A stretch of DNA of 64,000 bases. Source: Ensifer adhaerens (GTDB taxonomy: Bacteria > Pseudomonadota > Alphaproteobacteria > Rhizobiales > Rhizobiaceae). The stretch lies in assembly GCF_002007205.1 (NCBI RefSeq), contig NZ_LAZS01000014.1, forward strand, positions 124,001 through 188,000, given 5' to 3'. Positions 1 to 64,000 of this stretch are shown here, one piece after another (positions within the stretch are counted from its first letter, which is position 1; every line of letters starts with the position of its first letter). The notes beneath the pieces are model-generated. The model did not search any database. It had not been told where the DNA came from and was given only the letters and a program-made list of their open reading frames with translations. The position numbers and the translations under genes are program-made.

Positions 1-1059
1 CGTTCCCTTCTTCTGGGTCAAGAGATCCTGCGGCTCTGCCGCCGCCGAGGCGAACAGCCGGGCGCCGTTGTCGTAGAGCGTGTCGATAAGCAGGATGAAC
101 CGCTTGGTTTCGTTGCGCATATGGGGACCGAGATGCGGCACGTGGTCGACGAAGATCGTCGAGTAACGCTCGAGGATGGCCAGATAGTCCGCAGCCCCGA
201 GCGGCTGCTGGCAAAGGTCGGCGAAGCCGAAACGGGCGCTCTTTCCCGAGGCGGCCGGCACCGGGATCTTGCGGCCCTTGCGCGGTACTTCTGCGGGAGC
301 GGCCGGTGCGTTGCCGGTCTCGTGAGCCCAGGCCCGCGCCATCGCTGCATCCGCCTCAGGCCCAAGCGGCGACAGCCACACGGGACTGCCGTCCGTCTTC
401 GTCAGCCGGTAGTCGGTGTCCGTATCCAGCGAGATGACCTCGACATTCGCCTTCAGCAGGGCGACGAAGGGCAGGAACAGGCCGCGGTTGAGGCCATCGC
501 GGTAGAGATCGTCCGGCGCCACGTTCGAGGTTGCGACGAGCACGCAGCCCTTGGCGAACAGTTCGCCGAACAGGCGGCCGAGGATCATCGCGTCGGCAAT
601 GTCGGTCACGGAGAATTCATCGAAGCAAAGCAGCCGCGCTTCGCCGAAGAGTTCCGAGGCAACCGGCGGAATCGGATCGGCCTGCTTCGTCTCGCCATTC
701 TTCAGCTTCTGGCGGTGCTTGTAGATGCGCTCATGCACATCGGCCATGAACTCGTGGAAATGCGCCCGGCGCTTGCGCTGGATCGGCACCGCGTCGAAGA
801 ACATGTCCATCAGCATGGTCTTGCCGCGCCCGACGCCACCATGAATGTAGAGACCCTTGACCGGCGGATGGTCCTTCTTGCGCGAGGCAAACAGCCAGCC
901 GAGCGCATTGGTCTTGCGCGACGGGCGGCTGGCAAGCAGCTCGGCCGAGAGATGATCGAACCGCCGCGCGATCGTAAACTGCGCCGGGTCACGCTTGCGC
1001 TCGCCGCTCGTAACGAGCGCTTCGAGCTTGCGGTAAATGCTGTCGTCAGGATTGAGCAC
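1..1059 (-). CDS. zapE: Cell division protein ZapE / AFG1-like ATPase (C-terminal end beyond window)
   Basis: AFG1/ZapE-family P-loop ATPase, associated in bacteria with the division ring and in mitochondria with membrane-protein turnover. The frame stays open to the left window edge, so the last residues are missing; 353 codons are present. A Walker A motif GGVGRGKT lies at about residues 74-81 and a Walker B-like LLCFDE at about 143-148, followed by SVTD, as in the family. The start is GTG at 1059: an in-frame TGA lies two codons upstream, so no earlier start is possible, and a GGTGAG sequence precedes it. It follows the lipoprotein gene on the same strand, but a hairpin terminator stands between them. 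The family call is secure; the cellular role is known only from homologues. Confidence 0.9.
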   Translation of the reverse strand, partial: MLNPDDSIYRKLEALVTSGERKRDPAQFTIARRFDHLSAELLASRPSRKTNALGWLFASRKKDHPPVKGLYIHGGVGRGKTMLMDMFFDAVPIQRKRRAHFHEFMADVHERIYKHRQKLKNGETKQADPIPPVASELFGEARLLCFDEFSVTDIADAMILGRLFGELFAKGCVLVATSNVAPDDLYRDGLNRGLFLPFVALLKANVEVISLDTDTDYRLTKTDGSPVWLSPLGPEADAAMARAWAHETGNAPAAPAEVPRKGRKIPVPAASGKSARFGFADLCQQPLGAADYLAILERYSTIFVDHVPHLGPHMRNETKRFILLIDTLYDNGARLFASAAAEPQDLLTQKKGT

Positions 1060-1080
1060 GTCTCACCCGAGATGGGACGG

Positions 1081-1109
1081 AAAACAAAAGCCCGGCACGA
1101 GACCGGGCT
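1081..1109 (-). terminator. Terminator of the Omp19/Inh lipoprotein gene
   Basis: AGCCCGG (1089-1095) pairs with CCGGGCT (1103-1109) around a 7-nt loop. On the minus strand the stem is followed by TTTTGTTTT. It starts 10 bp downstream of the lipoprotein stop codon. Confidence 0.8.
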
Positions 1110-1118
1110 GGAGAAGCG

Positions 1119-1667
1119 TCAGCGGCTGAGGCTGACCGGTTGGCCGCCATTGGTCGAGCCGTCGAAACGGGCGTCGGCCGTCTTGTAGAGGCGGGCAATG
1201 GCATTGCCGCTGCGGTCCTTGAGGACCACCTGCTTGCCGGCCACTTCCCAAGAGCCCATGGTCGTCAGCTCGCCGGCGCAACCGCGGGTGCCGCCGCGCG
1301 AGCCGGAGCCGAGATTGGTGAGCGTCAGGAACATGTCGCAGGAGCTGCCGGCGCTGGAGACGCGCCAGTTGCCGACCATCGCTTCCTTGGTGACGTCAAG
1401 TCCGCCGCCCGCAGCTGCAGCGACCTGCGTGCCGGCCTGCTGGGCAGCATCGCCGGCGACCGCCGTGCCGCTCGCCGGTGCAGCCGGGAATTGTGAGGTG
1501 TTTCCGCTCGGCGCCGGAAGCTGGTTCGACGATACCGAAGGGACCGGTGCGGCCTGGATGGGAGCGGGAGAGGCGTCCTGGGAGCTGAAACCGCCCATCG
1601 ACGTCCGTTGGCATCCGGTCAGCGCAAGCACAACCGCCAGCCCCGCCGCCGCATGAATTACCCGCAT
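1119..1667 (-). CDS. Outer-membrane lipoprotein, Inh/Omp19-type protease inhibitor family
   Basis: 182-residue predicted lipoprotein. The N-terminus has a short positive stretch, a hydrophobic core and the lipobox LTGC (Cys about residue 20), so it should be exported, lipidated and probably sent to the outer membrane. A low-complexity Ala/Pro/Ser/Gln linker follows. The C-terminal ~90 residues carry the Inh/AprI pattern: WRVSS, a Cys pair (SSCDMFL and GCAGEL), then GSWEV and a final DARFDG. Brucella Omp19 has the same layout. The start is ATG at 1667, preceded by AGGAG; longer readings would bury the signal peptide. The gene lies between sdhB and zapE on the same strand, but terminators isolate it on both sides. 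Protease inhibition is inferred from the family. Confidence 0.78.
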
Positions 1668-1911
1668 ATCCCTACTCCTGTTCGTGTCCGCGAACCATGA
1701 TGCAACGCGATAATATAGGCCGAAATACAGCAAATCCACCTGACAAATCAAGGGACGACGATTCCTTGCGACCTGTTGCAGGATTGAAACGTCCGGAGGA
1801 CCGGATCGCGCGCCACGTCCTCGACCCGGTTCATCGCCGCGCTGCCGACGACCAGTCCCCTTCGTATCGCCACAATCACGAATTGTCCGCCACCCGACAA
1901 AAGCCTCGAAC

Positions 1912-1938
1912 GGAAAACGGCGAGCCATGGCCCGCCGT
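1912..1938 (-). terminator. Likely terminator of the sdhCDAB operon
   Basis: ACGGCGAG (1917-1924) pairs with CCCGCCGT (1931-1938) with one mismatch, around CCATGG. On the minus strand the stem runs into TTTTCC. It lies about 30 bp downstream of the sdhB stop. The remaining 1668-1911 gap shows no gene. Confidence 0.6.
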
Positions 1939-1967
1939 CTCCTGAATTCTGCTTCCGACCTGATCGA

Positions 1968-2747
1968 TCAGACGCGGCGCTCGACCAGCATCTTCTTGAT
2001 CTCGCCGATCGCCTTGGCCGGGTTCAGGCCCTTCGGACAGGCCTGGGCGCAGTTCATGATCGTGTGGCAGCGATAGAGGCGGAAGGGATCCTCGAGGTTG
2101 TCGAGGCGCTCGCCGGTCGCTTCGTCGCGGCTGTCGATCAGCCAGCGATAGGCCTGCAAGAGCACGGCTGGGCCGAGGTAACGGTCGCCGTTCCACCAAT
2201 AGCTCGGACAGGAGGTCGAGCAGCAGGCGCACAGGATGCACTCGTAGAGGCCGTCGAGCTTGAGGCGGTCCTCGTGGCTCTGCTTCCATTCCTTGGCCGG
2301 CGTCGGCGATACCGTCTTCAGCCAGGGCTCGATCGAGCGGTGCTGGGCGTAGAAGTTGGTGAGGTCGGGAACCAGGTCCTTGACGACCGGCATGTGCGGC
2401 AGCGGATAAACCTTCACCGTGCCCTTCACCTCGTCCATGCCCTTGGTGCAGGCAAGCGTGTTGGTGCCGTCGATGTTCATGGCGCAGGAGCCGCAGATGC
2501 CTTCGCGGCAGGAGCGGCGCAAGGTCAGCGTCGGGTCGATCTTGTTCTTGATGTAGAGCAGACCGTCGAGCACCATCGGACCGCAATCGTCGACATCGAT
2601 GTAGAAGGTGTCGATGCGCGGATTGGCGCCGTCATCCGGGTTCCAGCGATAGATGCGGTATTCGCGAACGTTGGTCGCGCCGGCAGGCTTCGGCCAGACC
2701 TTGCCTTCCGTCATCTGCGAGTTCTTGGGGAGAGCGAGTTCAACCAT
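1968..2747 (-). CDS. sdhB: Succinate dehydrogenase iron-sulfur subunit
   Basis: SdhB passes electrons from the flavin of SdhA through three Fe-S clusters to ubiquinone in the membrane anchor (TCA cycle, respiratory complex II, cytoplasmic face of the inner membrane). The 259-residue length is normal. The N-terminal 2Fe-2S ligands are CREGICGSC (Cys 80, 85, 88) and a further Cys near 100. The C-terminal bacterial-ferredoxin part has [12 protein letters not shown] and [14 protein letters not shown], which supply the 4Fe-4S and 3Fe-4S ligands. It is the last gene of sdhCDAB, 18 bp after sdhA. Confidence 0.98.
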
Positions 2748-2765
2748 GTGGCTTGTTCCTCAAGA

Positions 2766-4607
2766 TCAGTAGACGCGGGCCTTCGGCTCGATCTTCTTGG
2801 GATCGATGCCGTCGGCGATCAGGTCGGTATGGACGGGGCGGTAGTCGAGCTTGACGTCGCCGGCCTCGTTGACCCAGGCGAGCGTGTGCTTGCGCCAGTT
2901 GACGTCGTCGCGGCCGCCGAGCGGGCCCTCGGTGAAGTCCTCGCGGGCGTGCGAGCCACGGCTCTCCTTGCGCGCTTCGGCGCCGTAGATCGTCGTGATG
3001 GCGTTGGCCATGAGGTTTTCGAGTTCCAGCGTCTCGACGAGGTCGGAGTTCCAGATCATCGAGCGGTCGGTGACCTTGATGTCGGGCATCTCTTTCCAGA
3101 TCGCCGAAATGCGCTTGCAGCCCGATTCCAGCGATTCCTGGGTGCGGAACACGGCGGCGTCTTCCTGCATGGCACGCTGCATCTTTTCGCGCAGCACCGC
3201 CGTCGGCGTCGAGCCATTGGCGTTCCGCAGGCGGTCGAAGCGGTCCATGATGCGGTCGCAGGCGGCCTTGTTGAGTTCCGGCACCGCCTCGTTGCGGTCG
3301 ATCACCTGGCCGGCGCGGATGGCGGCGGCGCGGCCGAAGACCACGAGGTCGATCAGCGAATTGGAGCCGAGACGGTTGGCGCCGTGCACCGAGGCGCAGC
3401 CGGCTTCGCCGACAGCCATCAGGCCGGGCGCGATGCGCTCCGGGTTCTGGGCATCGGCGTTCAGGACTTCACCCCAGTAGTTGGTCGGCACGCCGCCCAT
3501 GTTGTAGTGAACCGTCGGCAGAACCGGGATCGGCTCGCGCGTCACGTCGACGCCGGCGAAGATCTTCGCCGATTCCGAGATACCCGGCAGGCGCTCGTGC
3601 AGAACCGCCGGATCCAGATGGTCGAGGTGCAGGAAGATGTGGTCCTTGTTCTTGCCGACGCCGCGGCCTTCGCGGATTTCCATCGTCATGCAGCGCGAGA
3701 CGACGTCGCGCGAGGCAAGGTCCTTGGCGGACGGCGCATAGCGCTCCATGAAGCGCTCGCCTTCGGAGTTGACGAGATAGCCGCCTTCGCCGCGTGCGCC
3801 TTCGGTGATCAGGCAACCCGCGCCGTAGATGCCGGTCGGGTGAAACTGGACGAACTCCATGTCCTGCAGCGGCAGGCCGGCGCGTGCGATCATGCCGCCG
3901 CCGTCGCCGGTGCAGGTGTGCGCCGAGGTCGCCGAGAAATAGGCGCGGCCGTAGCCGCCCGTCGCCAGCACCACCATCTTGGCGGAGAAGCGATGGATCG
4001 TGCCGTCGTCGAGGTTCCAGGCGACGACGCCGGTGCAGCGGCCGTCGTCCGACATGATCAGGTCGAGCGCAAAATACTCGATGAAGAACTCGGCGTTGTT
4101 CTTGAGAGACTGGCCATAGAGCGTGTGCAGGATGGCGTGGCCGGTCCGGTCGGCGGCCGCACAGGTGCGCTGCACCGGCGGCCCTTCGCCGTAGTTCTGC
4201 ATGTGGCCGCCGAAGGGCCGCTGGTAGATCTTGCCTTCGGCGTTGCGCGAGAACGGCACGCCATAGTGCTCGAGCTCATAGACCGCCTTCGGCGCTTCCA
4301 TGGCGAGATACTGCATGGCGTCGACGTCGCCGAGCCAGTCGGAACCCTTGACGGTGTCGTAGAGGTGCCACTGCCAGCTGTCCGGCGTCATGTTCTGCAG
4401 CGAGGCGGCGATGCCGCCCTGGGCGGCAACCGTGTGCGAGCGCGTCGGGAAGACCTTGGTGATGCAGGCGGTCTTCAGCCCCTGCTCGGCCATGCCGAGG
4501 GTGGCACGCAGACCGGCACCGCCGGCGCCGACGACGACGACGTCGAAGGCGTGATCGACATATTGATAGGCCTTGCCGTTTGCAGCGGGTGAACTGTTCG
4601 ATGCCAT
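2766..4607 (-). CDS. sdhA: Succinate dehydrogenase flavoprotein subunit
   Basis: SdhA oxidises succinate to fumarate with covalently bound FAD. The 613-residue length matches the family. The N-terminal dinucleotide-binding motif [12 protein letters not shown] begins near residue 21. [11 protein letters not shown] contains the His that carries FAD covalently, and the active-site region [11 protein letters not shown] is intact. The start is ATG at 4607 with AGGG about 10 nt upstream; an in-frame TTG 18 bp upstream is less likely. Its first 9 bp of upstream sequence overlap the end of sdhD, suggesting coupled translation. Confidence 0.98.
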
Positions 4608-4614
4608 GGCGAAA

Positions 4615-4995
4615 TTACCCTGCAAAAGCGATCTTCAGGATGGCGAAGAGACAGAGCCCGCCAACTGCGATCGTGAAAAATGTATTGAGCATGAGAAGGA
4701 GGATCTTCATGCCTTCGCCATGCACGTAGTCTTCGATGATCACCTGCATGCCAAGCCGCATGTGGATGAGACCCGAGAGCACGACGAGCGCCATGACGAC
4801 CGCGACGAAGGGGTTCGCAAGTGCTGCAAGCACGTCCGCATAGGGGGCGCCGGCGTAGCGAACGAGGAAAATGACGAAGAAGATCAGCAGCGGAACGTTG
4901 GCGACGGCCGTCAGGCGCTGGCGCCAGAAATGGTCCGTGCCTTCCTTGGCCGAGCCAAGACCGCGAACCTTGCCGAGAGGAGTGCGCATATCCAT
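4615..4995 (-). CDS. sdhD: Succinate dehydrogenase membrane anchor subunit
   Basis: SdhD is one of two small membrane subunits that hold haem b and form the quinone site. The 126-residue protein has three hydrophobic segments (about residues 33-50, 60-80 and 95-120). The conserved [19 protein letters not shown] stretch includes the haem/quinone-proximal His and Asp-Tyr region. It begins 18 bp after sdhC and its stop lies just upstream of the sdhA start. Confidence 0.95.
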
Positions 4996-5013
4996 GGGTG
5001 TCAGTCCTCTCAG

Positions 5014-5406
5014 TTAGCGGACGAGATAGCCGACCACCCAGATCAGCAGCGTCAGCGCCACCGAACCGATGATCGTCGCCTTGGCCATCCTGGTGGCGAA
5101 GTGCTTCTCGTAGCCGTAGCCAAGGTCCCACATGAAGTGGCGCAAGCCGCCGAGCATGTGGTGCACCAGCGCCCAGGTATAGCCGAACAGCACCAGCTTG
5201 CCGATCAGCGTGCCGAACAGCCAGCTGACCCAGTCGTAATAGGCAGCCCCCGACGCGGCGGCGATCAGCCACCAGGCAACGAGAATGGTCCCGAAGTAGA
5301 GCGCGCCGCCGGTGATGCGGTGCACAATGGACATGACCATCGTCGGGATCGGCTTATAGATTTGAAGATGCGGCGACAGCGGCCGGCTTCTTGTGACATC
5401 CGTCAT
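5014..5406 (-). CDS. sdhC: Succinate dehydrogenase cytochrome b556 subunit
   Basis: First gene of the operon. The 130-residue protein begins with the family signature RPLSPHLQIYK, then has SIVHRITGGALYFG and, later, HHMLGGLRHFMWD with the axial haem His. There are three membrane segments. The promoter must lie in 5407-5711, shared with the divergent exported-protein gene. Confidence 0.95.
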   Translation of the reverse strand: MTDVTRSRPLSPHLQIYKPIPTMVMSIVHRITGGALYFGTILVAWWLIAAASGAAYYDWVSWLFGTLIGKLVLFGYTWALVHHMLGGLRHFMWDLGYGYEKHFATRMAKATIIGSVALTLLIWVVGYLVR

Positions 5407-5533
5407 CGGAACCTCACGGAAATGCCCGGATTCACGCCCAGAAAGTAGACGATTTTAGTCCGGTATCGCACCTGATTGTGCGCAATTCAGTCCTTCGGAC
5501 CTTTAATCACCATAAAGCTTAACGACAAGTGTG

Positions 5534-5546
5534 TTTGCAGTGCAAA
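5534..5546. promoter_or_regulatory. Perfect 13-bp palindrome upstream of sdhC (possible operator)
   Basis: TTTGCA-G-TGCAAA is a perfect palindrome about 130 bp upstream of the sdhC start and about 170 bp upstream of the divergent gene at 5712. The gap 5407-5711 holds no gene. No regulator can be named from the motif alone. Confidence 0.35.
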
Positions 5547-5711
5547 ATCAATTTAATCGATTAGACGAAATGCGCCATTTTCCGGCCCGACGGAGACATG
5601 TTGGTCCGTTAACGATAGCCGCAGAAAACCAAGCGATTCCGTGACTTTCCGTCGAAATTGGCCCAGAGTGACCTTAACGATTTGTTAAGCGTCATCCGGA
5701 GGGCGGACAGA

Positions 5712-6521
5712 ATGATTCTGTTCAGGGCAATCCATGCGACCAAAGTGCTAGCGCTTGCCGGCCTGGTCATCGCCACCAGCTTCATTCCGATGGAAGCCCG
5801 GGACCGGGGCGGGCCACCGGAGATGCAGACGCGGACACGCCATATCAGGCTGAACTCCGATCGCCCCTATCCACGCCACGAGTTCGATCGCCAGGGCCAT
5901 CGCAACGACTGGAACCGCAATCGCGGATCGCGCCGTGACTGGGCGTCCAACGGCGGGCCGCCGGAACTCAAGACGCGTGTCCGGCACAATCGCCTGCCGC
6001 GCCCCTACCCCGGCCCCTATGCCGGACAGTGGGAGCATCGGGGCGGATGGGTCCGCGACCGGACCGGCCGGGACCACTGGACATCCGACGCCCGCAGGCA
6101 TCATGGCCGCCCCGGCATCTATGACGTGCCGCCGCAGGCCGATACCCGCACCCGGCATGTTCGCCTGCCGCAATACCGGACATATCCCGAGCGTTGGGGC
6201 AATGGCGGCGGATGGATGCGCGATCGGTCCGGGCGCGAGATCTGGACATCGAGCGGCCGTGACTATCGCCCGAACTACTATGGCGGAGATGAGTATCCGG
6301 ACATCATTCCAGGCATCGGCACCTATGTCGGTGGCATTTCAGCCTATGTCGATGTTGGCAACGGCATCTACTTCAGCCAGGAAGGCGATTACGGCTATGC
6401 GGATGAGGCAGACTTTGCGCCGCCGCCGGAAGCAAAACGCGCCAAGATCATCGACGTTACGCCACAAACGATGAACAGCGCCTGCACTTACGAACACGGC
6501 GTTTGCGTGATCCGGCGATAA
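5712..6521 (+). CDS. Exported protein with three Arg/Trp/Pro-rich repeats, function unknown
   Basis: 269-residue protein not recognised as a named family. The first ~29 residues form a signal peptide (basic start, hydrophobic LALAGLVIATSF). The mature part contains three diverged repeats of about 50 residues. Each opens with PPE or PPQ, then TRxRHxRL, a Tyr-Pro run and (in the later two) a G-GW-RDR-GR--W block ending in WTS. A C-terminal Tyr/Gly/Asp-rich segment follows and ends with a close Cys pair. It is strongly basic (Arg, His) in the middle and acidic near the end. The start is ATG at 5712 with GGAGGG upstream. A periplasmic or surface role is inferred only from the signal peptide. Confidence 0.7.
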   Translation: MILFRAIHATKVLALAGLVIATSFIPMEARDRGGPPEMQTRTRHIRLNSDRPYPRHEFDRQGHRNDWNRNRGSRRDWASNGGPPELKTRVRHNRLPRPYPGPYAGQWEHRGGWVRDRTGRDHWTSDARRHHGRPGIYDVPPQADTRTRHVRLPQYRTYPERWGNGGGWMRDRSGREIWTSSGRDYRPNYYGGDEYPDIIPGIGTYVGGISAYVDVGNGIYFSQEGDYGYADEADFAPPPEAKRAKIIDVTPQTMNSACTYEHGVCVIRR

Positions 6522-6591
6522 TCGCGGCAATGCAGCACAAATCAGTCCGTGGCGCCGGTGATCGCGGGGACCGTCGGCAGCACCAGCGCTG

Positions 6592-7251
6592 TCAATTGCG
6601 TGGGTCGGTCCCGAAGCGCCAGACGGTGGTGCGCTTGACCTCGCTGTCCTCCAGCGCCCGGGTGACGGGGACCTCGTAGGTGGCAAGCGCCGTCATCATC
6701 TCACGCGGGCAATAGGAGCGGCCGGGATCGCCGACGATCACCGTTGCACCGCTCGCTGCGCGCTCCGAAAACCACGGCTTCAACCGGTCGGCAAAAGCCT
6801 TGTCGTAGAAGACGTCCCCGGCGAGATAGACATCGACCTCAAGATCGCGGCCCGTCACGTCCTCGCCCGTATAGGCAAGCGTGACGCCGTTGATTGCGGC
6901 GTTGAGGCGGACCGCCGTTTCCGCCCAGGGATCGATGTCGGCGGCAAGCGCCGAAGCCGCTCCCGCCTTCATCGCCGCGATCGCCACGAGACCCGAACCG
7001 GAGGCGAAGTCGAGGACGCGCCGGCCGCGCACCGTCTCCGGATGGTCGAGGATGTAGCGGGCAAGCCCCTGCCCGCCGGCCCACGCAAAGGCCCAGAATG
7101 GCGGCGGCAGGCCGATCTCCTGCAATTCCTCCTCGGTCTTCAGCCAGAGATCATGCGCCTCGGTCGCCAGGTGGAGCCGGATCTCCGGCACGTGCGGCGG
7201 CGACATGACGTCGGTATTTTCGAGGATGAAGCTTTCCGGATCGGTCTTCAC
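6592..7251 (-). CDS. Class I SAM methyltransferase (METTL20 / EtfB lysine methyltransferase-like)
   Basis: 219-residue Rossmann-fold methyltransferase. RVLDFASGSGLVAIAA is motif I; AADIDPWA and VYLAGDVFYD follow as acidic loop and post-motif II. The N-terminal PPPFWAFAWAGGQGLARY is typical of the METTL20-like group, which methylates lysines of electron-transfer flavoprotein beta in mitochondria and alphaproteobacteria; that substrate is inferred. The start is GTG at 7251 with a good GGAG upstream. It is the last gene of the minus-strand run beginning at tsaD. Confidence 0.75.
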   Translation of the reverse strand: MKTDPESFILENTDVMSPPHVPEIRLHLATEAHDLWLKTEEELQEIGLPPPFWAFAWAGGQGLARYILDHPETVRGRRVLDFASGSGLVAIAAMKAGAASALAADIDPWAETAVRLNAAINGVTLAYTGEDVTGRDLEVDVYLAGDVFYDKAFADRLKPWFSERAASGATVIVGDPGRSYCPREMMTALATYEVPVTRALEDSEVKRTTVWRFGTDPRN

Positions 7252-7300
7252 AAAACTCTCCGCGCCTGCCCAAAGGTCTCGGCCAGGCGGCAAATCAAGA

Positions 7301-7732
7301 CTAGCGCGGCGGATTGTCGAGCCCGCCCATGCGGCAGACCTCGAGCCATTCGTCCTCGGTCACCGGCTGTACCGACAGGCGCATGGAGGTGACAAGCGAC
7401 ATCTTGGCGAGCTTCGGATTGTCCTTGATCTCCTTCAACGTCACCGGGCGCGGCATGTCGGCCACCGCACGGATGTCGACGCAGTCCCAGCGCGCGTCGC
7501 CTTCGGCGGTCGAATCCGGGTGCGAAAGCGCGCAGACCTCGGCGATCCCGACGATCTCAAGCCCCTCGTTCGAGTGGTAGAAGAAACCCTTGTCGCCGAT
7601 CTGCATCGCCCGCATGTTGTTGCGCGCCTGATAGTTGCGCACGCCGGTCCATTCGGTGCCCTTGGCGCCTGCGTCCTTCTGCATCTGCCAGGACCACTTG
7701 AACGGTTCGGATTTGTAGAGCCAATGAGCCAT
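7301..7732 (-). CDS. EVE (PUA-like) domain protein
   Basis: The 143-residue single EVE domain covers essentially the whole protein: HWLYKSEP at the start, the WTGVRNYQARN block, GDKGFFYHSN and VGIAEV. EVE domains are PUA-like folds that bind modified bases in nucleic acids; free-standing copies like this are widespread in proteobacteria and resemble human THYN1. The start is ATG at 7732, 7 bp after the YciI-like gene, so the two are probably cotranscribed. The exact ligand is unknown. Confidence 0.88.
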   Translation of the reverse strand: MAHWLYKSEPFKWSWQMQKDAGAKGTEWTGVRNYQARNNMRAMQIGDKGFFYHSNEGLEIVGIAEVCALSHPDSTAEGDARWDCVDIRAVADMPRPVTLKEIKDNPKLAKMSLVTSMRLSVQPVTEDEWLEVCRMGGLDNPPR

Positions 7733-7739
7733 TTTGGTC

Positions 7740-8033
7740 TCAAGCCTCCGGATTGTTGAAGACCCAGTTGAAGGCCTTGATCTCGACATTGGAAAAGAGC
7801 CCGGCCTTGGCATAGGGATCGGCTTCGGCGATCGCACGCGCCTCGTCGATCGTCTCGGCCTTGACGATCACCAGGCTGCCGGTCGGCTTGCCGTCGTCGC
7901 CGAGGAACGGGCCGGCCATTTTCAGAATGCCCTTGGCATTCAGATCATTGAGATAGGCCACGTGATCGGGGCGGGTATCGAGCCGAAGCTGCAGCGCGCC
8001 TGATTTGTCGGTGCAGTGAAGTGCGAAGAGCAT
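7740..8033 (-). CDS. YciI-family protein
   Basis: 97-residue YciI/dimeric alpha-beta barrel protein. It has the family's HVAYLNDL, GPFLGDDGKPTGSLVIV and EADPYAKAGLF blocks, including a conserved Asp-Pro near the end. Members are small dimeric enzymes or binding proteins of mostly unknown activity. The start is ATG at 8033 with a strong GGAGG. It lies between gpsA and the EVE gene in one run. Confidence 0.88.
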   Translation of the reverse strand: MLFALHCTDKSGALQLRLDTRPDHVAYLNDLNAKGILKMAGPFLGDDGKPTGSLVIVKAETIDEARAIAEADPYAKAGLFSNVEIKAFNWVFNNPEA

Positions 8034-8089
8034 GCTTCCTCCTTGAGTTTTCGTCTGGCGCGGGATGCGGGCGGAAACCGCCGCCCCGT

Positions 8090-9091
8090 TCATTCCTGGG
8101 TGATCGGGCGGGTCATCAACTGTTCGAGCGCGGTGCGGACATCGAGCTTGCCGTCGATGATCGCCGCCACCGCTTCGGTGATCGGCATTTCGACGCCAAG
8201 ATCATGGGCGACGCGGGCGGCGACCGATGCCGCGAACGCGCCTTCGACCAACTCGCCCTTGCGTCCGCTGGCGCGACCATCCTTGCCGAGCGCGATGCCG
8301 AAACGCAGGTTGCGCGACTGGTGGCTGGTGGCCGTCAACACCAGATCGCCAAGGCCGGAGAGACCGCGCACCGTATCCGCCTCGCCGCCTTCCGCGGCAA
8401 TGAAGCGCGACATTTCGGCAAGACCGCGCGAAATCAGAGCCGCACGGGCGCTGTCGCCAAGCCCCGCCCCCTCGACGATGCCGCAGGCGATCGCCAACAC
8501 GTTCTTGAGCGCGCCGCCAAGCTGCACGCCGATGCGATCTTCAGACGGATAGAGGCGGAAGGTCGGGCCCGAGAGCACCTCGGCCAGCATCGTCGCCGTC
8601 TCAGCATCGGCCGCGGCGACCACCATCGCGGTCGGCAGGCCCTTGGCGATGTCGGCAGCGAAGCCCGGACCGGAGAGCACACCGATCGCATGGCCGGGCA
8701 GTTCCTCCGCCAGCACGTCGGTCAGGAGACGGCCGGTCGCCTGCTCCATGCCCTTGGCACAGGTGACGATCGTGGCGGCGGCATTGATATGAGGACCATA
8801 CTGCCGCGCCGCATCCCTATGCGCCTGCGACGGCATGACGAAGAGCACGACCTCGGCATCGGCAAGAACCGAGACATCGGCCGTATGTTTCAGCGCCGGC
8901 GGCAGGTCGATGCCCGGCAGGGCATCCTCGTTGCGCCCGGTATCGCGGCAGGCTTCGGCAATCTCGGGACGACGGGCAAGCAGCGTCACGTCACTGCCTT
9001 CGGCCGAGGCGGCAACCGCGGCGAGCGCGGTGCCGAAGGCGCCAGCGCCAACCACGACGATTTTCGGCCCGATCTTGGAGGTGTCGTTCAT
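8090..9091 (-). CDS. gpsA: Glycerol-3-phosphate dehydrogenase [NAD(P)+]
   Basis: GpsA reduces dihydroxyacetone phosphate to sn-glycerol-3-phosphate, the backbone of phospholipids (cytoplasm). The 333-residue length is standard. The N-terminal NAD-binding motif is [13 protein letters not shown]. The substrate region has [13 protein letters not shown], containing the catalytic Lys, and later [14 protein letters not shown] and SRN. It follows tsaD by 22 bp. Confidence 0.97.
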
Positions 9092-9113
9092 TCTCTACCC
9101 GTATGCTCTCTTG

Positions 9114-10208
9114 TCACGCCTTGGCGCCGCGTTTGCCGGAACCGAGCAACGCCTGCGCCTGGGCATCGAGCGGCCAGCGCGAGCGCGGCGCCACATCCAG
9201 GCCGTCGGCCGCCATGCCCGCGGCCAGCCGTTCGGCGCCGGCCCAGGCGATCATCGCCGCGTTGTCGGTGCAGAGCGACAGGGGCGGCGCAATGAAGTCG
9301 AAACCGGATTGCGCGCAGAGCGTCTGCAACGTCGACCGCAGCACCTGGTTGGCGGCGACACCACCGGCAACCACCAGCGCGGGGCGCGCGACACTGCCAT
9401 GCTCGGCCTTGAAGCGCTTCAGGCCGCGGCCAACGCGATCCTTGAGCGTGCGCGAGATCGCGCGCTGGAACGAGGCGCAGATATCGGCGATGTCCTGCTC
9501 CGTTACCGGTTCCAGCGACTGCGCCGCCTGGCGCACCGCCGTCTTCAGGCCGGAGAAAGAGAAATCGAGCCTGGCGTCGCCGACAAGCGGGCGCGGAAAA
9601 TCGAAACGCTGCGGATCGCCGGCAAGTGCTGCCCGCTCGACCGCTGGGCCACCCGGATAGGGAAGGCCGAGCAGCTTTGCCGTCTTGTCGAAGGCCTCGC
9701 CGAGCGCATCGTCGATCGTCGTGCCCCAGCGTTCGTATTCGCCGACGCCCTTGACGAGGATCAACTGCGTGTGGCCGCCCGAAACGAGCAGCATCAGATA
9801 GGGAAAGGAGAGCCCGTCGGTCAGCCGCGCGGTCAGCGCATGGCCTTCGAGATGGTTGACGGCATAGAGCGGCTTGCCGGTTGCGCGCGCGATCGCCTTG
9901 CCGGTCATCAGCCCGACGATCAGGCCGCCGATCAGACCGGGACCACTTGTCGCAGCAATGGCATCGATGTCGGAAAGCGTGACGCCGGCGCGCAACAGCG
10001 CCTCCTCGATCAGCGTGTCGAGCGCCTCCACATGAGCGCGCGCCGCGATCTCCGGAACCACGCCGCCATAGGCGCTGTGCTCTTCCAGCTGGCTTAAGAC
10101 CACGTCGCCGAGGATATGGCCCTTGCCGTCGGAATCGCGCAAAATGACGGAAGCGGCGGTTTCGTCGCAGCTTGTTTCTATGCCGAGGATGCGCAGGGGC
10201 GGAGACAT
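9114..10208 (-). CDS. tsaD: tRNA threonylcarbamoyladenosine transferase
   Basis: TsaD (formerly Gcp/YgjD) transfers threonylcarbamoyl to A37 of ANN-decoding tRNAs together with TsaB, TsaC and TsaE. The 364 residues begin with [14 protein letters not shown]. The iron-binding pair is in NHLEGHA. SGGHTQL and the C-terminal [14 protein letters not shown] with its metal-ligand Asp are present. It is the first gene of the minus-strand run with gpsA and is divergent from hemC across about 75 bp. Confidence 0.97.
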
Positions 10209-10282
10209 CAGGAACTACTCAAAGATTGCGGTCGCACCGAAAGGTGGGTACACGGAACTCCGGTAACAATGGATAGCCTTTG

Positions 10283-11212
10283 ATGCAAACAAAACCTTTC
10301 CGGATCGGCACGCGCGGCAGCCCGCTGGCGCTCGCTCAAGCCCATGAAACGCGCGATCGCCTCGCAGCGGCGCATGGTCTGGCGCCGGAAATGTTCGAGG
10401 TCGTCATCCTCTCGACCAAGGGCGACCGGATCACCGACCGCTCGCTCGCCGAGATCGGCGGCAAGGGCCTGTTCACCGAAGAGATCGAACAGCAATTGCT
10501 GTCGGGCGAACTCGATTTCGCCGTGCATTCGTCCAAGGACATGCCGACGAAACTGCCGGACGGCCTCTGTCTTTCCGCCTTCCTGCCGCGCGAGGACATT
10601 CGCGATGCCTTCATCGGCCGGACGGCAAAAAAACTGATGGAACTGCCTGAGGGCGTGACCGTCGGCTCGTCGTCGCTGCGCCGCCAGGCGCTGATCCGCC
10701 GGCTGCGTCCGGATATCAATGTCATCACCTATCGCGGCCAGGTGGAGACCCGGCTTCGAAAGCTCGCCGAAGGCCAGGTCGATGCGACGCTGCTTGCCTA
10801 TGCCGGGCTGAAGCGGCTCGGCATGACCGACGTTCCGACCGAACTTCTCGACCCCCAGGATTTCCCGCCGGCCCCCGCGCAAGGGGCGATCTGCATCGAG
10901 AGCCGGATCGGAGACCGCCGCATCAACGACCTGCTCGCTGCGATCGACGATGCGCGCACCCACGAGGCTGTCGCCTGCGAGCGCGGATTCCTGGCGACGC
11001 TCGACGGCTCGTGCCGCACGCCGATCGCCGGTCTCGCCACCTCGGACGGCACCCATCTCAGCTTCTCCGGCATGATCCTGACGCCCGACGGCCAGACGCA
11101 TCATCGTGTCACGATCGACGGCAGGGCCAGCGATGCCGAAGCGCTCGGGCAAAAGGCCGGCGAAGAGATCCGCGCCAAGGCCGGCCCCGGCTTCTTTGCA
11201 AGCTGGACCTGA
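10283..11212 (+). CDS. hemC: Porphobilinogen deaminase (hydroxymethylbilane synthase)
   Basis: HemC joins four porphobilinogens into hydroxymethylbilane, using a dipyrromethane cofactor fixed to a Cys. Visible are [13 protein letters not shown] at the start, HSSKDMPT, the SSLRRQALI block and [11 protein letters not shown] with the cofactor Cys. Length is 309 residues from ATG 10283; an in-frame TTG directly before is unlikely. It heads the haem run hemC-hemD-mic60-hemY. Confidence 0.97.
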
Positions 11213-11215
11213 GCC

Positions 11216-11929
11216 ATGCGCGTGCTCGTCACCCGGCCGCTTCCCGCCGCCGAGGCGACCGCACGCCGGCTGGAGGCCGCCGGCCACCGGCCGATCCTGC
11301 TGCCATTGATGCAGGCGACCCATCTCACTGCCGCCGCCATTGCCGCGCTTGATCAGCCGCATGCGGCCATCGTTCTGACCAGTGCCGAGGCCGTCAGAGT
11401 GCTCGCCTCGTCCGGTGCAGGCCTGTCACAGCATCTGGCGACCCCGTGCTTCTGCGTCGGCGCCGCGACGGCACAGGCGGCAGCCGCGCTTGGGTTCACC
11501 GATCTGCGCATAGCGGCCGGAACCGGGGAATCCCTGGCCGAACTGATCGGCGCGACCCGCGACACGCTGCCGCCGCTTCCCCGCCTCTATCTGGCGGGAA
11601 CGCCGCGCTCCGAAGGGCTGGAAAAAGGCCTGAGACATCAAGGCATCGCGCATCGAACGGTCGAATGCTACCGCATGGAGCCGATCGCCCATGCGCGCGC
11701 CGCGATCGAAGATCTGCGTCGGAGCGGCCGTCCCGAAACCGTGCTTTTATACTCGCGGGAGACCGCGCGACAGCTTGTTCGCCTCCTGGCCGAAGCCGGC
11801 ATCGACGCCGCTTCCTTTTCGCCGCGCTACCTGTGCCTCAGCCCCGTGGTTGCGGAGGCGTTGCCAGGCGACGTCGTGGCGGAGACGGCCGCAAGGCCCG
11901 ATGAAGACAGCCTTATCAGCCTTCTCTAA
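11216..11929 (+). CDS. hemD: Uroporphyrinogen-III synthase
   Basis: HemD closes hydroxymethylbilane with D-ring inversion to uroporphyrinogen III. The 237 residues match the poorly conserved family: the N-terminal VLVTRPLPAAEATA, the linker region FCVGAATAQAA and the C-terminal VLLYSRETARQL. It starts 3 bp after hemC, so the pair are coupled. Confidence 0.93.
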   Translation: MRVLVTRPLPAAEATARRLEAAGHRPILLPLMQATHLTAAAIAALDQPHAAIVLTSAEAVRVLASSGAGLSQHLATPCFCVGAATAQAAAALGFTDLRIAAGTGESLAELIGATRDTLPPLPRLYLAGTPRSEGLEKGLRHQGIAHRTVECYRMEPIAHARAAIEDLRRSGRPETVLLYSRETARQLVRLLAEAGIDAASFSPRYLCLSPVVAEALPGDVVAETAARPDEDSLISLL

Positions 11930-11948
11930 CGTCGAATTCATCCAAAAA

Positions 11949-11979
11949 CGGAACGGAGGGGCTTTCCCTCACCGTTCCG
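11949..11979 (+). other. Hairpin between hemD and the mitofilin gene
   Basis: CGGAACGGAGGG (11949-11960) can pair with CCCT plus CCGTTCCG (11966-11979) with a 2-nt bulge. There is no T-run, so it may attenuate or stabilise the transcript rather than end it. Confidence 0.35.
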
Positions 11980-12031
11980 GCTGACTAGGTTTGAGGGAAG
12001 AGCCGACAGGCACCAACGGTAAGAGGTCACC

Positions 12032-13306
12032 ATGGTATCGGAAAACCCGCCGCGCCGCTCGAAGTCCGAGAAGGAACCGCTGACGATCGACCTCGAAGCG
12101 GAAAAAACCGTTGCGGAACCGGCCGAGCCGGAAGCAACAGGCGATAAGGTGGCAGACACTGCGACCGAAAGCGCCACGAAAAACACCGAGGTGGATAATC
12201 CGGCAACGGACAGCAGCGATGACAGCGTCGCCGGGTCCCGCCTGGAGGAAGAAATCGAGGAGCAGCGCGCCGATGCGGCCGCCGACGCTGCCGCAGCCGT
12301 CTTTGACGAAGAGCCGCCGCACACGGCCCCCGAGCCGGAGCCGGCACCGCCACAAAAACCCGTATCCAGCTCCGGCGCGCTTGCAGCCGGCATCGTCGGC
12401 GGCCTCGTGACGCTGCTCGGCTTCGGCGGCCTGCAATATGCCGGTTTCATCCCCGGGCTCGGGCCGGACCGCGGCGTCGAGCAGAACATCTCCGGCGAGC
12501 TGCAGGCGCTCCGTGACCAGATCGCGGCCCTGCCTACGCCCGCAGCCGTCGTCGACAACACTGCGCTCGAAGGCCGTATCGCAGCACTCGAACAGTCTCC
12601 CTCGCAGCCGGTCGCCAACGGCGCACCGAGTGCCGAGGTCGAGACCCTGAAGGCGGAAATCGACAACCTCACCAAGGAGCTTGCCGGTCTGAAGACGGCG
12701 CTTGCCGACGCGCGCCAGGCGGCAACCGCCGAGAAAGCGGAACTCGCCAGCCGCATCGAGACCGCCGAGCAGAAGCTCAACGAGCCGGTCAACGACATCC
12801 AGATGGCCAAGGCCGTTGCCGTCACGGCGCTGAAGTCGGCGATCGATCGCGGCGGGCCTTTCCTCGCCGAACTCGACGCGCTGCGCAGCATCGCGCCGGA
12901 CGAGCAGGCCGTCACGGCTCTGACCCAGGATGCCCAGATCGGGGTGCCGACCCGTACCGATCTGCGCCGCGAATTCCCCAAGACCGCCGACGCCATGCTC
13001 GACGCCCTCAACCAGCCCGATCCGAACGAAGGCATTTTCGACCGGCTGGTGTCGAGCGCCATGTCCGGCATCCGCGTGCGTCCCGTGGGCAGCGTCGAAG
13101 GTGAAACGCCGGAAGCCGTCATCGCCCGGATCGAGGACAAGCTGAACAACGGCGACCTCAAGGGCGCGGCTCTCGAATGGAATGGCCTGCCCGATGCCGC
13201 CAAACCGGCGGGCGAGGCTTTCAAGGCCAGGCTCGACCAGCGCTTGCGTGTCGAAGCCGCGATCGACCAGGCTGTCGCCGCGACGATGGCGAAGTCAGAG
13301 GGCTAA
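12032..13306 (+). CDS. Alphaproteobacterial mitofilin / Mic60-like inner-membrane protein
   Basis: 424-residue protein of the COG4223/mitofilin type. The N-terminal ~110 residues are acidic, Glu/Ala/Pro-rich and low complexity. A single membrane segment follows (GALAAGIVGGLVTLLGFGGL, about residues 115-137), then a long Ala/Glu/Lys coiled coil (about 155-265). The C-terminal domain carries LRREFPKTADAML and GDLKGAALEWNGLPDAAK, the conserved mitofilin signature. The position between hemD and hemY is typical of alphaproteobacteria. Homologues bend membranes like mitochondrial MICOS; here that role is inferred. Confidence 0.85.
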   Translation: MVSENPPRRSKSEKEPLTIDLEAEKTVAEPAEPEATGDKVADTATESATKNTEVDNPATDSSDDSVAGSRLEEEIEEQRADAAADAAAAVFDEEPPHTAPEPEPAPPQKPVSSSGALAAGIVGGLVTLLGFGGLQYAGFIPGLGPDRGVEQNISGELQALRDQIAALPTPAAVVDNTALEGRIAALEQSPSQPVANGAPSAEVETLKAEIDNLTKELAGLKTALADARQAATAEKAELASRIETAEQKLNEPVNDIQMAKAVAVTALKSAIDRGGPFLAELDALRSIAPDEQAVTALTQDAQIGVPTRTDLRREFPKTADAMLDALNQPDPNEGIFDRLVSSAMSGIRVRPVGSVEGETPEAVIARIEDKLNNGDLKGAALEWNGLPDAAKPAGEAFKARLDQRLRVEAAIDQAVAATMAKSEG

Positions 13307-13317
13307 GGGAACCAGAT

Positions 13318-14967
13318 ATGATCCGCATTCTGATTTTCATCCTGATCGTGCTTGGTCTCGGCCTCGGCTTCGCCTGGCTCGCCGACCGCCCCGGTGAACT
13401 CTCTGTCGTCTGGCAGGGCCAGCTGATCGAGATGAGCCTGATGCGCGCCGCATCGCTGCTGATCTCGCTGATCGCCGCGGTGCTGATCGTCGTCTGGCTG
13501 CTGCGCACCATCTGGCTCTCGCCGCACACGGTCACCCGCTACTTCCGCGCCCGCAAGCGCGACCGCGGCTACCAGGCGCTTTCGACCGGCCTGATCGCCG
13601 CCGGCGCCGGCGACGCCAATCTTGCCCGCAAGATGACCGCCCGCACCCGTGGGCTGATCAGCGCCGACCAGGAACCGCTGATCCACCTGCTCGAAGCCCA
13701 GACCGCGCTGATCGAAGGAAAATACGATGACGCCCGCCGCAAGTTCGAGCTGATGGCCGACGATCCGGAGACGCGTGAACTCGGACTTCGCGGCCTCTAT
13801 CTCGAAGCCAAGCGCCTCGGCGCCCACGAAGCCGCCCGGCAATATGCCGAGCGTGCCGCCGAAAAGGCGCCGCATCTTCCGTGGGCAGCCCTTGCGACGC
13901 TCGACAGCCAGAGCCAGGCGGGACAATGGGACGATGCGCTGCGTCTGCTCGACCAGAGCCGCGTCGCCCACGTGGTCGACCGCAAGGAAGCCGACCGCAA
14001 GAAGGCCGTGTTGTTGACCGCGCGCGCAATGACCAAGCTCGAGAGCGACGTGAAGGGCGCCCGGGACGATGCGCTTTCCGCGCTGAAGCTCGACGAGCAT
14101 CTGGTGCCGGCGGCGCTGACGGCCGCCAAGGCGTTGTTTCGCGAAGACAACCTGCGCAAGGGCACCTCGATCCTCGAGAAGAACTGGAAGCAGGAACCGC
14201 ATCCTGATGTGGCGCGGCTCTACGTGCGCGCCCGCGGCGGCGACACCGCCGTCGACCGGCTGAAACGGGCACGCAAACTCGAAGCCTTGAGGCCCAACAA
14301 TGCCGTGGCGATGGCTGCCGTCGCCGAAGCCGCACTCGAAGCGCGTGAACTGCTTCTCGCCCGCACCAAAGCGGAGGCTGCTGCGAGACTCGATCCGACC
14401 GAGAGCATCTTCCTGCTGCTCGCCGACATCGAAGAGGCCGATACCGGCGACGAGGGCCGCATCCGTCACTGGATGGCACAGGCGCTGAAGAGCCCGCGCG
14501 ATCCGGCCTGGACCGCCGATGGCGTGACGTCGCCGACCTGGCTGCCGGTCTCGCCGGTCAGCGGCCGGCTCGACGCATTCGAATGGAAAGCACCGCCGCA
14601 TACGCTTTCGGCCACCGTCGACCACGACCAATCGAACGCCGACGAGGCAATCCGCAGCCTGCCGGCCGTGGTGGAGACGCATGTGCACGAGCCCACACCC
14701 GCGGGCCGCCGCAGCGAGGCGCCCGTCATCCTGGAGGCCGAGCGCGAGGAGCCGCCTCCGCAACCCCAGCCGATCAAGGTCACCGAGCGCAAGGCGCCTG
14801 AGCCGCTCGCCGACAAGCCCCCGGTCAACAAGGCGGAGAAGGAAGAGGTTGCGAACGGCGAGCATATGCCCGATCCCTTCTTCGGCCGGCCGCCGGATGA
14901 CCCCGGCGTGCGCGATCCGGCCGGCAGCGAGAAGGCGCCGGAAAAGACGAGCTTTCGATTGTTCTGA
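13318..14967 (+). CDS. hemY: HemY-family membrane protein with TPR repeats
   Basis: 549 residues. Two N-terminal membrane helices (MIRILIFILIVLGLGLGFAW and a second at about residues 40-63) carry the HemY_N domain. Helical TPR-like repeats follow over about residues 75-400. The tail (about 430-549) is Pro/Glu/Lys-rich. The start is ATG at 13318, 11 bp after the mitofilin stop. This is the porphyrin-associated HemY of proteobacteria, not the protoporphyrinogen oxidase once given the same symbol; its exact role is unknown. Confidence 0.9.
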   Translation: MIRILIFILIVLGLGLGFAWLADRPGELSVVWQGQLIEMSLMRAASLLISLIAAVLIVVWLLRTIWLSPHTVTRYFRARKRDRGYQALSTGLIAAGAGDANLARKMTARTRGLISADQEPLIHLLEAQTALIEGKYDDARRKFELMADDPETRELGLRGLYLEAKRLGAHEAARQYAERAAEKAPHLPWAALATLDSQSQAGQWDDALRLLDQSRVAHVVDRKEADRKKAVLLTARAMTKLESDVKGARDDALSALKLDEHLVPAALTAAKALFREDNLRKGTSILEKNWKQEPHPDVARLYVRARGGDTAVDRLKRARKLEALRPNNAVAMAAVAEAALEARELLLARTKAEAAARLDPTESIFLLLADIEEADTGDEGRIRHWMAQALKSPRDPAWTADGVTSPTWLPVSPVSGRLDAFEWKAPPHTLSATVDHDQSNADEAIRSLPAVVETHVHEPTPAGRRSEAPVILEAEREEPPPQPQPIKVTERKAPEPLADKPPVNKAEKEEVANGEHMPDPFFGRPPDDPGVRDPAGSEKAPEKTSFRLF

Positions 14968-14993
14968 GTTCTCAAGGGGCTGTGGCAAAATAC

Positions 14994-15476
14994 ATGTTTG
15001 AACGCTTACGGACGTTTCTCGATGGCCTGACCGGCCCGGCGAAGCGGATAGAGCACGGCGATCCGCGCGTGGCCGTCATCGCCCTCTGTTTCCAGGTGAT
15101 GGAGGCCGATGGCCGGATTCTGGCGTCCGAGCGACGCAAGATGCGCTCGGTCATCAAAGAGCACTACAAACTAGACGACGCCTCGCTTGCCGCACTGATC
15201 GAGGCCGGCGAGACTGCCGAAAGCGAAGCGATCGACTTCTATCAGTTCACCGCCGAGCTCAAGCGCCACCTCTCCGAGGAGCAACGCATCGAACTTGTCG
15301 GTATGCTCTGGGATATCGTCTATGCCGACGGCGAGCGCAGCGAGATGGAAGATCACGTGATCTGGCGCATCGCCGATCTGCTTGCAGTTTCCGGTCGCGA
15401 CCGGGTGCTGCAGCGCCAGGAGGCGGCGGCCCGAAGCGACAGGGTCGAGGAAGCCGAGCCACAACAGGAAAGCTGA
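14994..15476 (+). CDS. TerB-like (tellurite-resistance B fold) protein
   Basis: 160-residue all-helical protein with the TerB acidic signature: MEADGRILASERR and later VYADGERSEMEDHVI. TerB-fold proteins bind divalent metals through such Asp/Glu pairs. The free-standing rhizobial form has no proven function, and tellurite resistance should not be assumed. The start is uncertain: GTG at 14982 has its AAGGGG only 2 nt away, so ATG at 14994 (14-nt spacing) is preferred. The gene sits between hemY and the amidotransferase gene with short gaps. Confidence 0.82.
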   Translation: MFERLRTFLDGLTGPAKRIEHGDPRVAVIALCFQVMEADGRILASERRKMRSVIKEHYKLDDASLAALIEAGETAESEAIDFYQFTAELKRHLSEEQRIELVGMLWDIVYADGERSEMEDHVIWRIADLLAVSGRDRVLQRQEAAARSDRVEEAEPQQES

Positions 15477-15477
15477 A

Positions 15478-16218
15478 ATGCCGATGCCCGACGACAGCGC
15501 CCGAAAGCCCGTCCTGATCATCCTGCATCAGGAGCGGTCGAGCGCCGGCCGCGTCGGCCAAATTCTCGAACAGAAGGGGTTCACGCTCGACATCCGTCGC
15601 CCGGCCCTTGGCGACATTCTTCCGGAGACGCTGGAACGGCATAGCGGCACGATCGTATTCGGCGGTCCGATGAGCGCCAACGACGAGGAAGAGTTCGTCC
15701 GCCGTGAGATCGACTGGCTGTCCGTGCCTCTCAAGGAAAACAAGCCCTATCTCGGCATCTGCCTCGGCGCGCAGATGCTGGCGCGCAACCTCGGCGGCTC
15801 CGTGGCACCACATCACGAGGGCATGACCGAAATCGGCTGGTACCCGCTGGTTCCGACCGAAGCAGGCAAGGCGCTGATGGACTGGCCGGCCATGGTCTAT
15901 CATTTCCACCGCGAGGGCTTCGACCTGCCTTCCGGCGCCGAGCTGCTCGCAACCGGAGACACCTATCCGAACCAGGCCTTCCGCTACGGTGACAACGCCT
16001 GGGGCATCCAGTTCCACGGCGAACTCACCCGGGCCATGATGCACCGCTGGGTCGTCCACGGCGCCCACCGCTTCGAGCTGCCGGGCGCACAGATCGGCAA
16101 GGCCCATCTCGACGGCCGCATGCAGCACGACGGACCGCTGCGCACCTGGATGGAAAACTTCCTGGAATTGATCTTCCTGCGGAACGAGCGGCCGGGAGCA
16201 ACGGCGGAAGGCGTGTAG
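15478..16218 (+). CDS. Class I glutamine amidotransferase domain protein
   Basis: 246-residue stand-alone GATase1 domain. The nucleophile elbow is YLGICLGAQML (Cys near residue 98) and the catalytic His lies in WGIQFHGE. These belong to the GMP-synthase-like amidotransferase group, which hydrolyses glutamine or gamma-glutamyl compounds; the acceptor is unknown. The start ATG follows the upstream TGA by one base, so translation is probably coupled. Confidence 0.85.
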   Translation: MPMPDDSARKPVLIILHQERSSAGRVGQILEQKGFTLDIRRPALGDILPETLERHSGTIVFGGPMSANDEEEFVRREIDWLSVPLKENKPYLGICLGAQMLARNLGGSVAPHHEGMTEIGWYPLVPTEAGKALMDWPAMVYHFHREGFDLPSGAELLATGDTYPNQAFRYGDNAWGIQFHGELTRAMMHRWVVHGAHRFELPGAQIGKAHLDGRMQHDGPLRTWMENFLELIFLRNERPGATAEGV

Positions 16219-16240
16219 CGCGTCTGGAGCCGCGCGCTTC

Positions 16241-17482
16241 TCACTTGTGGTGGTCAGGCACGTCGAGCGTGTCGATCTTGCGCAGTTGCGGGAAGCCGAG
16301 CGCCCAAAGCCCTGAGACCAGCAGCGTGCCCATGCCGCCGAAGACGACGGCAAAGACCGCGCCGAAGCCCGACGCCATCATGCCGGCGCGGAACTCGCCA
16401 AGCTCGTTCGACGCACCGACGAAGACCATGTTGACGGCATTGACCCGGCCGCGCAACTCGTCCGGCGTCCAGAGCGTGATCAGCGTCTCGCGCACATAGA
16501 CCGAGATCATGTCGGCAGCGCCCATGATGACGAGGGCCACGATCGAGATCCAGGGCGTCGCCGAAAGGCCGAAGGCCACCGTGCCGAGGCCGAAGAGCGC
16601 CACGCCTGAGAACATGTAGAAACCGGCGCGATGGCGGATCGGATGCGCCGCCAGCCAGACGGCCATGCTGACGGCACCGATGCCGGGCGCAGCGCGCAAG
16701 AAACCGAGACCCCAGGGACCGAGATCGAGGATATCCCGGGCAAAGACCGGCATCAGCGCCACCGCGCCGCCGAGCAACACGGCAAAGAGATCGAGCGATA
16801 TCGCGCCCAGAACCACCTTCTCGGCCTTGATGTAGCGGAAGCCGGCGGTGATCGTCTCCCAGCTCTGGGCAGAGGCCTGCGTGCGCGTCGCCGGCTTCGG
16901 AATGGCGAAGACCATCAGCGCGGAGGCAAGGAAGAAGCAGAGGCCGATGGCATAGGGAAACACGGCGCCAAGCGCATAGATGAGTCCGCCTGCAACCGGC
17001 CCGACGATCATCGCCGTCTGCCAGGAGGTGGAGTTCCAGGCGATCGCATTGGGCAGATCCTCAGGCGGCACGAGGTTCGGAGCCAGTGATTGCGACGCCG
17101 GCGCGAGAAAGGCGCGCTCGATGCCGAAGACGACGAGGATCGCATAGACCGGCCAGGGCGAGAACAGTCCGGTGACCGTCAGCATCAGCAGCGCCGCCGC
17201 GCAAAGCGTGCTGACGACCATGCAGATGCCCATGATCATGCGCCGGTTGTAGCGGTCGGCGGCAGCACCGGTAACGAGGATCAGCACCAGCGACGGCAGG
17301 AACTGGAAGAGACCGATCAGGCCGAGATCGAAGGGATCGCGCGTCAGATCATAGATCTGCCAGCCGACGGCGACAGAAATGATCTGGATCGCGAAATAGG
17401 CGAGGAAGCGCGAGAAGAAGTAGCGACGATAACCGACATGCCGAAAGGCGGCAAAACGATGCGAGGCATGAACGGCGGACAT
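16241..17482 (-). CDS. MFS transporter (EntS/MFS_3-type exporter)
   Basis: 413-residue major facilitator with about 12 hydrophobic helices. The cytoplasmic loop 2-3 signature is GAAADRYNRRMIMG, and the matching loop in the second half is MGAADMISVYVRE...DELRGRVNAV. The MFS_3 group includes enterobactin exporter EntS and various drug exporters, so efflux is likely but the substrate is unknown. It converges with the amidotransferase gene. Confidence 0.88.
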   Translation of the reverse strand: MSAVHASHRFAAFRHVGYRRYFFSRFLAYFAIQIISVAVGWQIYDLTRDPFDLGLIGLFQFLPSLVLILVTGAAADRYNRRMIMGICMVVSTLCAAALLMLTVTGLFSPWPVYAILVVFGIERAFLAPASQSLAPNLVPPEDLPNAIAWNSTSWQTAMIVGPVAGGLIYALGAVFPYAIGLCFFLASALMVFAIPKPATRTQASAQSWETITAGFRYIKAEKVVLGAISLDLFAVLLGGAVALMPVFARDILDLGPWGLGFLRAAPGIGAVSMAVWLAAHPIRHRAGFYMFSGVALFGLGTVAFGLSATPWISIVALVIMGAADMISVYVRETLITLWTPDELRGRVNAVNMVFVGASNELGEFRAGMMASGFGAVFAVVFGGMGTLLVSGLWALGFPQLRKIDTLDVPDHHK

Positions 17483-17506
17483 GCGGAAGTCGCTCCTGAA
17501 GCGGGT

Positions 17507-17544
17507 CGCACAAAACTGCGCGGCGGTTTTGCGATAACGACAAG
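17507..17544. repeat. Degenerate rhizobial palindromic repeat upstream of the MFS gene
   Basis: CGCACAAAAC and GTTTTGCG form a hairpin, followed by ATAACGACAAG. The right half resembles a small palindrome that recurs in Rhizobiaceae intergenic regions, as far as I recall. A partial match to the opposite half lies at 25978-26002. Confidence 0.4.
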
Positions 17545-17719
17545 TGAAACGTCAAAATTCAAGAGGCAGGCAGCGCATCTGAAGGATCGCGAAGCGCTTT
17601 CGTCGGCACCGATTGTCGAGCGGCCACACGTTAAACATGATCGCGCCCGATAAACCGGCGTACTTGCTCGTTTAGGTCTCAATGTCTACATGTCTGTCAA
17701 TAACGATTTGGAGACCGGC

Positions 17720-18013
17720 ATGCTTGCTGTTATCGGCACCTTGAACTTCATCATCAACATCGCGTGGTTTCTGGTCATCGCGTCGGCCATCTTTTCCTGG
17801 CTCTACGCGTTCAATGTCATCAACGTGAACAACCAGGCGATCAACATGATCGGCCGCTCGCTTTACCAGCTGACCGAGCCGCTCTACCGCCCGATCCGCC
17901 GGATCCTGCCCGACATGGGCGGCGTCGACCTTTCGCCGCTGGTCGTGCTTGTGATCCTCTATTTCATCCAGCTTTTCCTGAACACGACGATCGCGCCGGC
18001 CTTGCTGGGCTGA
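17720..18013 (+). CDS. YggT-family membrane protein
   Basis: 97-residue YggT protein with two membrane segments, about residues 2-27 and 68-90. Between them lies the family signature LTEPLYRPIRRILP followed by GGVDLSPLVV. YggT proteins are inner-membrane proteins linked to cell shape and osmotic tolerance in some bacteria. ATG at 17720 is chosen because GGAGA stands 6 nt upstream; an ATG 30 bp earlier has no comparable site. The DUF167 gene follows directly, as in many genomes. Confidence 0.92.
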   Translation: MLAVIGTLNFIINIAWFLVIASAIFSWLYAFNVINVNNQAINMIGRSLYQLTEPLYRPIRRILPDMGGVDLSPLVVLVILYFIQLFLNTTIAPALLG

Positions 18014-18034
18014 CGATGGCCAGCCAGGTGCAGG

Positions 18035-18352
18035 GTGCGTAGCACGGCCTTCACCGGCCACGGCGACCATGTTCGCCTGACGGTGCGGCTGACGCCAAAC
18101 GGCGGCCGCGATGCCATTGACGGACCGGAAACGGCAGCCGATGGCGAAGAATATCTGAAAGTGCGCGTCCGCGCCGTCCCGGAGAAAGGCAAGGCCAACC
18201 AGGCGCTGATTGCCTTTCTTGCCAAGACGCTCGGGCTCGCCAAGACCAGGCTCTCCCTCAACTCGGGCGAAACACAGCGCAAAAAAATCCTCCGGATCGA
18301 GGGCGACCCGGAGGATTTGATGAGGCGTCTTGCCGAACTGGCCGGCAGGTAA
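18035..18352 (+). CDS. DUF167 (YggU-family) protein
   Basis: 105 residues with the complete DUF167 core: LTVRLTPNGGRDAI, the VRAVPEKGKANQALIAFLAK helix and SLNSGETQRKKILRIEG. The structure is known for homologues, but no biochemical function is. The start is GTG at 18035 after GCAGG. The gene follows yggT by 21 bp and converges with ppa with a 3-bp gap. Its 3' end contains the minus-strand ppa terminator. Confidence 0.9.
   Translation: MRSTAFTGHGDHVRLTVRLTPNGGRDAIDGPETAADGEEYLKVRVRAVPEKGKANQALIAFLAKTLGLAKTRLSLNSGETQRKKILRIEGDPEDLMRRLAELAGR
18281..18318 (-). terminator. ppa terminator embedded in the convergent DUF167 coding region
   Basis: AAATCCTCCGG (18285-18295) pairs perfectly with CCGGAGGATTT (18308-18318). 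On the minus strand the stem runs into seven T's (18281-18287). It lies about 40 bp downstream of the ppa stop, wholly inside the DUF167 gene on the other strand. Confidence 0.8.
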
Positions 18353-18355
18353 AGC

Positions 18356-18889
18356 TTACTTGGCGCCCTTGGCGCGCTCGACGGCTTCCTTGATCAGCTG
18401 GCGGGCGGTGGAAGCATCCTTCCAGCCAAAAATCTTCACCCACTTGCCGGGCTCCAGATCCTTGTAGTGCTCGAAGAAGTGCTCGATCTGCTTCAGCGTG
18501 ATTTCCGGCAGGTCGGTGTATTCGTGAACCTTGTCGTAGCGCTGCGTCAGGTGGCCCGACGGAACGGCGATGATCTTCTCGTCCTGGCCGGAATTGTCTT
18601 CCATCATCATGACGCCGATCGGGCGCACATTGATGACGCAGCCCGGAACGAGCGGACGGGTGTTGCAGATCAGAACGTCGATCGGATCGCCATCGTCCGA
18701 AAGCGTGTGCGGCACGAAGCCGTAGTTCCCCGGATAATGCATCGGCGTGTAGAGGAAACGGTCGACGACGAGCGTGCCGGCTTCCTTGTCCATCTCGTAC
18801 TTGATCGGATGGCCGCCGACGGGAACTTCAACGATCACGTTGACATCTTCTGGTGGATTCTTTCCGATGGAAATCGCGTCGATACGCAT
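18356..18889 (-). CDS. ppa: Inorganic pyrophosphatase
   Basis: Cytoplasmic family I pyrophosphatase that hydrolyses PPi to drive biosynthetic reactions. The 177 residues include the substrate and metal motifs [20 protein letters not shown] and the signature [10 protein letters not shown], whose Asp residues bind Mg2+. The start is ATG at 18889; upstream in-frame codons would add a non-conserved leader. Confidence 0.97.
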
Positions 18890-19049
18890 GGATCTACTCC
18901 AGGGTCGGTTTGAGAAGTTTGCCCGTCGGATAAAGGGAAACATGCCGCGATGCAACATAACTTTCGTTCGTAGCGCAGATTCAACCGGTCGTTTTGTGCT
19001 TGCCGGACGACCTCCTCAGGTCCCCCAAACGCGTTCGAGGGAGTTCACG

Positions 19050-19649
19050 ATGAACGGAAGGGTTGCATGCCTCGCTGTGGTCCTGTTGCTGGCCGGACCG
19101 GCCACGGCCAATGAGAGCGTCTACACCGACATCGGGCGCGACAAGTGCAAGACGATCGCGGAAGAGGAGGGCATGTATGCGCTGATGACCTGCCCCGGTC
19201 ACGCGGACTATCCTGTTCGGTTCAAGGAGGCCGACATCCGCCAGAGCGTCTCCTTCGGACACCTGAACCAGCGCTATGCCGACGATGCCTTTGAGAGTTT
19301 CATCCCGTTCAACCATGCCGGCACGACGGTGGAATGGCGGGTTGCCAAGGATGGCAAGGCCCTAGCGACGATCCTGCGCTGGTTCATCGAGAACACGGAC
19401 GCCTCCGGCGCTTCGGTTCCTGCACTTCAGGGGCAGGTGCTCGTCATTTCCAAGGTGGCCGAGAAGGATGACGGCAAGGGCTGCGTCGCCGGCTATGTCG
19501 ATGCGCTTGCCAATCCCGATCCGAATACGCTGGCCCGCAAGGTCGCCGACGCGGTGGCACCGACGTTCCGCTGCGGCGTCGACCAGCCAGCCTATCACGG
19601 CGCGCGCGGCGACAAGGCGGCCGAACCCAACAACCAACTGCCGGAATAA
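19050..19649 (+). CDS. Exported protein of unknown function
   Basis: 199-residue protein with a signal peptide (RVACLAVVLLLAGPATA, cleavage near residue 21). Four Cys in the mature part could form two disulfides: DKCKTI, MTCPGH, KGCVAG and FRCGVD. The pattern WRVAKDGKALATILRWF is similar to other alphaproteobacterial periplasmic proteins, but no named family is recognised. The start is ATG at 19050 with GAGGGAG about 6 nt upstream. It is divergent from ppa and converges with the GNAT gene. Confidence 0.75.
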   Translation: MNGRVACLAVVLLLAGPATANESVYTDIGRDKCKTIAEEEGMYALMTCPGHADYPVRFKEADIRQSVSFGHLNQRYADDAFESFIPFNHAGTTVEWRVAKDGKALATILRWFIENTDASGASVPALQGQVLVISKVAEKDDGKGCVAGYVDALANPDPNTLARKVADAVAPTFRCGVDQPAYHGARGDKAAEPNNQLPE

Positions 19650-19687
19650 GTTTCCGATTTCAGAGTTTTGCCCGCAAGGTTAGGGCA

Positions 19688-20194
19688 TCAGTTCCAGGCG
19701 AAGCCGACCTTCTTCAGGTGCCTGTCGCCGAAATCTTCCATGCCTTCGGCGATATCGGTGCCGCCGGCGCCCTGGAAGAACTGGTAGGCATGTTCGCTGT
19801 CTTCGAGGCACCAGACGACGAGGCCGCGGCAGCCGAGCGAGCGCAGCAAGCTCTTGGCTTCGCCGAAGAGAATGCGCCCGAGACCGATGCCCTGATACTC
19901 CGGCCGGAGATAGATCTCGTAGATCTCGCCTTCCTGCGGCAGCGCCTTGGCGCGGCTGAGGCCGAGCGTTGCATAACCGGCAATGGTGCCGGCGACGTCG
20001 ACGACGAGCAGCGTTGCAGGACCGCGCGTCGCCTTGCGCCACCAGGTCTCGTCACGGCGATTGACCATCTGAACGAGCGGACGGTGGGGAATGAGACCGC
20101 CATAGGCCTGCAGCCAGGAAACGCGGTGCACATCGGCAATTGCCGACGCCTCCTGCGGCTCTCCCGGCCGAATCTCTATCGAAACAGTCTTCAT
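19688..20194 (-). CDS. GNAT-family N-acetyltransferase
   Basis: 168 residues with the GNAT core: GTIAGYATLGL (beta4), EIYEIYLRPEYQGIGLGRILFGE (beta4-alpha3, the acetyl-CoA pyrophosphate loop) and LVVWCLEDSEHAYQFFQGAGG (beta5-alpha4). Acetyl-CoA binding is secure; the acceptor substrate is unknown. The ATG at 20194 (MKTVS) is preferred over an in-frame start 21 bp upstream. Confidence 0.88.
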   Translation of the reverse strand: MKTVSIEIRPGEPQEASAIADVHRVSWLQAYGGLIPHRPLVQMVNRRDETWWRKATRGPATLLVVDVAGTIAGYATLGLSRAKALPQEGEIYEIYLRPEYQGIGLGRILFGEAKSLLRSLGCRGLVVWCLEDSEHAYQFFQGAGGTDIAEGMEDFGDRHLKKVGFAWN

Positions 20195-20344
20195 GACTCG
20201 CGACTCTAAACACACACAAGGCGAACAGGAATCCCGCCCGGTTGCCGGCTCGCGTTAACCCACAGGCAACTTTAACGGCACCCAATGGAAGGTTAACGCC
20301 TTTTTAACTTTATCCGCAAGTCGCCCATCGGTGGCACACACAGC

Positions 20345-20373
20345 AAAAAACCCCGGATCGCTCCGGGGTTTTT
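20345..20373. terminator. Terminator downstream of typA
   Basis: CCCCGGA (20351-20357) pairs with TCCGGGG (20362-20368) over a TCGC loop, flanked by six A's and five T's. It should work in both directions and lies 30 bp past the typA stop. Confidence 0.88.
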
Positions 20374-20402
20374 AGAAAGTCTTGGGATCGCTTGAGGATC
20401 GA

Positions 20403-22229
20403 TCAGGCGGCGCCGGCGGTGCGGGCCTTTTCGAAGCGCTTGCGGTCGTTCGGGTCGAGGTGCAGCTTGCGCAGACGGATCGACTTCGGCGTTACTTCGA
20501 CCAGCTCGTCGTCCTGGATCCACGACAGAGCGCGCTCCAGCGTCATGCGGATCGGCGGCGTCAGGCGAACGGCTTCGTCCTTGCCGGCTGCGCGCATGTT
20601 GGTGAGCTTCTTGCCCTTGAGAACGTTCACTTCGAGATCGTTGTCGCGGGTGTGGATACCGATGATCATGCCGGCATAGACCTTCTCGCCGGCGTCGATG
20701 ATCATCGGGCCGCGGTCTTCGAGGTTGAACATCGCGTAAGCCACCGATTCACCGGCGTCGTTCGACAGGAGAACGCCGTTGACGCGACCACCGATCTCGC
20801 CCTTGTAGGGCTGGTAGGCGTGGAACAGGCGGTTCATGATCGCCGTGCCGCGGGTGTCGGTCAGAAGTTCCGACTGGTAGCCGATGAGGCCGCGGGTCGG
20901 CGCGAAGAACACCAGACGGACGCGGTTGCCGCCCGACGGACGCAGCTCGACCATTTCGGCCTTGCGCTCCGACATCTTCTGCACGACGACGCCGGAATGC
21001 TCCTCGTCGACGTCGATGACCACTTCTTCGATCGGCTCCAGGAGCTGACCGTTGTCATCCTTGTGCATGACGACGCGCGGACGCGAGACGGCAAGTTCGA
21101 AGCCTTCACGGCGCATGGTTTCGATGAGAACCGCAAGCTGCAGTTCGCCGCGACCGGAGACGAAGAACGAATCCTTTTCGGAGGATTCCTCGATCTTCAG
21201 CGCAACGTTGCCTTCCGCTTCCTTGAACAGGCGGTCGCGGATGACGCGGCTCGTAACCTTGTCGCCTTCGGTGCCGGCAAGCGGCGAGTCATTGACGATG
21301 AAGGACATGGTGACGGTCGGCGGGTCGATCGGCTGCGCGGTCAGCGCTTCGGCAACCGACGGGTCGCAGAAGGTGTCGGCGACGGTGCCCTTGGTGAGAC
21401 CGGCGATCGCGACGATGTCGCCCGCATGCGCTTCTTCGATCGGCTGACGCTCGATGCCGCGGAAAGCGAGGATCTTCGAGATGCGGCCATTTTCGAGCAG
21501 CTTGCCGTCCTGGCCCAGAACCTTGACGGCCTGGTTCGGCTTCAACGTACCCGAATGGACGCGGCCGGTGATGATGCGGCCGAGGAAGGGGTTGGCTTCG
21601 AGGATCGTGCCGATCATGCGGAACGGGCCGTCGGCAACCGTCGGCTCCGGCACATGCTTCAGGACGAGGTCGAGCAGCGGCGCCATGCCCTGGTCCTTCG
21701 GACCTTCCGGGTTGACGTTCATCCAGCCGTCGCGGCCCGAACCGTAGAGGATCGGGAAATCGAGCTGCTCGTCGGAAGCGTCGAGGTTGGCGAAGAGGTC
21801 GAAGACTTCGTTGATGACTTCTTCGTGGCGGCCGTCCGGGCGGTCGATCTTGTTGATCGCGACGATCGGCTTCAGGCCGACCTTCAGCGCCTTGCCGACG
21901 ACGAACTTCGTCTGCGGCATCGGGCCTTCGGAAGCGTCGACGAGAACGATGGCACCGTCCACCATCGACAGGATGCGCTCGACTTCACCGCCGAAGTCGG
22001 CGTGGCCGGGGGTGTCGACGATGTTGATGCGCACGCCCTTCCACTCGACCGAAGTCGCCTTGGCGAGGATGGTGATGCCGCGTTCTTTTTCGATATCGTT
22101 GGAGTCCATGACGCGTTCGGCAACGCGCTGGTTTTCGCGGAACGAGCCCGACTGCTTCAGGAGCTCGTCAACAAGGGTCGTTTTCCCATGGTCGACGTGC
22201 GCGATAATCGCGATGTTACGAATGCTCAT
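20403..22229 (-). CDS. typA: Translational GTPase TypA/BipA
   Basis: 608-residue ribosome-binding GTPase related to EF-G, involved in ribosome assembly and stress adaptation. The N-terminal G domain has AHVDHGKTTLV (G1), RGITI (G2), DTPGHADFGGEV (G3) and NKIDRPD (G4). EF-G-like domains and the BipA-specific C-terminal domain follow, ending in the conserved SWIQDDELVEVTP region. The start is ATG at 22229 (MSIRNIAIIAH); an upstream in-frame start would add 18 unrelated residues. Confidence 0.97.
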   Translation of the reverse strand: MSIRNIAIIAHVDHGKTTLVDELLKQSGSFRENQRVAERVMDSNDIEKERGITILAKATSVEWKGVRINIVDTPGHADFGGEVERILSMVDGAIVLVDASEGPMPQTKFVVGKALKVGLKPIVAINKIDRPDGRHEEVINEVFDLFANLDASDEQLDFPILYGSGRDGWMNVNPEGPKDQGMAPLLDLVLKHVPEPTVADGPFRMIGTILEANPFLGRIITGRVHSGTLKPNQAVKVLGQDGKLLENGRISKILAFRGIERQPIEEAHAGDIVAIAGLTKGTVADTFCDPSVAEALTAQPIDPPTVTMSFIVNDSPLAGTEGDKVTSRVIRDRLFKEAEGNVALKIEESSEKDSFFVSGRGELQLAVLIETMRREGFELAVSRPRVVMHKDDNGQLLEPIEEVVIDVDEEHSGVVVQKMSERKAEMVELRPSGGNRVRLVFFAPTRGLIGYQSELLTDTRGTAIMNRLFHAYQPYKGEIGGRVNGVLLSNDAGESVAYAMFNLEDRGPMIIDAGEKVYAGMIIGIHTRDNDLEVNVLKGKKLTNMRAAGKDEAVRLTPPIRMTLERALSWIQDDELVEVTPKSIRLRKLHLDPNDRKRFEKARTAGAA

Positions 22230-22430
22230 TTTTCGTCTCGGAAGGTTCAGGGCAAGCCCCGATGGGCCACGCCGCTTTTTCAATGGTCGCGCTCATACAG
22301 GTTTTTTTGCGATTGCGAAAGGGGGGCGCGCGCATGAGCGTCGTGGTCAAATGCCGGTAGGCCATGGGTTTGCACTCGCCGGGGGTCTCGCGAACAGGGT
22401 TTCGAAACCTGCCGGCCGGGGCGAGATTCG

Positions 22431-23996
22431 TCATGCAATCGCGGCCGGATCGAGCGTCACGCGCCACAGTTCCTGGTCCTGCCGATCCATCAATCGCACC
22501 GTCATCTGCTGGGTCTGACCGTTGATATCGACGATGCCGAAAAACTGCAGACCGGCCGATGGCGGCAGGTTCTGGTCGATGCCGCCGCCGGACGCCTTGA
22601 TGAAGCGAACCTCGGGCCCGAAGGTCATGTCGAGCTCCTTCGGCCCATAGGTTCCGGAATGGAGCGGCCCCGACACGAACTCCCAGAACGGCGTGAACTC
22701 CTTGAAGGCGGCACGCGTGGGATCATAGTGATGGGCGGCGGTATAGTGGACGTCCGCGGTCAGCCAGACGAGGTTGTCGATGCCGTTGTCGCGAATGAAG
22801 CGCAAGAGGTCGGCAAACTCGCGTTCGCGCCCCGTGGGCGGACCGTTGTCGCCATTGGCGATCGCATCCGACCCGCGCCGGTTGGTGTAATCGTCCCAGA
22901 CGACGAGCCCAACAGGCATGTCGCAGGCGATCACCTTCCAAACCGCGCGCGAGGCGGCAAGCTCGCGCTTCAGCCAGTCGACCTGCCGCCAGCCGAACAG
23001 CGCGCCGCCGCCATCCTCGCTTTGGTTGGCGCCACGATAGGATCTGAGATCGACGAAGAACACGTCGAGCAACGGGCCGTAGCCGACCTTGCGGAAGATG
23101 CGGCCGGGTTGCGTTGCCGGCATGCGGATCGGCGTCATCTCGTTGAACGCCCGCGCGGAGCGCTCGGCGTAGACGGCGACATCCTTTTCCGGATAACGCC
23201 CGTCGTCACGCAGGTCGGTCGAGGCCGACCAGTTGTTCAGAACCTCGTGGTCGTCCCATTGATAGAATGTGGGGCAGACGGCATTCAGCTGCCGGACATG
23301 GTCGTCGAGCAGATTGTATTTCCATTGCCCGCGATATTCCTCCAGCGTGCGCGCCACGTCGCGCTTCTCATGCGTCACCACCCGGTTCTTCCAGACGCCG
23401 CCATCGCGCAGCTTGATTTCGTCGGGGATCGGGTTGTCGGCATAGATCGTGTCACCGGAATGAATGAAGAAGTCCGGCTCGTGCTGCCGCATCGTCGAAT
23501 AGGTCTTCATGCCGACATCATCGATGCCCCAGCCCTGTCCGGCCGTGTCGCCGGACCAGACGAAGCGGATCGAGCGCTTGCGTAAGGGGGCGGTGCGAAA
23601 CCGGCCGGTGACCGGCTCCGAGACGCGGTTGACGTCGTAGAGATCCGTGGCGGTGAAGCGGTAGAAGATATCCTGGTCGGGCAGCAGACCGTCGAGTGAA
23701 CACTTGACCGCACAATCCGTCTGCGGCGTCGCCGTCAGATCGGCAAGACGAAGAGGATTGGAGAAACTCTCGGTGGTCGAATACTCGACCGACACCCTCG
23801 ACGGACGATCCACCCGCGTCCAGATCATGCCGGAGGACGTATCGACATCGCCGGACTGAACGCCATGAATGAATTCCGGCCGACCGTAGCCCCTTGCATA
23901 AAAGGGTGTCGCAAGACCGGATGAGGCCACGAAGCCCGCGGCACCGGCGGAAAAGAGGAAAGAACGCCTTGAAAGCGTCTTGAAGATATCGGCCAA
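22431..23996 (-). CDS. phoD: PhoD-family alkaline phosphatase/phosphodiesterase, Tat-exported
   Basis: 521-residue PhoD-like metallophosphatase acting outside the inner membrane. A twin-arginine signal begins at Arg10-Arg11 (SRRSFLFSAGAAG). The N-terminal PhoD_N domain contains FIHGVQSGDVDTSSGMIWTR. The catalytic domain shows RFVWSGDTAGQGWG, FIHSGDTIYAD, QWDDHEVLNNW and a late LTADVHY. The Fe/Ca site chemistry is known for the family. No clear PHO box was seen upstream. Confidence 0.92.
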   Translation of the reverse strand: MADIFKTLSRRSFLFSAGAAGFVASSGLATPFYARGYGRPEFIHGVQSGDVDTSSGMIWTRVDRPSRVSVEYSTTESFSNPLRLADLTATPQTDCAVKCSLDGLLPDQDIFYRFTATDLYDVNRVSEPVTGRFRTAPLRKRSIRFVWSGDTAGQGWGIDDVGMKTYSTMRQHEPDFFIHSGDTIYADNPIPDEIKLRDGGVWKNRVVTHEKRDVARTLEEYRGQWKYNLLDDHVRQLNAVCPTFYQWDDHEVLNNWSASTDLRDDGRYPEKDVAVYAERSARAFNEMTPIRMPATQPGRIFRKVGYGPLLDVFFVDLRSYRGANQSEDGGGALFGWRQVDWLKRELAASRAVWKVIACDMPVGLVVWDDYTNRRGSDAIANGDNGPPTGREREFADLLRFIRDNGIDNLVWLTADVHYTAAHHYDPTRAAFKEFTPFWEFVSGPLHSGTYGPKELDMTFGPEVRFIKASGGGIDQNLPPSAGLQFFGIVDINGQTQQMTVRLMDRQDQELWRVTLDPAAIA

Positions 23997-24257
23997 ACAG
24001 ACCTCCGAATCGGCAGCGCGACCGCGCGTGCCGGACCTTTGGTCATCCGGGTGTCAGCGACGTAACAGGGCCATGAAACTATTTGAACGGTTTGGCGACA
24101 GTTCGATGAAGGTCGGGGCCAGCCCGACGACGATGGAGCGATGGCAATCGCCGCCAATGCTGCTATCAAAGGCGATGCGTGTTGGCCTCGGTGAATCCGG
24201 GCAACGACCCCGCCTCCTGCCGCCGATGGCGGCTCCCAATTCGACAGGTCATCATCC

Positions 24258-25568
24258 GTGTCTCACTCCGCCAACAGCCCCGCCCGCGATCGCCTGGAAC
24301 AGATCCTGAGCCGGCTCAACGATCGCCGGCACGAAGAAAGAGCCTTCATGCGCGTCTATGCGGAAAGGGCTCGCAACGAAGCGGACGCTTCCGACCGCCG
24401 CCGCCAGGCGGGGGACGGCCTTGGGCCGCTCGACGGCAAGATCGTTTCGATCAAGGACCTCTTGGATGTCGCCGGAGAACCGACGCTTGCCGGCTCCATC
24501 ATCCGCCGCGATGCGGCCCCAGCCCAAAAAGACGCGCACGTCGTTGAGCGGTTGCGTGCTGCAGGCGCCGTGATTATCGGCAAGACGCATATGACCGAGT
24601 TCGCCTTCACAGCGGTCGGCCTCAACCCGCACTATCCCGTACCCGGCAATGCCACCGACGAAACCCTGATCCCCGGCGGCTCGTCCTCGGGCGCCGGCGT
24701 TTCGGCGGCAGAAGGCACCTGCGACATCGCCATCGGTTCGGATACCGGCGGCTCCATCCGCATCCCCGCGGCGCTGAACGGCATCGTCGGCTTCAAGCCG
24801 ACGGCGAGCCGCATCCCGCTCGATGGCGCCTTTCCGCTATCGCCTGTTCTCGATTCGCTCGGGCCGCTCGCCCGGACCGTTGCCGATTGTGCGGCAGCTG
24901 ACGCCGTGATGGCCGGCGAGCAGCCAAGACCGCCCGTCGCCCGCCCGATCGCAGGCCTTCGTATCGGTATTCCCCGCGGCAAGCTGTTTGAAGACCTCTC
25001 CCCCGAGGTCGCCGACGCCTTTGCGGCAAGCCTCGACCGACTGGCCAAAGCGGGTGCCAAGATCGTCGACTGCACCATAGATGACTTGATCGGCAAACTC
25101 GGCGAAGCGACGCGGATCGGCTCGATCGCCGGCCTGGAAGCAAGCCGGATCCACGCCGACTGGCTGAGCGATGAGGCGGCCCCCGTCGACGACAGGGTCA
25201 AGCTCTCGCTTCGCCGCCGCCTTTTGGTGCCCGACGCGGCTGTCTCGGCCTTGCTGCAAACCCGGCGCGCGCTCGCCGCCGCCATGGACGAGCGGCTCTC
25301 GCCCTACGATCTCATCGCACTGCCGACGACGCCGATTGCCGCCGTGCCGATTGCGAGCGTCGATACCGACGCGGCGGAATACGACCGCGTGGAGGGTCTG
25401 CTGCTGCGCAACTGCCAGGTCGCCAACCAGTTCGACCTGAACGCCATTACCCTGCCGATGCCGGGCCTCGTGCGGCCGGCTGGATTGATGCTGGTCGGGC
25501 GAAACGGAACCGATGCCACCGTACTGGCGTCAGCCCTGTCGGCCGAGGCGCTGCTGCAGGAGAATTGA
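24258..25568 (+). CDS. Amidase signature family hydrolase
   Basis: 436-residue amidase-signature enzyme. The Ser-cisSer-Lys triad is visible: Lys66 in SIKDLLD, the Ser142-144 cluster in GGSSSGAG and Ser166 in GSDTGGSIRIP. Members hydrolyse varied amides and GatA works in tRNA transamidation. This copy has no gatC or gatB beside it, and its length and sequence fit a stand-alone amidase. The substrate is unknown. It is divergent from phoD across about 260 bp in which I see no gene. Confidence 0.88.
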   Translation: MSHSANSPARDRLEQILSRLNDRRHEERAFMRVYAERARNEADASDRRRQAGDGLGPLDGKIVSIKDLLDVAGEPTLAGSIIRRDAAPAQKDAHVVERLRAAGAVIIGKTHMTEFAFTAVGLNPHYPVPGNATDETLIPGGSSSGAGVSAAEGTCDIAIGSDTGGSIRIPAALNGIVGFKPTASRIPLDGAFPLSPVLDSLGPLARTVADCAAADAVMAGEQPRPPVARPIAGLRIGIPRGKLFEDLSPEVADAFAASLDRLAKAGAKIVDCTIDDLIGKLGEATRIGSIAGLEASRIHADWLSDEAAPVDDRVKLSLRRRLLVPDAAVSALLQTRRALAAAMDERLSPYDLIALPTTPIAAVPIASVDTDAAEYDRVEGLLLRNCQVANQFDLNAITLPMPGLVRPAGLMLVGRNGTDATVLASALSAEALLQEN

Positions 25569-25610
25569 GCGGCAACTGATGGTCATCGAATGAGAGGAGA
25601 CGCGCTCCGC

Positions 25611-25772
25611 TCAATGCATCGTTTCGCCGGAGATCTCATCGCTCAGGATGCGGAAAGCATCCTCAAGCGCGGCGACCAGAACGTCGGTCAGTTCGTCGCC
25701 GTCGTTGTTCGCGAGATAGATGGCAACCATCCTGTCGGATGGGTCGCGGTAATGCTCGATATCGTTCGACAT
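25611..25772 (-). CDS. Small hypothetical protein
   Basis: 53-residue acidic protein with no recognised family. It contains DRMVAIYLANNDGDELTDVLVAALEDAFRI, an amphipathic helical pattern. The start is ATG at 25772, chosen for AAGGA 7 nt upstream; another ATG 15 bp upstream is possible. It lies convergent to the amidase gene with a 42-bp gap. It may be a real small gene, but this is not certain. Confidence 0.5.
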   Translation of the reverse strand: MSNDIEHYRDPSDRMVAIYLANNDGDELTDVLVAALEDAFRILSDEISGETMH

Positions 25773-25977
25773 ATCATTGTCCTTCATTCGCCGTGTCACA
25801 TCCCGGCCATTGAGGTGACGATAGGCGAAGGGACTTGCGTAAAGCTGGATGCATGATGCCGAGGAGGGCACTTTGCAACCAGCGTCGCGTTGTTCTCCAT
25901 CGCTCCGTAAACAGATCGGCCTGCAAAGGATAGAGGATAGCGCCCTATTTCGCTCGCACCAGGCCCGCGACCACGCT

Positions 25978-26002
25978 AGAGCATGTCGCGCAAAAACGCG
26001 GA
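25978..26002. repeat. Partial rhizobial intergenic repeat
   Basis: AGAGCATGTCGCGCAAAA followed by ACGCGG resembles the left half of the small palindromic repeat whose right half is seen at 17507-17544. The rest of the gap 25773-26086 holds nothing else I can support. Confidence 0.35.
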
Positions 26003-26086
26003 ACGCGGCAGAGAATGGGCGAGATCACCTCGGCCCACGAGCACGCTTTCGTCGAAACGGCCAGGACGAACGACGCGGGAACGAGC

Positions 26087-26596
26087 ATGTCGAAGAAAAC
26101 CAAGCGCGACGAAACCGCTGACCTGCAGCGCCTCAAGCTCGAATTCCCCGATATCCATGCCGATCTCATGGCCGGCCGCGTCGCGTCGCTGCGCAAGGCG
26201 CTTGTCGCGGCTGGGCTCAAGGAAGAACGCACCCGCCTCGACAAGCTCAAGAATTCCTGGGCCAAGGCAAGCCCCACCGAGCGTGAGACTTTCCTCAAGT
26301 GGCTGAGCAGCAATGGCCCCGAGGATGGGGCCGCCCCACAAGCTCGAATCGATCCACCGTTGGCAACACCCCAGGCGCATGCGATTGCCAGCGGCCGCTA
26401 CCTGCTTCCCGAAACGATCGCCGAAATCCGCGCCATCATGAACCGCCGCCGGATGCGGGCGAACGACATCATGGCCGAGATGGGTTTTGCCGGCGACGAC
26501 CTGTCCCTGACCCGCGCCCTGTCCAAGGGCGCAAGCCTGCGGCTTTCGGTGATTGCCGCGCTGGAAACCTGGCTCCGCAACAACGCCGCGGATTGA
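26087..26596 (+). CDS. Hypothetical helical protein with possible DNA-binding C-terminus
   Basis: 169-residue protein, highly charged and helical, not recognised as a named family. The N-terminal half is rich in Lys, Arg and Leu (ADLQRLKLEFPDIHADLM). The C-terminal half, from YLLPETIAEIRAIMNRRRM, could fold as a small helix-turn-helix-like domain ending in LSVIAALETWLRNN. ATG at 26087 begins the charged core; an ATG at 26015 would add 24 less typical residues. The translation start is therefore uncertain. Confidence 0.6.
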   Translation: MSKKTKRDETADLQRLKLEFPDIHADLMAGRVASLRKALVAAGLKEERTRLDKLKNSWAKASPTERETFLKWLSSNGPEDGAAPQARIDPPLATPQAHAIASGRYLLPETIAEIRAIMNRRRMRANDIMAEMGFAGDDLSLTRALSKGASLRLSVIAALETWLRNNAAD

Positions 26597-27050
26597 ACCC
26601 GCCGGACGGCAGCACCGGCGCCAGCAGAGAAACCGCCGAAGTAACACGAGACAAACAGGATCCCTGGCCTCGGGGCCGGGGATTCGACCATAAACGCAGA
26701 CGCCGGGTCGGCCCGGCCCGCGGGTGACGGCAAGCGTCCTGCGCTGTCGTCGCGGCCGGCGAACCGGCTCACACGGGCAGACGGTACGCCCGCTTCCTTC
26801 CTGCCTCGGGTGCCAGGTCACGGATGGCGCGTGTTCAATGCGCCGCGTTCCGCCGTTTCCTCAAGTTGCCGAGAACTGGCCATTTACATCCACAAGTGCT
26901 AATGTTTTCGGGCCAAAGGTTCCAGGGGAACCCGCCTCGCGGCCGACAATCAGATAAACGCGAATTGCTTGCAGCCAATTGCCGCTCCGTCGGACGACCG
27001 CTCCATGAGCGCTGTCGAAGTCCGGCGACATCAACGTGGAGGAACAGCCA
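26597..27050. other. Intergenic stretch with one hairpin
   Basis: No gene is supported here. ATCCCTGGCC (about 26660-26669) can pair with GGCCGGGGAT around a TCG loop with one G-U pair, a possible weak terminator for the upstream hypothetical gene. The right part must contain the promoter of the DUF937 gene. Confidence 0.4.
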
Positions 27051-28157
27051 ATGGCCAGCAATCTTGTTTCGTATATCGCGCAGATGCTTACTCCTGACAT
27101 GATCGCACGCATCGCTTCGGCGCTCGGGCTCGACAGCAACAAGGTGCAGGGCGCCGTCAGCGCTGCCATTCCCGCGGTGCTGGCGGGACTGGCGGGTGTC
27201 GCGGCGCAACCGGGCGGCGCGCAGAAGATCGCCGACACCGCCAGTCAACAGGGCGGATCGCTCGACAGTCTCATCGGGATGCTTCAGGGAGGCGATCAGG
27301 CAACGCTTGCCCAGAACGGGTCACAGATCATTTCGTCAATCTTCGGGGCGACGGACGGCAGTGCGCTTGCGAACGCCATCGGCGTGGTCTCCGGCATGGA
27401 CCAGCGGGCGAGCGGTTCGTTGCTGGCGACGCTTGCCCCCCTTGTGTTGGGTGGCCTTGCCCGACAGAGCGGCGGCGATCTCAGCGCCAATGGCATCGCC
27501 GGACTGCTCGCGAGCCAGAAGGACAACATCGCGGCCGCCCTTCCCTCCGGCGCAAGAGAACTGCTTGGCGGAACGGGCTTGCTCAGCGGGCTCGGCGCTT
27601 CGGCGCAGTCTGCCGCGGCCTCGGCAAGCCAAACCGCCCGCAGCGCCGCGACCGCGGCTTCTTCCGTCGGTGGAGCCGGTCAGCGCGCAACAGAGGCGGC
27701 GACACCCTCCGGGTCGCGCAGCTGGCTCTACTGGGTGATCGCCGTGCTCGCGCTTGCAGCCGTGCTCTTCTATCTGTTCGGCAGGCCGAGCGGAGAAGTC
27801 GCGCCACAGGCTGGCACGGCAGGGCAGAGCTTGACCGTCGGCGGGATCGACGTCGGCCAGCAGGTCAAGGACGGCGTGGCCAGCCTGCAGACGACGCTGA
27901 CCGGTGTTACGGACGCAGCATCGGCCACTGCAGCCCTGCCGAAGCTGGAGGAAGTTTCGAGCGGGCTCGACAAGGTCAGCGGCGCCATCGGGCAGATGTC
28001 GGCCGAGCAAAAGGCCGCGCTTGCGGCGTTGGTGACCCCGCTGATGCCGACGCTCAACGGACTGTTCGACAAGGTTCTGGCCATTCCCGGCGTTTCGGAG
28101 ATCCTGAAGCCCACCATCGACACGCTGAAGACCAAACTGGCGGCGTTCACTGCCTGA
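27051..28157 (+). CDS. DUF937 domain protein with one membrane segment
   Basis: 368 residues. The N-terminal ~150 residues form a DUF937 (YidB-like) helical repeat with many Gly/Ala/Gln: VQGAVSAAIPAVLAGLAG and GSLLATLAPLVLGGLARQ. A Ser/Ala-rich linker leads to one membrane helix near residues 224-244 (SWLYWVIAVLALAAVLFYLFG). The C-terminal ~110 residues are helical, possibly periplasmic. The start is ATG at 27051 with GGAGGAA upstream. No function is established. A second helical gene follows 82 bp downstream. Confidence 0.82.
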   Translation: MASNLVSYIAQMLTPDMIARIASALGLDSNKVQGAVSAAIPAVLAGLAGVAAQPGGAQKIADTASQQGGSLDSLIGMLQGGDQATLAQNGSQIISSIFGATDGSALANAIGVVSGMDQRASGSLLATLAPLVLGGLARQSGGDLSANGIAGLLASQKDNIAAALPSGARELLGGTGLLSGLGASAQSAAASASQTARSAATAASSVGGAGQRATEAATPSGSRSWLYWVIAVLALAAVLFYLFGRPSGEVAPQAGTAGQSLTVGGIDVGQQVKDGVASLQTTLTGVTDAASATAALPKLEEVSSGLDKVSGAIGQMSAEQKAALAALVTPLMPTLNGLFDKVLAIPGVSEILKPTIDTLKTKLAAFTA

Positions 28158-28239
28158 TGTTGCGCGACACCGGGATCCGCCACGAGGTGGCTGCCGGTGG
28201 CAATTGTCATGACACGAAATCGAACGAAGGAAGACGGCC

Positions 28240-28737
28240 ATGGCTGACAAATCGACATTTACCGCTGACGAATGGACGCTGCTCCTGGAGAGCGTGATGA
28301 TGGCCGGCATTGCCGTCACCGCGGCGGAACCGAGCGGCCTCTGGGGCATGATGAAGGAAGGTATCGCCAATAGCAGCGCCCTTCTGCAGGCAAAGACCGA
28401 TGCCGCAGCAAATCCGCTGGTCAAGGCGCTGGTCGCCGACTTCGAAACCTCGGAAGGCCGGACCGCCGCCCGCGACGGCCTGCAGACGAAACTGAAAGGT
28501 GCCAAGCCGGAGGACATGAAGGCGAGGTGCATCGAAACGCTGAAACAGGCCCGGACACTCGTCGAGACCAAGGCGCCGGGTGATGTCGCGGCCTTCAGCG
28601 CATGGCTCTACCAGATCAGCCAGAAGGTGGCGGAAGCTGCCAAGGAAGGCGGGTTCCTGGGCTTCGGCGGCGTCGCCGTCAGCGACGCGGAGAAAGCCAC
28701 CTTGTCGGAAATTTCCGCGGCGCTGAATGTCACCTAG
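28240..28737 (+). CDS. Conserved helical hypothetical protein
   Basis: 165-residue protein without signal peptide or membrane segment. It is almost entirely helical, with the notable end region AEAAKEGGFLGFGGVAVSDAE. I recognise the general pattern from alphaproteobacterial hypothetical proteins but no assigned domain. A purine-rich GAAGGAAGA stretch precedes ATG 28240. The close position behind the DUF937 gene suggests cotranscription. Confidence 0.72.
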   Translation: MADKSTFTADEWTLLLESVMMAGIAVTAAEPSGLWGMMKEGIANSSALLQAKTDAAANPLVKALVADFETSEGRTAARDGLQTKLKGAKPEDMKARCIETLKQARTLVETKAPGDVAAFSAWLYQISQKVAEAAKEGGFLGFGGVAVSDAEKATLSEISAALNVT

Positions 28738-28789
28738 CGCAGCTGCGTTTCGCCGCGGAAACACGGAACGTGCCGTCAGCCCGGCCGCC

Positions 28790-28819
28790 GACGCCCTTGC
28801 CCGGGGGCGCAAGGGCGTC
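28790..28819 (+). terminator. Hairpin downstream of the helical hypothetical gene
   Basis: GACGCCCTTGC (28790-28800) pairs perfectly with GCAAGGGCGTC (28809-28819). It lies about 50 bp past the stop at 28737. It lacks a T-run, so termination may be weak. The remaining gap to 29033 shows no supported gene. Confidence 0.55.
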
Positions 28820-29033
28820 GATGTGTATCGTTCGGCGAGCAGCAATCGATGGCGGCAACGCCGCGACATCGCGAAGCCCGCCAGATGGAGCGAGGTCATC
28901 TATTGACGCGGCGCACGAACCGCGGGCAACGGACTGATATTGATCCATTGGTGCTTGCGGACACGCGCCCGAAGCCAAAAACAGAGATCGAGGCTGTTGG
29001 CGATTCGTATGCGGGACGCCGGAAGCCGAGCTG

Positions 29034-29804
29034 ATGGAGCGTTCGTTAAGAAAGACGAACGCAGGAATCTTCCATGAGTCGCCCCAAATCGGGCTGCTTC
29101 GCATATTGTGTGGTGGTGAGATAGATTATGGCGGAGAGGGTGGCCGCCCATATAAAGGACAAGAACGTGCGGCGACATTCAGTCACGATTACATCGAGCC
29201 TTGGCTTCAGGTCTATTCGGAGAATTGGGAACTGCCGGTCGGCAAGAAAACTACGGTCGATCTCGTGACCGTCGGAGGCACTCTAGGGTTTGAACTGACT
29301 GCGGGCAGCGTCAACTATCTGACCGGCTCGATCGATCCGAAAGTTATCGGCGAGAAGAACAATTTCGCCCTCAATGTCGCGTTGGGCTACATGCTCGACT
29401 CACGTCGTGCAGGGATTAGCATGCGCGTCAAATTTGCTGGCAGCGAACCCGAGTGGTTTATCCCGCCGATGAGCCAGCTGGAAACCTATGAAGTTAAGTC
29501 TGCGCTCGACAAATGCATCGCCAGCCTTCGAAGCAAAGCGTCAGACTATTATTCACGCAGTGGTGGGAAGCTCGAACGTAAGACATCGCCATTCGATCAA
29601 TCAGACGCCTCGGATACGACGCCGTCGACAGCCACCTTCGACGAAGACTCGGCGGCATCAGCTTCTCCTCCGGTGCAAGCGTGGACGGAATGGCGCTTCG
29701 AGAGTGTGGAGGAAGAGGAATCGAATATCTGTTTCGCCGAAACGGAGGCCGGTGACGCAAAGGTCGGCTTCATGGCTCGTCCCGGTGGAGACGTTGATGG
29801 TTAG
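29034..29804 (+). CDS. Hypothetical protein, probably the 5' part of a frameshifted gene
   Basis: 256-codon frame with no recognised family. The body (from about residue 45) looks like real protein: VTVGGTLGFELTAGSVNYL, NNFALNVALGYML and a Cys in LDKCIASLRSK, then a Ser/Thr/Asp-rich linker and WTEWRFESVEEEESNICFAE. It stops abruptly at 29804, where the next frame continues in the same style, so a single-base shift near 29800 has probably split one gene. The annotated start at 29034 (GGAAG upstream) lies left of the island's attachment repeat. The first ~36 residues may therefore be encoded by flanking DNA and not be native. Confidence 0.5.
   Translation: MERSLRKTNAGIFHESPQIGLLRILCGGEIDYGGEGGRPYKGQERAATFSHDYIEPWLQVYSENWELPVGKKTTVDLVTVGGTLGFELTAGSVNYLTGSIDPKVIGEKNNFALNVALGYMLDSRRAGISMRVKFAGSEPEWFIPPMSQLETYEVKSALDKCIASLRSKASDYYSRSGGKLERKTSPFDQSDASDTTPSTATFDEDSAASASPPVQAWTEWRFESVEEEESNICFAETEAGDAKVGFMARPGGDVDG
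29129..29143. repeat. Left attachment-site repeat (copy of tRNA-Ser 3' end)
   Basis: TGGCGGAGAGGGTGG is identical, and in the same orientation, to 46916-46930, the 3' end of the tRNA-Ser(CGA) gene from its CCA through the acceptor stem. It marks the left end of the island. Confidence 0.8.
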
Positions 29805-30360
29805 TGGTCAAACAACCACGACGTGGACGGTCGACAACAAGGCACCTCATGTTCTCGATGGAGTTGAGGACGCCTATTTTGGCTGGCACAGCTTCGAAGA
29901 GGTGTCGGAGGCGCTTGTCGCTGATGTTGCTGTCGGCAATGAATTGAGGATCGCCAAGCTGGGTGAAAAACGCCTCCTCGTCCCACTACAGGGGGCGCAG
30001 CAGGCGCTCTTGTCTCTTGCCGAGTGTGTCAGCAAGCCAAAGCCCGCTTCCGACGCTGCGGGCCTACAAACCGACCCGCAACCGGCCAGCAAACGCGACA
30101 GATTGTGCCTGCTTGAGGTCAAGGGCGAGAAGGTTATTGACGGAGCGTGCACATGGGAACCCTACGGTACAAGTGGGCCCGCTTTTCAGATGAGCGCGAA
30201 CGGCTACTTCGCCATCCTGATGTTGGAAGACGCCGACAACGCCATCGGTTACTGGAACGAGACCGCGAATTCCGTTCACGCTCACGCGGAGCTCGGAAAG
30301 CTCAGTAGGAGCGGCGATTGCTGGGCTAACAACGACGTACGTATGTGCTCTCGAAGATGA
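29797..30360 (+). CDS. Hypothetical Cys-containing protein, probably the 3' part of a frameshifted gene
   Basis: 187 codons from an ATG that overlaps the previous stop by 8 bp (ATGGTTAG). The first part (TTTTWTVDNKAPHVLDG, then YFGWHSFEEVSEALVADV and LVPLQGAQQALLSLAECV) reads like the continuation of a beta-rich domain begun in the upstream frame; the Cys in SNICFAE there and AECV here could pair. The second part (CLLEVKG, DGACTW, GYFAILMLED, YWNETANSVHAHAELGKL, GDCWANNDVRMC) resembles a recurrent Cys-rich domain of rhizobial hypothetical proteins. No function is known. If the frames are truly separate, the overlap would give coupled translation. Confidence 0.5.
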   Translation: MVSGQTTTTWTVDNKAPHVLDGVEDAYFGWHSFEEVSEALVADVAVGNELRIAKLGEKRLLVPLQGAQQALLSLAECVSKPKPASDAAGLQTDPQPASKRDRLCLLEVKGEKVIDGACTWEPYGTSGPAFQMSANGYFAILMLEDADNAIGYWNETANSVHAHAELGKLSRSGDCWANNDVRMCSRR

Positions 30361-30689
30361 GTTTAAGTGGGGCGAACGGGCTCCATCTCGCAGCAATGCT
30401 TCCTCGCTTTCTGCCATCTCCGACGATCGCGATGAGCGAGTTTAGGCAACCATGTTCTTTGGCCGATTGGGAAGTTTGAAAAGCTCAGATTGAAGCGAGG
30501 TTACGGCGAAAGCAGAGGCGACAATCTCCGCTGGCCGAATCGTCGCAAGCGGTGGACAGCTACTGAATCACAGCACAAACCTAGGTCAAATAACCTTTGC
30601 GAAGCCGCCGTGCGTGGCTAGTCCGAAGATGCATCTGGCATCTTCCGGTTGCTGGGACTAAGATAACGGTAGTGGGGGGTATACAGCGC
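30361..30689. other. Gap with no recognisable gene
   Basis: AT-richer than the backbone. I see no supported gene, terminator or clear promoter. It must contain the start signals for the gene at 30690. Confidence 0.4.
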
Positions 30690-31529
30690 GTGATTACCCG
30701 ACGCACATTTCTCGAGACTTCGCTTGCGGGGATGTTCTTGCCGATCCCGCTTGCCCAAAGCATGCAAGAAGAGAATCCGATTTCGCTCCTATGTGAGCCC
30801 GAGCCATCTATCTTTCATCAGCACGTAGTCCGCGAATTGAAAGCTTTGAGTGCTCGCCTTGGCGGGTCACTTTCCGTGACTTACATCCCGTCCTCGATTG
30901 AACCTCATGACCTTAAGGAATACATCAAAATCGTAGCTGGACCTAACCGACGGCCAGTGGTTTTGGCAGAGCAAGACCCACCTTGCTTTTGTTCTCTCGA
31001 TCTACCTCGCCTGCGGATCGGCGGTGACATTGACAATATTATTGTCGCTGAGCAATTGGCGCCCGTAATTCGAGAATGGCAGGATTGTTCCTATCCACGT
31101 CATATAATTGCTTTGCATGATCTACACACTGTTTCATATCAGCTTGATGGCAACTACTCTTCAATTCAGCGGATGAGCCTGCCATTTGAGGAAAGTCCTG
31201 TTGGGCAGTTCAATTTTTTGTATTCCGAGCTGGCTCGCTGCAACAATCATTGCATCTCGGTTGTTTCCTTATCAAAGCACTGTAGTCGGATCGCGGCACG
31301 GGTTGCTGTTAGTCTAGATCGGGTCAAGACTATTGAGGTCGCAGGCATCGGATTTGCTCCAGACTTTGCATCCTTTGTCTTCCACGGAAAGTTGCGAAAG
31401 CTGTTCTATTGGGATGCAGAAGGAGTAGCCGGCAGGGCGTTTCGCGCAATTGCGGAGCACGAGCCGTTTGACGGCATCGATTTCTCCAGCGTGCCTTACA
31501 AGGTCTGTGAATTTCATGGACTATCATAG
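30690..31529 (+). CDS. Unrecognised protein with a twin-arginine-like N-terminus
   Basis: 279 residues from GTG 30690 (GGGGGG about 9 nt upstream). The N-terminus, TRRTFLETSLAGMFLPIPLA, has an RR followed by a hydrophobic stretch and could direct Tat or Sec export. The body contains Cys in LLCEPEP, CFCSLDLP, DCSYP, CNNHC and HCSRIA, an unusually high number for a cytoplasmic protein, plus VVLAEQDPPCF and GGDIDNIIVAEQLAPVI. No named family is recognised. It is the first gene of an AT-richer trio with the two following genes, 9 bp before the next. Confidence 0.55.
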   Translation: MITRRTFLETSLAGMFLPIPLAQSMQEENPISLLCEPEPSIFHQHVVRELKALSARLGGSLSVTYIPSSIEPHDLKEYIKIVAGPNRRPVVLAEQDPPCFCSLDLPRLRIGGDIDNIIVAEQLAPVIREWQDCSYPRHIIALHDLHTVSYQLDGNYSSIQRMSLPFEESPVGQFNFLYSELARCNNHCISVVSLSKHCSRIAARVAVSLDRVKTIEVAGIGFAPDFASFVFHGKLRKLFYWDAEGVAGRAFRAIAEHEPFDGIDFSSVPYKVCEFHGLS

Positions 31530-31538
31530 GGGGTCCCA

Positions 31539-32186
31539 TTGCCTTCAGTCGTTCGGTCAGTCACGACACACGACGTCCCTTCTGGACTCAGCCGTCCTGG
31601 CGATAGAACAGGTCGGAATGCCGACATTCCCGGCACTCCGTCGTATTTTTCAGATGTCCTCCAAGGACAGCTAGTGGATGCTATCCACAATCGATTCTAC
31701 ATCGACATGTCGGGAATAGGCTCAACCTCCAGCGCCTTGGACCTCTCTAAAGTCATTCCGGAATTTGTAGTTGGCTTTTCTATGAATGAGAGGGACAGGC
31801 AAGCTGCTCAGGACGCGATGCGAATGGTTGACGCAGTCGCTCTAACAGCCGCTTTCTTCCTAGTGCCTATTGATGCGAAACATGGTCAGGAAATTGCTGC
31901 AAGGCTAGGCGCCTATACGGACGCCCTAAACCAGCTTGTCTTAGCCATATTAGCTAATGACTCTGACATTCCCCTACCCTATGCACGCGATTTCCTTCGA
32001 GACTCGTTCGAGAAAGAACGCAAAACAAGGGAAGAGCTGAGGGACGAAATCGGCCGATCCTATTACGACCGCGGGCTGACTCCACCGGCTATCTTGGACG
32101 GTCCTAGCTTCGAACATGATTATGACACTGAACCGCGAGGCCCGGACGAGCCCCCCGGAGACACGGGTGAGACATACCACGCTTAG
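31539..32186 (+). CDS. Unrecognised protein, second gene of the AT-rich trio
   Basis: 215 residues from a TTG start with AGGGGG 6 nt upstream. The central part is helical and moderately hydrophobic (VDAVALTAAFFLVPIDA, ALNQLVLAILAND). The tail is highly charged (FEKERKTREELRDEIG) and then Pro/Glu/Asp-rich. There is no signal peptide. No family is recognised. It lies 9 bp after the first gene and 12 bp before the third, so the three are probably one transcript. A short alternative frame over the start (from 31516) ends early and is less convincing. Confidence 0.55.
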   Translation: MPSVVRSVTTHDVPSGLSRPGDRTGRNADIPGTPSYFSDVLQGQLVDAIHNRFYIDMSGIGSTSSALDLSKVIPEFVVGFSMNERDRQAAQDAMRMVDAVALTAAFFLVPIDAKHGQEIAARLGAYTDALNQLVLAILANDSDIPLPYARDFLRDSFEKERKTREELRDEIGRSYYDRGLTPPAILDGPSFEHDYDTEPRGPDEPPGDTGETYHA

Positions 32187-32198
32187 AGGATAGCGGCT

Positions 32199-33533
32199 AT
32201 GGCACTTGCAACACTGTTTCTCAAGCCCTCCTTGATGAAGGAATTTCCGAAGACGCTCGAAGAATTCGAGCATACAATTGGATTTCATATATCAAGTAAA
32301 ATTTCCGAGATATCCAATGAAATTCCCCGTCATGATTATGTTCAGGTGGAATTTCTTCTTAGAGATTGCAGCAGAGTTTTGGAAAGATGCTTAGCATATA
32401 GGCGAGAATATTTGGATCTGGATGCGCGAGCGGTCGCCCGCGCGGCGGAGCTTAAATTGTTTCGACTGCAGCGACCTATCTTAGAAGCTATAGAAAGTCA
32501 GGGGGAAACCCAAGGCGTGTTTGAAGCTGAAAACAACGGGTACATTTCCGCCGAAACTGCCTTTCGTTCAGACGTCAGTGCGCTAGGAAAGGGCTTCGCG
32601 GAAGCTTACTCAGGCATGAAGGGAACACTTCAAGCTAGGCGCGGCTTGGAGGAAAGCCGTCTTCAGCTGATCAGTCAGAAGTGGCAAAACCTCGCCGCGC
32701 ACGAGGATTCTATAGAGGCAAAATCCGCAACAACCGGACACTCTCTTAACTATGGAGACCGAGCACGGCGTGTAAGAGAGTTTCTTATTGACGACGTTAC
32801 GGAAGCTTTTCTCAAGTCAAAGGCGGTCAATGCAGGACTCAAGTATCTGTTCGGTACTGAGGATTCGCTTCCGGCGCCTCATAGTCCGGACGGCTCTGTA
32901 AATGAAGACTATTTGGACGAGCTTGTTGACTGGTGCAGGCGATCGGTAAGGAATTTGGAAACGTTTACTGACCGGGATATCGACGTCCGATATATCGTTC
33001 CTGTAATCGGTCGCAGGCTTAGCGAGTCTAATGCCAAGCAGTTTGTAACGACCGTCACCGATGCGGCCTACAAGTCGGCCTTCGCTAGTAATTCAACTAC
33101 AAACCTAGAAATAGATCTTACGAATTTCTTTCCGCCGCAGATAAAGAAGCTACGGCTACGTAGCGTGGGCATCAGTGTAGTGCGGGCAGATGATGATAAG
33201 CCTGCTGGGAGGGCTCTGAGATACAATGCAATTCTCTTTCCTCCTGAAATTCCTGACCCCTTCTCAGTACTGGGAGGGTCCATAGCCCGTGTGCCGGTGC
33301 TGCTTACCAGTATAACCACCGATGAATCGGTTGAGATGGCCGAAGGCACCAATACTAATAACATCAACCCGGCCGGTATCTGGCGTCTGGCGATAGGTAC
33401 AACCGTCCTGACTCGTGGGACGAATTCGCCGTCCAAGAACGCAATGACACCATTAGACCTTCGCCTGCACCTCACGATTAGTTGCCAGCCCAGCGCGAGT
33501 TTGGCGGATTGGAAAGACGTAGCACTCCTCTAA
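32199..33533 (+). CDS. Unrecognised 444-residue protein, third gene of the AT-rich trio
   Basis: No named family is recognised. The N-terminal ~200 residues are helical and coiled-coil-like, with Glu/Arg/Leu (DYVQVEFLLRDCSRVLERCL, ARRGLEESRLQLISQKWQNL). The C-terminal ~150 residues look beta-rich: LEIDLTNFFPPQIKKLRLRS, VGISVVRADDDK, RVPVLLTSI and a final LDLRLHLTIS. This helical-then-beta layout is loosely reminiscent of the C-terminal part of large toxin components, but the likeness is too weak to name. No signal peptide is seen. The sequence is AT-richer than the backbone, consistent with transfer. Confidence 0.55.
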   Translation: MALATLFLKPSLMKEFPKTLEEFEHTIGFHISSKISEISNEIPRHDYVQVEFLLRDCSRVLERCLAYRREYLDLDARAVARAAELKLFRLQRPILEAIESQGETQGVFEAENNGYISAETAFRSDVSALGKGFAEAYSGMKGTLQARRGLEESRLQLISQKWQNLAAHEDSIEAKSATTGHSLNYGDRARRVREFLIDDVTEAFLKSKAVNAGLKYLFGTEDSLPAPHSPDGSVNEDYLDELVDWCRRSVRNLETFTDRDIDVRYIVPVIGRRLSESNAKQFVTTVTDAAYKSAFASNSTTNLEIDLTNFFPPQIKKLRLRSVGISVVRADDDKPAGRALRYNAILFPPEIPDPFSVLGGSIARVPVLLTSITTDESVEMAEGTNTNNINPAGIWRLAIGTTVLTRGTNSPSKNAMTPLDLRLHLTISCQPSASLADWKDVALL

Positions 33534-33727
33534 GAGGACGTTAGGCGCGAGGAGTAACGGGTTCACTTCGGCCCCCTGCTGGGCCTAGATTGGCCGGCCG
33601 TTGCGTCCAGATGTCCTCTTTTGTGCGCGCCTAGTCGGCGGCAACAGGTCGATTCAAGCCGTCGATTTGAATCGTTGAACTGGATTACGCGGAAGTAACC
33701 ATAGGGTATACCCCGACGTGACAGATC

Positions 33728-33742
33728 GCGATGTGACATCGC
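33728..33742. promoter_or_regulatory. 15-bp palindrome upstream of the serine recombinase (candidate res/operator)
   Basis: GCGATGT-G-ACATCGC is a perfect palindrome about 70 bp upstream of the recombinase start, a usual place for a crossover (res-like) site or an autoregulatory operator. Nothing else is supported in 33534-33813. Confidence 0.45.
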
Positions 33743-33813
33743 AATCGTAACATCTGGGTTGACGCCGCCTATTTGTGACAATGTAGCCTTTGGCCTAAAC
33801 CTTGAGGTTACAC

Positions 33814-34374
33814 ATGGCCCGCATTGGTTACGCACGTGTTAGTACCACCGACCAGGATTTGCAGGTTCAGCTCGATCGGCTTCGATCGGAGGGCTGCGAA
33901 ATCGTTCGATCGGAGAAGTTGTCTGGGGGAACGCGCGAAGGTCGCACTGAACTTGCGACGGTGATCGAATTCCTTCGGCAAGGCGACGAGCTGGTTGTTA
34001 CGCGGCTGGACCGGCTCGGGCGTGACACCCGCGATGTCCTGAACATCGTTTATGAGTGCCAACAACGAGGCGCGTTCGTGACCGTGCTTGACCCTCACGT
34101 TTCTACCCGCGGAGAAATCGGCCACGTGGTGTTGACTGTGCTAGGGATGGTCGCACAGATGGAGCGGAGGTTCATCAAGGAACGTCAGCGCGAGGGTATT
34201 GCTCGCGCGAAGGCCGCACGTACGTATAAGGGGGGTAGTCCACGTTTGGACCACAATCTCATTCGCAAGCTACATGGAGAGGGCTTGGGGGCATCAGCTA
34301 TCGCAAAACAGGCGGGATGTTCGCGAATGCAGGTGTATCGCGTATTGGCGAAGGCTGTGGCGGTCGCTACCTGA
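33814..34374 (+). CDS. Serine recombinase, resolvase/invertase family
   Basis: 186-residue small serine recombinase. The catalytic Ser lies in IGYARVST (about residue 9), with further active-site Arg residues in VTRLDRLGRDTRD. The E-helix and dimer region is VLTVLGMVAQMERRFIKERQ. The C-terminal helix-turn-helix is GLGASAIAKQAGCSRMQVYRVL. It resolves or inverts DNA between paired sites and is usually from transposons, plasmids or phage. It is too small to be a large serine integrase. ATG at 33814 begins MARIGYARVST; an upstream in-frame codon adds only four residues. Confidence 0.93.
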   Translation: MARIGYARVSTTDQDLQVQLDRLRSEGCEIVRSEKLSGGTREGRTELATVIEFLRQGDELVVTRLDRLGRDTRDVLNIVYECQQRGAFVTVLDPHVSTRGEIGHVVLTVLGMVAQMERRFIKERQREGIARAKAARTYKGGSPRLDHNLIRKLHGEGLGASAIAKQAGCSRMQVYRVLAKAVAVAT

Positions 34375-34622
34375 CCTTACGGGCTGAGTGAAGGCAGTAA
34401 CATTGACGGTCCGCGCCTGGGATCAAAACACAACAAGCTGCTTGCTTTATATTGTCTAGCCGCGAGGTCCTACGACAAGATCATTTTGTCGGCTATGAGC
34501 TGGAGACCAGTTTCAGCGCGCAGCGGTGCGCTGGTCACAAAGATGTTCATTCCTCCATTTTTGGCTATCTTCGGCCGGACGAACCTGTATCACTTAATCG
34601 CTAAAGTTGTTGGAATGGGTCA

Positions 34623-37600
34623 ATGCCTAAACGCTCAAGCCATAAGGTCGGAAGTGAACTCTTTATCGTTGACAATAGTACCGATGATTGGAAGGTGGTT
34701 CGCTACCTGAGAGATTGGTGTGCGCTCTCCAAAAGATTCGATATCGCCACGGGCTACTTTGAAATCGGATCGCTTCTCGCGCTTGAAGGTGAATGGGCCA
34801 AGGTTGAAAAGATACGCGTGCTCATGGGCGACGAGGTGTCTCGCCGGACCAAGAAGGCTTTCGAAAGGGGGCTCGCTGAGATTAGTGCGAGGCTAGACGA
34901 GAGCCTTGACCGAGAAAAGAGCAAGAACCATTTTCTCAAGGGGGTAGATGCCGTTGCAGACGCAATCAGCGCCAAGCAGATTGAGTGTCGCGTCTACCGC
35001 AAGGACAAGTTTCATGCCAAAGCTTACATTACTCACGCCCATCTTGACGTAGTAGGCTCGTCTGCCCTCGTCGGCTCCTCGAATTTCACGCTTCCAGGTT
35101 TAACTCAGAACATTGAGCTCAACGTTCAGGTAACAGGTACTCCGGTAGCCGTGCTCCAGGAATGGTTTGAAGAGCACTGGGATGAAGCTGAAGATGTGAC
35201 GCCCGAACTGCTCAACGTAGTTGAGAAGCATACCCGCGACTATCAGCCCTTCGAAGTCTATGCGCGATCTCTTCAGCAGTATTTCCTGGGCCATGAGGAA
35301 ACGGCCGGTGAGTGGGAGAAGCGGAACTCTCGTATTTTTCCGATCTTGGCCAAGTACCAACGAGATGGATATGGGGGTCTGCTCAAGCGGGCGGAGAAAT
35401 ACGGGGGTGCCTTTCTTTGCGACGGCGTCGGTTTGGGTAAGACGTTCGTGGGCTTGATGCTGATCGAGCGTTTCGTAGTGCACGAGGGCAAAAATGTTGC
35501 CCTCTTCGTTCCGAAAGCAGCCAAAGAGGCGGTTTGGGAGCGCGAACTAAAAAAACGGCTCCCCCATCTTTTCAAAGGTTTCGCCAATCTGCGCATATAC
35601 AGCCACACCGACCTGATGCGTTCCGCGATGCGGGAAGAACTCGACCAGATCGCTAAACAAGCAGACGTCATCATTGTCGACGAGGCGCATCATTTCCGGA
35701 ATACTGGTATCCGTGGTTTGGATGTCGAAGAGCGCAAATCGCGCTATTGGCGCCTTTATGACATCGCTGAAGGAAAGCAGGTTTTTCTGCTAACCGCGAC
35801 ACCGATCAACAACCGTTTGACCGACTTCCAACATATGGTCGAACTCTTCTCTCGACATCGCGCGGATTATTTCGGCGGAGGAACTCTCGGTATCCACTCA
35901 CTGCCTGGCTACATCCGGCAGCTTGAGAAACAGATCGAAGGTGAGATCTACGGCAAGAGCGATGACGAGCGTGTGGAGTTGATCGGGGCCGAAGTTTCTA
36001 CGCGCCTTTATGCGGATCCACTAATTGACGCCTTGGTCGTCCAACGTAGTCGTAGCTACGTAAAGGAGAGCATGAAGCGTGAGGGGGACGGTGATGTCAT
36101 GTTCCCGGAACCGCGCAAGCCCACGGTGGCCGAGTATTCTGTGCGGCAAACCTACGGAAAACTACTGGAGATGGTCGCAAACGCGTTCCACAAACGCGAG
36201 CCATTGTTCGTACTCGGGATTTACAACCCTTATGCTTATTACAAAGGTGATACCGAGGACGTTGCAACGGCCTTGGAGCGCGGACGCCTTAAGCAAGTGG
36301 TTGCTCTGATCAGGACTAGCTTCCTGAAGCGTTTCGAAAGCTCTGCGGAGGCTTTCAAGCAGTCTTGCTGGAGACTCTTGCAAAAGCTTCTTGCCTGGCT
36401 GGAGGTTCATTGCGAAACCGATCACGAAAAAGCGCAACTTGATCGATGGAAACGCAAACACGCGAAGCTGCTCGGTTACAAGCCGGACCGGGACCTCTTC
36501 GATGCTGATGTAGATGAGGACCTGATCCCGGCTGAACTTATCGAGGACATCGAAAAGGACAAGCTGGACCGGCGTGAGTTTAAGGTCGAGGAAATTATCA
36601 CCGACAGCCTCGCCGACCTGGAGCAGCTTGCGGACTTCCTCTACGAGCTTGAAAAATTCAAACCGAGCCAAGATCTGAAACTCAAGAAACTGATCCAGCT
36701 TTTGACTAAGGATCCCGTGCTTTCGAAGCACAAGGTACTCATCTTCAGTGAGTTTGGAGACACGGCGAGATATCTCGCAGCCCACCTCAAGGAAGGCGGG
36801 ATCGATGGTGTTGAACAGATCGACAGCGGCACAAAGGGCGACCGAACGAAGGTCATTCAACGCTTTGCCCCCTACTACAACGACAGCAGCAGCAAGGAAC
36901 AAGGCGACCGGGAGATCAGAGTTCTAATCTCAACTGATGTCTTGTCAGAAGGCCTTAACCTTCAAGACGCGACCCGGCTGATCAATTATGACCTCCACTG
37001 GAATCCCGTCAGGTTGATGCAGCGCATTGGTCGTGTAGATCGTCGAATGAACCCCGAAGTAGAAGCCCGGATACTGAAGGACCATCCGGACCAGCAGGGA
37101 CTGCGCGGAACTGTCGCCTACTGGAACTTCCTGCCTCCCGAAGATCTGGACGAGTTGCTACGCCTTTATGGCAAGGTAGCACACAAGACGCTTCGTATAT
37201 CGAAAACGCTTGGCATCGAGGGCAGAAAGCTACTCCGTGAAGATGACGATTACGAAGATCTTCGGAACTTTAACGAACAGTATGAGGGCCAGCAAAGCCC
37301 AGATGAGCAGCTTCACCTGGAGTGGCAGGACCTGATCAAGGAGCATCCTGCCCTTGAGGAAATGCTAAACAGTTTCCCCAATGCGGTCTTCAGCGGGAAG
37401 CAGAACATCAAGCCCGGCACGCGCGCAGTCTTCTTTTGTTATGCACGTCCGGCACATGACAAGGCGGCGAGTGAGCGGTCGGGCGACGATGTTTGGACAG
37501 CCGAGGCCGGTGACGTGCAGTGGTATCTTTACGATGTCTCCAGCGGCAAGGTCTTCGAGGACGCGCCTCTGATGGCAGAATCGATCCGCTCCGATCCGTC

Positions 37601-37748
37601 GACCCCGCGCCGGGTCGAGATCGAACGCTTGCAGCTCTCCGATATTCGATCAGCAGTAGAGAAGCACATAACCAAGACTTTCTTGCGCAAGGTTCAGGCA
37701 CCTCTCGGCGTCGGGCCTGTTCTGAAGGCGTGGATGGAACTGAACTAA
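34623..37748 (+). CDS. PLD-nuclease/SNF2-type helicase fusion (restriction component)
   Basis: 1041 residues. The N-terminal ~180 residues contain a phospholipase-D-like half-site: His131-x-Lys133 (FHAKAYI) followed by VGSSNFT, as in nuclease-type PLD domains. The superfamily 2/SNF2 helicase follows, with Walker A GVGLGKT (268-274), DEAHH (353-357), TATP (391-394) and motif VI QRIGRVDRR near residue 800. A charged helical insertion lies around 480-640. The organisation suggests a DNA translocase that cuts. It starts at ATG 34623 with GGAATGGGT upstream. The methyltransferase gene follows after 9 bp, so the pair probably form the cutting and modifying halves of one restriction system. The separate helicase distinguishes it from single-chain type ISP enzymes. 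Confidence 0.85.
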   Translation: MPKRSSHKVGSELFIVDNSTDDWKVVRYLRDWCALSKRFDIATGYFEIGSLLALEGEWAKVEKIRVLMGDEVSRRTKKAFERGLAEISARLDESLDREKSKNHFLKGVDAVADAISAKQIECRVYRKDKFHAKAYITHAHLDVVGSSALVGSSNFTLPGLTQNIELNVQVTGTPVAVLQEWFEEHWDEAEDVTPELLNVVEKHTRDYQPFEVYARSLQQYFLGHEETAGEWEKRNSRIFPILAKYQRDGYGGLLKRAEKYGGAFLCDGVGLGKTFVGLMLIERFVVHEGKNVALFVPKAAKEAVWERELKKRLPHLFKGFANLRIYSHTDLMRSAMREELDQIAKQADVIIVDEAHHFRNTGIRGLDVEERKSRYWRLYDIAEGKQVFLLTATPINNRLTDFQHMVELFSRHRADYFGGGTLGIHSLPGYIRQLEKQIEGEIYGKSDDERVELIGAEVSTRLYADPLIDALVVQRSRSYVKESMKREGDGDVMFPEPRKPTVAEYSVRQTYGKLLEMVANAFHKREPLFVLGIYNPYAYYKGDTEDVATALERGRLKQVVALIRTSFLKRFESSAEAFKQSCWRLLQKLLAWLEVHCETDHEKAQLDRWKRKHAKLLGYKPDRDLFDADVDEDLIPAELIEDIEKDKLDRREFKVEEIITDSLADLEQLADFLYELEKFKPSQDLKLKKLIQLLTKDPVLSKHKVLIFSEFGDTARYLAAHLKEGGIDGVEQIDSGTKGDRTKVIQRFAPYYNDSSSKEQGDREIRVLISTDVLSEGLNLQDATRLINYDLHWNPVRLMQRIGRVDRRMNPEVEARILKDHPDQQGLRGTVAYWNFLPPEDLDELLRLYGKVAHKTLRISKTLGIEGRKLLREDDDYEDLRNFNEQYEGQQSPDEQLHLEWQDLIKEHPALEEMLNSFPNAVFSGKQNIKPGTRAVFFCYARPAHDKAASERSGDDVWTAEAGDVQWYLYDVSSGKVFEDAPLMAESIRSDPSTPRRVEIERLQLSDIRSAVEKHITKTFLRKVQAPLGVGPVLKAWMELN

Positions 37749-37757
37749 GGGGCGACA

Positions 37758-40700
37758 ATGGCGGGCATATCAGCGGCTGAACTTTCAAGGATCAACAGCT
37801 TTCCGAAGCTGGTCGATCTGCTTCGGGATCACCTCGAATGGCCTATCGAGGAAGACTATGGCTTTGAGGATGTGGTCTACGAGTATGAGGCCAATGAGCT
37901 TGGCCTTAAGCCTGAGGAGATCGCGAAGATCCGAGAGATTCATCAGTTGCGGCCGCTGGCGACCAGCCAGCCGTGGGGTATCTTCTTCATATCATTCGAG
38001 GACAAAGTTCTTTCCGTTACTGTTCTCCGTCGCATCCTAAAGAATTTGATCGTCAAGAAGCGGGCTGGTGCCCAGGCATCGGATCGGCAGGCCTGGGACA
38101 AAAACGATCTCATTTTTGCCGCCAATTTTGGGAGATCGGGCCACCGTGAGCTCGCCTTTGTGCACTTCTCTGATGGAGCACAGTCACGGGACCTACCTGT
38201 CATGCGGGTGTTGGGGTGGAACGCGAAGGACACCCAGCTTCACAATGACTATGTCGGACGTACCCTTACCGAAAAGCTTCGCTGGCCGGATGACCCTAGG
38301 GACCAAAAGAAATGGCGCGAGGACTGGGCTTCTGCGTTCGAGCTTCGCCTCAACGAGACCATTCGAACATCCAAGGAACTCGCTCTACGGTTGGCCGTAT
38401 TGGCCACGGAGATCAGAGCGCGCGCCAACGAGCTGCTCGCAGCAGAAACAGACCGCGGCCCGATGCGGACCATGCTCGAAGCCTTTCGCAAGAATCTCAT
38501 TCATGACCTGGACGAAGACGGCTTTGCCGACATGTTTGCGCAGACGATCGCCTACGGCATGTTGGCAGCACGCATTTCCCGTCCCACAGGGATCGTCGCT
38601 GACAATCTCGCCGATATGGTGCCTAAGACCAACCCATTCCTAAAGGAACTCTTTGCGAACTTTCTCGCGATCGGTGGTCATGACAAGCGGCAGAGCCTGG
38701 ACTTCGATGAGCTCGGTGTCCGCGATGTCGTTGACATGTTGAACACGGCCAACATGGAAGCAGTTCTTCGCGACTTTGGCGATCGCAATCCAAAAGAAGA
38801 TCCGGTCATTCACTTCTACGAACTATTCCTGAAGGAATACGACCCGGAGAAGCGCATGCAGCGCGGCGTCTTCTACACCCCGCGGCCTGTGGTGAATTTC
38901 ATTGTCCGGGGGGTCGACGAAATCCTGCGGACTGAGTTCGGGCTCCCCCTAGGTCTCGCCGATACCAGTACTTGGGCGGAACTCGCGGCGCGGAACGAAC
39001 GCGTCATAATCCCCGCGCATGTGAAGCCTGAAACTCCCTTCGTCCAGATTCTTGATCCGGCCACCGGCACCGGTACCTTTCTGGTAGAGGTAATCGACCT
39101 GATCCACAAGCGGATGGAAGAGCATTGGAAGGAGCAGCGCAAGTCGGCGGCTGAGATAAAGTCCGCCTGGGACGCTTATGTGCCCAGGCATCTATTGCCG
39201 CGGCTAACGGCCTTCGAGCTGATGATGGCGCCGTATACCATCGCGCATATGAAGATCGGGTTGAAACTGGCGGAGACAGGTTACACCTTCGGATCGGCAG
39301 AGCGCGCCCGTATCTACTTAACCAACGCTCTGGAACCGGCGCGCGATTTGGATATGGAGTTCATCTTCATGTCCGAGGCTCTGGCGCACGAAGCGCAGGC
39401 ATCAAATGAAGCGAAAGCAAAAACGCCCTTCACCGTAGTCCTCGGTAACCCGCCCTACGCAGGGCATTCGAAGAACAACAACATACTTGAGATGGTTAGC
39501 CTTGTGCACGACTACAAGAAGGACTGGCCGGAGCTTCTGAAGCCTGGACAGGGTAAATGGCTGCAGGATGATTACGTTAAGTTCATTCGACTGGCTCAAT
39601 ACAAGCTCGATCGAACCGGATACGGAGTACTCGGCTATATCACAAGCCACTCCTTCTTGGATAACCCGACCTTCAAAGGGATGCGTACGAAACTGAAGGA
39701 GAGTTTTGGGCAAATCCGCGTTTTAGATCTCCACGGGAACGTCAAGAAAAAAGTGAAAGCGCCCGACGGCACGGCCGACGAGGGCGTCTTCGAAGGCGTC
39801 GCTCAGGGGGTCGCGATCACGGAAGCGATCAAGCTTCCAAGTTTCGAATCCTCAAGCCAACTCTGGCGCGACGATTTGTTCGGCTCAGAGACAGAGAAAC
39901 TCGATTTTTTGGTCAACCCTTCCGCGCGGATTTCTGGGCAACAAAAATGCCCTATCGTTCTTCCCGAGTGCTTCTTTGAGACGATCGACTCGGACCTCAA
40001 GCTGGAATGGCAAGAGTTCGAAGGTCTGCCGCGAGTAATGGGTGAGAATGGCGACCCAGCGCCCGGCATCGTCACAACACACGACGAGTACGCCATTTCC
40101 TTTACCGAAAGTGAGCAAATCGAGAAGGTAGAATGGCTGATTGCAACCCCTGACGAAGAAACTGCGAGAGGACGGCTGCGTCTCTGCACGCAGAGCCAAT
40201 GGAACTACAGCGTCGCGAAACGGACTCTTAGTCGTGTGGATTGGAAACGTAGTCTTGTATCGGTGGCATATAGACCCTTCGATCATCGAGTGACGGTATA
40301 CAACAACCAAGTAGCAGTACATCTGCGCGACCGTGTGATGCGACATATGAGTGGCACAAAAAACATTGCTCTGTCGACTGTCAGGCAACTTGCTACTACC
40401 CCTTGGGAGCACGTGCTCGCATGTGACGCGATTCAAGACGACTGTTATGTGTCCAATCGCACAAAGGAGCGCGGCTATCTGTTCCCGCTTTGGCTCAAGC
40501 CCTCGGCGGGAGAGCCACACCGCCGCCCCAACATCGACCGCGCCTGGGCTCAGACTATAGGAAAGGACCTCGGCCTGAGTTACGAAGACGGCATCCCCCG
40601 CGGTGAACAGAAGAGCGTGGGCCAAGACTTGCAATGCACGAAGGATGAACAATGCGGCCTGCTCGACGCCACCTGGGAAGGCCGCGGCGATCTGCAAAAG

Positions 40701-41267
40701 TCCTTCGGCCCCCGCGACCTGTTCGACTACATGTATGCCGTCTTACACAGCCCCGGCTATCGCAGCCGTTATGCCGAATTCCTGAAATCCGACTTCCCAC
40801 GCATCCCTACACCCAGGGCGCGAGCCACCTTTTCGGCCCTAGTGGGCTTCGGTCGCCAGCTCATCAGCCTTCACCTGCTAGGGTCTGATGATGCACCACT
40901 CTTGGATTCGCCCGACATCCGCTTCGCAGGCACTGGTGAGGCGCGGGTGGAAAAGGGCTATCCCGACTATAACAACGGTCGAGTGATGATCAGCGCTACA
41001 CGATGGTTCGAAGACGTGCCGAAGGAAACATGGGAGTTCCGCGTTGGCGGCTATCAAGTCTGCGAAAAGTGGTTGAAGGACCGCGCAGGCAAGGGGGGCA
41101 AGAACCCCAGTCCCGGTCGCGTGTTAACCGGCGAGGACACTCTGCACTATCGCCGTATCGTTGTGGCCCTGACAGAGACCCGCCGTCTGATGGCAAAGAT
41201 CGACACCGAGATTGATAAGCACGGCGGCTGGCCGGGTGCCTTTGTGACGGGACCCGGGAACGCCTGA
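37758..41267 (+). CDS. Type ISP-like N6-adenine DNA methyltransferase with target-recognition region
   Basis: 1169-residue methyltransferase of the type ISP/IIG (Eco57I-like) kind. SAM motif I is DPATGTGTFLVEV near residue 433. Catalytic motif IV is NPPYAGHS near 564, the gamma-type N6-adenine signature. A long helical part (about 150-400) including FYTPRPVVNFIVRGVDEIL precedes the MTase core. The C-terminal ~400 residues look like a target-recognition region and end with RRIVVALTETRRLMAKIDTEI. No helicase motifs are visible; those are in the upstream gene. It should protect host DNA and give the system its specificity. The recognition sequence is unknown. ATG 37758 has AAGGGG upstream. Confidence 0.87.
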   Translation: MAGISAAELSRINSFPKLVDLLRDHLEWPIEEDYGFEDVVYEYEANELGLKPEEIAKIREIHQLRPLATSQPWGIFFISFEDKVLSVTVLRRILKNLIVKKRAGAQASDRQAWDKNDLIFAANFGRSGHRELAFVHFSDGAQSRDLPVMRVLGWNAKDTQLHNDYVGRTLTEKLRWPDDPRDQKKWREDWASAFELRLNETIRTSKELALRLAVLATEIRARANELLAAETDRGPMRTMLEAFRKNLIHDLDEDGFADMFAQTIAYGMLAARISRPTGIVADNLADMVPKTNPFLKELFANFLAIGGHDKRQSLDFDELGVRDVVDMLNTANMEAVLRDFGDRNPKEDPVIHFYELFLKEYDPEKRMQRGVFYTPRPVVNFIVRGVDEILRTEFGLPLGLADTSTWAELAARNERVIIPAHVKPETPFVQILDPATGTGTFLVEVIDLIHKRMEEHWKEQRKSAAEIKSAWDAYVPRHLLPRLTAFELMMAPYTIAHMKIGLKLAETGYTFGSAERARIYLTNALEPARDLDMEFIFMSEALAHEAQASNEAKAKTPFTVVLGNPPYAGHSKNNNILEMVSLVHDYKKDWPELLKPGQGKWLQDDYVKFIRLAQYKLDRTGYGVLGYITSHSFLDNPTFKGMRTKLKESFGQIRVLDLHGNVKKKVKAPDGTADEGVFEGVAQGVAITEAIKLPSFESSSQLWRDDLFGSETEKLDFLVNPSARISGQQKCPIVLPECFFETIDSDLKLEWQEFEGLPRVMGENGDPAPGIVTTHDEYAISFTESEQIEKVEWLIATPDEETARGRLRLCTQSQWNYSVAKRTLSRVDWKRSLVSVAYRPFDHRVTVYNNQVAVHLRDRVMRHMSGTKNIALSTVRQLATTPWEHVLACDAIQDDCYVSNRTKERGYLFPLWLKPSAGEPHRRPNIDRAWAQTIGKDLGLSYEDGIPRGEQKSVGQDLQCTKDEQCGLLDATWEGRGDLQKSFGPRDLFDYMYAVLHSPGYRSRYAEFLKSDFPRIPTPRARATFSALVGFGRQLISLHLLGSDDAPLLDSPDIRFAGTGEARVEKGYPDYNNGRVMISATRWFEDVPKETWEFRVGGYQVCEKWLKDRAGKGGKNPSPGRVLTGEDTLHYRRIVVALTETRRLMAKIDTEIDKHGGWPGAFVTGPGNA

Positions 41268-41269
41268 CC

Positions 41270-42637
41270 ATGGATTCTTTCCAATTCGAGATTGTCAATG
41301 TGATTGCGACGAAGGCTACGCGAAAACAGCGCGTGACCTATCAACAGGTCGGTGAGGCGGTAGGATGGGGACACCCAACCGGACGTGGCTTGGGACCGCA
41401 TCTTGAAGTCGTCCTGCGCTATCTTGCGGACCGGGGCCTCCCCCCACTGACGACGATTGTGGTCAAGAAAGGGCATCGTCATCCGGCAGAAGATGCGATG
41501 GTCTATATTCGGAGCGCACTCGGCGACATTGATATCGAGTCGGCACAGCAGGAAGTCTTCTCCTTTGACTGGAACGCGGTTCCGGAGCTGGCTCCTACAA
41601 AGGATAGGCTGCCAGATGATCGTGCTGTTTGGCTGACGTCGTTCTGGGGTTTCGATCCTGCGGGCTGGGGGTGCATTGGTTTCGCAGACGAGTGGCGGCG
41701 CAATGCATATTTGAGAAACTCCCAGCCTGGCGGACTGGTCGCAATTTACGTGACCAAGAACAAGGGCCCTGAGAACATGCGGGGCAAGGTGGTCGGTGTG
41801 TTGGAGATCTCGCATGAAGCCGGGCATGCGAAGAGTTTCATCTCTGGTGAGCATTGGGCAGCAAAGGAGCTAGATCCGGCGCAGAAGGGTAAATGGCTCT
41901 ATGCGGTAAAGGCCACACGCGCCTGGCGGATTGTGCCTGAAGACTGGAAGCCGGTCGACGAGCTTTTCCCGCAGGCCTATGGAAGTACGAACGCGGAACT
42001 GATCGGCGCGAACGGCGTACCTATCCACGAGGAAGAAGCGGCTGCTCTTTATGAACTCGATGTATACGAAGTACCCGTCTACGGACAATCGGCGCCAGTT
42101 GACCCGACAATACAGACGCTGGAATCAGCACTCGCCCCAAGTCGTGCAGTAAGACCGCCGTCGAGCCCTTACTGGGTCGGCGAAACCGATGGTCCGAAAC
42201 ACCTCTACATCCTCAAACTGATGGGGGATATCGCGGCCTATCTGGGGCGGCCGGCGAAAGAGCTGGAAGAAAAGCACATCATCAAGGTTGGCTTCTCTAA
42301 AAGCCCTTATGCCCGACGGGACCAAATTCAGAGTGCTTATCCGAAGGGCGCATTCAATTGGGAGGTTTTTAAGCCAAATCCTCAGCCAGATGCCGCACCC
42401 TATGCAAACGCCGAAGTGGCGATAGCAGGAGAAGATGCGATGAAGAAAAGGCTTGTTGAAGAAAAGGCTGAAGTGCTTGGAGGCGAGTTTTTCCTCGCTG
42501 ACGATTGGCTGATCTATAGCGCTTGGGCCGCAGGCAAGATGGCCGCGGAAAAAGCTCAAACAGCAGCCGAGGTTTCGGCGGCGGCGACAAGCTTTGACCA
42601 GTTCGGCGACGTGTTTCAGAAGGTCTTCGAGGTTTAA
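41270..42637 (+). CDS. EVE/PUA-like plus GIY-YIG-like protein (candidate modification-sensing nuclease)
   Basis: 455-residue three-part protein. Residues 1-80 carry VTYQQVGEAVGW and LPPLTTIVVKKGHRHP, a layout resembling alkyltransferase-like DNA-binding domains. Residues about 120-225 resemble an EVE/PUA-like domain: WLTSFWGF, FADEWRRNAYLRN, GGLVAIYVTKNKGP and VVGVLEI. Residues about 310-410 resemble a GIY-YIG/T5orf172 domain: LYILKL, then IIKVGFSKSPYARRDQIQ and a later Glu in KRLVEEKAEVLGG. EVE-type domains bind modified cytosines and GIY-YIG domains cut DNA, so a modification-dependent nuclease is a plausible inference. It starts 2 bp after the methyltransferase stop, indicating tight coupling. 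The GIY-YIG catalytic residues are not certain by eye. Confidence 0.65.
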   Translation: MDSFQFEIVNVIATKATRKQRVTYQQVGEAVGWGHPTGRGLGPHLEVVLRYLADRGLPPLTTIVVKKGHRHPAEDAMVYIRSALGDIDIESAQQEVFSFDWNAVPELAPTKDRLPDDRAVWLTSFWGFDPAGWGCIGFADEWRRNAYLRNSQPGGLVAIYVTKNKGPENMRGKVVGVLEISHEAGHAKSFISGEHWAAKELDPAQKGKWLYAVKATRAWRIVPEDWKPVDELFPQAYGSTNAELIGANGVPIHEEEAAALYELDVYEVPVYGQSAPVDPTIQTLESALAPSRAVRPPSSPYWVGETDGPKHLYILKLMGDIAAYLGRPAKELEEKHIIKVGFSKSPYARRDQIQSAYPKGAFNWEVFKPNPQPDAAPYANAEVAIAGEDAMKKRLVEEKAEVLGGEFFLADDWLIYSAWAAGKMAAEKAQTAAEVSAAATSFDQFGDVFQKVFEV

Positions 42638-44200
42638 ATGGCAAAGCGCAGCATAACTGATCGAGAGATAGGCTTGATCAAGGCGATGTTGGCGCGTGAA
42701 ATGAAAAACAAGGACATACAGTTCTACTTCAATCGGCAAGATCGCGCCGTCAACTCGGGCCGTATCACGCAGATCCGGGATAAGAGCTATGGCCCCGAAG
42801 TTCCACAGGCTTCGGAGAATGACCTGAATCTATTTCTGTCGACTTTCAAGCCGGCGGCCATTGGGGCCATGGTCACTCATTCCTTCGTAGCATCTGAGCC
42901 GACCCCGGAGGAACGTGCTAGATCGCTATTCGAGATGCGTGGCCGGTCGGGCTGGTTCTTGAAGACGCATGAATCAGAAACTACCGAATGCAAGGAATCA
43001 TTCTGCCTCAAGCCAGAGCATCGATTTGCAGATCCCCTGCGATCGATAGCAGGGCTCGCCAACAACAATGGCGGCTTTGTTTTCTTCGGTGTCAAGGAGC
43101 TTCCAGACGGCAGCTTGAACGTCGTCGGCCTCAATGACGAAACCTTTGCGCTCACCGACCCAGCCGATTTGAATAGAAGCCTAGCAGGCTCGTTGAACCC
43201 CGTTCCTGTATTCACGATGTTCAGTCTTGAGTTTGACGGGCGACGGGTGGGTGTCGTGCATGTCCAAAAACATGATCTACCACCGGTTATCGCAATCAAG
43301 AACGTCAACAACGAGTTCAGGGAAGGCGCGATCTATTATCGATACGTCGGCGAAACTCGGGCGATCAAACCAGGCGAGTTGCAGCAGATTATTACTTATC
43401 GCGAACAGCGCGCCATCTCCGAATTCTCTAACCGCATCTCGCGGGTAGCTATGGGAGCGGCGGCGACGCTTGATCTGGACACCGGCAAGGTGCAAGGCCG
43501 CGTCGGCAGCTTCATGATCGGCGAGGAACTGTTGCCCAAAATTCAGTTCATACGAGAGGGACAGTTCTCGGAAAGGGATGGTGCACCGGCGCTGAGACTG
43601 ATCGGAGATGTCGAGACGACTTCAGAGCGAGCCCAGGTTGTCAGAGACAACATAACGCCTGACGCGACCATACGAAATTTTCTCACCAGTGTCGTGGTAA
43701 AGGAGCCGCGGCAATACTTGCTTCACTCGGCGCACTCGAATCGGGAATGGCAGCCCATCTGGTACTATGTTCATTTGGCTAGTCTGACTGTTGAAGGCGC
43801 GCTTGAGCTTATGCAGAGAGAGGAGGCGAGCCAGCCCAGCCACCGTGATGGTGTTATTGCACGCCTAACCGGAAAGCGAACAGCCTTTAACGTCAATCAA
43901 GGCAAGCCTAGGCATTTGGTCGCGGCGTTCGCCAAAGGTGAAATCGATGAACCTGCAGACGTCACAGACGCCCACAAATTTGCTCTCGCGGTGCAGGGTC
44001 TTCCTGAGGGTCAGGGGAATCTCGATTTGTTTCGGCAGATTCTATCGAAGTGCTATGGGCTTTCGAACGGTCAGACGACGCAGCAACGCAATCTCCGCAG
44101 TGCGGTGTTCAGGGCAGCTTGCCGGCTTGACGAGCTATTGTATCGATCCAAAGGTGAACAAAACATCTCCGCTACGGAACGGATCCAAGCCCTGAGTTAG
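42638..44200 (+). CDS. Schlafen-type AlbA_2 domain protein with N-terminal helix-turn-helix
   Basis: 520 residues. Residues 1-50 look like a small DNA-binding helix-turn-helix (REIGLIKAMLAREMKNKDIQ, NSGRITQIRDKSYG). Residues about 105-260 form an AlbA_2/Schlafen core: ETTECKESF, then SIAGLANNNGGFVFFGVKE and a later REGAIYYRYVGETR. AlbA_2 proteins bind nucleic acids or act as regulators, and Schlafen relatives include tRNA-cleaving effectors. The C-terminal half is unrecognised. Its ATG directly abuts the upstream TAA, making it the fourth gene of the restriction operon. A defence or regulatory role is inferred from domain and context. Confidence 0.75.
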   Translation: MAKRSITDREIGLIKAMLAREMKNKDIQFYFNRQDRAVNSGRITQIRDKSYGPEVPQASENDLNLFLSTFKPAAIGAMVTHSFVASEPTPEERARSLFEMRGRSGWFLKTHESETTECKESFCLKPEHRFADPLRSIAGLANNNGGFVFFGVKELPDGSLNVVGLNDETFALTDPADLNRSLAGSLNPVPVFTMFSLEFDGRRVGVVHVQKHDLPPVIAIKNVNNEFREGAIYYRYVGETRAIKPGELQQIITYREQRAISEFSNRISRVAMGAAATLDLDTGKVQGRVGSFMIGEELLPKIQFIREGQFSERDGAPALRLIGDVETTSERAQVVRDNITPDATIRNFLTSVVVKEPRQYLLHSAHSNREWQPIWYYVHLASLTVEGALELMQREEASQPSHRDGVIARLTGKRTAFNVNQGKPRHLVAAFAKGEIDEPADVTDAHKFALAVQGLPEGQGNLDLFRQILSKCYGLSNGQTTQQRNLRSAVFRAACRLDELLYRSKGEQNISATERIQALS

Positions 44201-44240
44201 GGCTGCCCACTTCACTGCAATCTAGTGCTGCGATAGCGAG

Positions 44241-45887
44241 TCACGAACCCTCCCATGCAGCAAGCGACCAGATCCGCTGAGCGCGTTCAAGCAGCTCGTT
44301 CTGCCGGGACGAAAGAATGTCCTTCGTCCAATGCTCGGCATCCAGGATCGGTTTAGTCGTGTCGAATGAAACCCGGTTGTTCCTTTCGGCGTAAACTTTC
44401 TTCTTGCGGTCAAAGGGGAAGTACTGCGCCTTGTAGTTCTTGATTCCGGCGAGCAGCGCGAGATTGCCTAGGCGGTGCAGCCAAAGGCGGTGTTCGTCGT
44501 CGCTGAAGCGCTCACGCCAGTACGCGTCCTTGAGCGCCTGGGGCAGAACATGCTCAATGGTGATCTGGCCGCTGAAATCCTTGGTGACGGACTCGTCTTG
44601 GTCGGCTTCTTCTAGGCGAAGCAAAACGGCATGTGCGAAGGGCTTGCCGTAAACTTCACCATTGAGCAACACCTTGAACTCTTCGTCATTGGCTTTCGCA
44701 CGGAAAATGGCGCGGATATCATCGGCGCCTTTTCCGGCACGAACCGCAGTGATCAGCTGAAAATATGCAGTAAGGCGCGCGGTGAAAGCCAGGCGACGGA
44801 TCCAGTTCTGATATGTGATGCGTTCTAGCAGGTCGACGAATTCGCTTTCCTTCATGCCTTCGACCGGCGCATTCAAGAACGCAAGGAGCGGTGGGATCCA
44901 CTCCTCGAAGGCGGCGCGACGCAGCGAACGCACTGCTCTTCGAGCCGCAGTTGTCTCGAAATCATTGCGTAGAATGCGCAGGTAGTTACTGGCGGACGTG
45001 TTCAGCTGTTCAAGGAAGGAAAACGGCGTTGCCGCGGTCTCGATGAGCGGCTCGAACTCCTCATGAAGCGCCTTCCGAGCCTTGATTGCAACGATGGAGC
45101 TGCGATGGTGAGCAAGGAACTGATCGAGACGCTCGATCCCGATCTGCTCCTCGAGCTCAAGCCAGGCTTCGTCCAGCTCACTGCTCCGCGCGGCGTCCCC
45201 TCCCAGCCGGGCGAACAACATATTTTTGATTAGGTCGGCATTTGAAAGAGCCATCCCGCGTGCATTCAGTACGTTGAACAGCCGGTAGGCCGACTGCCAG
45301 GACGCCGTTGTCACGAAGACGACGTAAACGCGACTGAGAAGGAAGTTGGCGAATAATTTCAGCGTTTTCTGGTCGTGCCGAGCAATGAAGGCGTCGATTG
45401 ATTCGAGGTTCTCGGTTATCCGTTGCTTAGGCGCGTCCTGCTCCTTGACTATTTCCTTACGAACGGCGTCAGGCACCGGCTGACCGGCAAGGACATACTT
45501 TCGGAAAAAACTCTGATCACGCTGCCGAAGCGTCAAACGAGGTGTCTCCTCCTCTCCCGTCAAAGCGTTTCGCGGCAGAACGCGCCTTCCGAGCTCCGAC
45601 TTCGCCGGTTCGTCCACTGCATCACGTAACCGCGAGAAAATCAGATTCAGGGTTGTGAGGCGCTGCTGACCATCAACAACGTCGTACAGCTGCCCCTTAA
45701 CGCGCTCTATGGTGATCAGCGAGCCGATAAAATACTCCTCATCTTTGGCCTCGTATGCTTCCCATACGTCGTCAAGGAGTTGCTCAACGTTTCCCTTCTC
45801 CCAGGAATAGGGCCGCTGATAGGCGGGAATCTCGTAGCAAATTTGCTCAGTCAAAATCTGGCTAATCGTGCGTTCCGCTGCTTCCAT
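44241..45887 (-). CDS. DUF262/DUF1524 (GmrSD-like) modification-dependent restriction protein
   Basis: 548 residues. The N-terminal DUF262 domain has IPAYQRPYSW (about 20-29) and the ParB-like nucleotide motif VVDGQQRLTTL (about 70-80). The C-terminal DUF1524/HNH nuclease has ITIEHVLPQAL (about 442-452) and LHRLGNLAL (about 470-478). This is the one-chain form of GmrSD, the type IV system that cleaves glucosylated hydroxymethylcytosine DNA of T-even phages; relatives use other modified bases. It converges with the AlbA_2 gene with a 40-bp gap and is transcribed separately. The exact modification recognised is unknown. Confidence 0.88.
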   Translation of the reverse strand: MEAAERTISQILTEQICYEIPAYQRPYSWEKGNVEQLLDDVWEAYEAKDEEYFIGSLITIERVKGQLYDVVDGQQRLTTLNLIFSRLRDAVDEPAKSELGRRVLPRNALTGEEETPRLTLRQRDQSFFRKYVLAGQPVPDAVRKEIVKEQDAPKQRITENLESIDAFIARHDQKTLKLFANFLLSRVYVVFVTTASWQSAYRLFNVLNARGMALSNADLIKNMLFARLGGDAARSSELDEAWLELEEQIGIERLDQFLAHHRSSIVAIKARKALHEEFEPLIETAATPFSFLEQLNTSASNYLRILRNDFETTAARRAVRSLRRAAFEEWIPPLLAFLNAPVEGMKESEFVDLLERITYQNWIRRLAFTARLTAYFQLITAVRAGKGADDIRAIFRAKANDEEFKVLLNGEVYGKPFAHAVLLRLEEADQDESVTKDFSGQITIEHVLPQALKDAYWRERFSDDEHRLWLHRLGNLALLAGIKNYKAQYFPFDRKKKVYAERNNRVSFDTTKPILDAEHWTKDILSSRQNELLERAQRIWSLAAWEGS

Positions 45888-46113
45888 AATGACTCTCTAT
45901 AATCGGGTGCGCCTGACGATGCAGACCCCTTATTCACAGCCTAAAAAACTGATGGTTGTAGCCCTAAAAAAGAACTAGCAGACATCGGGCCGTACGCAAG
46001 CCTCTGAGCACCGTCAAACGACTTTAAACGGAACATCTTCGCCGGCAGTCCGGTACGCATTTGTCTGCCGAAAAGTGTATTGGACCCTGATTGCCAGTCT
46101 TGACGAGGTGACA

Positions 46114-46563
46114 ATGCCGCTGTTTACGAAACTTGAACACGAGTTGCTGCAGGCGCTGCTGGTTGCCGACGTTGATTTTGTTGTTGTAGGTGGCGGTGCC
46201 GTTGTCGCTCACGGACATCAGCGTGAGCGCGGAGATATCGACATCCTTGTGCGCCAAACTGATGAAAACCTCCGTCGACTCCGAGAGGTACAGCTCGATT
46301 GGATCGGCTTCAAGGACCACCAGATTGCCGAACTCAAGCAGCTGGGCGCCAAGATCCAGGACAAGCGTCGCGGCTTCGACCTTCTGACTGACTTTCACGG
46401 AATGGACTTGGAGGAGATTTTTGCAACAAAAGTCACTGTTGAGGTAGACGGGAGGCCTCTGCCATTCATGTCGAGGGGGCTGGTCATTGCGTCCAAGAAG
46501 GCAGCCGTGGAAAGCGGAAAACACGAACAGAAAGACTTAGACGATATCAAAGCGCTTTCTTGA
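46114..46563 (+). CDS. Nucleotidyltransferase-fold protein, no partner seen
   Basis: 149 residues with a minimal nucleotidyltransferase core: VVVGGGAVVAHGHQR then GDIDILV, the GG...DxD motif. It resembles AbiEii/MNT-type antitoxin or toxin nucleotidyltransferases. A HEPN or AbiEi partner would be expected beside it but none is seen. The start ATG 46114 has GAGGTGA upstream. It is the last gene of the island before the tRNA. The activity is inferred from the motif only. Confidence 0.72.
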   Translation: MPLFTKLEHELLQALLVADVDFVVVGGGAVVAHGHQRERGDIDILVRQTDENLRRLREVQLDWIGFKDHQIAELKQLGAKIQDKRRGFDLLTDFHGMDLEEIFATKVTVEVDGRPLPFMSRGLVIASKKAAVESGKHEQKDLDDIKALS

Positions 46564-46915
46564 GAAAGCGAGCGGAACTGGAGGCTACAGCCGTGCGACG
46601 AAGTAAGGGAACCAACCTCCACCCCATACCCGGCAAGCTTCACCTAATCTTTTGGATGGCCGCAGCGATACAGTTGAGACGAGTATTGGATAGCTGCCTG
46701 AAGGCGCCACCCGCCGGCCCCATTCCCTACAGCACGCCAACATCGCTACGGTGAACCCGATTAGTCACACAACCCTCAAGGAGGCTGCTGAACATATTTC
46801 CCCAATTCAACACAGGCCTGAGTAATCAAAGCATCACATGAATGTGGGGTAAAATGGGGGCTGTCCGCACGAATGAGCGAAAACGTTAGCGAATTCAAAC
46901 GGTAATACGGGCAAT
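46564..46915. other. Gap between the nucleotidyltransferase gene and tRNA-Ser
   Basis: I see no gene here. An integrase gene would be expected in this position for a tRNA-targeted island, but no long coding frame with integrase motifs is present. Confidence 0.45.
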
Positions 46916-47005
<90 letters not shown>

Positions 47006-47111
47006 GCTTTGCTGGTCGGCGCTTGTTGAGCGCGGTCGGGTTCATAGCGGCAGATTCGGGTGCTGGCAAGGGCCTGTTTGAAGAATATGTAACGGCGCTG
47101 TTGCTTTCACC

Positions 47112-47139
47112 TTGACACGCCTGTGCAAATCCTTGTAAT
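47112..47139 (+). promoter_or_regulatory. Candidate sigma-70-type promoter for rplU-rpmA
   Basis: TTGACA (47112-47117), 16-bp spacer, TGTAAT (47134-47139). It lies about 160 bp upstream of rplU, leaving a long leader in which no gene is seen. Confidence 0.5.
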
Positions 47140-47300
47140 CCGCGCAATGAAGTGGTGTGGCCTGGCTTCACCGCATCGGGTGTGATTTGCGCCCTTTCAC
47201 CGGTGGATATCCGAAAAGGAGATCCACTCAACTGTCGACTGACAAAAAGACAGCCTTGTCCTTTGGGCAGAGAGCTGGATCGAACATGAAAGGATAAAAA

Positions 47301-47675
47301 ATGTTCGCAGTCATCAAGACCGGCGGTAAGCAGTACCGCGTGGCCGCCAACGACGTCCTCACCATCGAAAAGCTGGAAGGCGTTGCAGGCGACAAGATCG
47401 AATTCACCGAGATCCTGATGGTCGGCGTCGGCGCCGATGCAACCATCGGTGCTCCGTTTGTCGAAGGCGCCGTTGTCAGCGCTGAAGTTGTGGACCAGGG
47501 TCGCGCCAAGAAGGTCATCGCCTTCAAGAAGCGTCGCCGCCAGAACTCCAAGCGCTCGCGCGGTCACCGCCAGCACCAGACGACTGTCCGTATTCTGGAC
47601 ATCGCTGCTGCCGGTGGCAAGGCAAAGAAGGCTTCGAAGAAGTCTGAAGCTGCCGCTGAAGCCGCTGCAAACTGA
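47301..47675 (+). CDS. rplU: 50S ribosomal protein L21
   Basis: 124 residues. L21 binds 23S rRNA in the large subunit. [34 protein letters not shown] and HQTTVRI are family hallmarks. A Lys/Ala-rich tail ([18 protein letters not shown]) extends beyond the usual ~103 residues, as is common in Rhizobiales. It is followed by rpmA. Confidence 0.98.
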
Positions 47676-47708
47676 GTTCAGGGATCTAAGGTTTAAAGGA
47701 GAACACCA

Positions 47709-47978
47709 ATGGCACACAAAAAAGCTGGCGGTTCGTCGCGTAACGGTCGCGATTCTCAGTCCAAGCGCCTTGGCGTGAAGAAGTTCGGCGGCGAAAACGT
47801 CGTTGCGGGCAACATCATCGTGCGCCAGCGCGGCACGAAGTGGCATCCGGGCGCCAATGTCGGCCTCGGCAAGGACCACACGATTTTTGCGCTTACGGCT
47901 GGCAACGTTGACTACCGTACGAAGGCCAATGGCCGCGTGTACGTGTCTGTAATGCCGAAAGCCGAAGCAGCGGAATAA
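47709..47978 (+). CDS. rpmA: 50S ribosomal protein L27
   Basis: 89 residues of L27, whose N-terminus reaches toward the peptidyl-transferase centre. [30 protein letters not shown] and [11 protein letters not shown] are intact. AAAGGAG precedes the ATG. It is cotranscribed with rplU and then meets a strong terminator. Confidence 0.98.
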
Positions 47979-48052
47979 GCCGGTAGCGCTCTAAAACAGC
48001 CGGCGTCTCATCGACCCGGCTGACGCACCTGATGGTTCCAAGCCAGACTTCA

Positions 48053-48090
48053 AAGGGGAGATGGGGCAATACCCAATCTCCCCTTTTTCG
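48053..48090 (+). terminator. Terminator of rplU-rpmA
   Basis: AAGGGGAGATGGG (48053-48065) pairs with CCCA-TCTCCCCTT (48072-48085, one bulged A) and is followed by a T-run. It lies just before the acetyltransferase gene's ribosome-binding site. Confidence 0.85.
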
Positions 48091-48105
48091 TTTCTGGAGG
48101 AAACC

Positions 48106-48738
48106 ATGCAAACCGAGTTGTTGAGGGAAGACCAATCCCGGTCTCCCGAGCAGAGGCTGAGGCCCCAACGGTCAAGGACCGATTGCCCGATATTGTTGTC
48201 ACCCCGGCTCGTTCTGCGCGCCCCCCACGAAGACGATATCGACGCCCTTGCCCATCTTGCCAACAATGCCAATGTCGCGACCATGGTCTCGCGCATGCCG
48301 CACCCGTATACGACGGCTGACGCCGCCGACTTCGTGCGACGCGCGAAAGCCGGCACGATTGGCAAGTGCGTCTACGCGATTACCAAGGCGGACAATGGCG
48401 CATTTCTCGGTTGCTGCGGTATCGAGCCGCATCCCGACGGCAAGACGGCAGAGCTTGGCTACTGGCTGGGCGAACCCTACTGGAACCAGGGCTATGCCAC
48501 CGAGGCCGCCCAGGTCCTGACCGACATGGCGTTCCGCACCCGCGACATCGACCAGATCGATGCGCGCTGCCGGGTCATGAACCTCGCTTCCCGCCGCGTC
48601 ATCCAGAAGTGCGGCTTCCAGTTCCAGGGAAGCGGCATGGTCGGCAGCCTGGCGCTCGGCGGCTCGATCGCCGTCGAATGGTACCGGCTCGACCGAAAGA
48701 CCTGGGTCTCCTTGAGAAGCTGGGGAGGCATGCGATGA
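48106..48738 (+). CDS. GNAT acetyltransferase (RimJ/RimL-type)
   Basis: 210 residues. The GNAT core reads LLSPRLVLRAPHEDDIDALA, then GCCGIEPHPDGKTAELGYWLGEPYWNQGYATEAAQ with the acetyl-CoA loop, and ARCRVMNLASRRVIQKCGFQ. This subgroup usually acetylates N-terminal amines or ribosomal proteins; the target is unknown. The start ATG 48106 has GGAGGAAA upstream. It overlaps the next gene by ATGA. Confidence 0.88.
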   Translation: MQTELLREDQSRSPEQRLRPQRSRTDCPILLSPRLVLRAPHEDDIDALAHLANNANVATMVSRMPHPYTTADAADFVRRAKAGTIGKCVYAITKADNGAFLGCCGIEPHPDGKTAELGYWLGEPYWNQGYATEAAQVLTDMAFRTRDIDQIDARCRVMNLASRRVIQKCGFQFQGSGMVGSLALGGSIAVEWYRLDRKTWVSLRSWGGMR

Positions 48739-49319
48739 ACGCGCTCGCTTCCGAACGCCAGCGGACCGTCGCCCGCCCCGGCCCCGGGCCTTGCCCGGTC
48801 ATCGAGACCCGGCGCCTCGTCCTGCGCCCGCACCGACGCGCCGACGCCGAGGCGATCGCCCAGTCGCTTGGTGATTTCCAGGTCGCCCGCATGCTTGCCC
48901 GCGTGCCGGCGCCCTACGATCAGCAGGACGCGCTCGACTGGCTGATGGCACAGACATCGGGACTGACGCCCGACTGGACCTTTGCCGTCACCACTGGCGA
49001 CGACGTGCATATCGGTTGCGTCGGCATCGAACTCCGGCACGGCCAATGGCATTTGGGCTACTGGCTGAACCGGTTCTACTGGGGCAAGGGCTTTGCCTCC
49101 GAAGCGGCTTATGCGGCGGTCGAACGCTTCTTCCGCCGCATGCCCGAAACGACCCTGCATTCCGGCGTCTTTGCCGACAATCCGGGGTCGTTGAAGGTGC
49201 AGGAGAAGATCGGCTTCCAGATCACTGGCTGCACCCAGGTCTATGCGCTCGCCCGCAACGCCATGGTCGCCCATATCGAAACGCGGCTGACCGCCGCCGA
49301 TCTGCGCCGACCGCACTGA
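48735..49319 (+). CDS. GNAT acetyltransferase (second of a tandem pair)
   Basis: 194 residues, similar in layout to the preceding GNAT: VIETRRLVLRPHRRADAEAI, then GCVGIELRHGQWHLGYWLNRFYWGKGFASEAAYA and SGVFADNPGSLKVQEKIGFQ. The ATG overlaps the previous stop (ATGA), so the two are translated together, perhaps after gene duplication. The substrate is unknown. A strong terminator follows. Confidence 0.88.
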   Translation: MNALASERQRTVARPGPGPCPVIETRRLVLRPHRRADAEAIAQSLGDFQVARMLARVPAPYDQQDALDWLMAQTSGLTPDWTFAVTTGDDVHIGCVGIELRHGQWHLGYWLNRFYWGKGFASEAAYAAVERFFRRMPETTLHSGVFADNPGSLKVQEKIGFQITGCTQVYALARNAMVAHIETRLTAADLRRPH

Positions 49320-49324
49320 AAGAC

Positions 49325-49357
49325 AACCCCGCGAAGCTCGGCTTCGCGGGGTTTTTT
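49325..49357. terminator. Shared terminator between the GNAT pair and the convergent nuclease gene
   Basis: CCCCGCGAAGC (49327-49337) pairs with GCTTCGCGGGG (49341-49351), followed by six T's. It can serve the plus-strand GNAT operon. Confidence 0.88.
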
Positions 49358-50217
49358 CATGCGAGCGTGAAGCCGACGGGCAGGTGATCGGAGCCCTTGG
49401 CCTCATAGTCGGTCCAGGCGTCCGTCAGGCGCGACGCGAGGCCGGCACTCAGGAAACAATAGTCGAGATGCATGCGTCTTTCGGGGTTTTCGGGATGAAT
49501 CCAGCTATAGCTTTCAGGCGTCAGCCGGCCGAGATGGGCAAGCGCGTCGACCGGGTTCTCAAGCCGCAGCGAGCGGCCGTAGAAGGCATCGCGCGAACCC
49601 ACCATGGCGTTATATTCCGGGGTCTCCGGCTCCATGTTGAAATCGCCCATGACGACGAAATCTTCGGGATGCGGCGGCTCGGCAAGGCCGAAGTCGGCCG
49701 CCCCGGTGATCGCGCCGCCTTCGAGCGGATAACCGAGAAGCCGGTCCTTCAGGTAGCGGATCTGGGCGATGCGCTCGGCGGGAAGCACGTGGTCGAGATG
49801 CACGGAATAGACACGGAGCGGACCGCCGGGCGTTGCAATCAGCGCTTCGGTCGCGCCGCGCTGCAGGTTCATCGGGCTGATCGTGCGGGTGCGCGGCAAG
49901 GGGATCAGCCGCGTCGCAAGGATCGGCCAGCGCGACAGGATCATGTTGCCGAACTGGAAGCGGCGGCTGACGGCCCGGCCGTCCTCGATCGCCGAGCCGA
50001 TGTCGATGTCGCAGGGCGCGTGGAAAGCAGAGAAATGACCCGGAAACAATTTCTCGAAGCGGGTGGCGAGATCGACATGACCGTTGCGATGAAAGCCGCG
50101 CGTCACTTCCTGCAACGCAATGATGTCGGCATCCCCGATCGAGGCGGCGATGCGCTCGGGATCGAAGCGGCCGTCGAGACCGATGCCGTATTGGATGTTG
50201 TAGCTGACGAACCGCAC
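49357..50217 (-). CDS. Endonuclease/exonuclease/phosphatase family protein
   Basis: 286 residues. The DNase I-like fold motifs are VSYNIQYG and IIALQEVTRG (metal Glu), YSVHLDH, VVMGDFN and a final SDHLPVGF. The family includes AP endonucleases, phosphodiesterases and sphingomyelinases; the substrate cannot be told. No signal peptide is obvious. GTG at 50217 with GGAGG upstream is the likely start; upstream in-frame codons encode a non-conserved stretch. Confidence 0.85.
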   Translation of the reverse strand: MRFVSYNIQYGIGLDGRFDPERIAASIGDADIIALQEVTRGFHRNGHVDLATRFEKLFPGHFSAFHAPCDIDIGSAIEDGRAVSRRFQFGNMILSRWPILATRLIPLPRTRTISPMNLQRGATEALIATPGGPLRVYSVHLDHVLPAERIAQIRYLKDRLLGYPLEGGAITGAADFGLAEPPHPEDFVVMGDFNMEPETPEYNAMVGSRDAFYGRSLRLENPVDALAHLGRLTPESYSWIHPENPERRMHLDYCFLSAGLASRLTDAWTDYEAKGSDHLPVGFTLA

Positions 50218-50324
50218 GATATTCTTTGACCTCCGAATAAACCGCCTATATCGATGGCGGCAAAATAAAGCGGGATGAGGAAAAGTGTATGCGGTTTTCC
50301 GCCCGCATCCCGCTCTCACCGTGA

Positions 50325-51386
<1,062 letters not shown>

Positions 51387-51387
51387 T

Positions 51388-52557
51388 ATGACCAAGACCC
51401 GCAAGCCGCTTCAAAAGTATCGCCGGGTCGTCATCAAGATCGGGTCGGCATTGCTGGTCGACCGCGCCACCGGGCTGAAGAAGGCCTGGCTCGACGCCAT
51501 GTGCGCCGACATCGCCGGCCTCAAGGCCAAGGGCGTCGAAGTGCTGGTCGTCTCCTCGGGCGCGATCGCGCTCGGCCGTACCGTGCTCAATCTGCCCGCA
51601 GGCGCGTTGAAGCTGGAAGAAAGCCAGGCGGCCGCCGCCGTCGGCCAGATCGCGCTGGCGCGCGCCTGGTCCGAGAGCCTGTCCACCGATGCCATCGTCG
51701 CCGGTCAGGTGCTCTTGACCTTGGGGGATACGGAAGAGCGCCGCCGCTATCTCAATGCCCGCGCCACCATCAACCAGTTGCTGAAGCTCGGCGCGGTGCC
51801 GATCATCAACGAGAACGACACGGTCGCGACCACCGAAATCCGCTATGGCGACAACGATCGCCTCGCCGCCCGCGTCGCCACCATGGTCGGCGCCGACCTG
51901 CTGGTATTGCTCTCCGATATCGACGGGCTCTACACCGCTCCGCCGCACCTCGACCCGAATGCACGTTTCCTCGAAACGATCGCCGAGATCACGCCTGAGA
52001 TAGAAGCCATGGCCGGTGGTGCTGCATCCGAGCTTTCGCGCGGCGGCATGCGCACGAAGATCGATGCCGGCAAGATCGCGACGACCGCCGGCTGCGCCAT
52101 GATCATCGCGTCGGGCAAGCCCGACCATCCGCTGGCGGCGATCGAGGACGGCGCTCGCTCGTCCTGGTTCGCGCCGTCGGGTTCCCCAGTAACGGCGCGC
52201 AAGACCTGGATTGCCGGGCAGTTGCTGCCGGCCGGAACGCTCCGCGTCGATGCCGGCGCCGAGGAGGCGCTGCGCTCCGGCAAGAGTTTGCTGCCGGCAG
52301 GTGTGCGCGACGTCACCGGCAGCTTCAGCCGCGGCGACACGATCGCCATTCTCGGCACATCGGGCCGCGAGATCGCCCGTGGACTTGCCGGCTACGATGC
52401 CGACGAAGCCCGCCAGATCGCCGGCAAGAAGTCGGCCGAGATCGCCGCGATCCTCGGCTATGCCGGCCGCGCCGCCATGGTGCATCGCGACGATATGGTG
52501 ATGACCGGAAAACGTGCTGAGGTAGAGGGCAGCCGGAAGGATGAGGTCCATGCTTGA
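51388..52557 (+). CDS. proB: Glutamate 5-kinase
   Basis: 389 residues. ProB phosphorylates glutamate for proline synthesis. The amino-acid-kinase domain has [33 protein letters not shown] and [14 protein letters not shown]-terminal PUA domain follows ([20 protein letters not shown]). It starts one base after the obgE stop and overlaps proA. Confidence 0.98.
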
Positions 52558-53833
52558 CGAGGTGAAGAACAAGGACGACGTCGAGAGCGTCATGCTGGAA
52601 ATCGGCCGCCGGGCCAAGGCCGCCAGCCGACCGCTTGCAGTCGCCAGCGCCGAACGCAAGCACGCCGCCCTGATCGCCATGGCCGACACGATCGTCGCCC
52701 GCACGAACGATATCCTCGCCGCCAACGCGATCGACCTTGAAAACGCCCGCGAAAGCGGCGTCGCCGCATCCTTCATCGACCGCCTGACACTGACCGAAGG
52801 CCGCATCCATGACATGGCAAACGGCATCCGCGCGATCGCCGAGTTCAAGGATCCGGTCGGCGATATCATTGCCGAATGGGATCGGCCGAACGGCCTGCAT
52901 ATCGAGCGCGTGCGCACGCCGCTCGGCGTTATCGGCGTCATCTATGAAAGCCGGCCGAACGTGACGGCGGACGCCGGTGCCTTGTGCCTGAAAGCCGGCA
53001 ATGCCGTCATCCTGCGCGGCGGCTCCGATAGCTTCCATTCTTCGGGCGCGATCCATGCCTGCCTCGTCGAGGGGCTGAAGGCCGCAGGTCTGCCGGAACA
53101 TGCGATCCAGATGGTGCCGGTCGCCGATCGCGCCGCCGTCGGCGCCATGCTTTCGGGTCTCGCAGGCACGATCGACGTCATCGTTCCGCGCGGCGGCAAG
53201 AGCCTGGTCGCCCGCGTCCAGAACGAGGCGCGCGTTCCGGTCTTTGCCCATCTCGAAGGCCTCTGCCACATCTACGTCGACGCCTCGGCCGATCTCGCCA
53301 TGGCGGAAAAGATCGTCGTCAACGCCAAGATGCGCCGCACCGGCATCTGCGGCGCTGCCGAAACGCTGCTGATCGACCGCAACGACGCCGACCGGCTCGT
53401 CAAGCCGCTACTGAAAGCCCTGCTGGCAGCCGGCTGCGAAGTGCGCGTGTCGGACGAACTCACGGGCGCGGTTGACGGCTTGAAGACGGCCACCGATGAG
53501 GACTGGGCGACGGAGTATCTCGACGCGATCATTTCGGTGAAGCTGGTCGACGGCATTTCCGGCGCCATCGAGCACATCGCCACCTGGTCGTCGGCCCACA
53601 CGGAAGCCGTCATCGCCGAGGATCCGGCTGTGGTCGAGCGCTTCTTCTCGGAGATCGATTCCGCGATCCTCTTGCACAATGCTTCCACGCAGTTCGCCGA
53701 TGGCGGCGAGTTCGGCATGGGCGGCGAGATCGGTATCGCGACGGGCAAGATGCATGCCCGCGGCCCGGTCGGGGTCGAGCAACTGACATCCTTCAAGTAT
53801 CGGGTGCGCGGTGCTGGACAGGTCAGGCCCTGA
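52550..53833 (+). CDS. proA: Gamma-glutamyl phosphate reductase
   Basis: 427 residues. ProA reduces gamma-glutamyl phosphate to glutamate semialdehyde. The aldehyde-dehydrogenase-like fold has [20 protein letters not shown] and the catalytic Cys in [16 protein letters not shown] 52550 overlaps the end of proB by 8 bp; an in-frame ATG at 52541 has its Shine-Dalgarno too close. It overlaps the nadD start region. Confidence 0.97.
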
Positions 53834-54458
53834 GGTGATCGCGGGCAAGGTGAACGCCCGCTACCTGCGCATGCCGCATGTCGAGGCCGGCATGGTGGTG
53901 GGCCTCTTCGGCGGATCCTTCAATCCGCCGCATGAGGGCCATGTGCTGGTGGCCGATACCGCGATCCAGCGGCTCGGGCTCGACCAGCTCTGGTGGATGG
54001 TCACGCCCGGCAACCCGCTGAAGGATCACAACAACCTGGCCCCGCTCGCCGAGCGCATCGCCATGAGCGAGGAGATTGCGCGGAACCCGCGCATCAAGGT
54101 GACGGCCTTCGAAAAAGCCCTCGGCCAAAGCTTTACCGCCCGTACGCTGGAAATCGTCCAGGCACGAAACCGCGACATCCGTTTCGTCTGGATCATGGGC
54201 TCCGACAATCTGAAGAGCTTCCATCGCTGGCAGAGCTGGCAGAAGATCGCCCGCACCTTCCCGATTGCGGTGATCGATCGGCCGGGCTCGACGCTCGCCT
54301 ATCTCTCCTCGCGCATGGCGAAAACCTTCGACTATGCCCGCATCGACGAGGACGACGCGCGGCGCCTCGCCTTCCACCAGGCTCCCGCCTGGACCTTCAT
54401 CCATGGCCCGCGCTCATCGATGAGCTCGACGGCGCTCCGGGCCGCCGGCGGAGTATGA
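53811..54458 (+). CDS. nadD: Nicotinate-nucleotide adenylyltransferase
   Basis: 215 residues from GTG 53811. NadD forms nicotinic acid adenine dinucleotide in NAD synthesis. The nucleotidyltransferase signature [15 protein letters not shown] and the C-terminal ISSTxxR-like [10 protein letters not shown] are present, with [14 protein letters not shown] in the middle. The start is uncertain: GTG 53811, GTG 53850 and ATG 53871 (MPHVEAG) are all in frame, and the conserved part begins soon after the last. Confidence 0.94.
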
Positions 54459-54560
54459 TTTCCTGGGAATCAGTTCTGCTGTCTTGAAACCGCTACGGTT
54501 TGATGCCTACATTCATGGACGGTTCGATCTTTGTTCGAATCGAAAGTGCCTGTTCTGTTC

Positions 54561-54992
54561 ATGTGGAAAGGAAAGACCCTGACAACAGCACACGCCAAGG
54601 GATATGCGGTCTCCGCATTCCCGCGCAGCACGGGATCGAGCGACGAAGCCGCTGTCCGTGCGCTTCAACTGGTCCTCGAGAGCCTAGAGGACTCGAAGGC
54701 AGAAGATATCGTCAGCATCAACATTGCCGGAAAATCGGCGCTGGGAGACTTCATGGTCGTTGTCTCCGGGCGATCGACACGGCATGTGATGGCCATTGCC
54801 GATCACCTGACGACCGACCTGAAAGACGGGGGCTTTGGCAATGCCCGTGTCGAAGGTCTGGAAGGCGGTGACTGGGTGCTGATCGACACCGGTGATGTGA
54901 TCGTTCACATCTTCCGGCCGGAAATCCGGGAGTTCTACAACATCGAGAAGATGTGGGCGGCTCCCGAGATCGAGGACGGCACCTTGCATTGA
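54561..54992 (+). CDS. rsfS: Ribosomal silencing factor RsfS
   Basis: 143 residues. RsfS binds L14 and blocks subunit joining in poor nutrition. The core SLEDSKAEDIVSINIAGKS, DFMVVVSGRSTRHVMAIAD, GGDWVLIDTGDVIVHIF and REFYNIEKMW is complete. ATG 54561 is chosen; a TTG 30 bp upstream is possible, and the region homologous to relatives begins around LTTAHAKG. rlmH follows, as in many bacteria. Confidence 0.95.
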   Translation: MWKGKTLTTAHAKGYAVSAFPRSTGSSDEAAVRALQLVLESLEDSKAEDIVSINIAGKSALGDFMVVVSGRSTRHVMAIADHLTTDLKDGGFGNARVEGLEGGDWVLIDTGDVIVHIFRPEIREFYNIEKMWAAPEIEDGTLH

Positions 54993-55255
54993 GACCGACC
55001 GGGTCGCCGCGCAGCCGAATGCCGGACGAGCCGAGTTGCGGTCATGCATGAATGTGAAGGGCTGGCGCCGCCTTGGGCGGCGTTGTCAGCCGGATATTTG
55101 TTGCGACTGATCGTAACCTTCAGGCCCGTCAAACGGACAAGGCGCGCACCGACGCTGCAAGGCTCCATGGACGCGGCATAAGATTCTCCTTGAATCGATC
55201 CGATTTCAGGACTTAAGCAGTGCGCGTTGCAGCGCAAGCGAGGACGGACAAGGTC

Positions 55256-55738
55256 ATGCGTATCGGACTTTTCGCAGTCGGCCGCCTGAAGGCGGGGCCG
55301 GAAAAGGATCTTGCGGCCCGTTATCTCGATCGCTTCTCCAAGGCCGGTCCGGCGATCGGTCTCGAGCTTTCCCGCGTCGCCGAAGTCAACGAAAGCCGCG
55401 CCTCGAATGCCGAGACGCGCAAGCGCGAGGAAGCCGTGCAGCTTGAAAAGGCGCTTGCCGAGGGCAGCCTGCTCGTGCTCCTGGACGAGCGTGGCAAGGC
55501 GCTCGACTCCGAAGGCTTTGCCTCGCTTCTCGGCAGCTTCCGCGACAGCGGCAAACGCGATCTGATGATCGCGATCGGTGGCGCCGACGGCCTAGATCCG
55601 AGCCTTCACGCCCGCGCCGATGCGGTGCTCAACCTTGGAAAGATGACCTGGCCGCACCAGCTGGTGCGCATCCTGATCGCCGAACAGCTCTACCGGGCAG
55701 TGACCATTCTCTCCGGCCACCCCTATCACCGCGTCTGA
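55256..55738 (+). CDS. rlmH: 23S rRNA (pseudouridine1915-N3)-methyltransferase
   Basis: 160-residue SPOUT methyltransferase that methylates pseudouridine 1915 of 23S rRNA. LLDERGKALDSEGFA, IAIGGADGLDP (SAM knot) and MTWPHQLVRILIAEQLYRA with the terminal SGHPYHR are the family hallmarks. ATG 55256 has GGACAAGG upstream. Confidence 0.97.
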   Translation: MRIGLFAVGRLKAGPEKDLAARYLDRFSKAGPAIGLELSRVAEVNESRASNAETRKREEAVQLEKALAEGSLLVLLDERGKALDSEGFASLLGSFRDSGKRDLMIAIGGADGLDPSLHARADAVLNLGKMTWPHQLVRILIAEQLYRAVTILSGHPYHRV

Positions 55739-55864
55739 CGCGACAGGATTTTTTTCGGAAGTGCCCCACCCGGTACACGCGGCGATAACGAGAATATGCT
55801 TGGTCGTGCGCGCCAAATCAGATTAGGTTTTTTCCTCATATTTTCGGATGGACGCACGCAACGG

Positions 55865-57301
55865 ATGACGCCCCGAGGCAGGACCAGCGTTTTCGGCATG
55901 GGAAGGGACGACGCGGGGCGGCTTGCCCGTAAAGCGGCGGCGTTTGCGCTTGCACTTGCGCTTGGCCTGCCCGCTGCTGCGCAGGAAACTGCAGCTCCCG
56001 GCGCGACCGAAACCACCACCGGTCAGGAGCAGGGCCCGCCCGACCCGGCCGCCGACCTGACGCTGCGCCGCAACAGCACGCGCAGCGAACTGGATGCGCT
56101 CTCCAGAACGATCACGCTGTCGCAGGAGCGCGCCAATGCGCTGACCGAGACGATTGCCGAGATCGACAAGACCAACGAGACGCTGCGCGCCGCGATCGTC
56201 GAATCCGCGAAAAAGCGCCAGGATCTCGAGCAGCAGATCGTCGACGGCGAGAAGAAGCTCGGCGACCTCAGGACCAAGGAAGACACGGTCCGCCGGTCGC
56301 TGCGGTCACGCCGGGGCGTGCTTGCCGAGGTGCTGGCCGCCCTGCAGCGAATGGGGCGCAATCCACCGCCGGCGATCCTGGTCACGCCCGAGGATGCGCT
56401 TGGCTCCGTGCGCAGCGCCATCCTGCTTGGCGCCGTCGTGCCCGGCCTGCGCAAGGAAACCGAAAATCTCGTCGCCGACCTCAAGGCATTGGCCGATATC
56501 CGTGCCGGCATCGACCGCCAACGCGAGGACCTGACCGCGGCGATGACGGCCAATGTCGAGGAAGAGCGCCGCATGTCGATGCTGGTTGCCGAGAAGGAGA
56601 AGCTGCGCCAGGCGAGCGCCGGCGAACTTGCGGCAGAGCAGCGCAAGGCGCAAGAGCTTGCTTCACAGGCGACCAACCTCCAGGGTCTGATCGGCTCGCT
56701 GGAGGATCAGATCGCCTCCGTGCGCGACGCCGCCGAGGCTGCGCGCGCCCAGGAGGAGGAGCGACGGCGCATGAGCGAGGCCGAGCGCGAGGCGGCGCGG
56801 GAACTCGCCCGCAATGCGGCGCCCGACAAAAACCGCATTGCGCCCGCATATGTGTTTTCGGAGCTGAGGAACAAGCTTGCCTATCCGGCCGCCGGATCGC
56901 TGTTGCGTAAATTCGGCGATGCAGACGGCACGGGGCATTCCCTGCAAGGGATCATGTTGGAAACCAATCCCGGCGCGCTGGTGACTGCGCCGTCAGATGG
57001 CTGGATCGTCTATGCAGGCAATTTCCGCAGTTATGGGCAGATGATCATTCTCAACCCGGGCGATGGCTACCACGTCGTGCTTTCGGGGATGGAGAAGGTG
57101 AGCGTGCAGACTGGCCAGTTCGTCGTGGCGGGTGAGCCACTGGCGACGATGGGGGCAAAAAGAGTGGCGAGCGCTGCGGCCTTGGCGCTGGAAACGGACC
57201 GGCCGACGCTTTACATTGAATTCCGAAAAGACGGAAAACCGGTTGATTCCCGACCATGGTGGACCGCAGCAGAGGTTGGAAAGGCGCGAAATGATACGTA
57301 G
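55865..57301 (+). CDS. EnvC-like murein hydrolase activator (LytM/M23 domain)
   Basis: 478 residues. A signal peptide (about residues 12-40, AAAFALALALGLPAAAQ) is followed by a long coiled coil (about 70-330, with Glu/Ala/Arg heptads such as EAARAQEEERRRMSEAERE). A C-terminal LytM/peptidase M23 domain follows (GHSLQGIMLETNPGALVTAP, GWIVYAGNFRSYGQMIILN). The usual M23 zinc ligands look incomplete, as in EnvC, so it is probably an amidase activator rather than a peptidase. ATG 55865 is a working choice; ATG 55796 and 55898 are also in frame. It overlaps ctpA by 11 bp. Confidence 0.86.
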   Translation: MTPRGRTSVFGMGRDDAGRLARKAAAFALALALGLPAAAQETAAPGATETTTGQEQGPPDPAADLTLRRNSTRSELDALSRTITLSQERANALTETIAEIDKTNETLRAAIVESAKKRQDLEQQIVDGEKKLGDLRTKEDTVRRSLRSRRGVLAEVLAALQRMGRNPPPAILVTPEDALGSVRSAILLGAVVPGLRKETENLVADLKALADIRAGIDRQREDLTAAMTANVEEERRMSMLVAEKEKLRQASAGELAAEQRKAQELASQATNLQGLIGSLEDQIASVRDAAEAARAQEEERRRMSEAEREAARELARNAAPDKNRIAPAYVFSELRNKLAYPAAGSLLRKFGDADGTGHSLQGIMLETNPGALVTAPSDGWIVYAGNFRSYGQMIILNPGDGYHVVLSGMEKVSVQTGQFVVAGEPLATMGAKRVASAAALALETDRPTLYIEFRKDGKPVDSRPWWTAAEVGKARNDT

Positions 57302-58613
57302 GGCTTCACTTGTTCTGGTCGGGGCGCTGATGGGCGCGACCGCGATGGGCGTGGTTTATTCGGCTGTCGTTCCGGCCGTCGCTGCCAACACCTCGACCTA
57401 TCGCGAACTGGCAATCTTCGGCGACGTGTTCGAACGCGTGCGGGCGCAATACGTAACGCCGCCGCAGGACGACAAGCTGATCGAGAACGCCATCAACGGC
57501 ATGCTCTCCTCGCTCGACCCGCATTCGAGCTACATGAACTCGGCCGACGCGGAGGACATGCGCACTCAGACCCGTGGTGAGTTCGGCGGCCTCGGCATCG
57601 AAGTCACGATGGAAGACGATCTCGTCAAGGTGACGAGCCCGATCGACGACACGCCGGCTGCGCGCGCCGGTGTGCTTGCCGGCGACTTCATTTCCAAGAT
57701 CGACGGCGCGGACGTTCGCGGCCTCAAGCTTGAAGACGCGGTCGAAAAGATGCGCGGCGCCGTCGGCACCCCGATCAAGCTGACGATCCTGCGCAAGGGC
57801 GCGGACAAGCCGATCGAGCTGACGATCGTTCGCGACGTCATCGCCGTTCGCGCCGTCAAGTTCCGCACCGAAGGTGACGTCGGCTACCTGCGCGTCATAT
57901 CCTTCACTGAAAAGACCTATGACGACCTGAAGAAGGGCATCGAGAAGATCAAGGCGGAAGTGCCGGCCGACAAGCTCAAGGGCTACGTGCTCGACCTGCG
58001 CCTCAACCCGGGCGGTCTGCTCGACCAGGCGATCAACGTCTCCGACGCCTTCCTGGAGCGCGGCGAGGTCGTTTCGACCCGCGGCCGCAACCCGGACGAG
58101 ACCCGCCGCTTCAACGCCACCCCGGGCGACCTGACCGATGGCAAGCCTGTCATCGTGCTCGTCAACGGCGGCTCGGCCTCCGCTTCGGAAATCGTCGCAG
58201 GCGCCCTGCAGGACCTGAAGCGCGCGACCGTGCTCGGCACGCGCTCCTTCGGCAAGGGTTCGGTCCAGACGATCATCCCGCTCGGCGAGGCCGGCGCGCT
58301 GCGCCTGACGACGGCGCTCTACTACACGCCGTCGGGCAAATCGATCCAGGGCACGGGTATTTCGCCGGACATCAAGGTCGAACAGCCGCTGCCGCCGGAA
58401 CTGCTCGGCAAGGTCGAGGCTCAGGGCGAGTCCGATCTGCGTGGGCACATCCAGGGCCAGAGCGAGACCGACGAAGGTTCGGGCTCGGTCGCCTATGTGC
58501 CGCCGGAGACCAAGGACGACCTGCAGCTGAACTATGCACTCGACCTGCTGCGCGGCAAGAAGACCGATCCGACCTTCCCGGCGAGCCCCGAACAGGCACA
58601 GCTCAAGAAGTAA
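57291..58613 (+). CDS. ctpA: C-terminal processing protease (S41 family)
   Basis: 440 residues. An N-terminal signal/anchor (SLVLVGALMGATAMGVVYSA) directs it to the periplasm. A PDZ domain (about 90-170, GLGIEVTMEDDLVKVTSP) precedes the S41 catalytic part with catalytic Ser in GSASASEIVAGALQD and Lys in GTRSFGKGSVQ. It trims periplasmic or envelope proteins at their C-termini. The ATG lies inside the end of the envC-like gene, so the two are coupled. A perfect 15-bp hairpin terminator follows. Confidence 0.95.
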   Translation: MIRRASLVLVGALMGATAMGVVYSAVVPAVAANTSTYRELAIFGDVFERVRAQYVTPPQDDKLIENAINGMLSSLDPHSSYMNSADAEDMRTQTRGEFGGLGIEVTMEDDLVKVTSPIDDTPAARAGVLAGDFISKIDGADVRGLKLEDAVEKMRGAVGTPIKLTILRKGADKPIELTIVRDVIAVRAVKFRTEGDVGYLRVISFTEKTYDDLKKGIEKIKAEVPADKLKGYVLDLRLNPGGLLDQAINVSDAFLERGEVVSTRGRNPDETRRFNATPGDLTDGKPVIVLVNGGSASASEIVAGALQDLKRATVLGTRSFGKGSVQTIIPLGEAGALRLTTALYYTPSGKSIQGTGISPDIKVEQPLPPELLGKVEAQGESDLRGHIQGQSETDEGSGSVAYVPPETKDDLQLNYALDLLRGKKTDPTFPASPEQAQLKK

Positions 58614-58630
58614 GCCTGGCAGACACGAAA

Positions 58631-58672
58631 CGAAGCGCCGCAGGTCAGCCGAACCTGCGGCGCTTCGCGTTT
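58631..58672 (+). terminator. ctpA terminator
   Basis: CGAAGCGCCGCAGGT (58631-58645) pairs perfectly with ACCTGCGGCGCTTCG (58653-58667). A short T-run follows. The rest of 58614-58914 shows no gene. Confidence 0.82.
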
Positions 58673-58914
58673 GGCCCCATGGCTGTTCTGGCAGATGCAC
58701 TGGTCAAGCCTTCGCCACTAAATTATAGGGTTGGAAGGCGCTGGCCATTGCCTGATTCTCCGGGCGCGGCCGGGCTCGCGAGGGGATAGGAAGCGGCGCG
58801 GAAAGCGTCCACTCACCACCCCGATTGGAAATGATGCAAGCCAGGAGTGATGCCGGTTCGGTTCATCCTGGATTTGCTTGGCGGCAACATCCCACAGCTC
58901 GACCGAGGCTCCGT

Positions 58915-60129
58915 TTGGGAACTGATCTCAATGCTCCGCTCGGCCAGAACCGGCGGGCCAAGCCAGCGTCGAAAGGCAATTCCCGGCGGTTGCTGGGGTT
59001 TTCTTTTGCCGCCCTTTGCATCGCTGCGGTGATTGGCCTTTCCGCCTGGAGCATTCTTTCGCCGGACGGATTGCGGCGGGATCCGGCATCGCCGGTCGCA
59101 ACGGCCGACAAGGCGAAGCGCCCGGACGACAAGGCACCCAACGCGGCAAGCGGCCAGACGGGCGTCGGCTCCGGGACTATGACGCCGGGAACGGCCTACT
59201 CTGGCGCCGATGTCGAGCGCACGCTCACCGACGACGGCTCCACCGTCACGACGTTCTCGCCGCGCAGCCGCGATGGCAAGGGTCCAGCGCTCATCAATGT
59301 CGGTCCGATCCGCGGCCAGGATCCGCGTATGGCAGCGATGCCCAATGACGACCTGCTGGAAGACAGTGCCGCCGGGCGGCTACCCATCACCGGCCCCGAC
59401 GGGCTGCGGCCGATGGATCAGTACGCCCGCCCCTGGTCCGGTGCGCGCGGCACGCGCATAGCGCTTGTCGTCGGCGGGCTCGGCCTCAGCCAGACCGGAA
59501 CGCAGAAAGCGATCCGCGACCTGCCGGGCGAGGTGACGCTCGGCTTTGCCACGGCCGGAAACAGTCTGCAGCGCTGGATGCAGGAGGCTCGCCGCAGCGG
59601 CCACGAGATCCTGTTGCAGCTGCCGATGGAGCCGTTCGACTATCCGGCCAACGACCCCGGTCCCAATGCGCTGCGCGTCGGCCTCGGCGAAAAGAAGAAC
59701 CTGGCGGAGCTGCACCGCAACCTTGCGGAGATCACCAACTATACCGGCGTCATGAATTATCTTGGTGGCCGCTTCCTGTCCGATGCCGATGCGCTGGAGC
59801 CCGTCATGCGCGATCTCGGCAAGCGCGGCCTCCTGTTCCTCGACGACGGCACCTCGGCACAGTCCCTTTCCGGCAAGCTTGCCGGCGCCTTCGACGTGCC
59901 GCACGGTTTTGCCGACCTGACGCTCGACACGGAGCTCAGCCGCAACGCGATCCTGAAGAAGCTCGATGAACTCGAACGCATCGCGCGCCGTAACGGCGCC
60001 GCCATTGGCGTCGCTTCCGCCTTCGACGAGAGCGTCGGCGCGATCGCCACCTGGATCGGCGAGGCACAGGGGCGCGGCATCGAAATCGTCGGCGTTTCCG
60101 CGCTCGTCAAGGATCCGCAACAGAACTAG
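58915..60129 (+). CDS. Divergent polysaccharide deacetylase family protein
   Basis: 404 residues from TTG 58915 (GAGG upstream; [13 protein letters not shown] next). One membrane segment (about 27-45, [21 protein letters not shown]) is followed by a Pro/Ala/Ser-rich linker, then the divergent polysaccharide deacetylase 2 domain: [30 protein letters not shown] and [12 protein letters not shown]. The position behind envC-like/ctpA is usual in alphaproteobacteria and suggests peptidoglycan or envelope maintenance. The catalytic activity is unproven for this group. Confidence 0.87.
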
Positions 60130-60181
60130 CTTAAAGCCGTCCCGGCGGGACGAATTGACGAGTGGAAAGAAGAGGCAGCCG

Positions 60182-60703
60182 ATGAGCAAGGACAAGAAAC
60201 TGAAGGCGGATGACCTTCCCTATCGCCCCTGTGTCGGGGTGATGGTGCTGAACCGCGCGGGCCTCGTCTGGGCCGGCCACCGCATCGCCGTCGGCAACTC
60301 CGAATATGACGGCTCGCCGCAGCAATGGCAGATGCCGCAGGGCGGCATCGACAAGAACGAAGACCCATTGAAGGCGGCCTATCGCGAGCTTTACGAGGAA
60401 ACCGGCATGAGCACGGTCTCACTGCTTGCGGAAGCCCCCGGCTGGATCAACTACGATCTGCCCGAACATCTGATCGGCATCGGCCTCAAGGGCAAGTATC
60501 GCGGCCAGACGCAGCGCTGGTATGCCTTCCGCTTCGAGGGCGAGGAAGACGAGATCGCCATCAACCCGCCGCCCGGCGGACATGAGCCAGAGTTCGATGC
60601 CTGGGAATGGAAGCCGATGCGCGACCTGCCCGAGCTGATCGTGCCGTTCAAGCGCAAGGTCTACGAGGAAGTGGTCGCGGCTTTCACGCATCTGGCACCG
60701 TGA
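60182..60703 (+). CDS. rppH: RNA pyrophosphohydrolase
   Basis: 173-residue Nudix hydrolase that removes pyrophosphate from 5' ends of RNA to start decay. [24 protein letters not shown] contains the Nudix box GX5EX7REUXEEXGU. WQMPQGG and the final RKVYEEVV are RppH-like. It follows the deacetylase gene by 52 bp. Confidence 0.95.
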
Positions 60704-60730
60704 ACCGGACTGCCACGCTCCAGAAACGAC

Positions 60731-60757
60731 AAAGGCCGGCGATATTGCCGGCCTTTG
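60731..60757. terminator. Terminator between rppH and bfr
   Basis: AAAGGCCGGC (60731-60740) pairs with GCCGGCCTTT (about 60747-60756) over a GATATT loop. It serves convergent rppH and bfr. Confidence 0.78.
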
Positions 60758-60779
60758 TCTTTGCAAGCTTTCGCCAAGC

Positions 60780-61271
60780 TCAGTCGGCTTCGGCCTCGTT
60801 GGCCGGTGCGGCATTGAGCTGGCCGTATTTCTCTTCGCCGATCTTGTCGAGCAGCTCGAGCTGGGTTTCGAGGAAGTCGATGTGGCCTTCCTCATCCGCG
60901 AGCAGTTCTTCGAAGAGCTTCATGGAGACATAGTCTCCGGCGGCGTGACAGATATCGCGGGATTTCTTGTAGGCCGTGCGGGCGTCGTATTCGCCGGCGA
61001 GATCGGCCTTCAGCACTTCCTTGACGTTCTGGCCGATGCGCAGCGGCGCAACCGTCTGCAGGTTGGGGTGACCTTCAAGGAAGATGATGCGGGCAACAAG
61101 CTTGTCCGCGTGCTGCATTTCCTCGATGGATTCGGCGCGCTCCTTCTTGGCGAGAAGCGTGTAACCCCAGTCTTCGAGGAGGCGGTAGTGCAGCCAGTAC
61201 TGGTTGACGGCACCGAGTTCGAGATAGAGCGCTTCGTTAAGCTGCTCGATGACTTTTTTGTCGCCTTTCAA
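60780..61271 (-). CDS. bfr: Bacterioferritin
   Basis: 163-residue haem-containing ferritin that stores iron in 24-mers. Ferroxidase residues lie in [19 protein letters not shown] (Glu18) and [12 protein letters not shown] (Glu, His). The haem Met is in the MQHAD/HADKL region typical of Bfr. It overlaps the upstream bfd by 35 bp, so the two are one operon. Confidence 0.97.
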
Positions 61272-61548
61272 GATCCGCCCTCCGGTTGTCGTCGTGGAAT
61301 TGTCTGAGGCGGGTCATGAAATCAAATATCTCTGCGTCCGTCGAGTCGCGGTGCGCGTGATATTGCTCGGTGGTGCGGATGATGATGTCGACGACATTGG
61401 GGAAACAGCCGCAGCAACGGCCGCGTTTTTCCATCGCGTGGTAGACTTTCGCCGGCACGATCAGCTGCCAACAGTCCTCGTCGAGGAGACCAATGATCGT
61501 GTCCTCGATCTCTTTTTCCGTGATGAAATTGCAGCTGCAAACCAGCAT
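61237..61548 (-). CDS. bfd: Bacterioferritin-associated ferredoxin
   Basis: 103 residues. Bfd gives electrons to bacterioferritin so that stored iron is released as Fe2+. The 2Fe-2S ligands are the Cys in MLVCSCNF and in [11 protein letters not shown] 61548 begins the conserved [14 protein letters not shown]; an in-frame ATG further up would add an unrelated leader. Its 3' end overlaps bfr. The upstream Irr-type box implies iron control. Confidence 0.92.
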
Positions 61549-61587
61549 GTCGTCTCGCCTGTCGTACGCAACGCCCTGTATTAGCGC

Positions 61588-61616
61588 ATAAAGCAAAACA
61601 GGATATTTAGTGTCAA
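61588..61616 (-). promoter_or_regulatory. Candidate bfd-bfr promoter
   Basis: On the minus strand TTGACA (61616-61611) is followed 17 bp later by TTTATG (61593-61588), about 40 bp before the bfd ATG. The Irr-type box lies 33 bp upstream of the -35. Confidence 0.45.
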
Positions 61617-61648
61617 CAAAAAACTCCGTGAGCATAGGTTGCAGGCCG

Positions 61649-61665
61649 ATTAGAACGACTCTAAA
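61649..61665. promoter_or_regulatory. Iron-control element (Irr-box) upstream of bfd-bfr
   Basis: ATTAGAACGACTCTAAA differs at two positions from the rhizobial Irr/ICE consensus TTTAGAA-N3-TTCTAAA. It lies about 100 bp upstream of bfd. Repression of iron storage by Irr when iron is scarce is known in rhizobia. Confidence 0.6.
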
Positions 61666-61739
61666 CTTGACAAAAAACTTCGTCTTTTCATAATTTTAGA
61701 GAATGCTTGGCGACTTCTTCTGCAAACCCTGAATGGGTG

Positions 61740-61766
61740 ATGTCGCACGCATCCTGCGACATTTTT
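61740..61766 (+). terminator. Terminator-like hairpin with no assigned gene
   Basis: ATGTCGCA (61740-61747) pairs perfectly with TGCGACAT (61755-61762) and is followed by T's. No gene on the plus strand ends here. It may be the end of an unannotated small RNA or a dyad-type operator. The rest of 61549-61908 shows no gene. Confidence 0.4.
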
Positions 61767-61908
61767 ACACACCAACGAAGGCGGCGCGGGAGGCCCCGCC
61801 CGTGAACCGGGGCCAGGGCTCCATGGAATTCTCCGGCGCACTTGGCGGCTCCTTTCACCAAACCGCCCTCACACCACTGAGAGGCCGTCACGCCGAAGCC
61901 GGGGACGG

Positions 61909-64000
61909 TCAATGGAAATTGCGCCCCTTCGGCATCACGTCGGCCACCTCGGCATTCGCCCGGTCCGGATTGCCGGGATTGCTGCCGGAACGGCGGGCCG
62001 GCGGCAGGAGCAGGTCGCCTTGCGCCCGCTTCTGTCGCGCGTCGCCGGTCGGCCTCAGTGCCTCGTCGGCGCGCTCGCTTGCGCCGAACCGCCGCGCTTC
62101 CTTGCGCAACAGCCCGAGCATCGGCGTGATGTCCTCGATGTGCTCGGCGACCACATGGATGACACTGCTTTCGCGCTGCAGCCGGCCGCGGATCTTGACC
62201 AGCCGCGCGCCCATGACCACTGGGCGATAGGCGGCAAACACCTTCGGCCAGACGATCGCATTGGCAACGCCGGTCTCGTCCTCGATGGTCATGAAGATGA
62301 CGCCCTTGGCCGAGCCCGGACGCTGGCGGACGAGCACCAGCCCGGCGACGGTCACCCGTCGCCCGACCGGGGCGGTCGCAAGCATGCGGCTCTGTACGAT
62401 CCCCTGTGCGGAAAGAGTGTCTCTGAGGAAGGAAACCGGATGCGCCTTCAGCGAGAAGGAGAGATAACGGTAGTCGTTGATCACCTGTTCTCCCGGCAGC
62501 ATCTCCGGCAGGACCATCGCGGGCTCCGGCCGCAACTCCTCTCGCGCCGCGCCTTCGAAAAGCGGCAACCGTTCGGCAGCACTCTTTTCATCCAGCGCCT
62601 TCACCGCCCAGAGCGCCTTGCGCCTGTCGAGCCCGATCGAACGGAAGGCGTCCGCATCGGCAAGCCTTTCGAGGGCTGACCGGGAGAGGCCCGAGCGCAG
62701 CCAGAGATCGCGCACCGTTGCGTAACCGGCGCCGCGATTGGCAACGAGCTTCTTCTCGATCTCCTCTTGCTTCAGCCCCTTGATCGAGTTGAAGCCGAGC
62801 CGCATCGCCTTCGTCGTCCTGATCACGTCCTCCATCTCGCGATGGCGCGGCTCGATGGCCCTCTTGTCGAGCCCTCCTTCTTCAAGGTCCGCATCCCAGA
62901 CCGAATGGTTGATGTCGACGGGCCGAACCCGAACCCCATGCTCGCGCGCATCACGCACCAGTTGCCCCGGCGCGTAAAAGCCCATCGGCTGCGAGTTCAA
63001 CAACGCGGCGCAGAAGACGTCGGGATAATAGGTCTTGAGCCAGGAGGAGACATAGACGAGCAGCGCGAAGGACGCCGCATGGCTTTCGGGAAAACCATAT
63101 TCGCCGAAGCCCTCGATCTGCTTGAAGCAGCGCTCGGCAAAATCGCGCGGATATTTGTTCCTGACCATGCCCTCGATCATCTTCTCGTGGAAGGTATGGA
63201 TGGTGCCGGTCCGCTTGAAGGTCGCCATGGCTCGCCGCAACTGGTCAGCCTCACCAGGCGAGAAGCCTGCGGCAGTAATCGCGATCTGCATCGCCTGCTC
63301 CTGGAACAGGGGCACGCCCAGCGTTCGCTTCAGCACGGCCTCCAGTTCAGGACTTGGATATTCGATGGGGATTTTTTTATCCCGCTGCTCCCGCCGCTTC
63401 AAATAAGGATGCACCATGTTGCCCTGGATCGGCCCGGGCCGGACGATCGCCACCTCGATGACGAGATCATAGAAGATACGCGGTTTCAGCCGCGGCAGCA
63501 TGCTCATCTGCGCCCGGCTCTCGATCTGGAAGACGCCGATCGTATCGGCACGGCAGATCATGTCGTAGACGTCCTTCTGGTCATCCTTGAAGAGCTGATG
63601 CAGCGTTTTCTGCTCGTTGTAATGCTGGTCGAGAAGCTTGAAGGCACGGGCGATGCAGGTGAGCATGCCGAGCGCCAGCACGTCGATCTTCAGGATCTTC
63701 AGCGTGTCGAGGTCGTCCTTGTCCCACTCGATCATGTAGCGGTCGGGCATCGCCGTGTTCATGATCGGCACCACCTCGTCGAGCCGGTCGCGGGTCATCA
63801 CGAAGCCGCCGACATGCTGCGAGAGATGGCGCGGGAAGCTCATCAGCTCGGTGGCATAGTCGAGCACCTTCACCGTCGTCGGGTCCTTCGTATCGAGCCC
63901 GGCAGCCTGTGCCTCGCGCTCCGAGAGATCGGCGACCGACCAGCCCCAGACCGAACCGGCGAGCGCCGATTGCACGTCTTCTGAGAACCCGAAAGCCTTG
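61909..64000 (-). CDS. dnaE2: Error-prone DNA polymerase DnaE2 (N-terminal part beyond window)
   Basis: 697 codons from the C-terminal end; the frame is still open at the right edge, so the PHP and first palm part lie outside. C-family polymerase motifs include the catalytic Asp in [33 protein letters not shown] and [19 protein letters not shown], typical of DnaE2 rather than DnaE1. [32 protein letters not shown] and an OB-fold region ([27 protein letters not shown]) follow. In rhizobia DnaE2 works with ImuA/ImuB in SOS mutagenesis, so imuB is expected just outside the window. No terminator is obvious. Confidence 0.95.

Follow-up and report, generated by a model that had tools for sequence, protein, structure and literature searches.

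A three-part protein with winged-helix-like, EVE-like, and GIY-YIG parts in a restriction-modification-like operon of Ensifer adhaerens: a candidate modification-dependent nuclease

How can a nuclease that reads modified bases spare a host whose DNA is marked by the methyltransferase (MTase) encoded beside it? A small operon of Ensifer adhaerens offers a direct test case for this question. We analyzed a stretch of 64,000 nt (GCF_002007205.1, NZ_LAZS01000014.1, positions 124,001-188,000, forward strand), hereafter the window, in which a single protein, P0001, unites three reader or cutter parts of separate modification-dependent enzymes and is encoded beside an adenine MTase.

The operon and its surroundings

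P0001 is encoded by the third gene of a co-directional four-gene operon (PLD-SNF2 helicase, MTase, P0001, and AlbA_2 protein), with gaps of 9, 2, and 0 nt between the genes:

34623..37748, + strand: PLD-like domain and SNF2-type helicase, 1041 aa (Pfam PLDc_2 8.7e-10, Helicase_C 5.5e-19)
37758..41267, + strand: type ISP/IIG-like N6-adenine MTase with NPPY and an ISP C-terminal specificity domain (Pfam Type_ISP_C 6.9e-68, Eco57I 1.3e-8)
41270..42637, + strand: P0001, winged-helix(ATL-like)-EVE-GIY-YIG, 455 aa, ATG start (open reading frame and translation)
42638..44200, + strand: Schlafen AlbA_2 protein, 520 aa (Pfam SLFN_AlbA_2 2.2e-13), conserved in L005 and L006

The pairing of P0001 with an MTase, proposed in an earlier note on this DNA, is borne out by this arrangement: both genes lie in the same tight operon, and P0001 starts 2 nt past the MTase stop. 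The first gene matched HKD+Snf2 in PADLOC (1.2e-58), and HAK, GSSN, GLGKT, and DEAH were seen in its product; the HxK...GSxN spacing pattern, as tried, gave no match. At E 1e-100, this gene was found in 1 of the 385 genomes of the class, namely the window's own. The NPPY motif and the N6/Eco57I-type domains of the second gene product suggest that its mark is N6-methyladenine. No match to a DUF499 ATPase was obtained with Pfam or PADLOC among the six proteins scanned, from the helicase to the AbiEii-like gene described below.

All four genes were also present in L005 (Neorhizobium) and L006 (a Rhizobiales isolate). The L006 locus starts partway through the helicase gene, and an IS66-type element, recognized by eye, interrupts the MTase gene there. 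The P0001 counterparts in these two operons are 449 aa long and 80-81% identical to P0001. The comparison with L005 gave dN 0.130 and dS 3.35 (ratio 0.039, with dS saturated), and the ratio between the L005 and L006 counterparts was 0.14. Read in the same register, the opposite strand of the P0001 frame contains two stops; reverse-strand open reading frames of 235 and 204 aa overlap the gene. P0001 is a real gene under purifying selection.

Several further features surround the operon. Directly downstream, in convergent orientation, lies a second type IV-like restriction enzyme, a GmrSD-like protein (44241-45887, - strand; Pfam N- and C-terminal domains 2e-36 and 8e-25). It is followed by a weak AbiEii/nucleotidyltransferase-like protein without an obvious partner (46075-46563, + strand; all Pfam matches below cut-offs). 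The defence island is bordered by tRNA-Ser (46916-47005, - strand) and by rplU and rpmA (47301-47978, by eye). The L005 and L006 operons are followed by a probable integrase (by eye; in L005 Pfam gave only a weak DUF6538 match) and, further on, by obg (Pfam, L005). Considering these borders together with the integrase and obg beyond the sister operons, the operon site could be a hot spot for integration. Immediately upstream lie a serine-recombinase-like gene (33802-34374, + strand, by eye) and several genes without assignment (29034-33533). An ordinary EVE-domain protein is encoded elsewhere in the window (7301-7837, - strand; Pfam EVE 4.5e-44).

The three parts of P0001

Searches with the single P0001 sequence matched no family in Pfam, PADLOC, or NCBIfam and no PDB sequence; against Pfam, including T5orf172 and MUG113, there was no match at E<=1. 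Therefore, the domain assignments below draw on relatives, profiles, and fold. A profile of 11 aligned proteins (A4) had no match among PDB sequences. The profile of the N-terminal part (A5) gave two chance-looking matches there, a cytochrome trimer (E 0.0021) and SdeA (E 1), which were rejected. The full-length AlphaFold2 model had a mean pLDDT of 70.4 with 10 sequences in the input. The parts are as follows:

41270..41584, + strand: winged-helix-like domain, residues 1-105, with a helix-turn-helix (HTH) core nearest AGT/ATL (PF01035) and without the PCHR/PWHR motif
41603..42076, + strand: EVE/ASCH/YTH (PUA-like) reader domain, residues 112-269 (Y160, W209, R217, E267)
42197..42502, + strand: GIY-YIG nuclease domain of T5orf172 type, residues 310-411 (Y313, K339, G341, R349, E388, K392, E406)

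The C-terminal profile was compared by hhalign with 10 T5orf172 proteins of related genomes (18 stretches listed, 13 tried, 10 usable), giving a probability of 94.8, an E value of 5.5e-8, and a score of 46.4; 100 column shuffles reached at most 17.1. Fold matches of this part in BFVD were headed by a T5orf172 protein. Tyr313, Lys339, Gly341, Arg349, Glu388, Lys392, and Glu406 were identical in 11 of 11 proteins in A4 and in 10 of 10 in the alignment with viral relatives, and Y313, K339, R349, E388, and E406 are in register with the T5orf172 proteins, so that the Tyr of GIY, the Lys/Tyr of YIG, and the Arg and Glu positions are all accounted for. A Pfam T5orf172 match at E<=1 was obtained for three of the 11 aligned proteins (best 0.0036), P0001 itself giving none. 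These results indicate that the C-terminal part is, as predicted from sequence, a T5orf172-type GIY-YIG nuclease domain with a conserved active site; the Tyr/Arg/Glu site expected of such a domain aligns.

For the middle part, the best Foldseek matches of the full-length model were EVE structures (2p5d, E 8.7e-4; 1wmm, 2.0e-3; 1zce, 0.021; 2ar1, 0.057), followed by YTH domains. In VIA-align, the part around residues 112-269 superposed on 1wmm with a Z of 10.5 and an rmsd of 2.9 over 129 aligned residues. The other Z values were 10.4 for ZmASCH, 9.4 for McrB-N, 8.9 for YTHDC1 with 6mA, 8.4 for both THYN1 and DrmAB (DrmA), and 8.2 for VcaM4I (6yex); the values near 8 are little above background, since best values of 7 to 8 often arise where no clear match exists. 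Y160, W209, R217, and E267 were identical in all 11 proteins of A4, and E267 was kept in nine of the 10 proteins of the alignment with viral relatives (A7). The sequence link is weak: Pfam EVE matched four of the 11 aligned proteins at E<=1 (best 0.0092), and a profile comparison with eight EVE proteins scored 18.2, below the shuffle maximum of 25.2. By fold, the middle part is thus a PUA-like domain of the EVE/ASCH/YTH kind, and the fold search, the check proposed for it in advance, agreed.

The N-terminal part is the least distinct. Compared by hhalign with 23 PF01035 (AGT/ATL) proteins, its profile scored 34.9 (E 7.2e-6) over only 24 columns, which correspond to an HTH core with T-Y and R (T/S-Y-x-x-(I/V)-A...R). 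MarR and HTH_24 decoys, which were shorter profiles, scored 22.7 and 23.6, and 100 column shuffles at most 16.9. Because both decoys also exceeded the shuffles, the AGT/ATL signal is partly a general HTH signal. At E<=1, Pfam gave PF01035 in one of nine members (E 0.011) and Xre-like-HTH in one of nine (E 0.0066). The pocket motif of AGT/ATL proteins is P-[CWA]-H-R-V. PCHR is present in the PF01035 proteins used for comparison; the P-C/W-H-R motif was not found in P0001, where PPLTTIVV stands in its place, and by this feature P0001 is no ATL. A separate model of this part (pLDDT 58.6) matched general winged helices with a Z of at most 5.8, and a fold search with this low-confidence model returned no AGT among the best 50 matches of each list; with the full P0001 model, Foldseek placed human AGT (1eh7) at rank 19 (E 1.3). 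Taken together, this part is probably winged-helix-like and closest to the AGT/ATL domain, by a match that is weak and short.

The same domain was fused to a PD-(D/E)XK-like domain with a conserved E-V-K in three distant sources (L039 6232-7221, L102 3953-4804, and L104 2911-3783), for which Pfam gave, in L039, only sub-threshold nuclease-fold matches (Tox-REase-9 0.0028, MmcB-like 0.016). This arrangement supports a DNA-directing role of the domain ahead of nucleases. The N-terminal domain also stands alone (L011 1-393) on a 4.8-kb Klebsiella plasmid that bears a radical SAM gene.

The three-part layout of P0001 is confirmed. In the description given by the earlier note, the EVE/PUA-like part is upheld by fold, and the GIY-YIG-like part by profile, fold, and residues in register. 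The term ATL-like holds only in part: the HTH core scores higher against AGT/ATL than against MarR and HTH_24, but over 24 columns only, the P-C/W-H-R motif is absent, and a low-confidence model resembles general winged helices.

Relatives, their settings, and the exchange of MTase specificity

The EVE+GIY module is rare. Matches were found in 4 of 101 relatives' genomes, 8 of 385 class genomes (own genome counted, two of the eight by the EVE part only), 7 of 398 phylum genomes (three full-length and the others partial, some genomes being shared with the class set), and 10 of 72,556 plasmid records, six of which held the N-terminal domain only. In a phage collection, P0001 had no match at E 0.1; its N-terminal part matched five records at E 4, two of them of Salmonella, one lying inside a gene annotated as a restriction endonuclease that adjoins a Lon-protease-like gene. 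Among viral contigs, single-protein queries with P0001 and its N-terminal part matched only L102, a relative combining the winged helix with the restriction-endonuclease-like domain.

Full-length relatives were found in L005, L006, L007, and L029, the last two being outside the four-gene operon (a Limimaricola plasmid and genome G163). Beside the L007 protein, P0002, lie an ATPase and a protein that matches HEPN weakly (E 0.0012, under the cut-off). Proteins with the EVE and GIY parts but no N-terminal part were encoded in L002/L040, L004/L041, L008, L030-L033, and the viral contigs L044-L053; within A4, seven of the 11 proteins are of this kind (L030-L033, L002, L004, and L008). N-terminal domains were found elsewhere in P0005 of a Klebsiella plasmid, L036, L038, L039, and L043; alignment A5 leaves out L037 (no open reading frame at the filter used) and L027.

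In L034 (6242-7273) and L035 (7627-8565), an HNH-like part, recognized by eye and not called by Pfam, replaces GIY-YIG after the EVE-like domain, and the L034 gene lies near HsdM and HsdS. In L057 (163-3131), a GIY-YIG part of the P0001 family ends a DUF3427 protein, which is neighboured by a Vsr gene and, judged by eye, a recombinase-like one. An Aminobacter plasmid (L009 10001-10268) carries short unannotated pieces 66% identical to P0001 residues 277-366, probably a gene remnant.

We counted MTases in the examined flanks of 20 EVE+GIY loci, using a motif scan (open reading frames of at least 150 aa, two motifs) and phmmer; some flanks were short (1.3 kb on the 3' side of L033, 0.3 kb on the 5' side of L041, and several viral contigs). 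The count excludes the viral L045 (a near-duplicate of L046) and L053 (cut short), as well as the EVE-only, GIY-only, or divergent L003/L042, L010, L034, L035, L057, L058, L059, and L060; L009 consists of fragments only. Six loci had an MTase, which was ISP-like in the window, L005, and L006 (one system), MmeI-like in L030 and L040, and an HsdM with HsdS in L008. The remaining 14, eight of them viral contigs that are not independent of one another, had none. In the viral contigs L044-L053, the EVE+GIY genes, mutually about 65-70% identical, lie as cargo among head-tail genes; the neighbours in L044, L046, and L049 included portal, head protease, major head, minor tail, and tape-measure proteins, according to PHROGs, which named a function for all but one of the nine proteins scanned.

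The gene order in L030 and L040 is MmeI-like MTase, EVE-GIY, DEAD helicase, and T5orf172 GIY-YIG protein. Three plasmid operons (L185-L187), opened from 235 plasmid records matching the MmeI-like MTase, encode an MTase, a helicase, and a T5orf172 protein that are 56-67% identical to those of L030. Nothing occupies the EVE-GIY slot in L186 and L187, and in L185 it is taken by an unrelated protein of 260 aa, so EVE-GIY as a fixed part of these operons was rejected: the module is optional and fills the slot in two of five. The D-x-ExK nuclease motif was absent from the MmeI-like MTases of L030, L040, L185, and L187, with a doubtful match in L186, in a scan without a positive control. As L185 and L187 lack both the motif and EVE-GIY, a link between nuclease loss in these MTases and the presence of EVE-GIY was likewise rejected.

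The operon MTase differs sharply between sister operons in one region. Identity between the window and L005 was 83-98% over residues 1-540, 17-49% over residues 541-952, 58-62% over residues 953-1072, and 84-87% thereafter; L005 and L006, comparable only up to residue 715 before the insertion, shared 87-100% over residues 1-540 and 27-52% over residues 541-715. For the same two pairs, the helicase was 92% and 99% identical, P0001 80% and 95%, and the AlbA_2 protein 76% and 98%. The MTase recognition region thus appears to have been exchanged while P0001 stayed 80-95% identical. As P0001 hardly changed alongside the swapped region, it is not matched to the MTase site, and the L005/L006 pair in particular shows that its sequence is independent of MTase specificity.

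Furthermore, an N-terminal PD-x-ExK (PD-(D/E)XK) nuclease motif was absent from the MTases of the window and L005, which sets the operon MTase apart from a complete single-chain type ISP/IIG enzyme. Seven MTase relatives were opened (four of 40 plasmid records and three of three other family genomes), and six had the motif; the exception, Nostoc L178, adjoins a separate SNF2-like helicase open reading frame. The first 180 residues or more of the operon MTase align to none of the seven.

Proposed function and comparison with known systems

We propose, with a probability of about 0.58, that P0001 is a modification-dependent (type IV-like) DNA-reading endonuclease carried as accessory cargo in a split type ISP-like restriction-modification operon. 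Reader and nuclease domains stand in one chain, as in type IV modification-dependent enzymes. The EVE-like domain would flip and bind a modified base; the likeliest targets are modified cytosines and bulkier phage bases. Further contact with DNA or a sequence may come from the winged-helix part, and cutting nearby would fall to the GIY-YIG domain. The MTase and the helicase-PLD protein would handle unmodified foreign DNA, and P0001 those phages whose base modifications would hide them from this pair. The host would be spared because the trigger differs from the presumed N6-methyl mark of the operon MTase; it is plausible that P0001 tolerates this mark and reads a different one. With no MTase to protect the host, a nuclease that cuts at a specific sequence should kill its own cell, which does not hold for a modification-dependent nuclease. 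The 14 of 20 loci without an MTase in the examined flanks favour modification dependence, even though the window gene adjoins an MTase. The pairing of the module with three kinds of MTase (ISP-like, MmeI-like, and HsdM with HsdS), its optional slot in the MmeI-like operons, and its independence from MTase specificity likewise speak for the proposal. Against this proposal, all three known window-type operons keep the P0001 gene, the EVE match is by fold and by profile not above shuffles, and the MTase is without the nuclease that its relatives have built in, which one would expect if restriction were encoded by separate genes.

This last point is why a doubtful reading, P0001 as the restriction subunit of a split restriction-modification system, keeps about a quarter of our confidence. 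The MTase region would find an unmethylated site, the SNF2 helicase would translocate, and P0001, with or without the PLD domain, would cut, its EVE and winged-helix parts contacting DNA or sensing methylation state rather than phage modification. The PD-ExK motif present in six of seven relatives but absent here, the tightness of the operon, and the L030/L040 MmeI-like MTases, which lack D-x-ExK (no positive control) and adjoin EVE-GIY and a helicase, are in line with such a role. The many MTase-free loci, the otherwise similar MmeI-like operons from which EVE-GIY is missing, and the further nuclease-type domain that each kind of operon has (PLD-like for the window, T5orf172 for L030/L040) speak against it. 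Rather unlikely, in our judgement, is that P0001 serves a split restriction system as its self/non-self checking nuclease, using its EVE and ATL-like domains to read how the DNA delivered by the MTase and helicase is methylated. This would account for the free exchange of recognition regions beside a constant nuclease and for an MTase that has lost its own nuclease, and one interchangeable nuclease would then serve MTases of any specificity.

Two other roles fit the genomic settings less well. The AlbA_2 partner, together with the ATPase and weak HEPN match beside P0002, might point to a regulatory or self-poisoning effector that, on binding modified DNA or on loss of host methylation, would cut DNA generally and cause abortive infection with the Schlafen AlbA_2 protein; Schlafen RNases are named among the backup effectors of BREX and related systems (PMC12839542). 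We regard this as improbable, because the module occurs in viral contigs without ATPase, HEPN, or AlbA_2 partners. The AGT/ATL-nearest HTH core and the rank of human AGT in the fold search would suit a repair or damage-response nuclease, in which the ATL-like domain reads O6-alkylguanine-like lesions and GIY-YIG makes the incision, an abridged form of the ATL-UvrC route; UvrC likewise has a GIY-YIG domain (PMC12923530). Such a role is very improbable given the missing PCHR/PWHR motif, the seven A4 proteins without the N-terminal domain, the fusions of that domain to a PD-(D/E)XK-like domain, and the occurrence in restriction operons and viral contigs.

The modification-dependent, type IV-like reading is in line with several described enzymes. 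EVE-GIY-YIG fusions were reported in 2020 and proposed to be modification-dependent restriction enzymes (Bell, Wolf, Koonin; PMC7641849); they share the EVE and GIY-YIG domains with P0001, and the accessible text describes neither an ATL-like/winged-helix N-terminal domain nor a location in an operon of ISP- or MmeI-like type; the terms 'alkyltransferase' and 'type ISP' are absent from it. The wH-GIY-YIG (Ahi29725I, Apa233I) and PUA-wH-HNH (HtuIII, HHPV4I) enzymes are modification-dependent and built from the same kit of parts, and the wH-EVE-GIY order of P0001 was not met in the accessible text of PMC11037411. These enzymes read 6mA in the Dam context (PMC11037411), whereas a general 6mA reader would be self-toxic here, since the operon MTase is of the N6-adenine type. 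VcaM4I also joins an EVE-like reader to a nuclease (PMC7897488), but it has HNH instead of GIY-YIG and only two domains, without the N-terminal winged helix of P0001. Its base pocket consists of W82, Y130, Q128, T11, and E15 (PMC7897488); W209 and E267 of P0001 are conserved, and the profile alignment is too weak for placing them in that pocket. Removal of the EVE domain and linker turned VcaM4I into a toxic non-specific nuclease (PMC7897488), and the P0001 nuclease may be gated in the same way. CMoRE (PD-T4-3; PMC12923530) is likewise a GIY-YIG type IV enzyme against modified phage DNA, but unlike P0001 it has an N-terminal nuclease, a sensing domain reported to be without known homologues, and a GIYxY-YIG motif.

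At the operon level, DUF499-centred BREX-related (Hma) systems combine a helicase-nuclease, an N6 MTase, and sometimes a nearby EVE protein (PMC12839542), and an archaeal SNF2-nuclease/COG1743/DUF499/EVE operon shares the helicase-nuclease, N6 MTase, and EVE protein (PMC7641849). For this related operon, the MTase mark was suggested to be one that the EVE domain does not recognize (PMC7641849). Unlike both, the window has no DUF499 match in the six proteins scanned, an EVE domain fused to its own nuclease, and AlbA_2 as the fourth gene. BrxU, which acts independently of its BREX host system, is a further precedent for the proposed reading. If P0001 reads a phage base, it could be a reagent for mapping that base. 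The exchange of recognition regions beside a constant nuclease, together with the cargo slot of the MmeI-like operons, suggests that restriction operons carry interchangeable anti-counter-defence modules. In the accessible parts of the open-licence literature, we found no winged-helix/ATL-EVE-GIY protein and no description of a helicase/MTase/P0001/AlbA_2 operon; the parts are known separately, and their three-part combination and its placement in a restriction operon look new.
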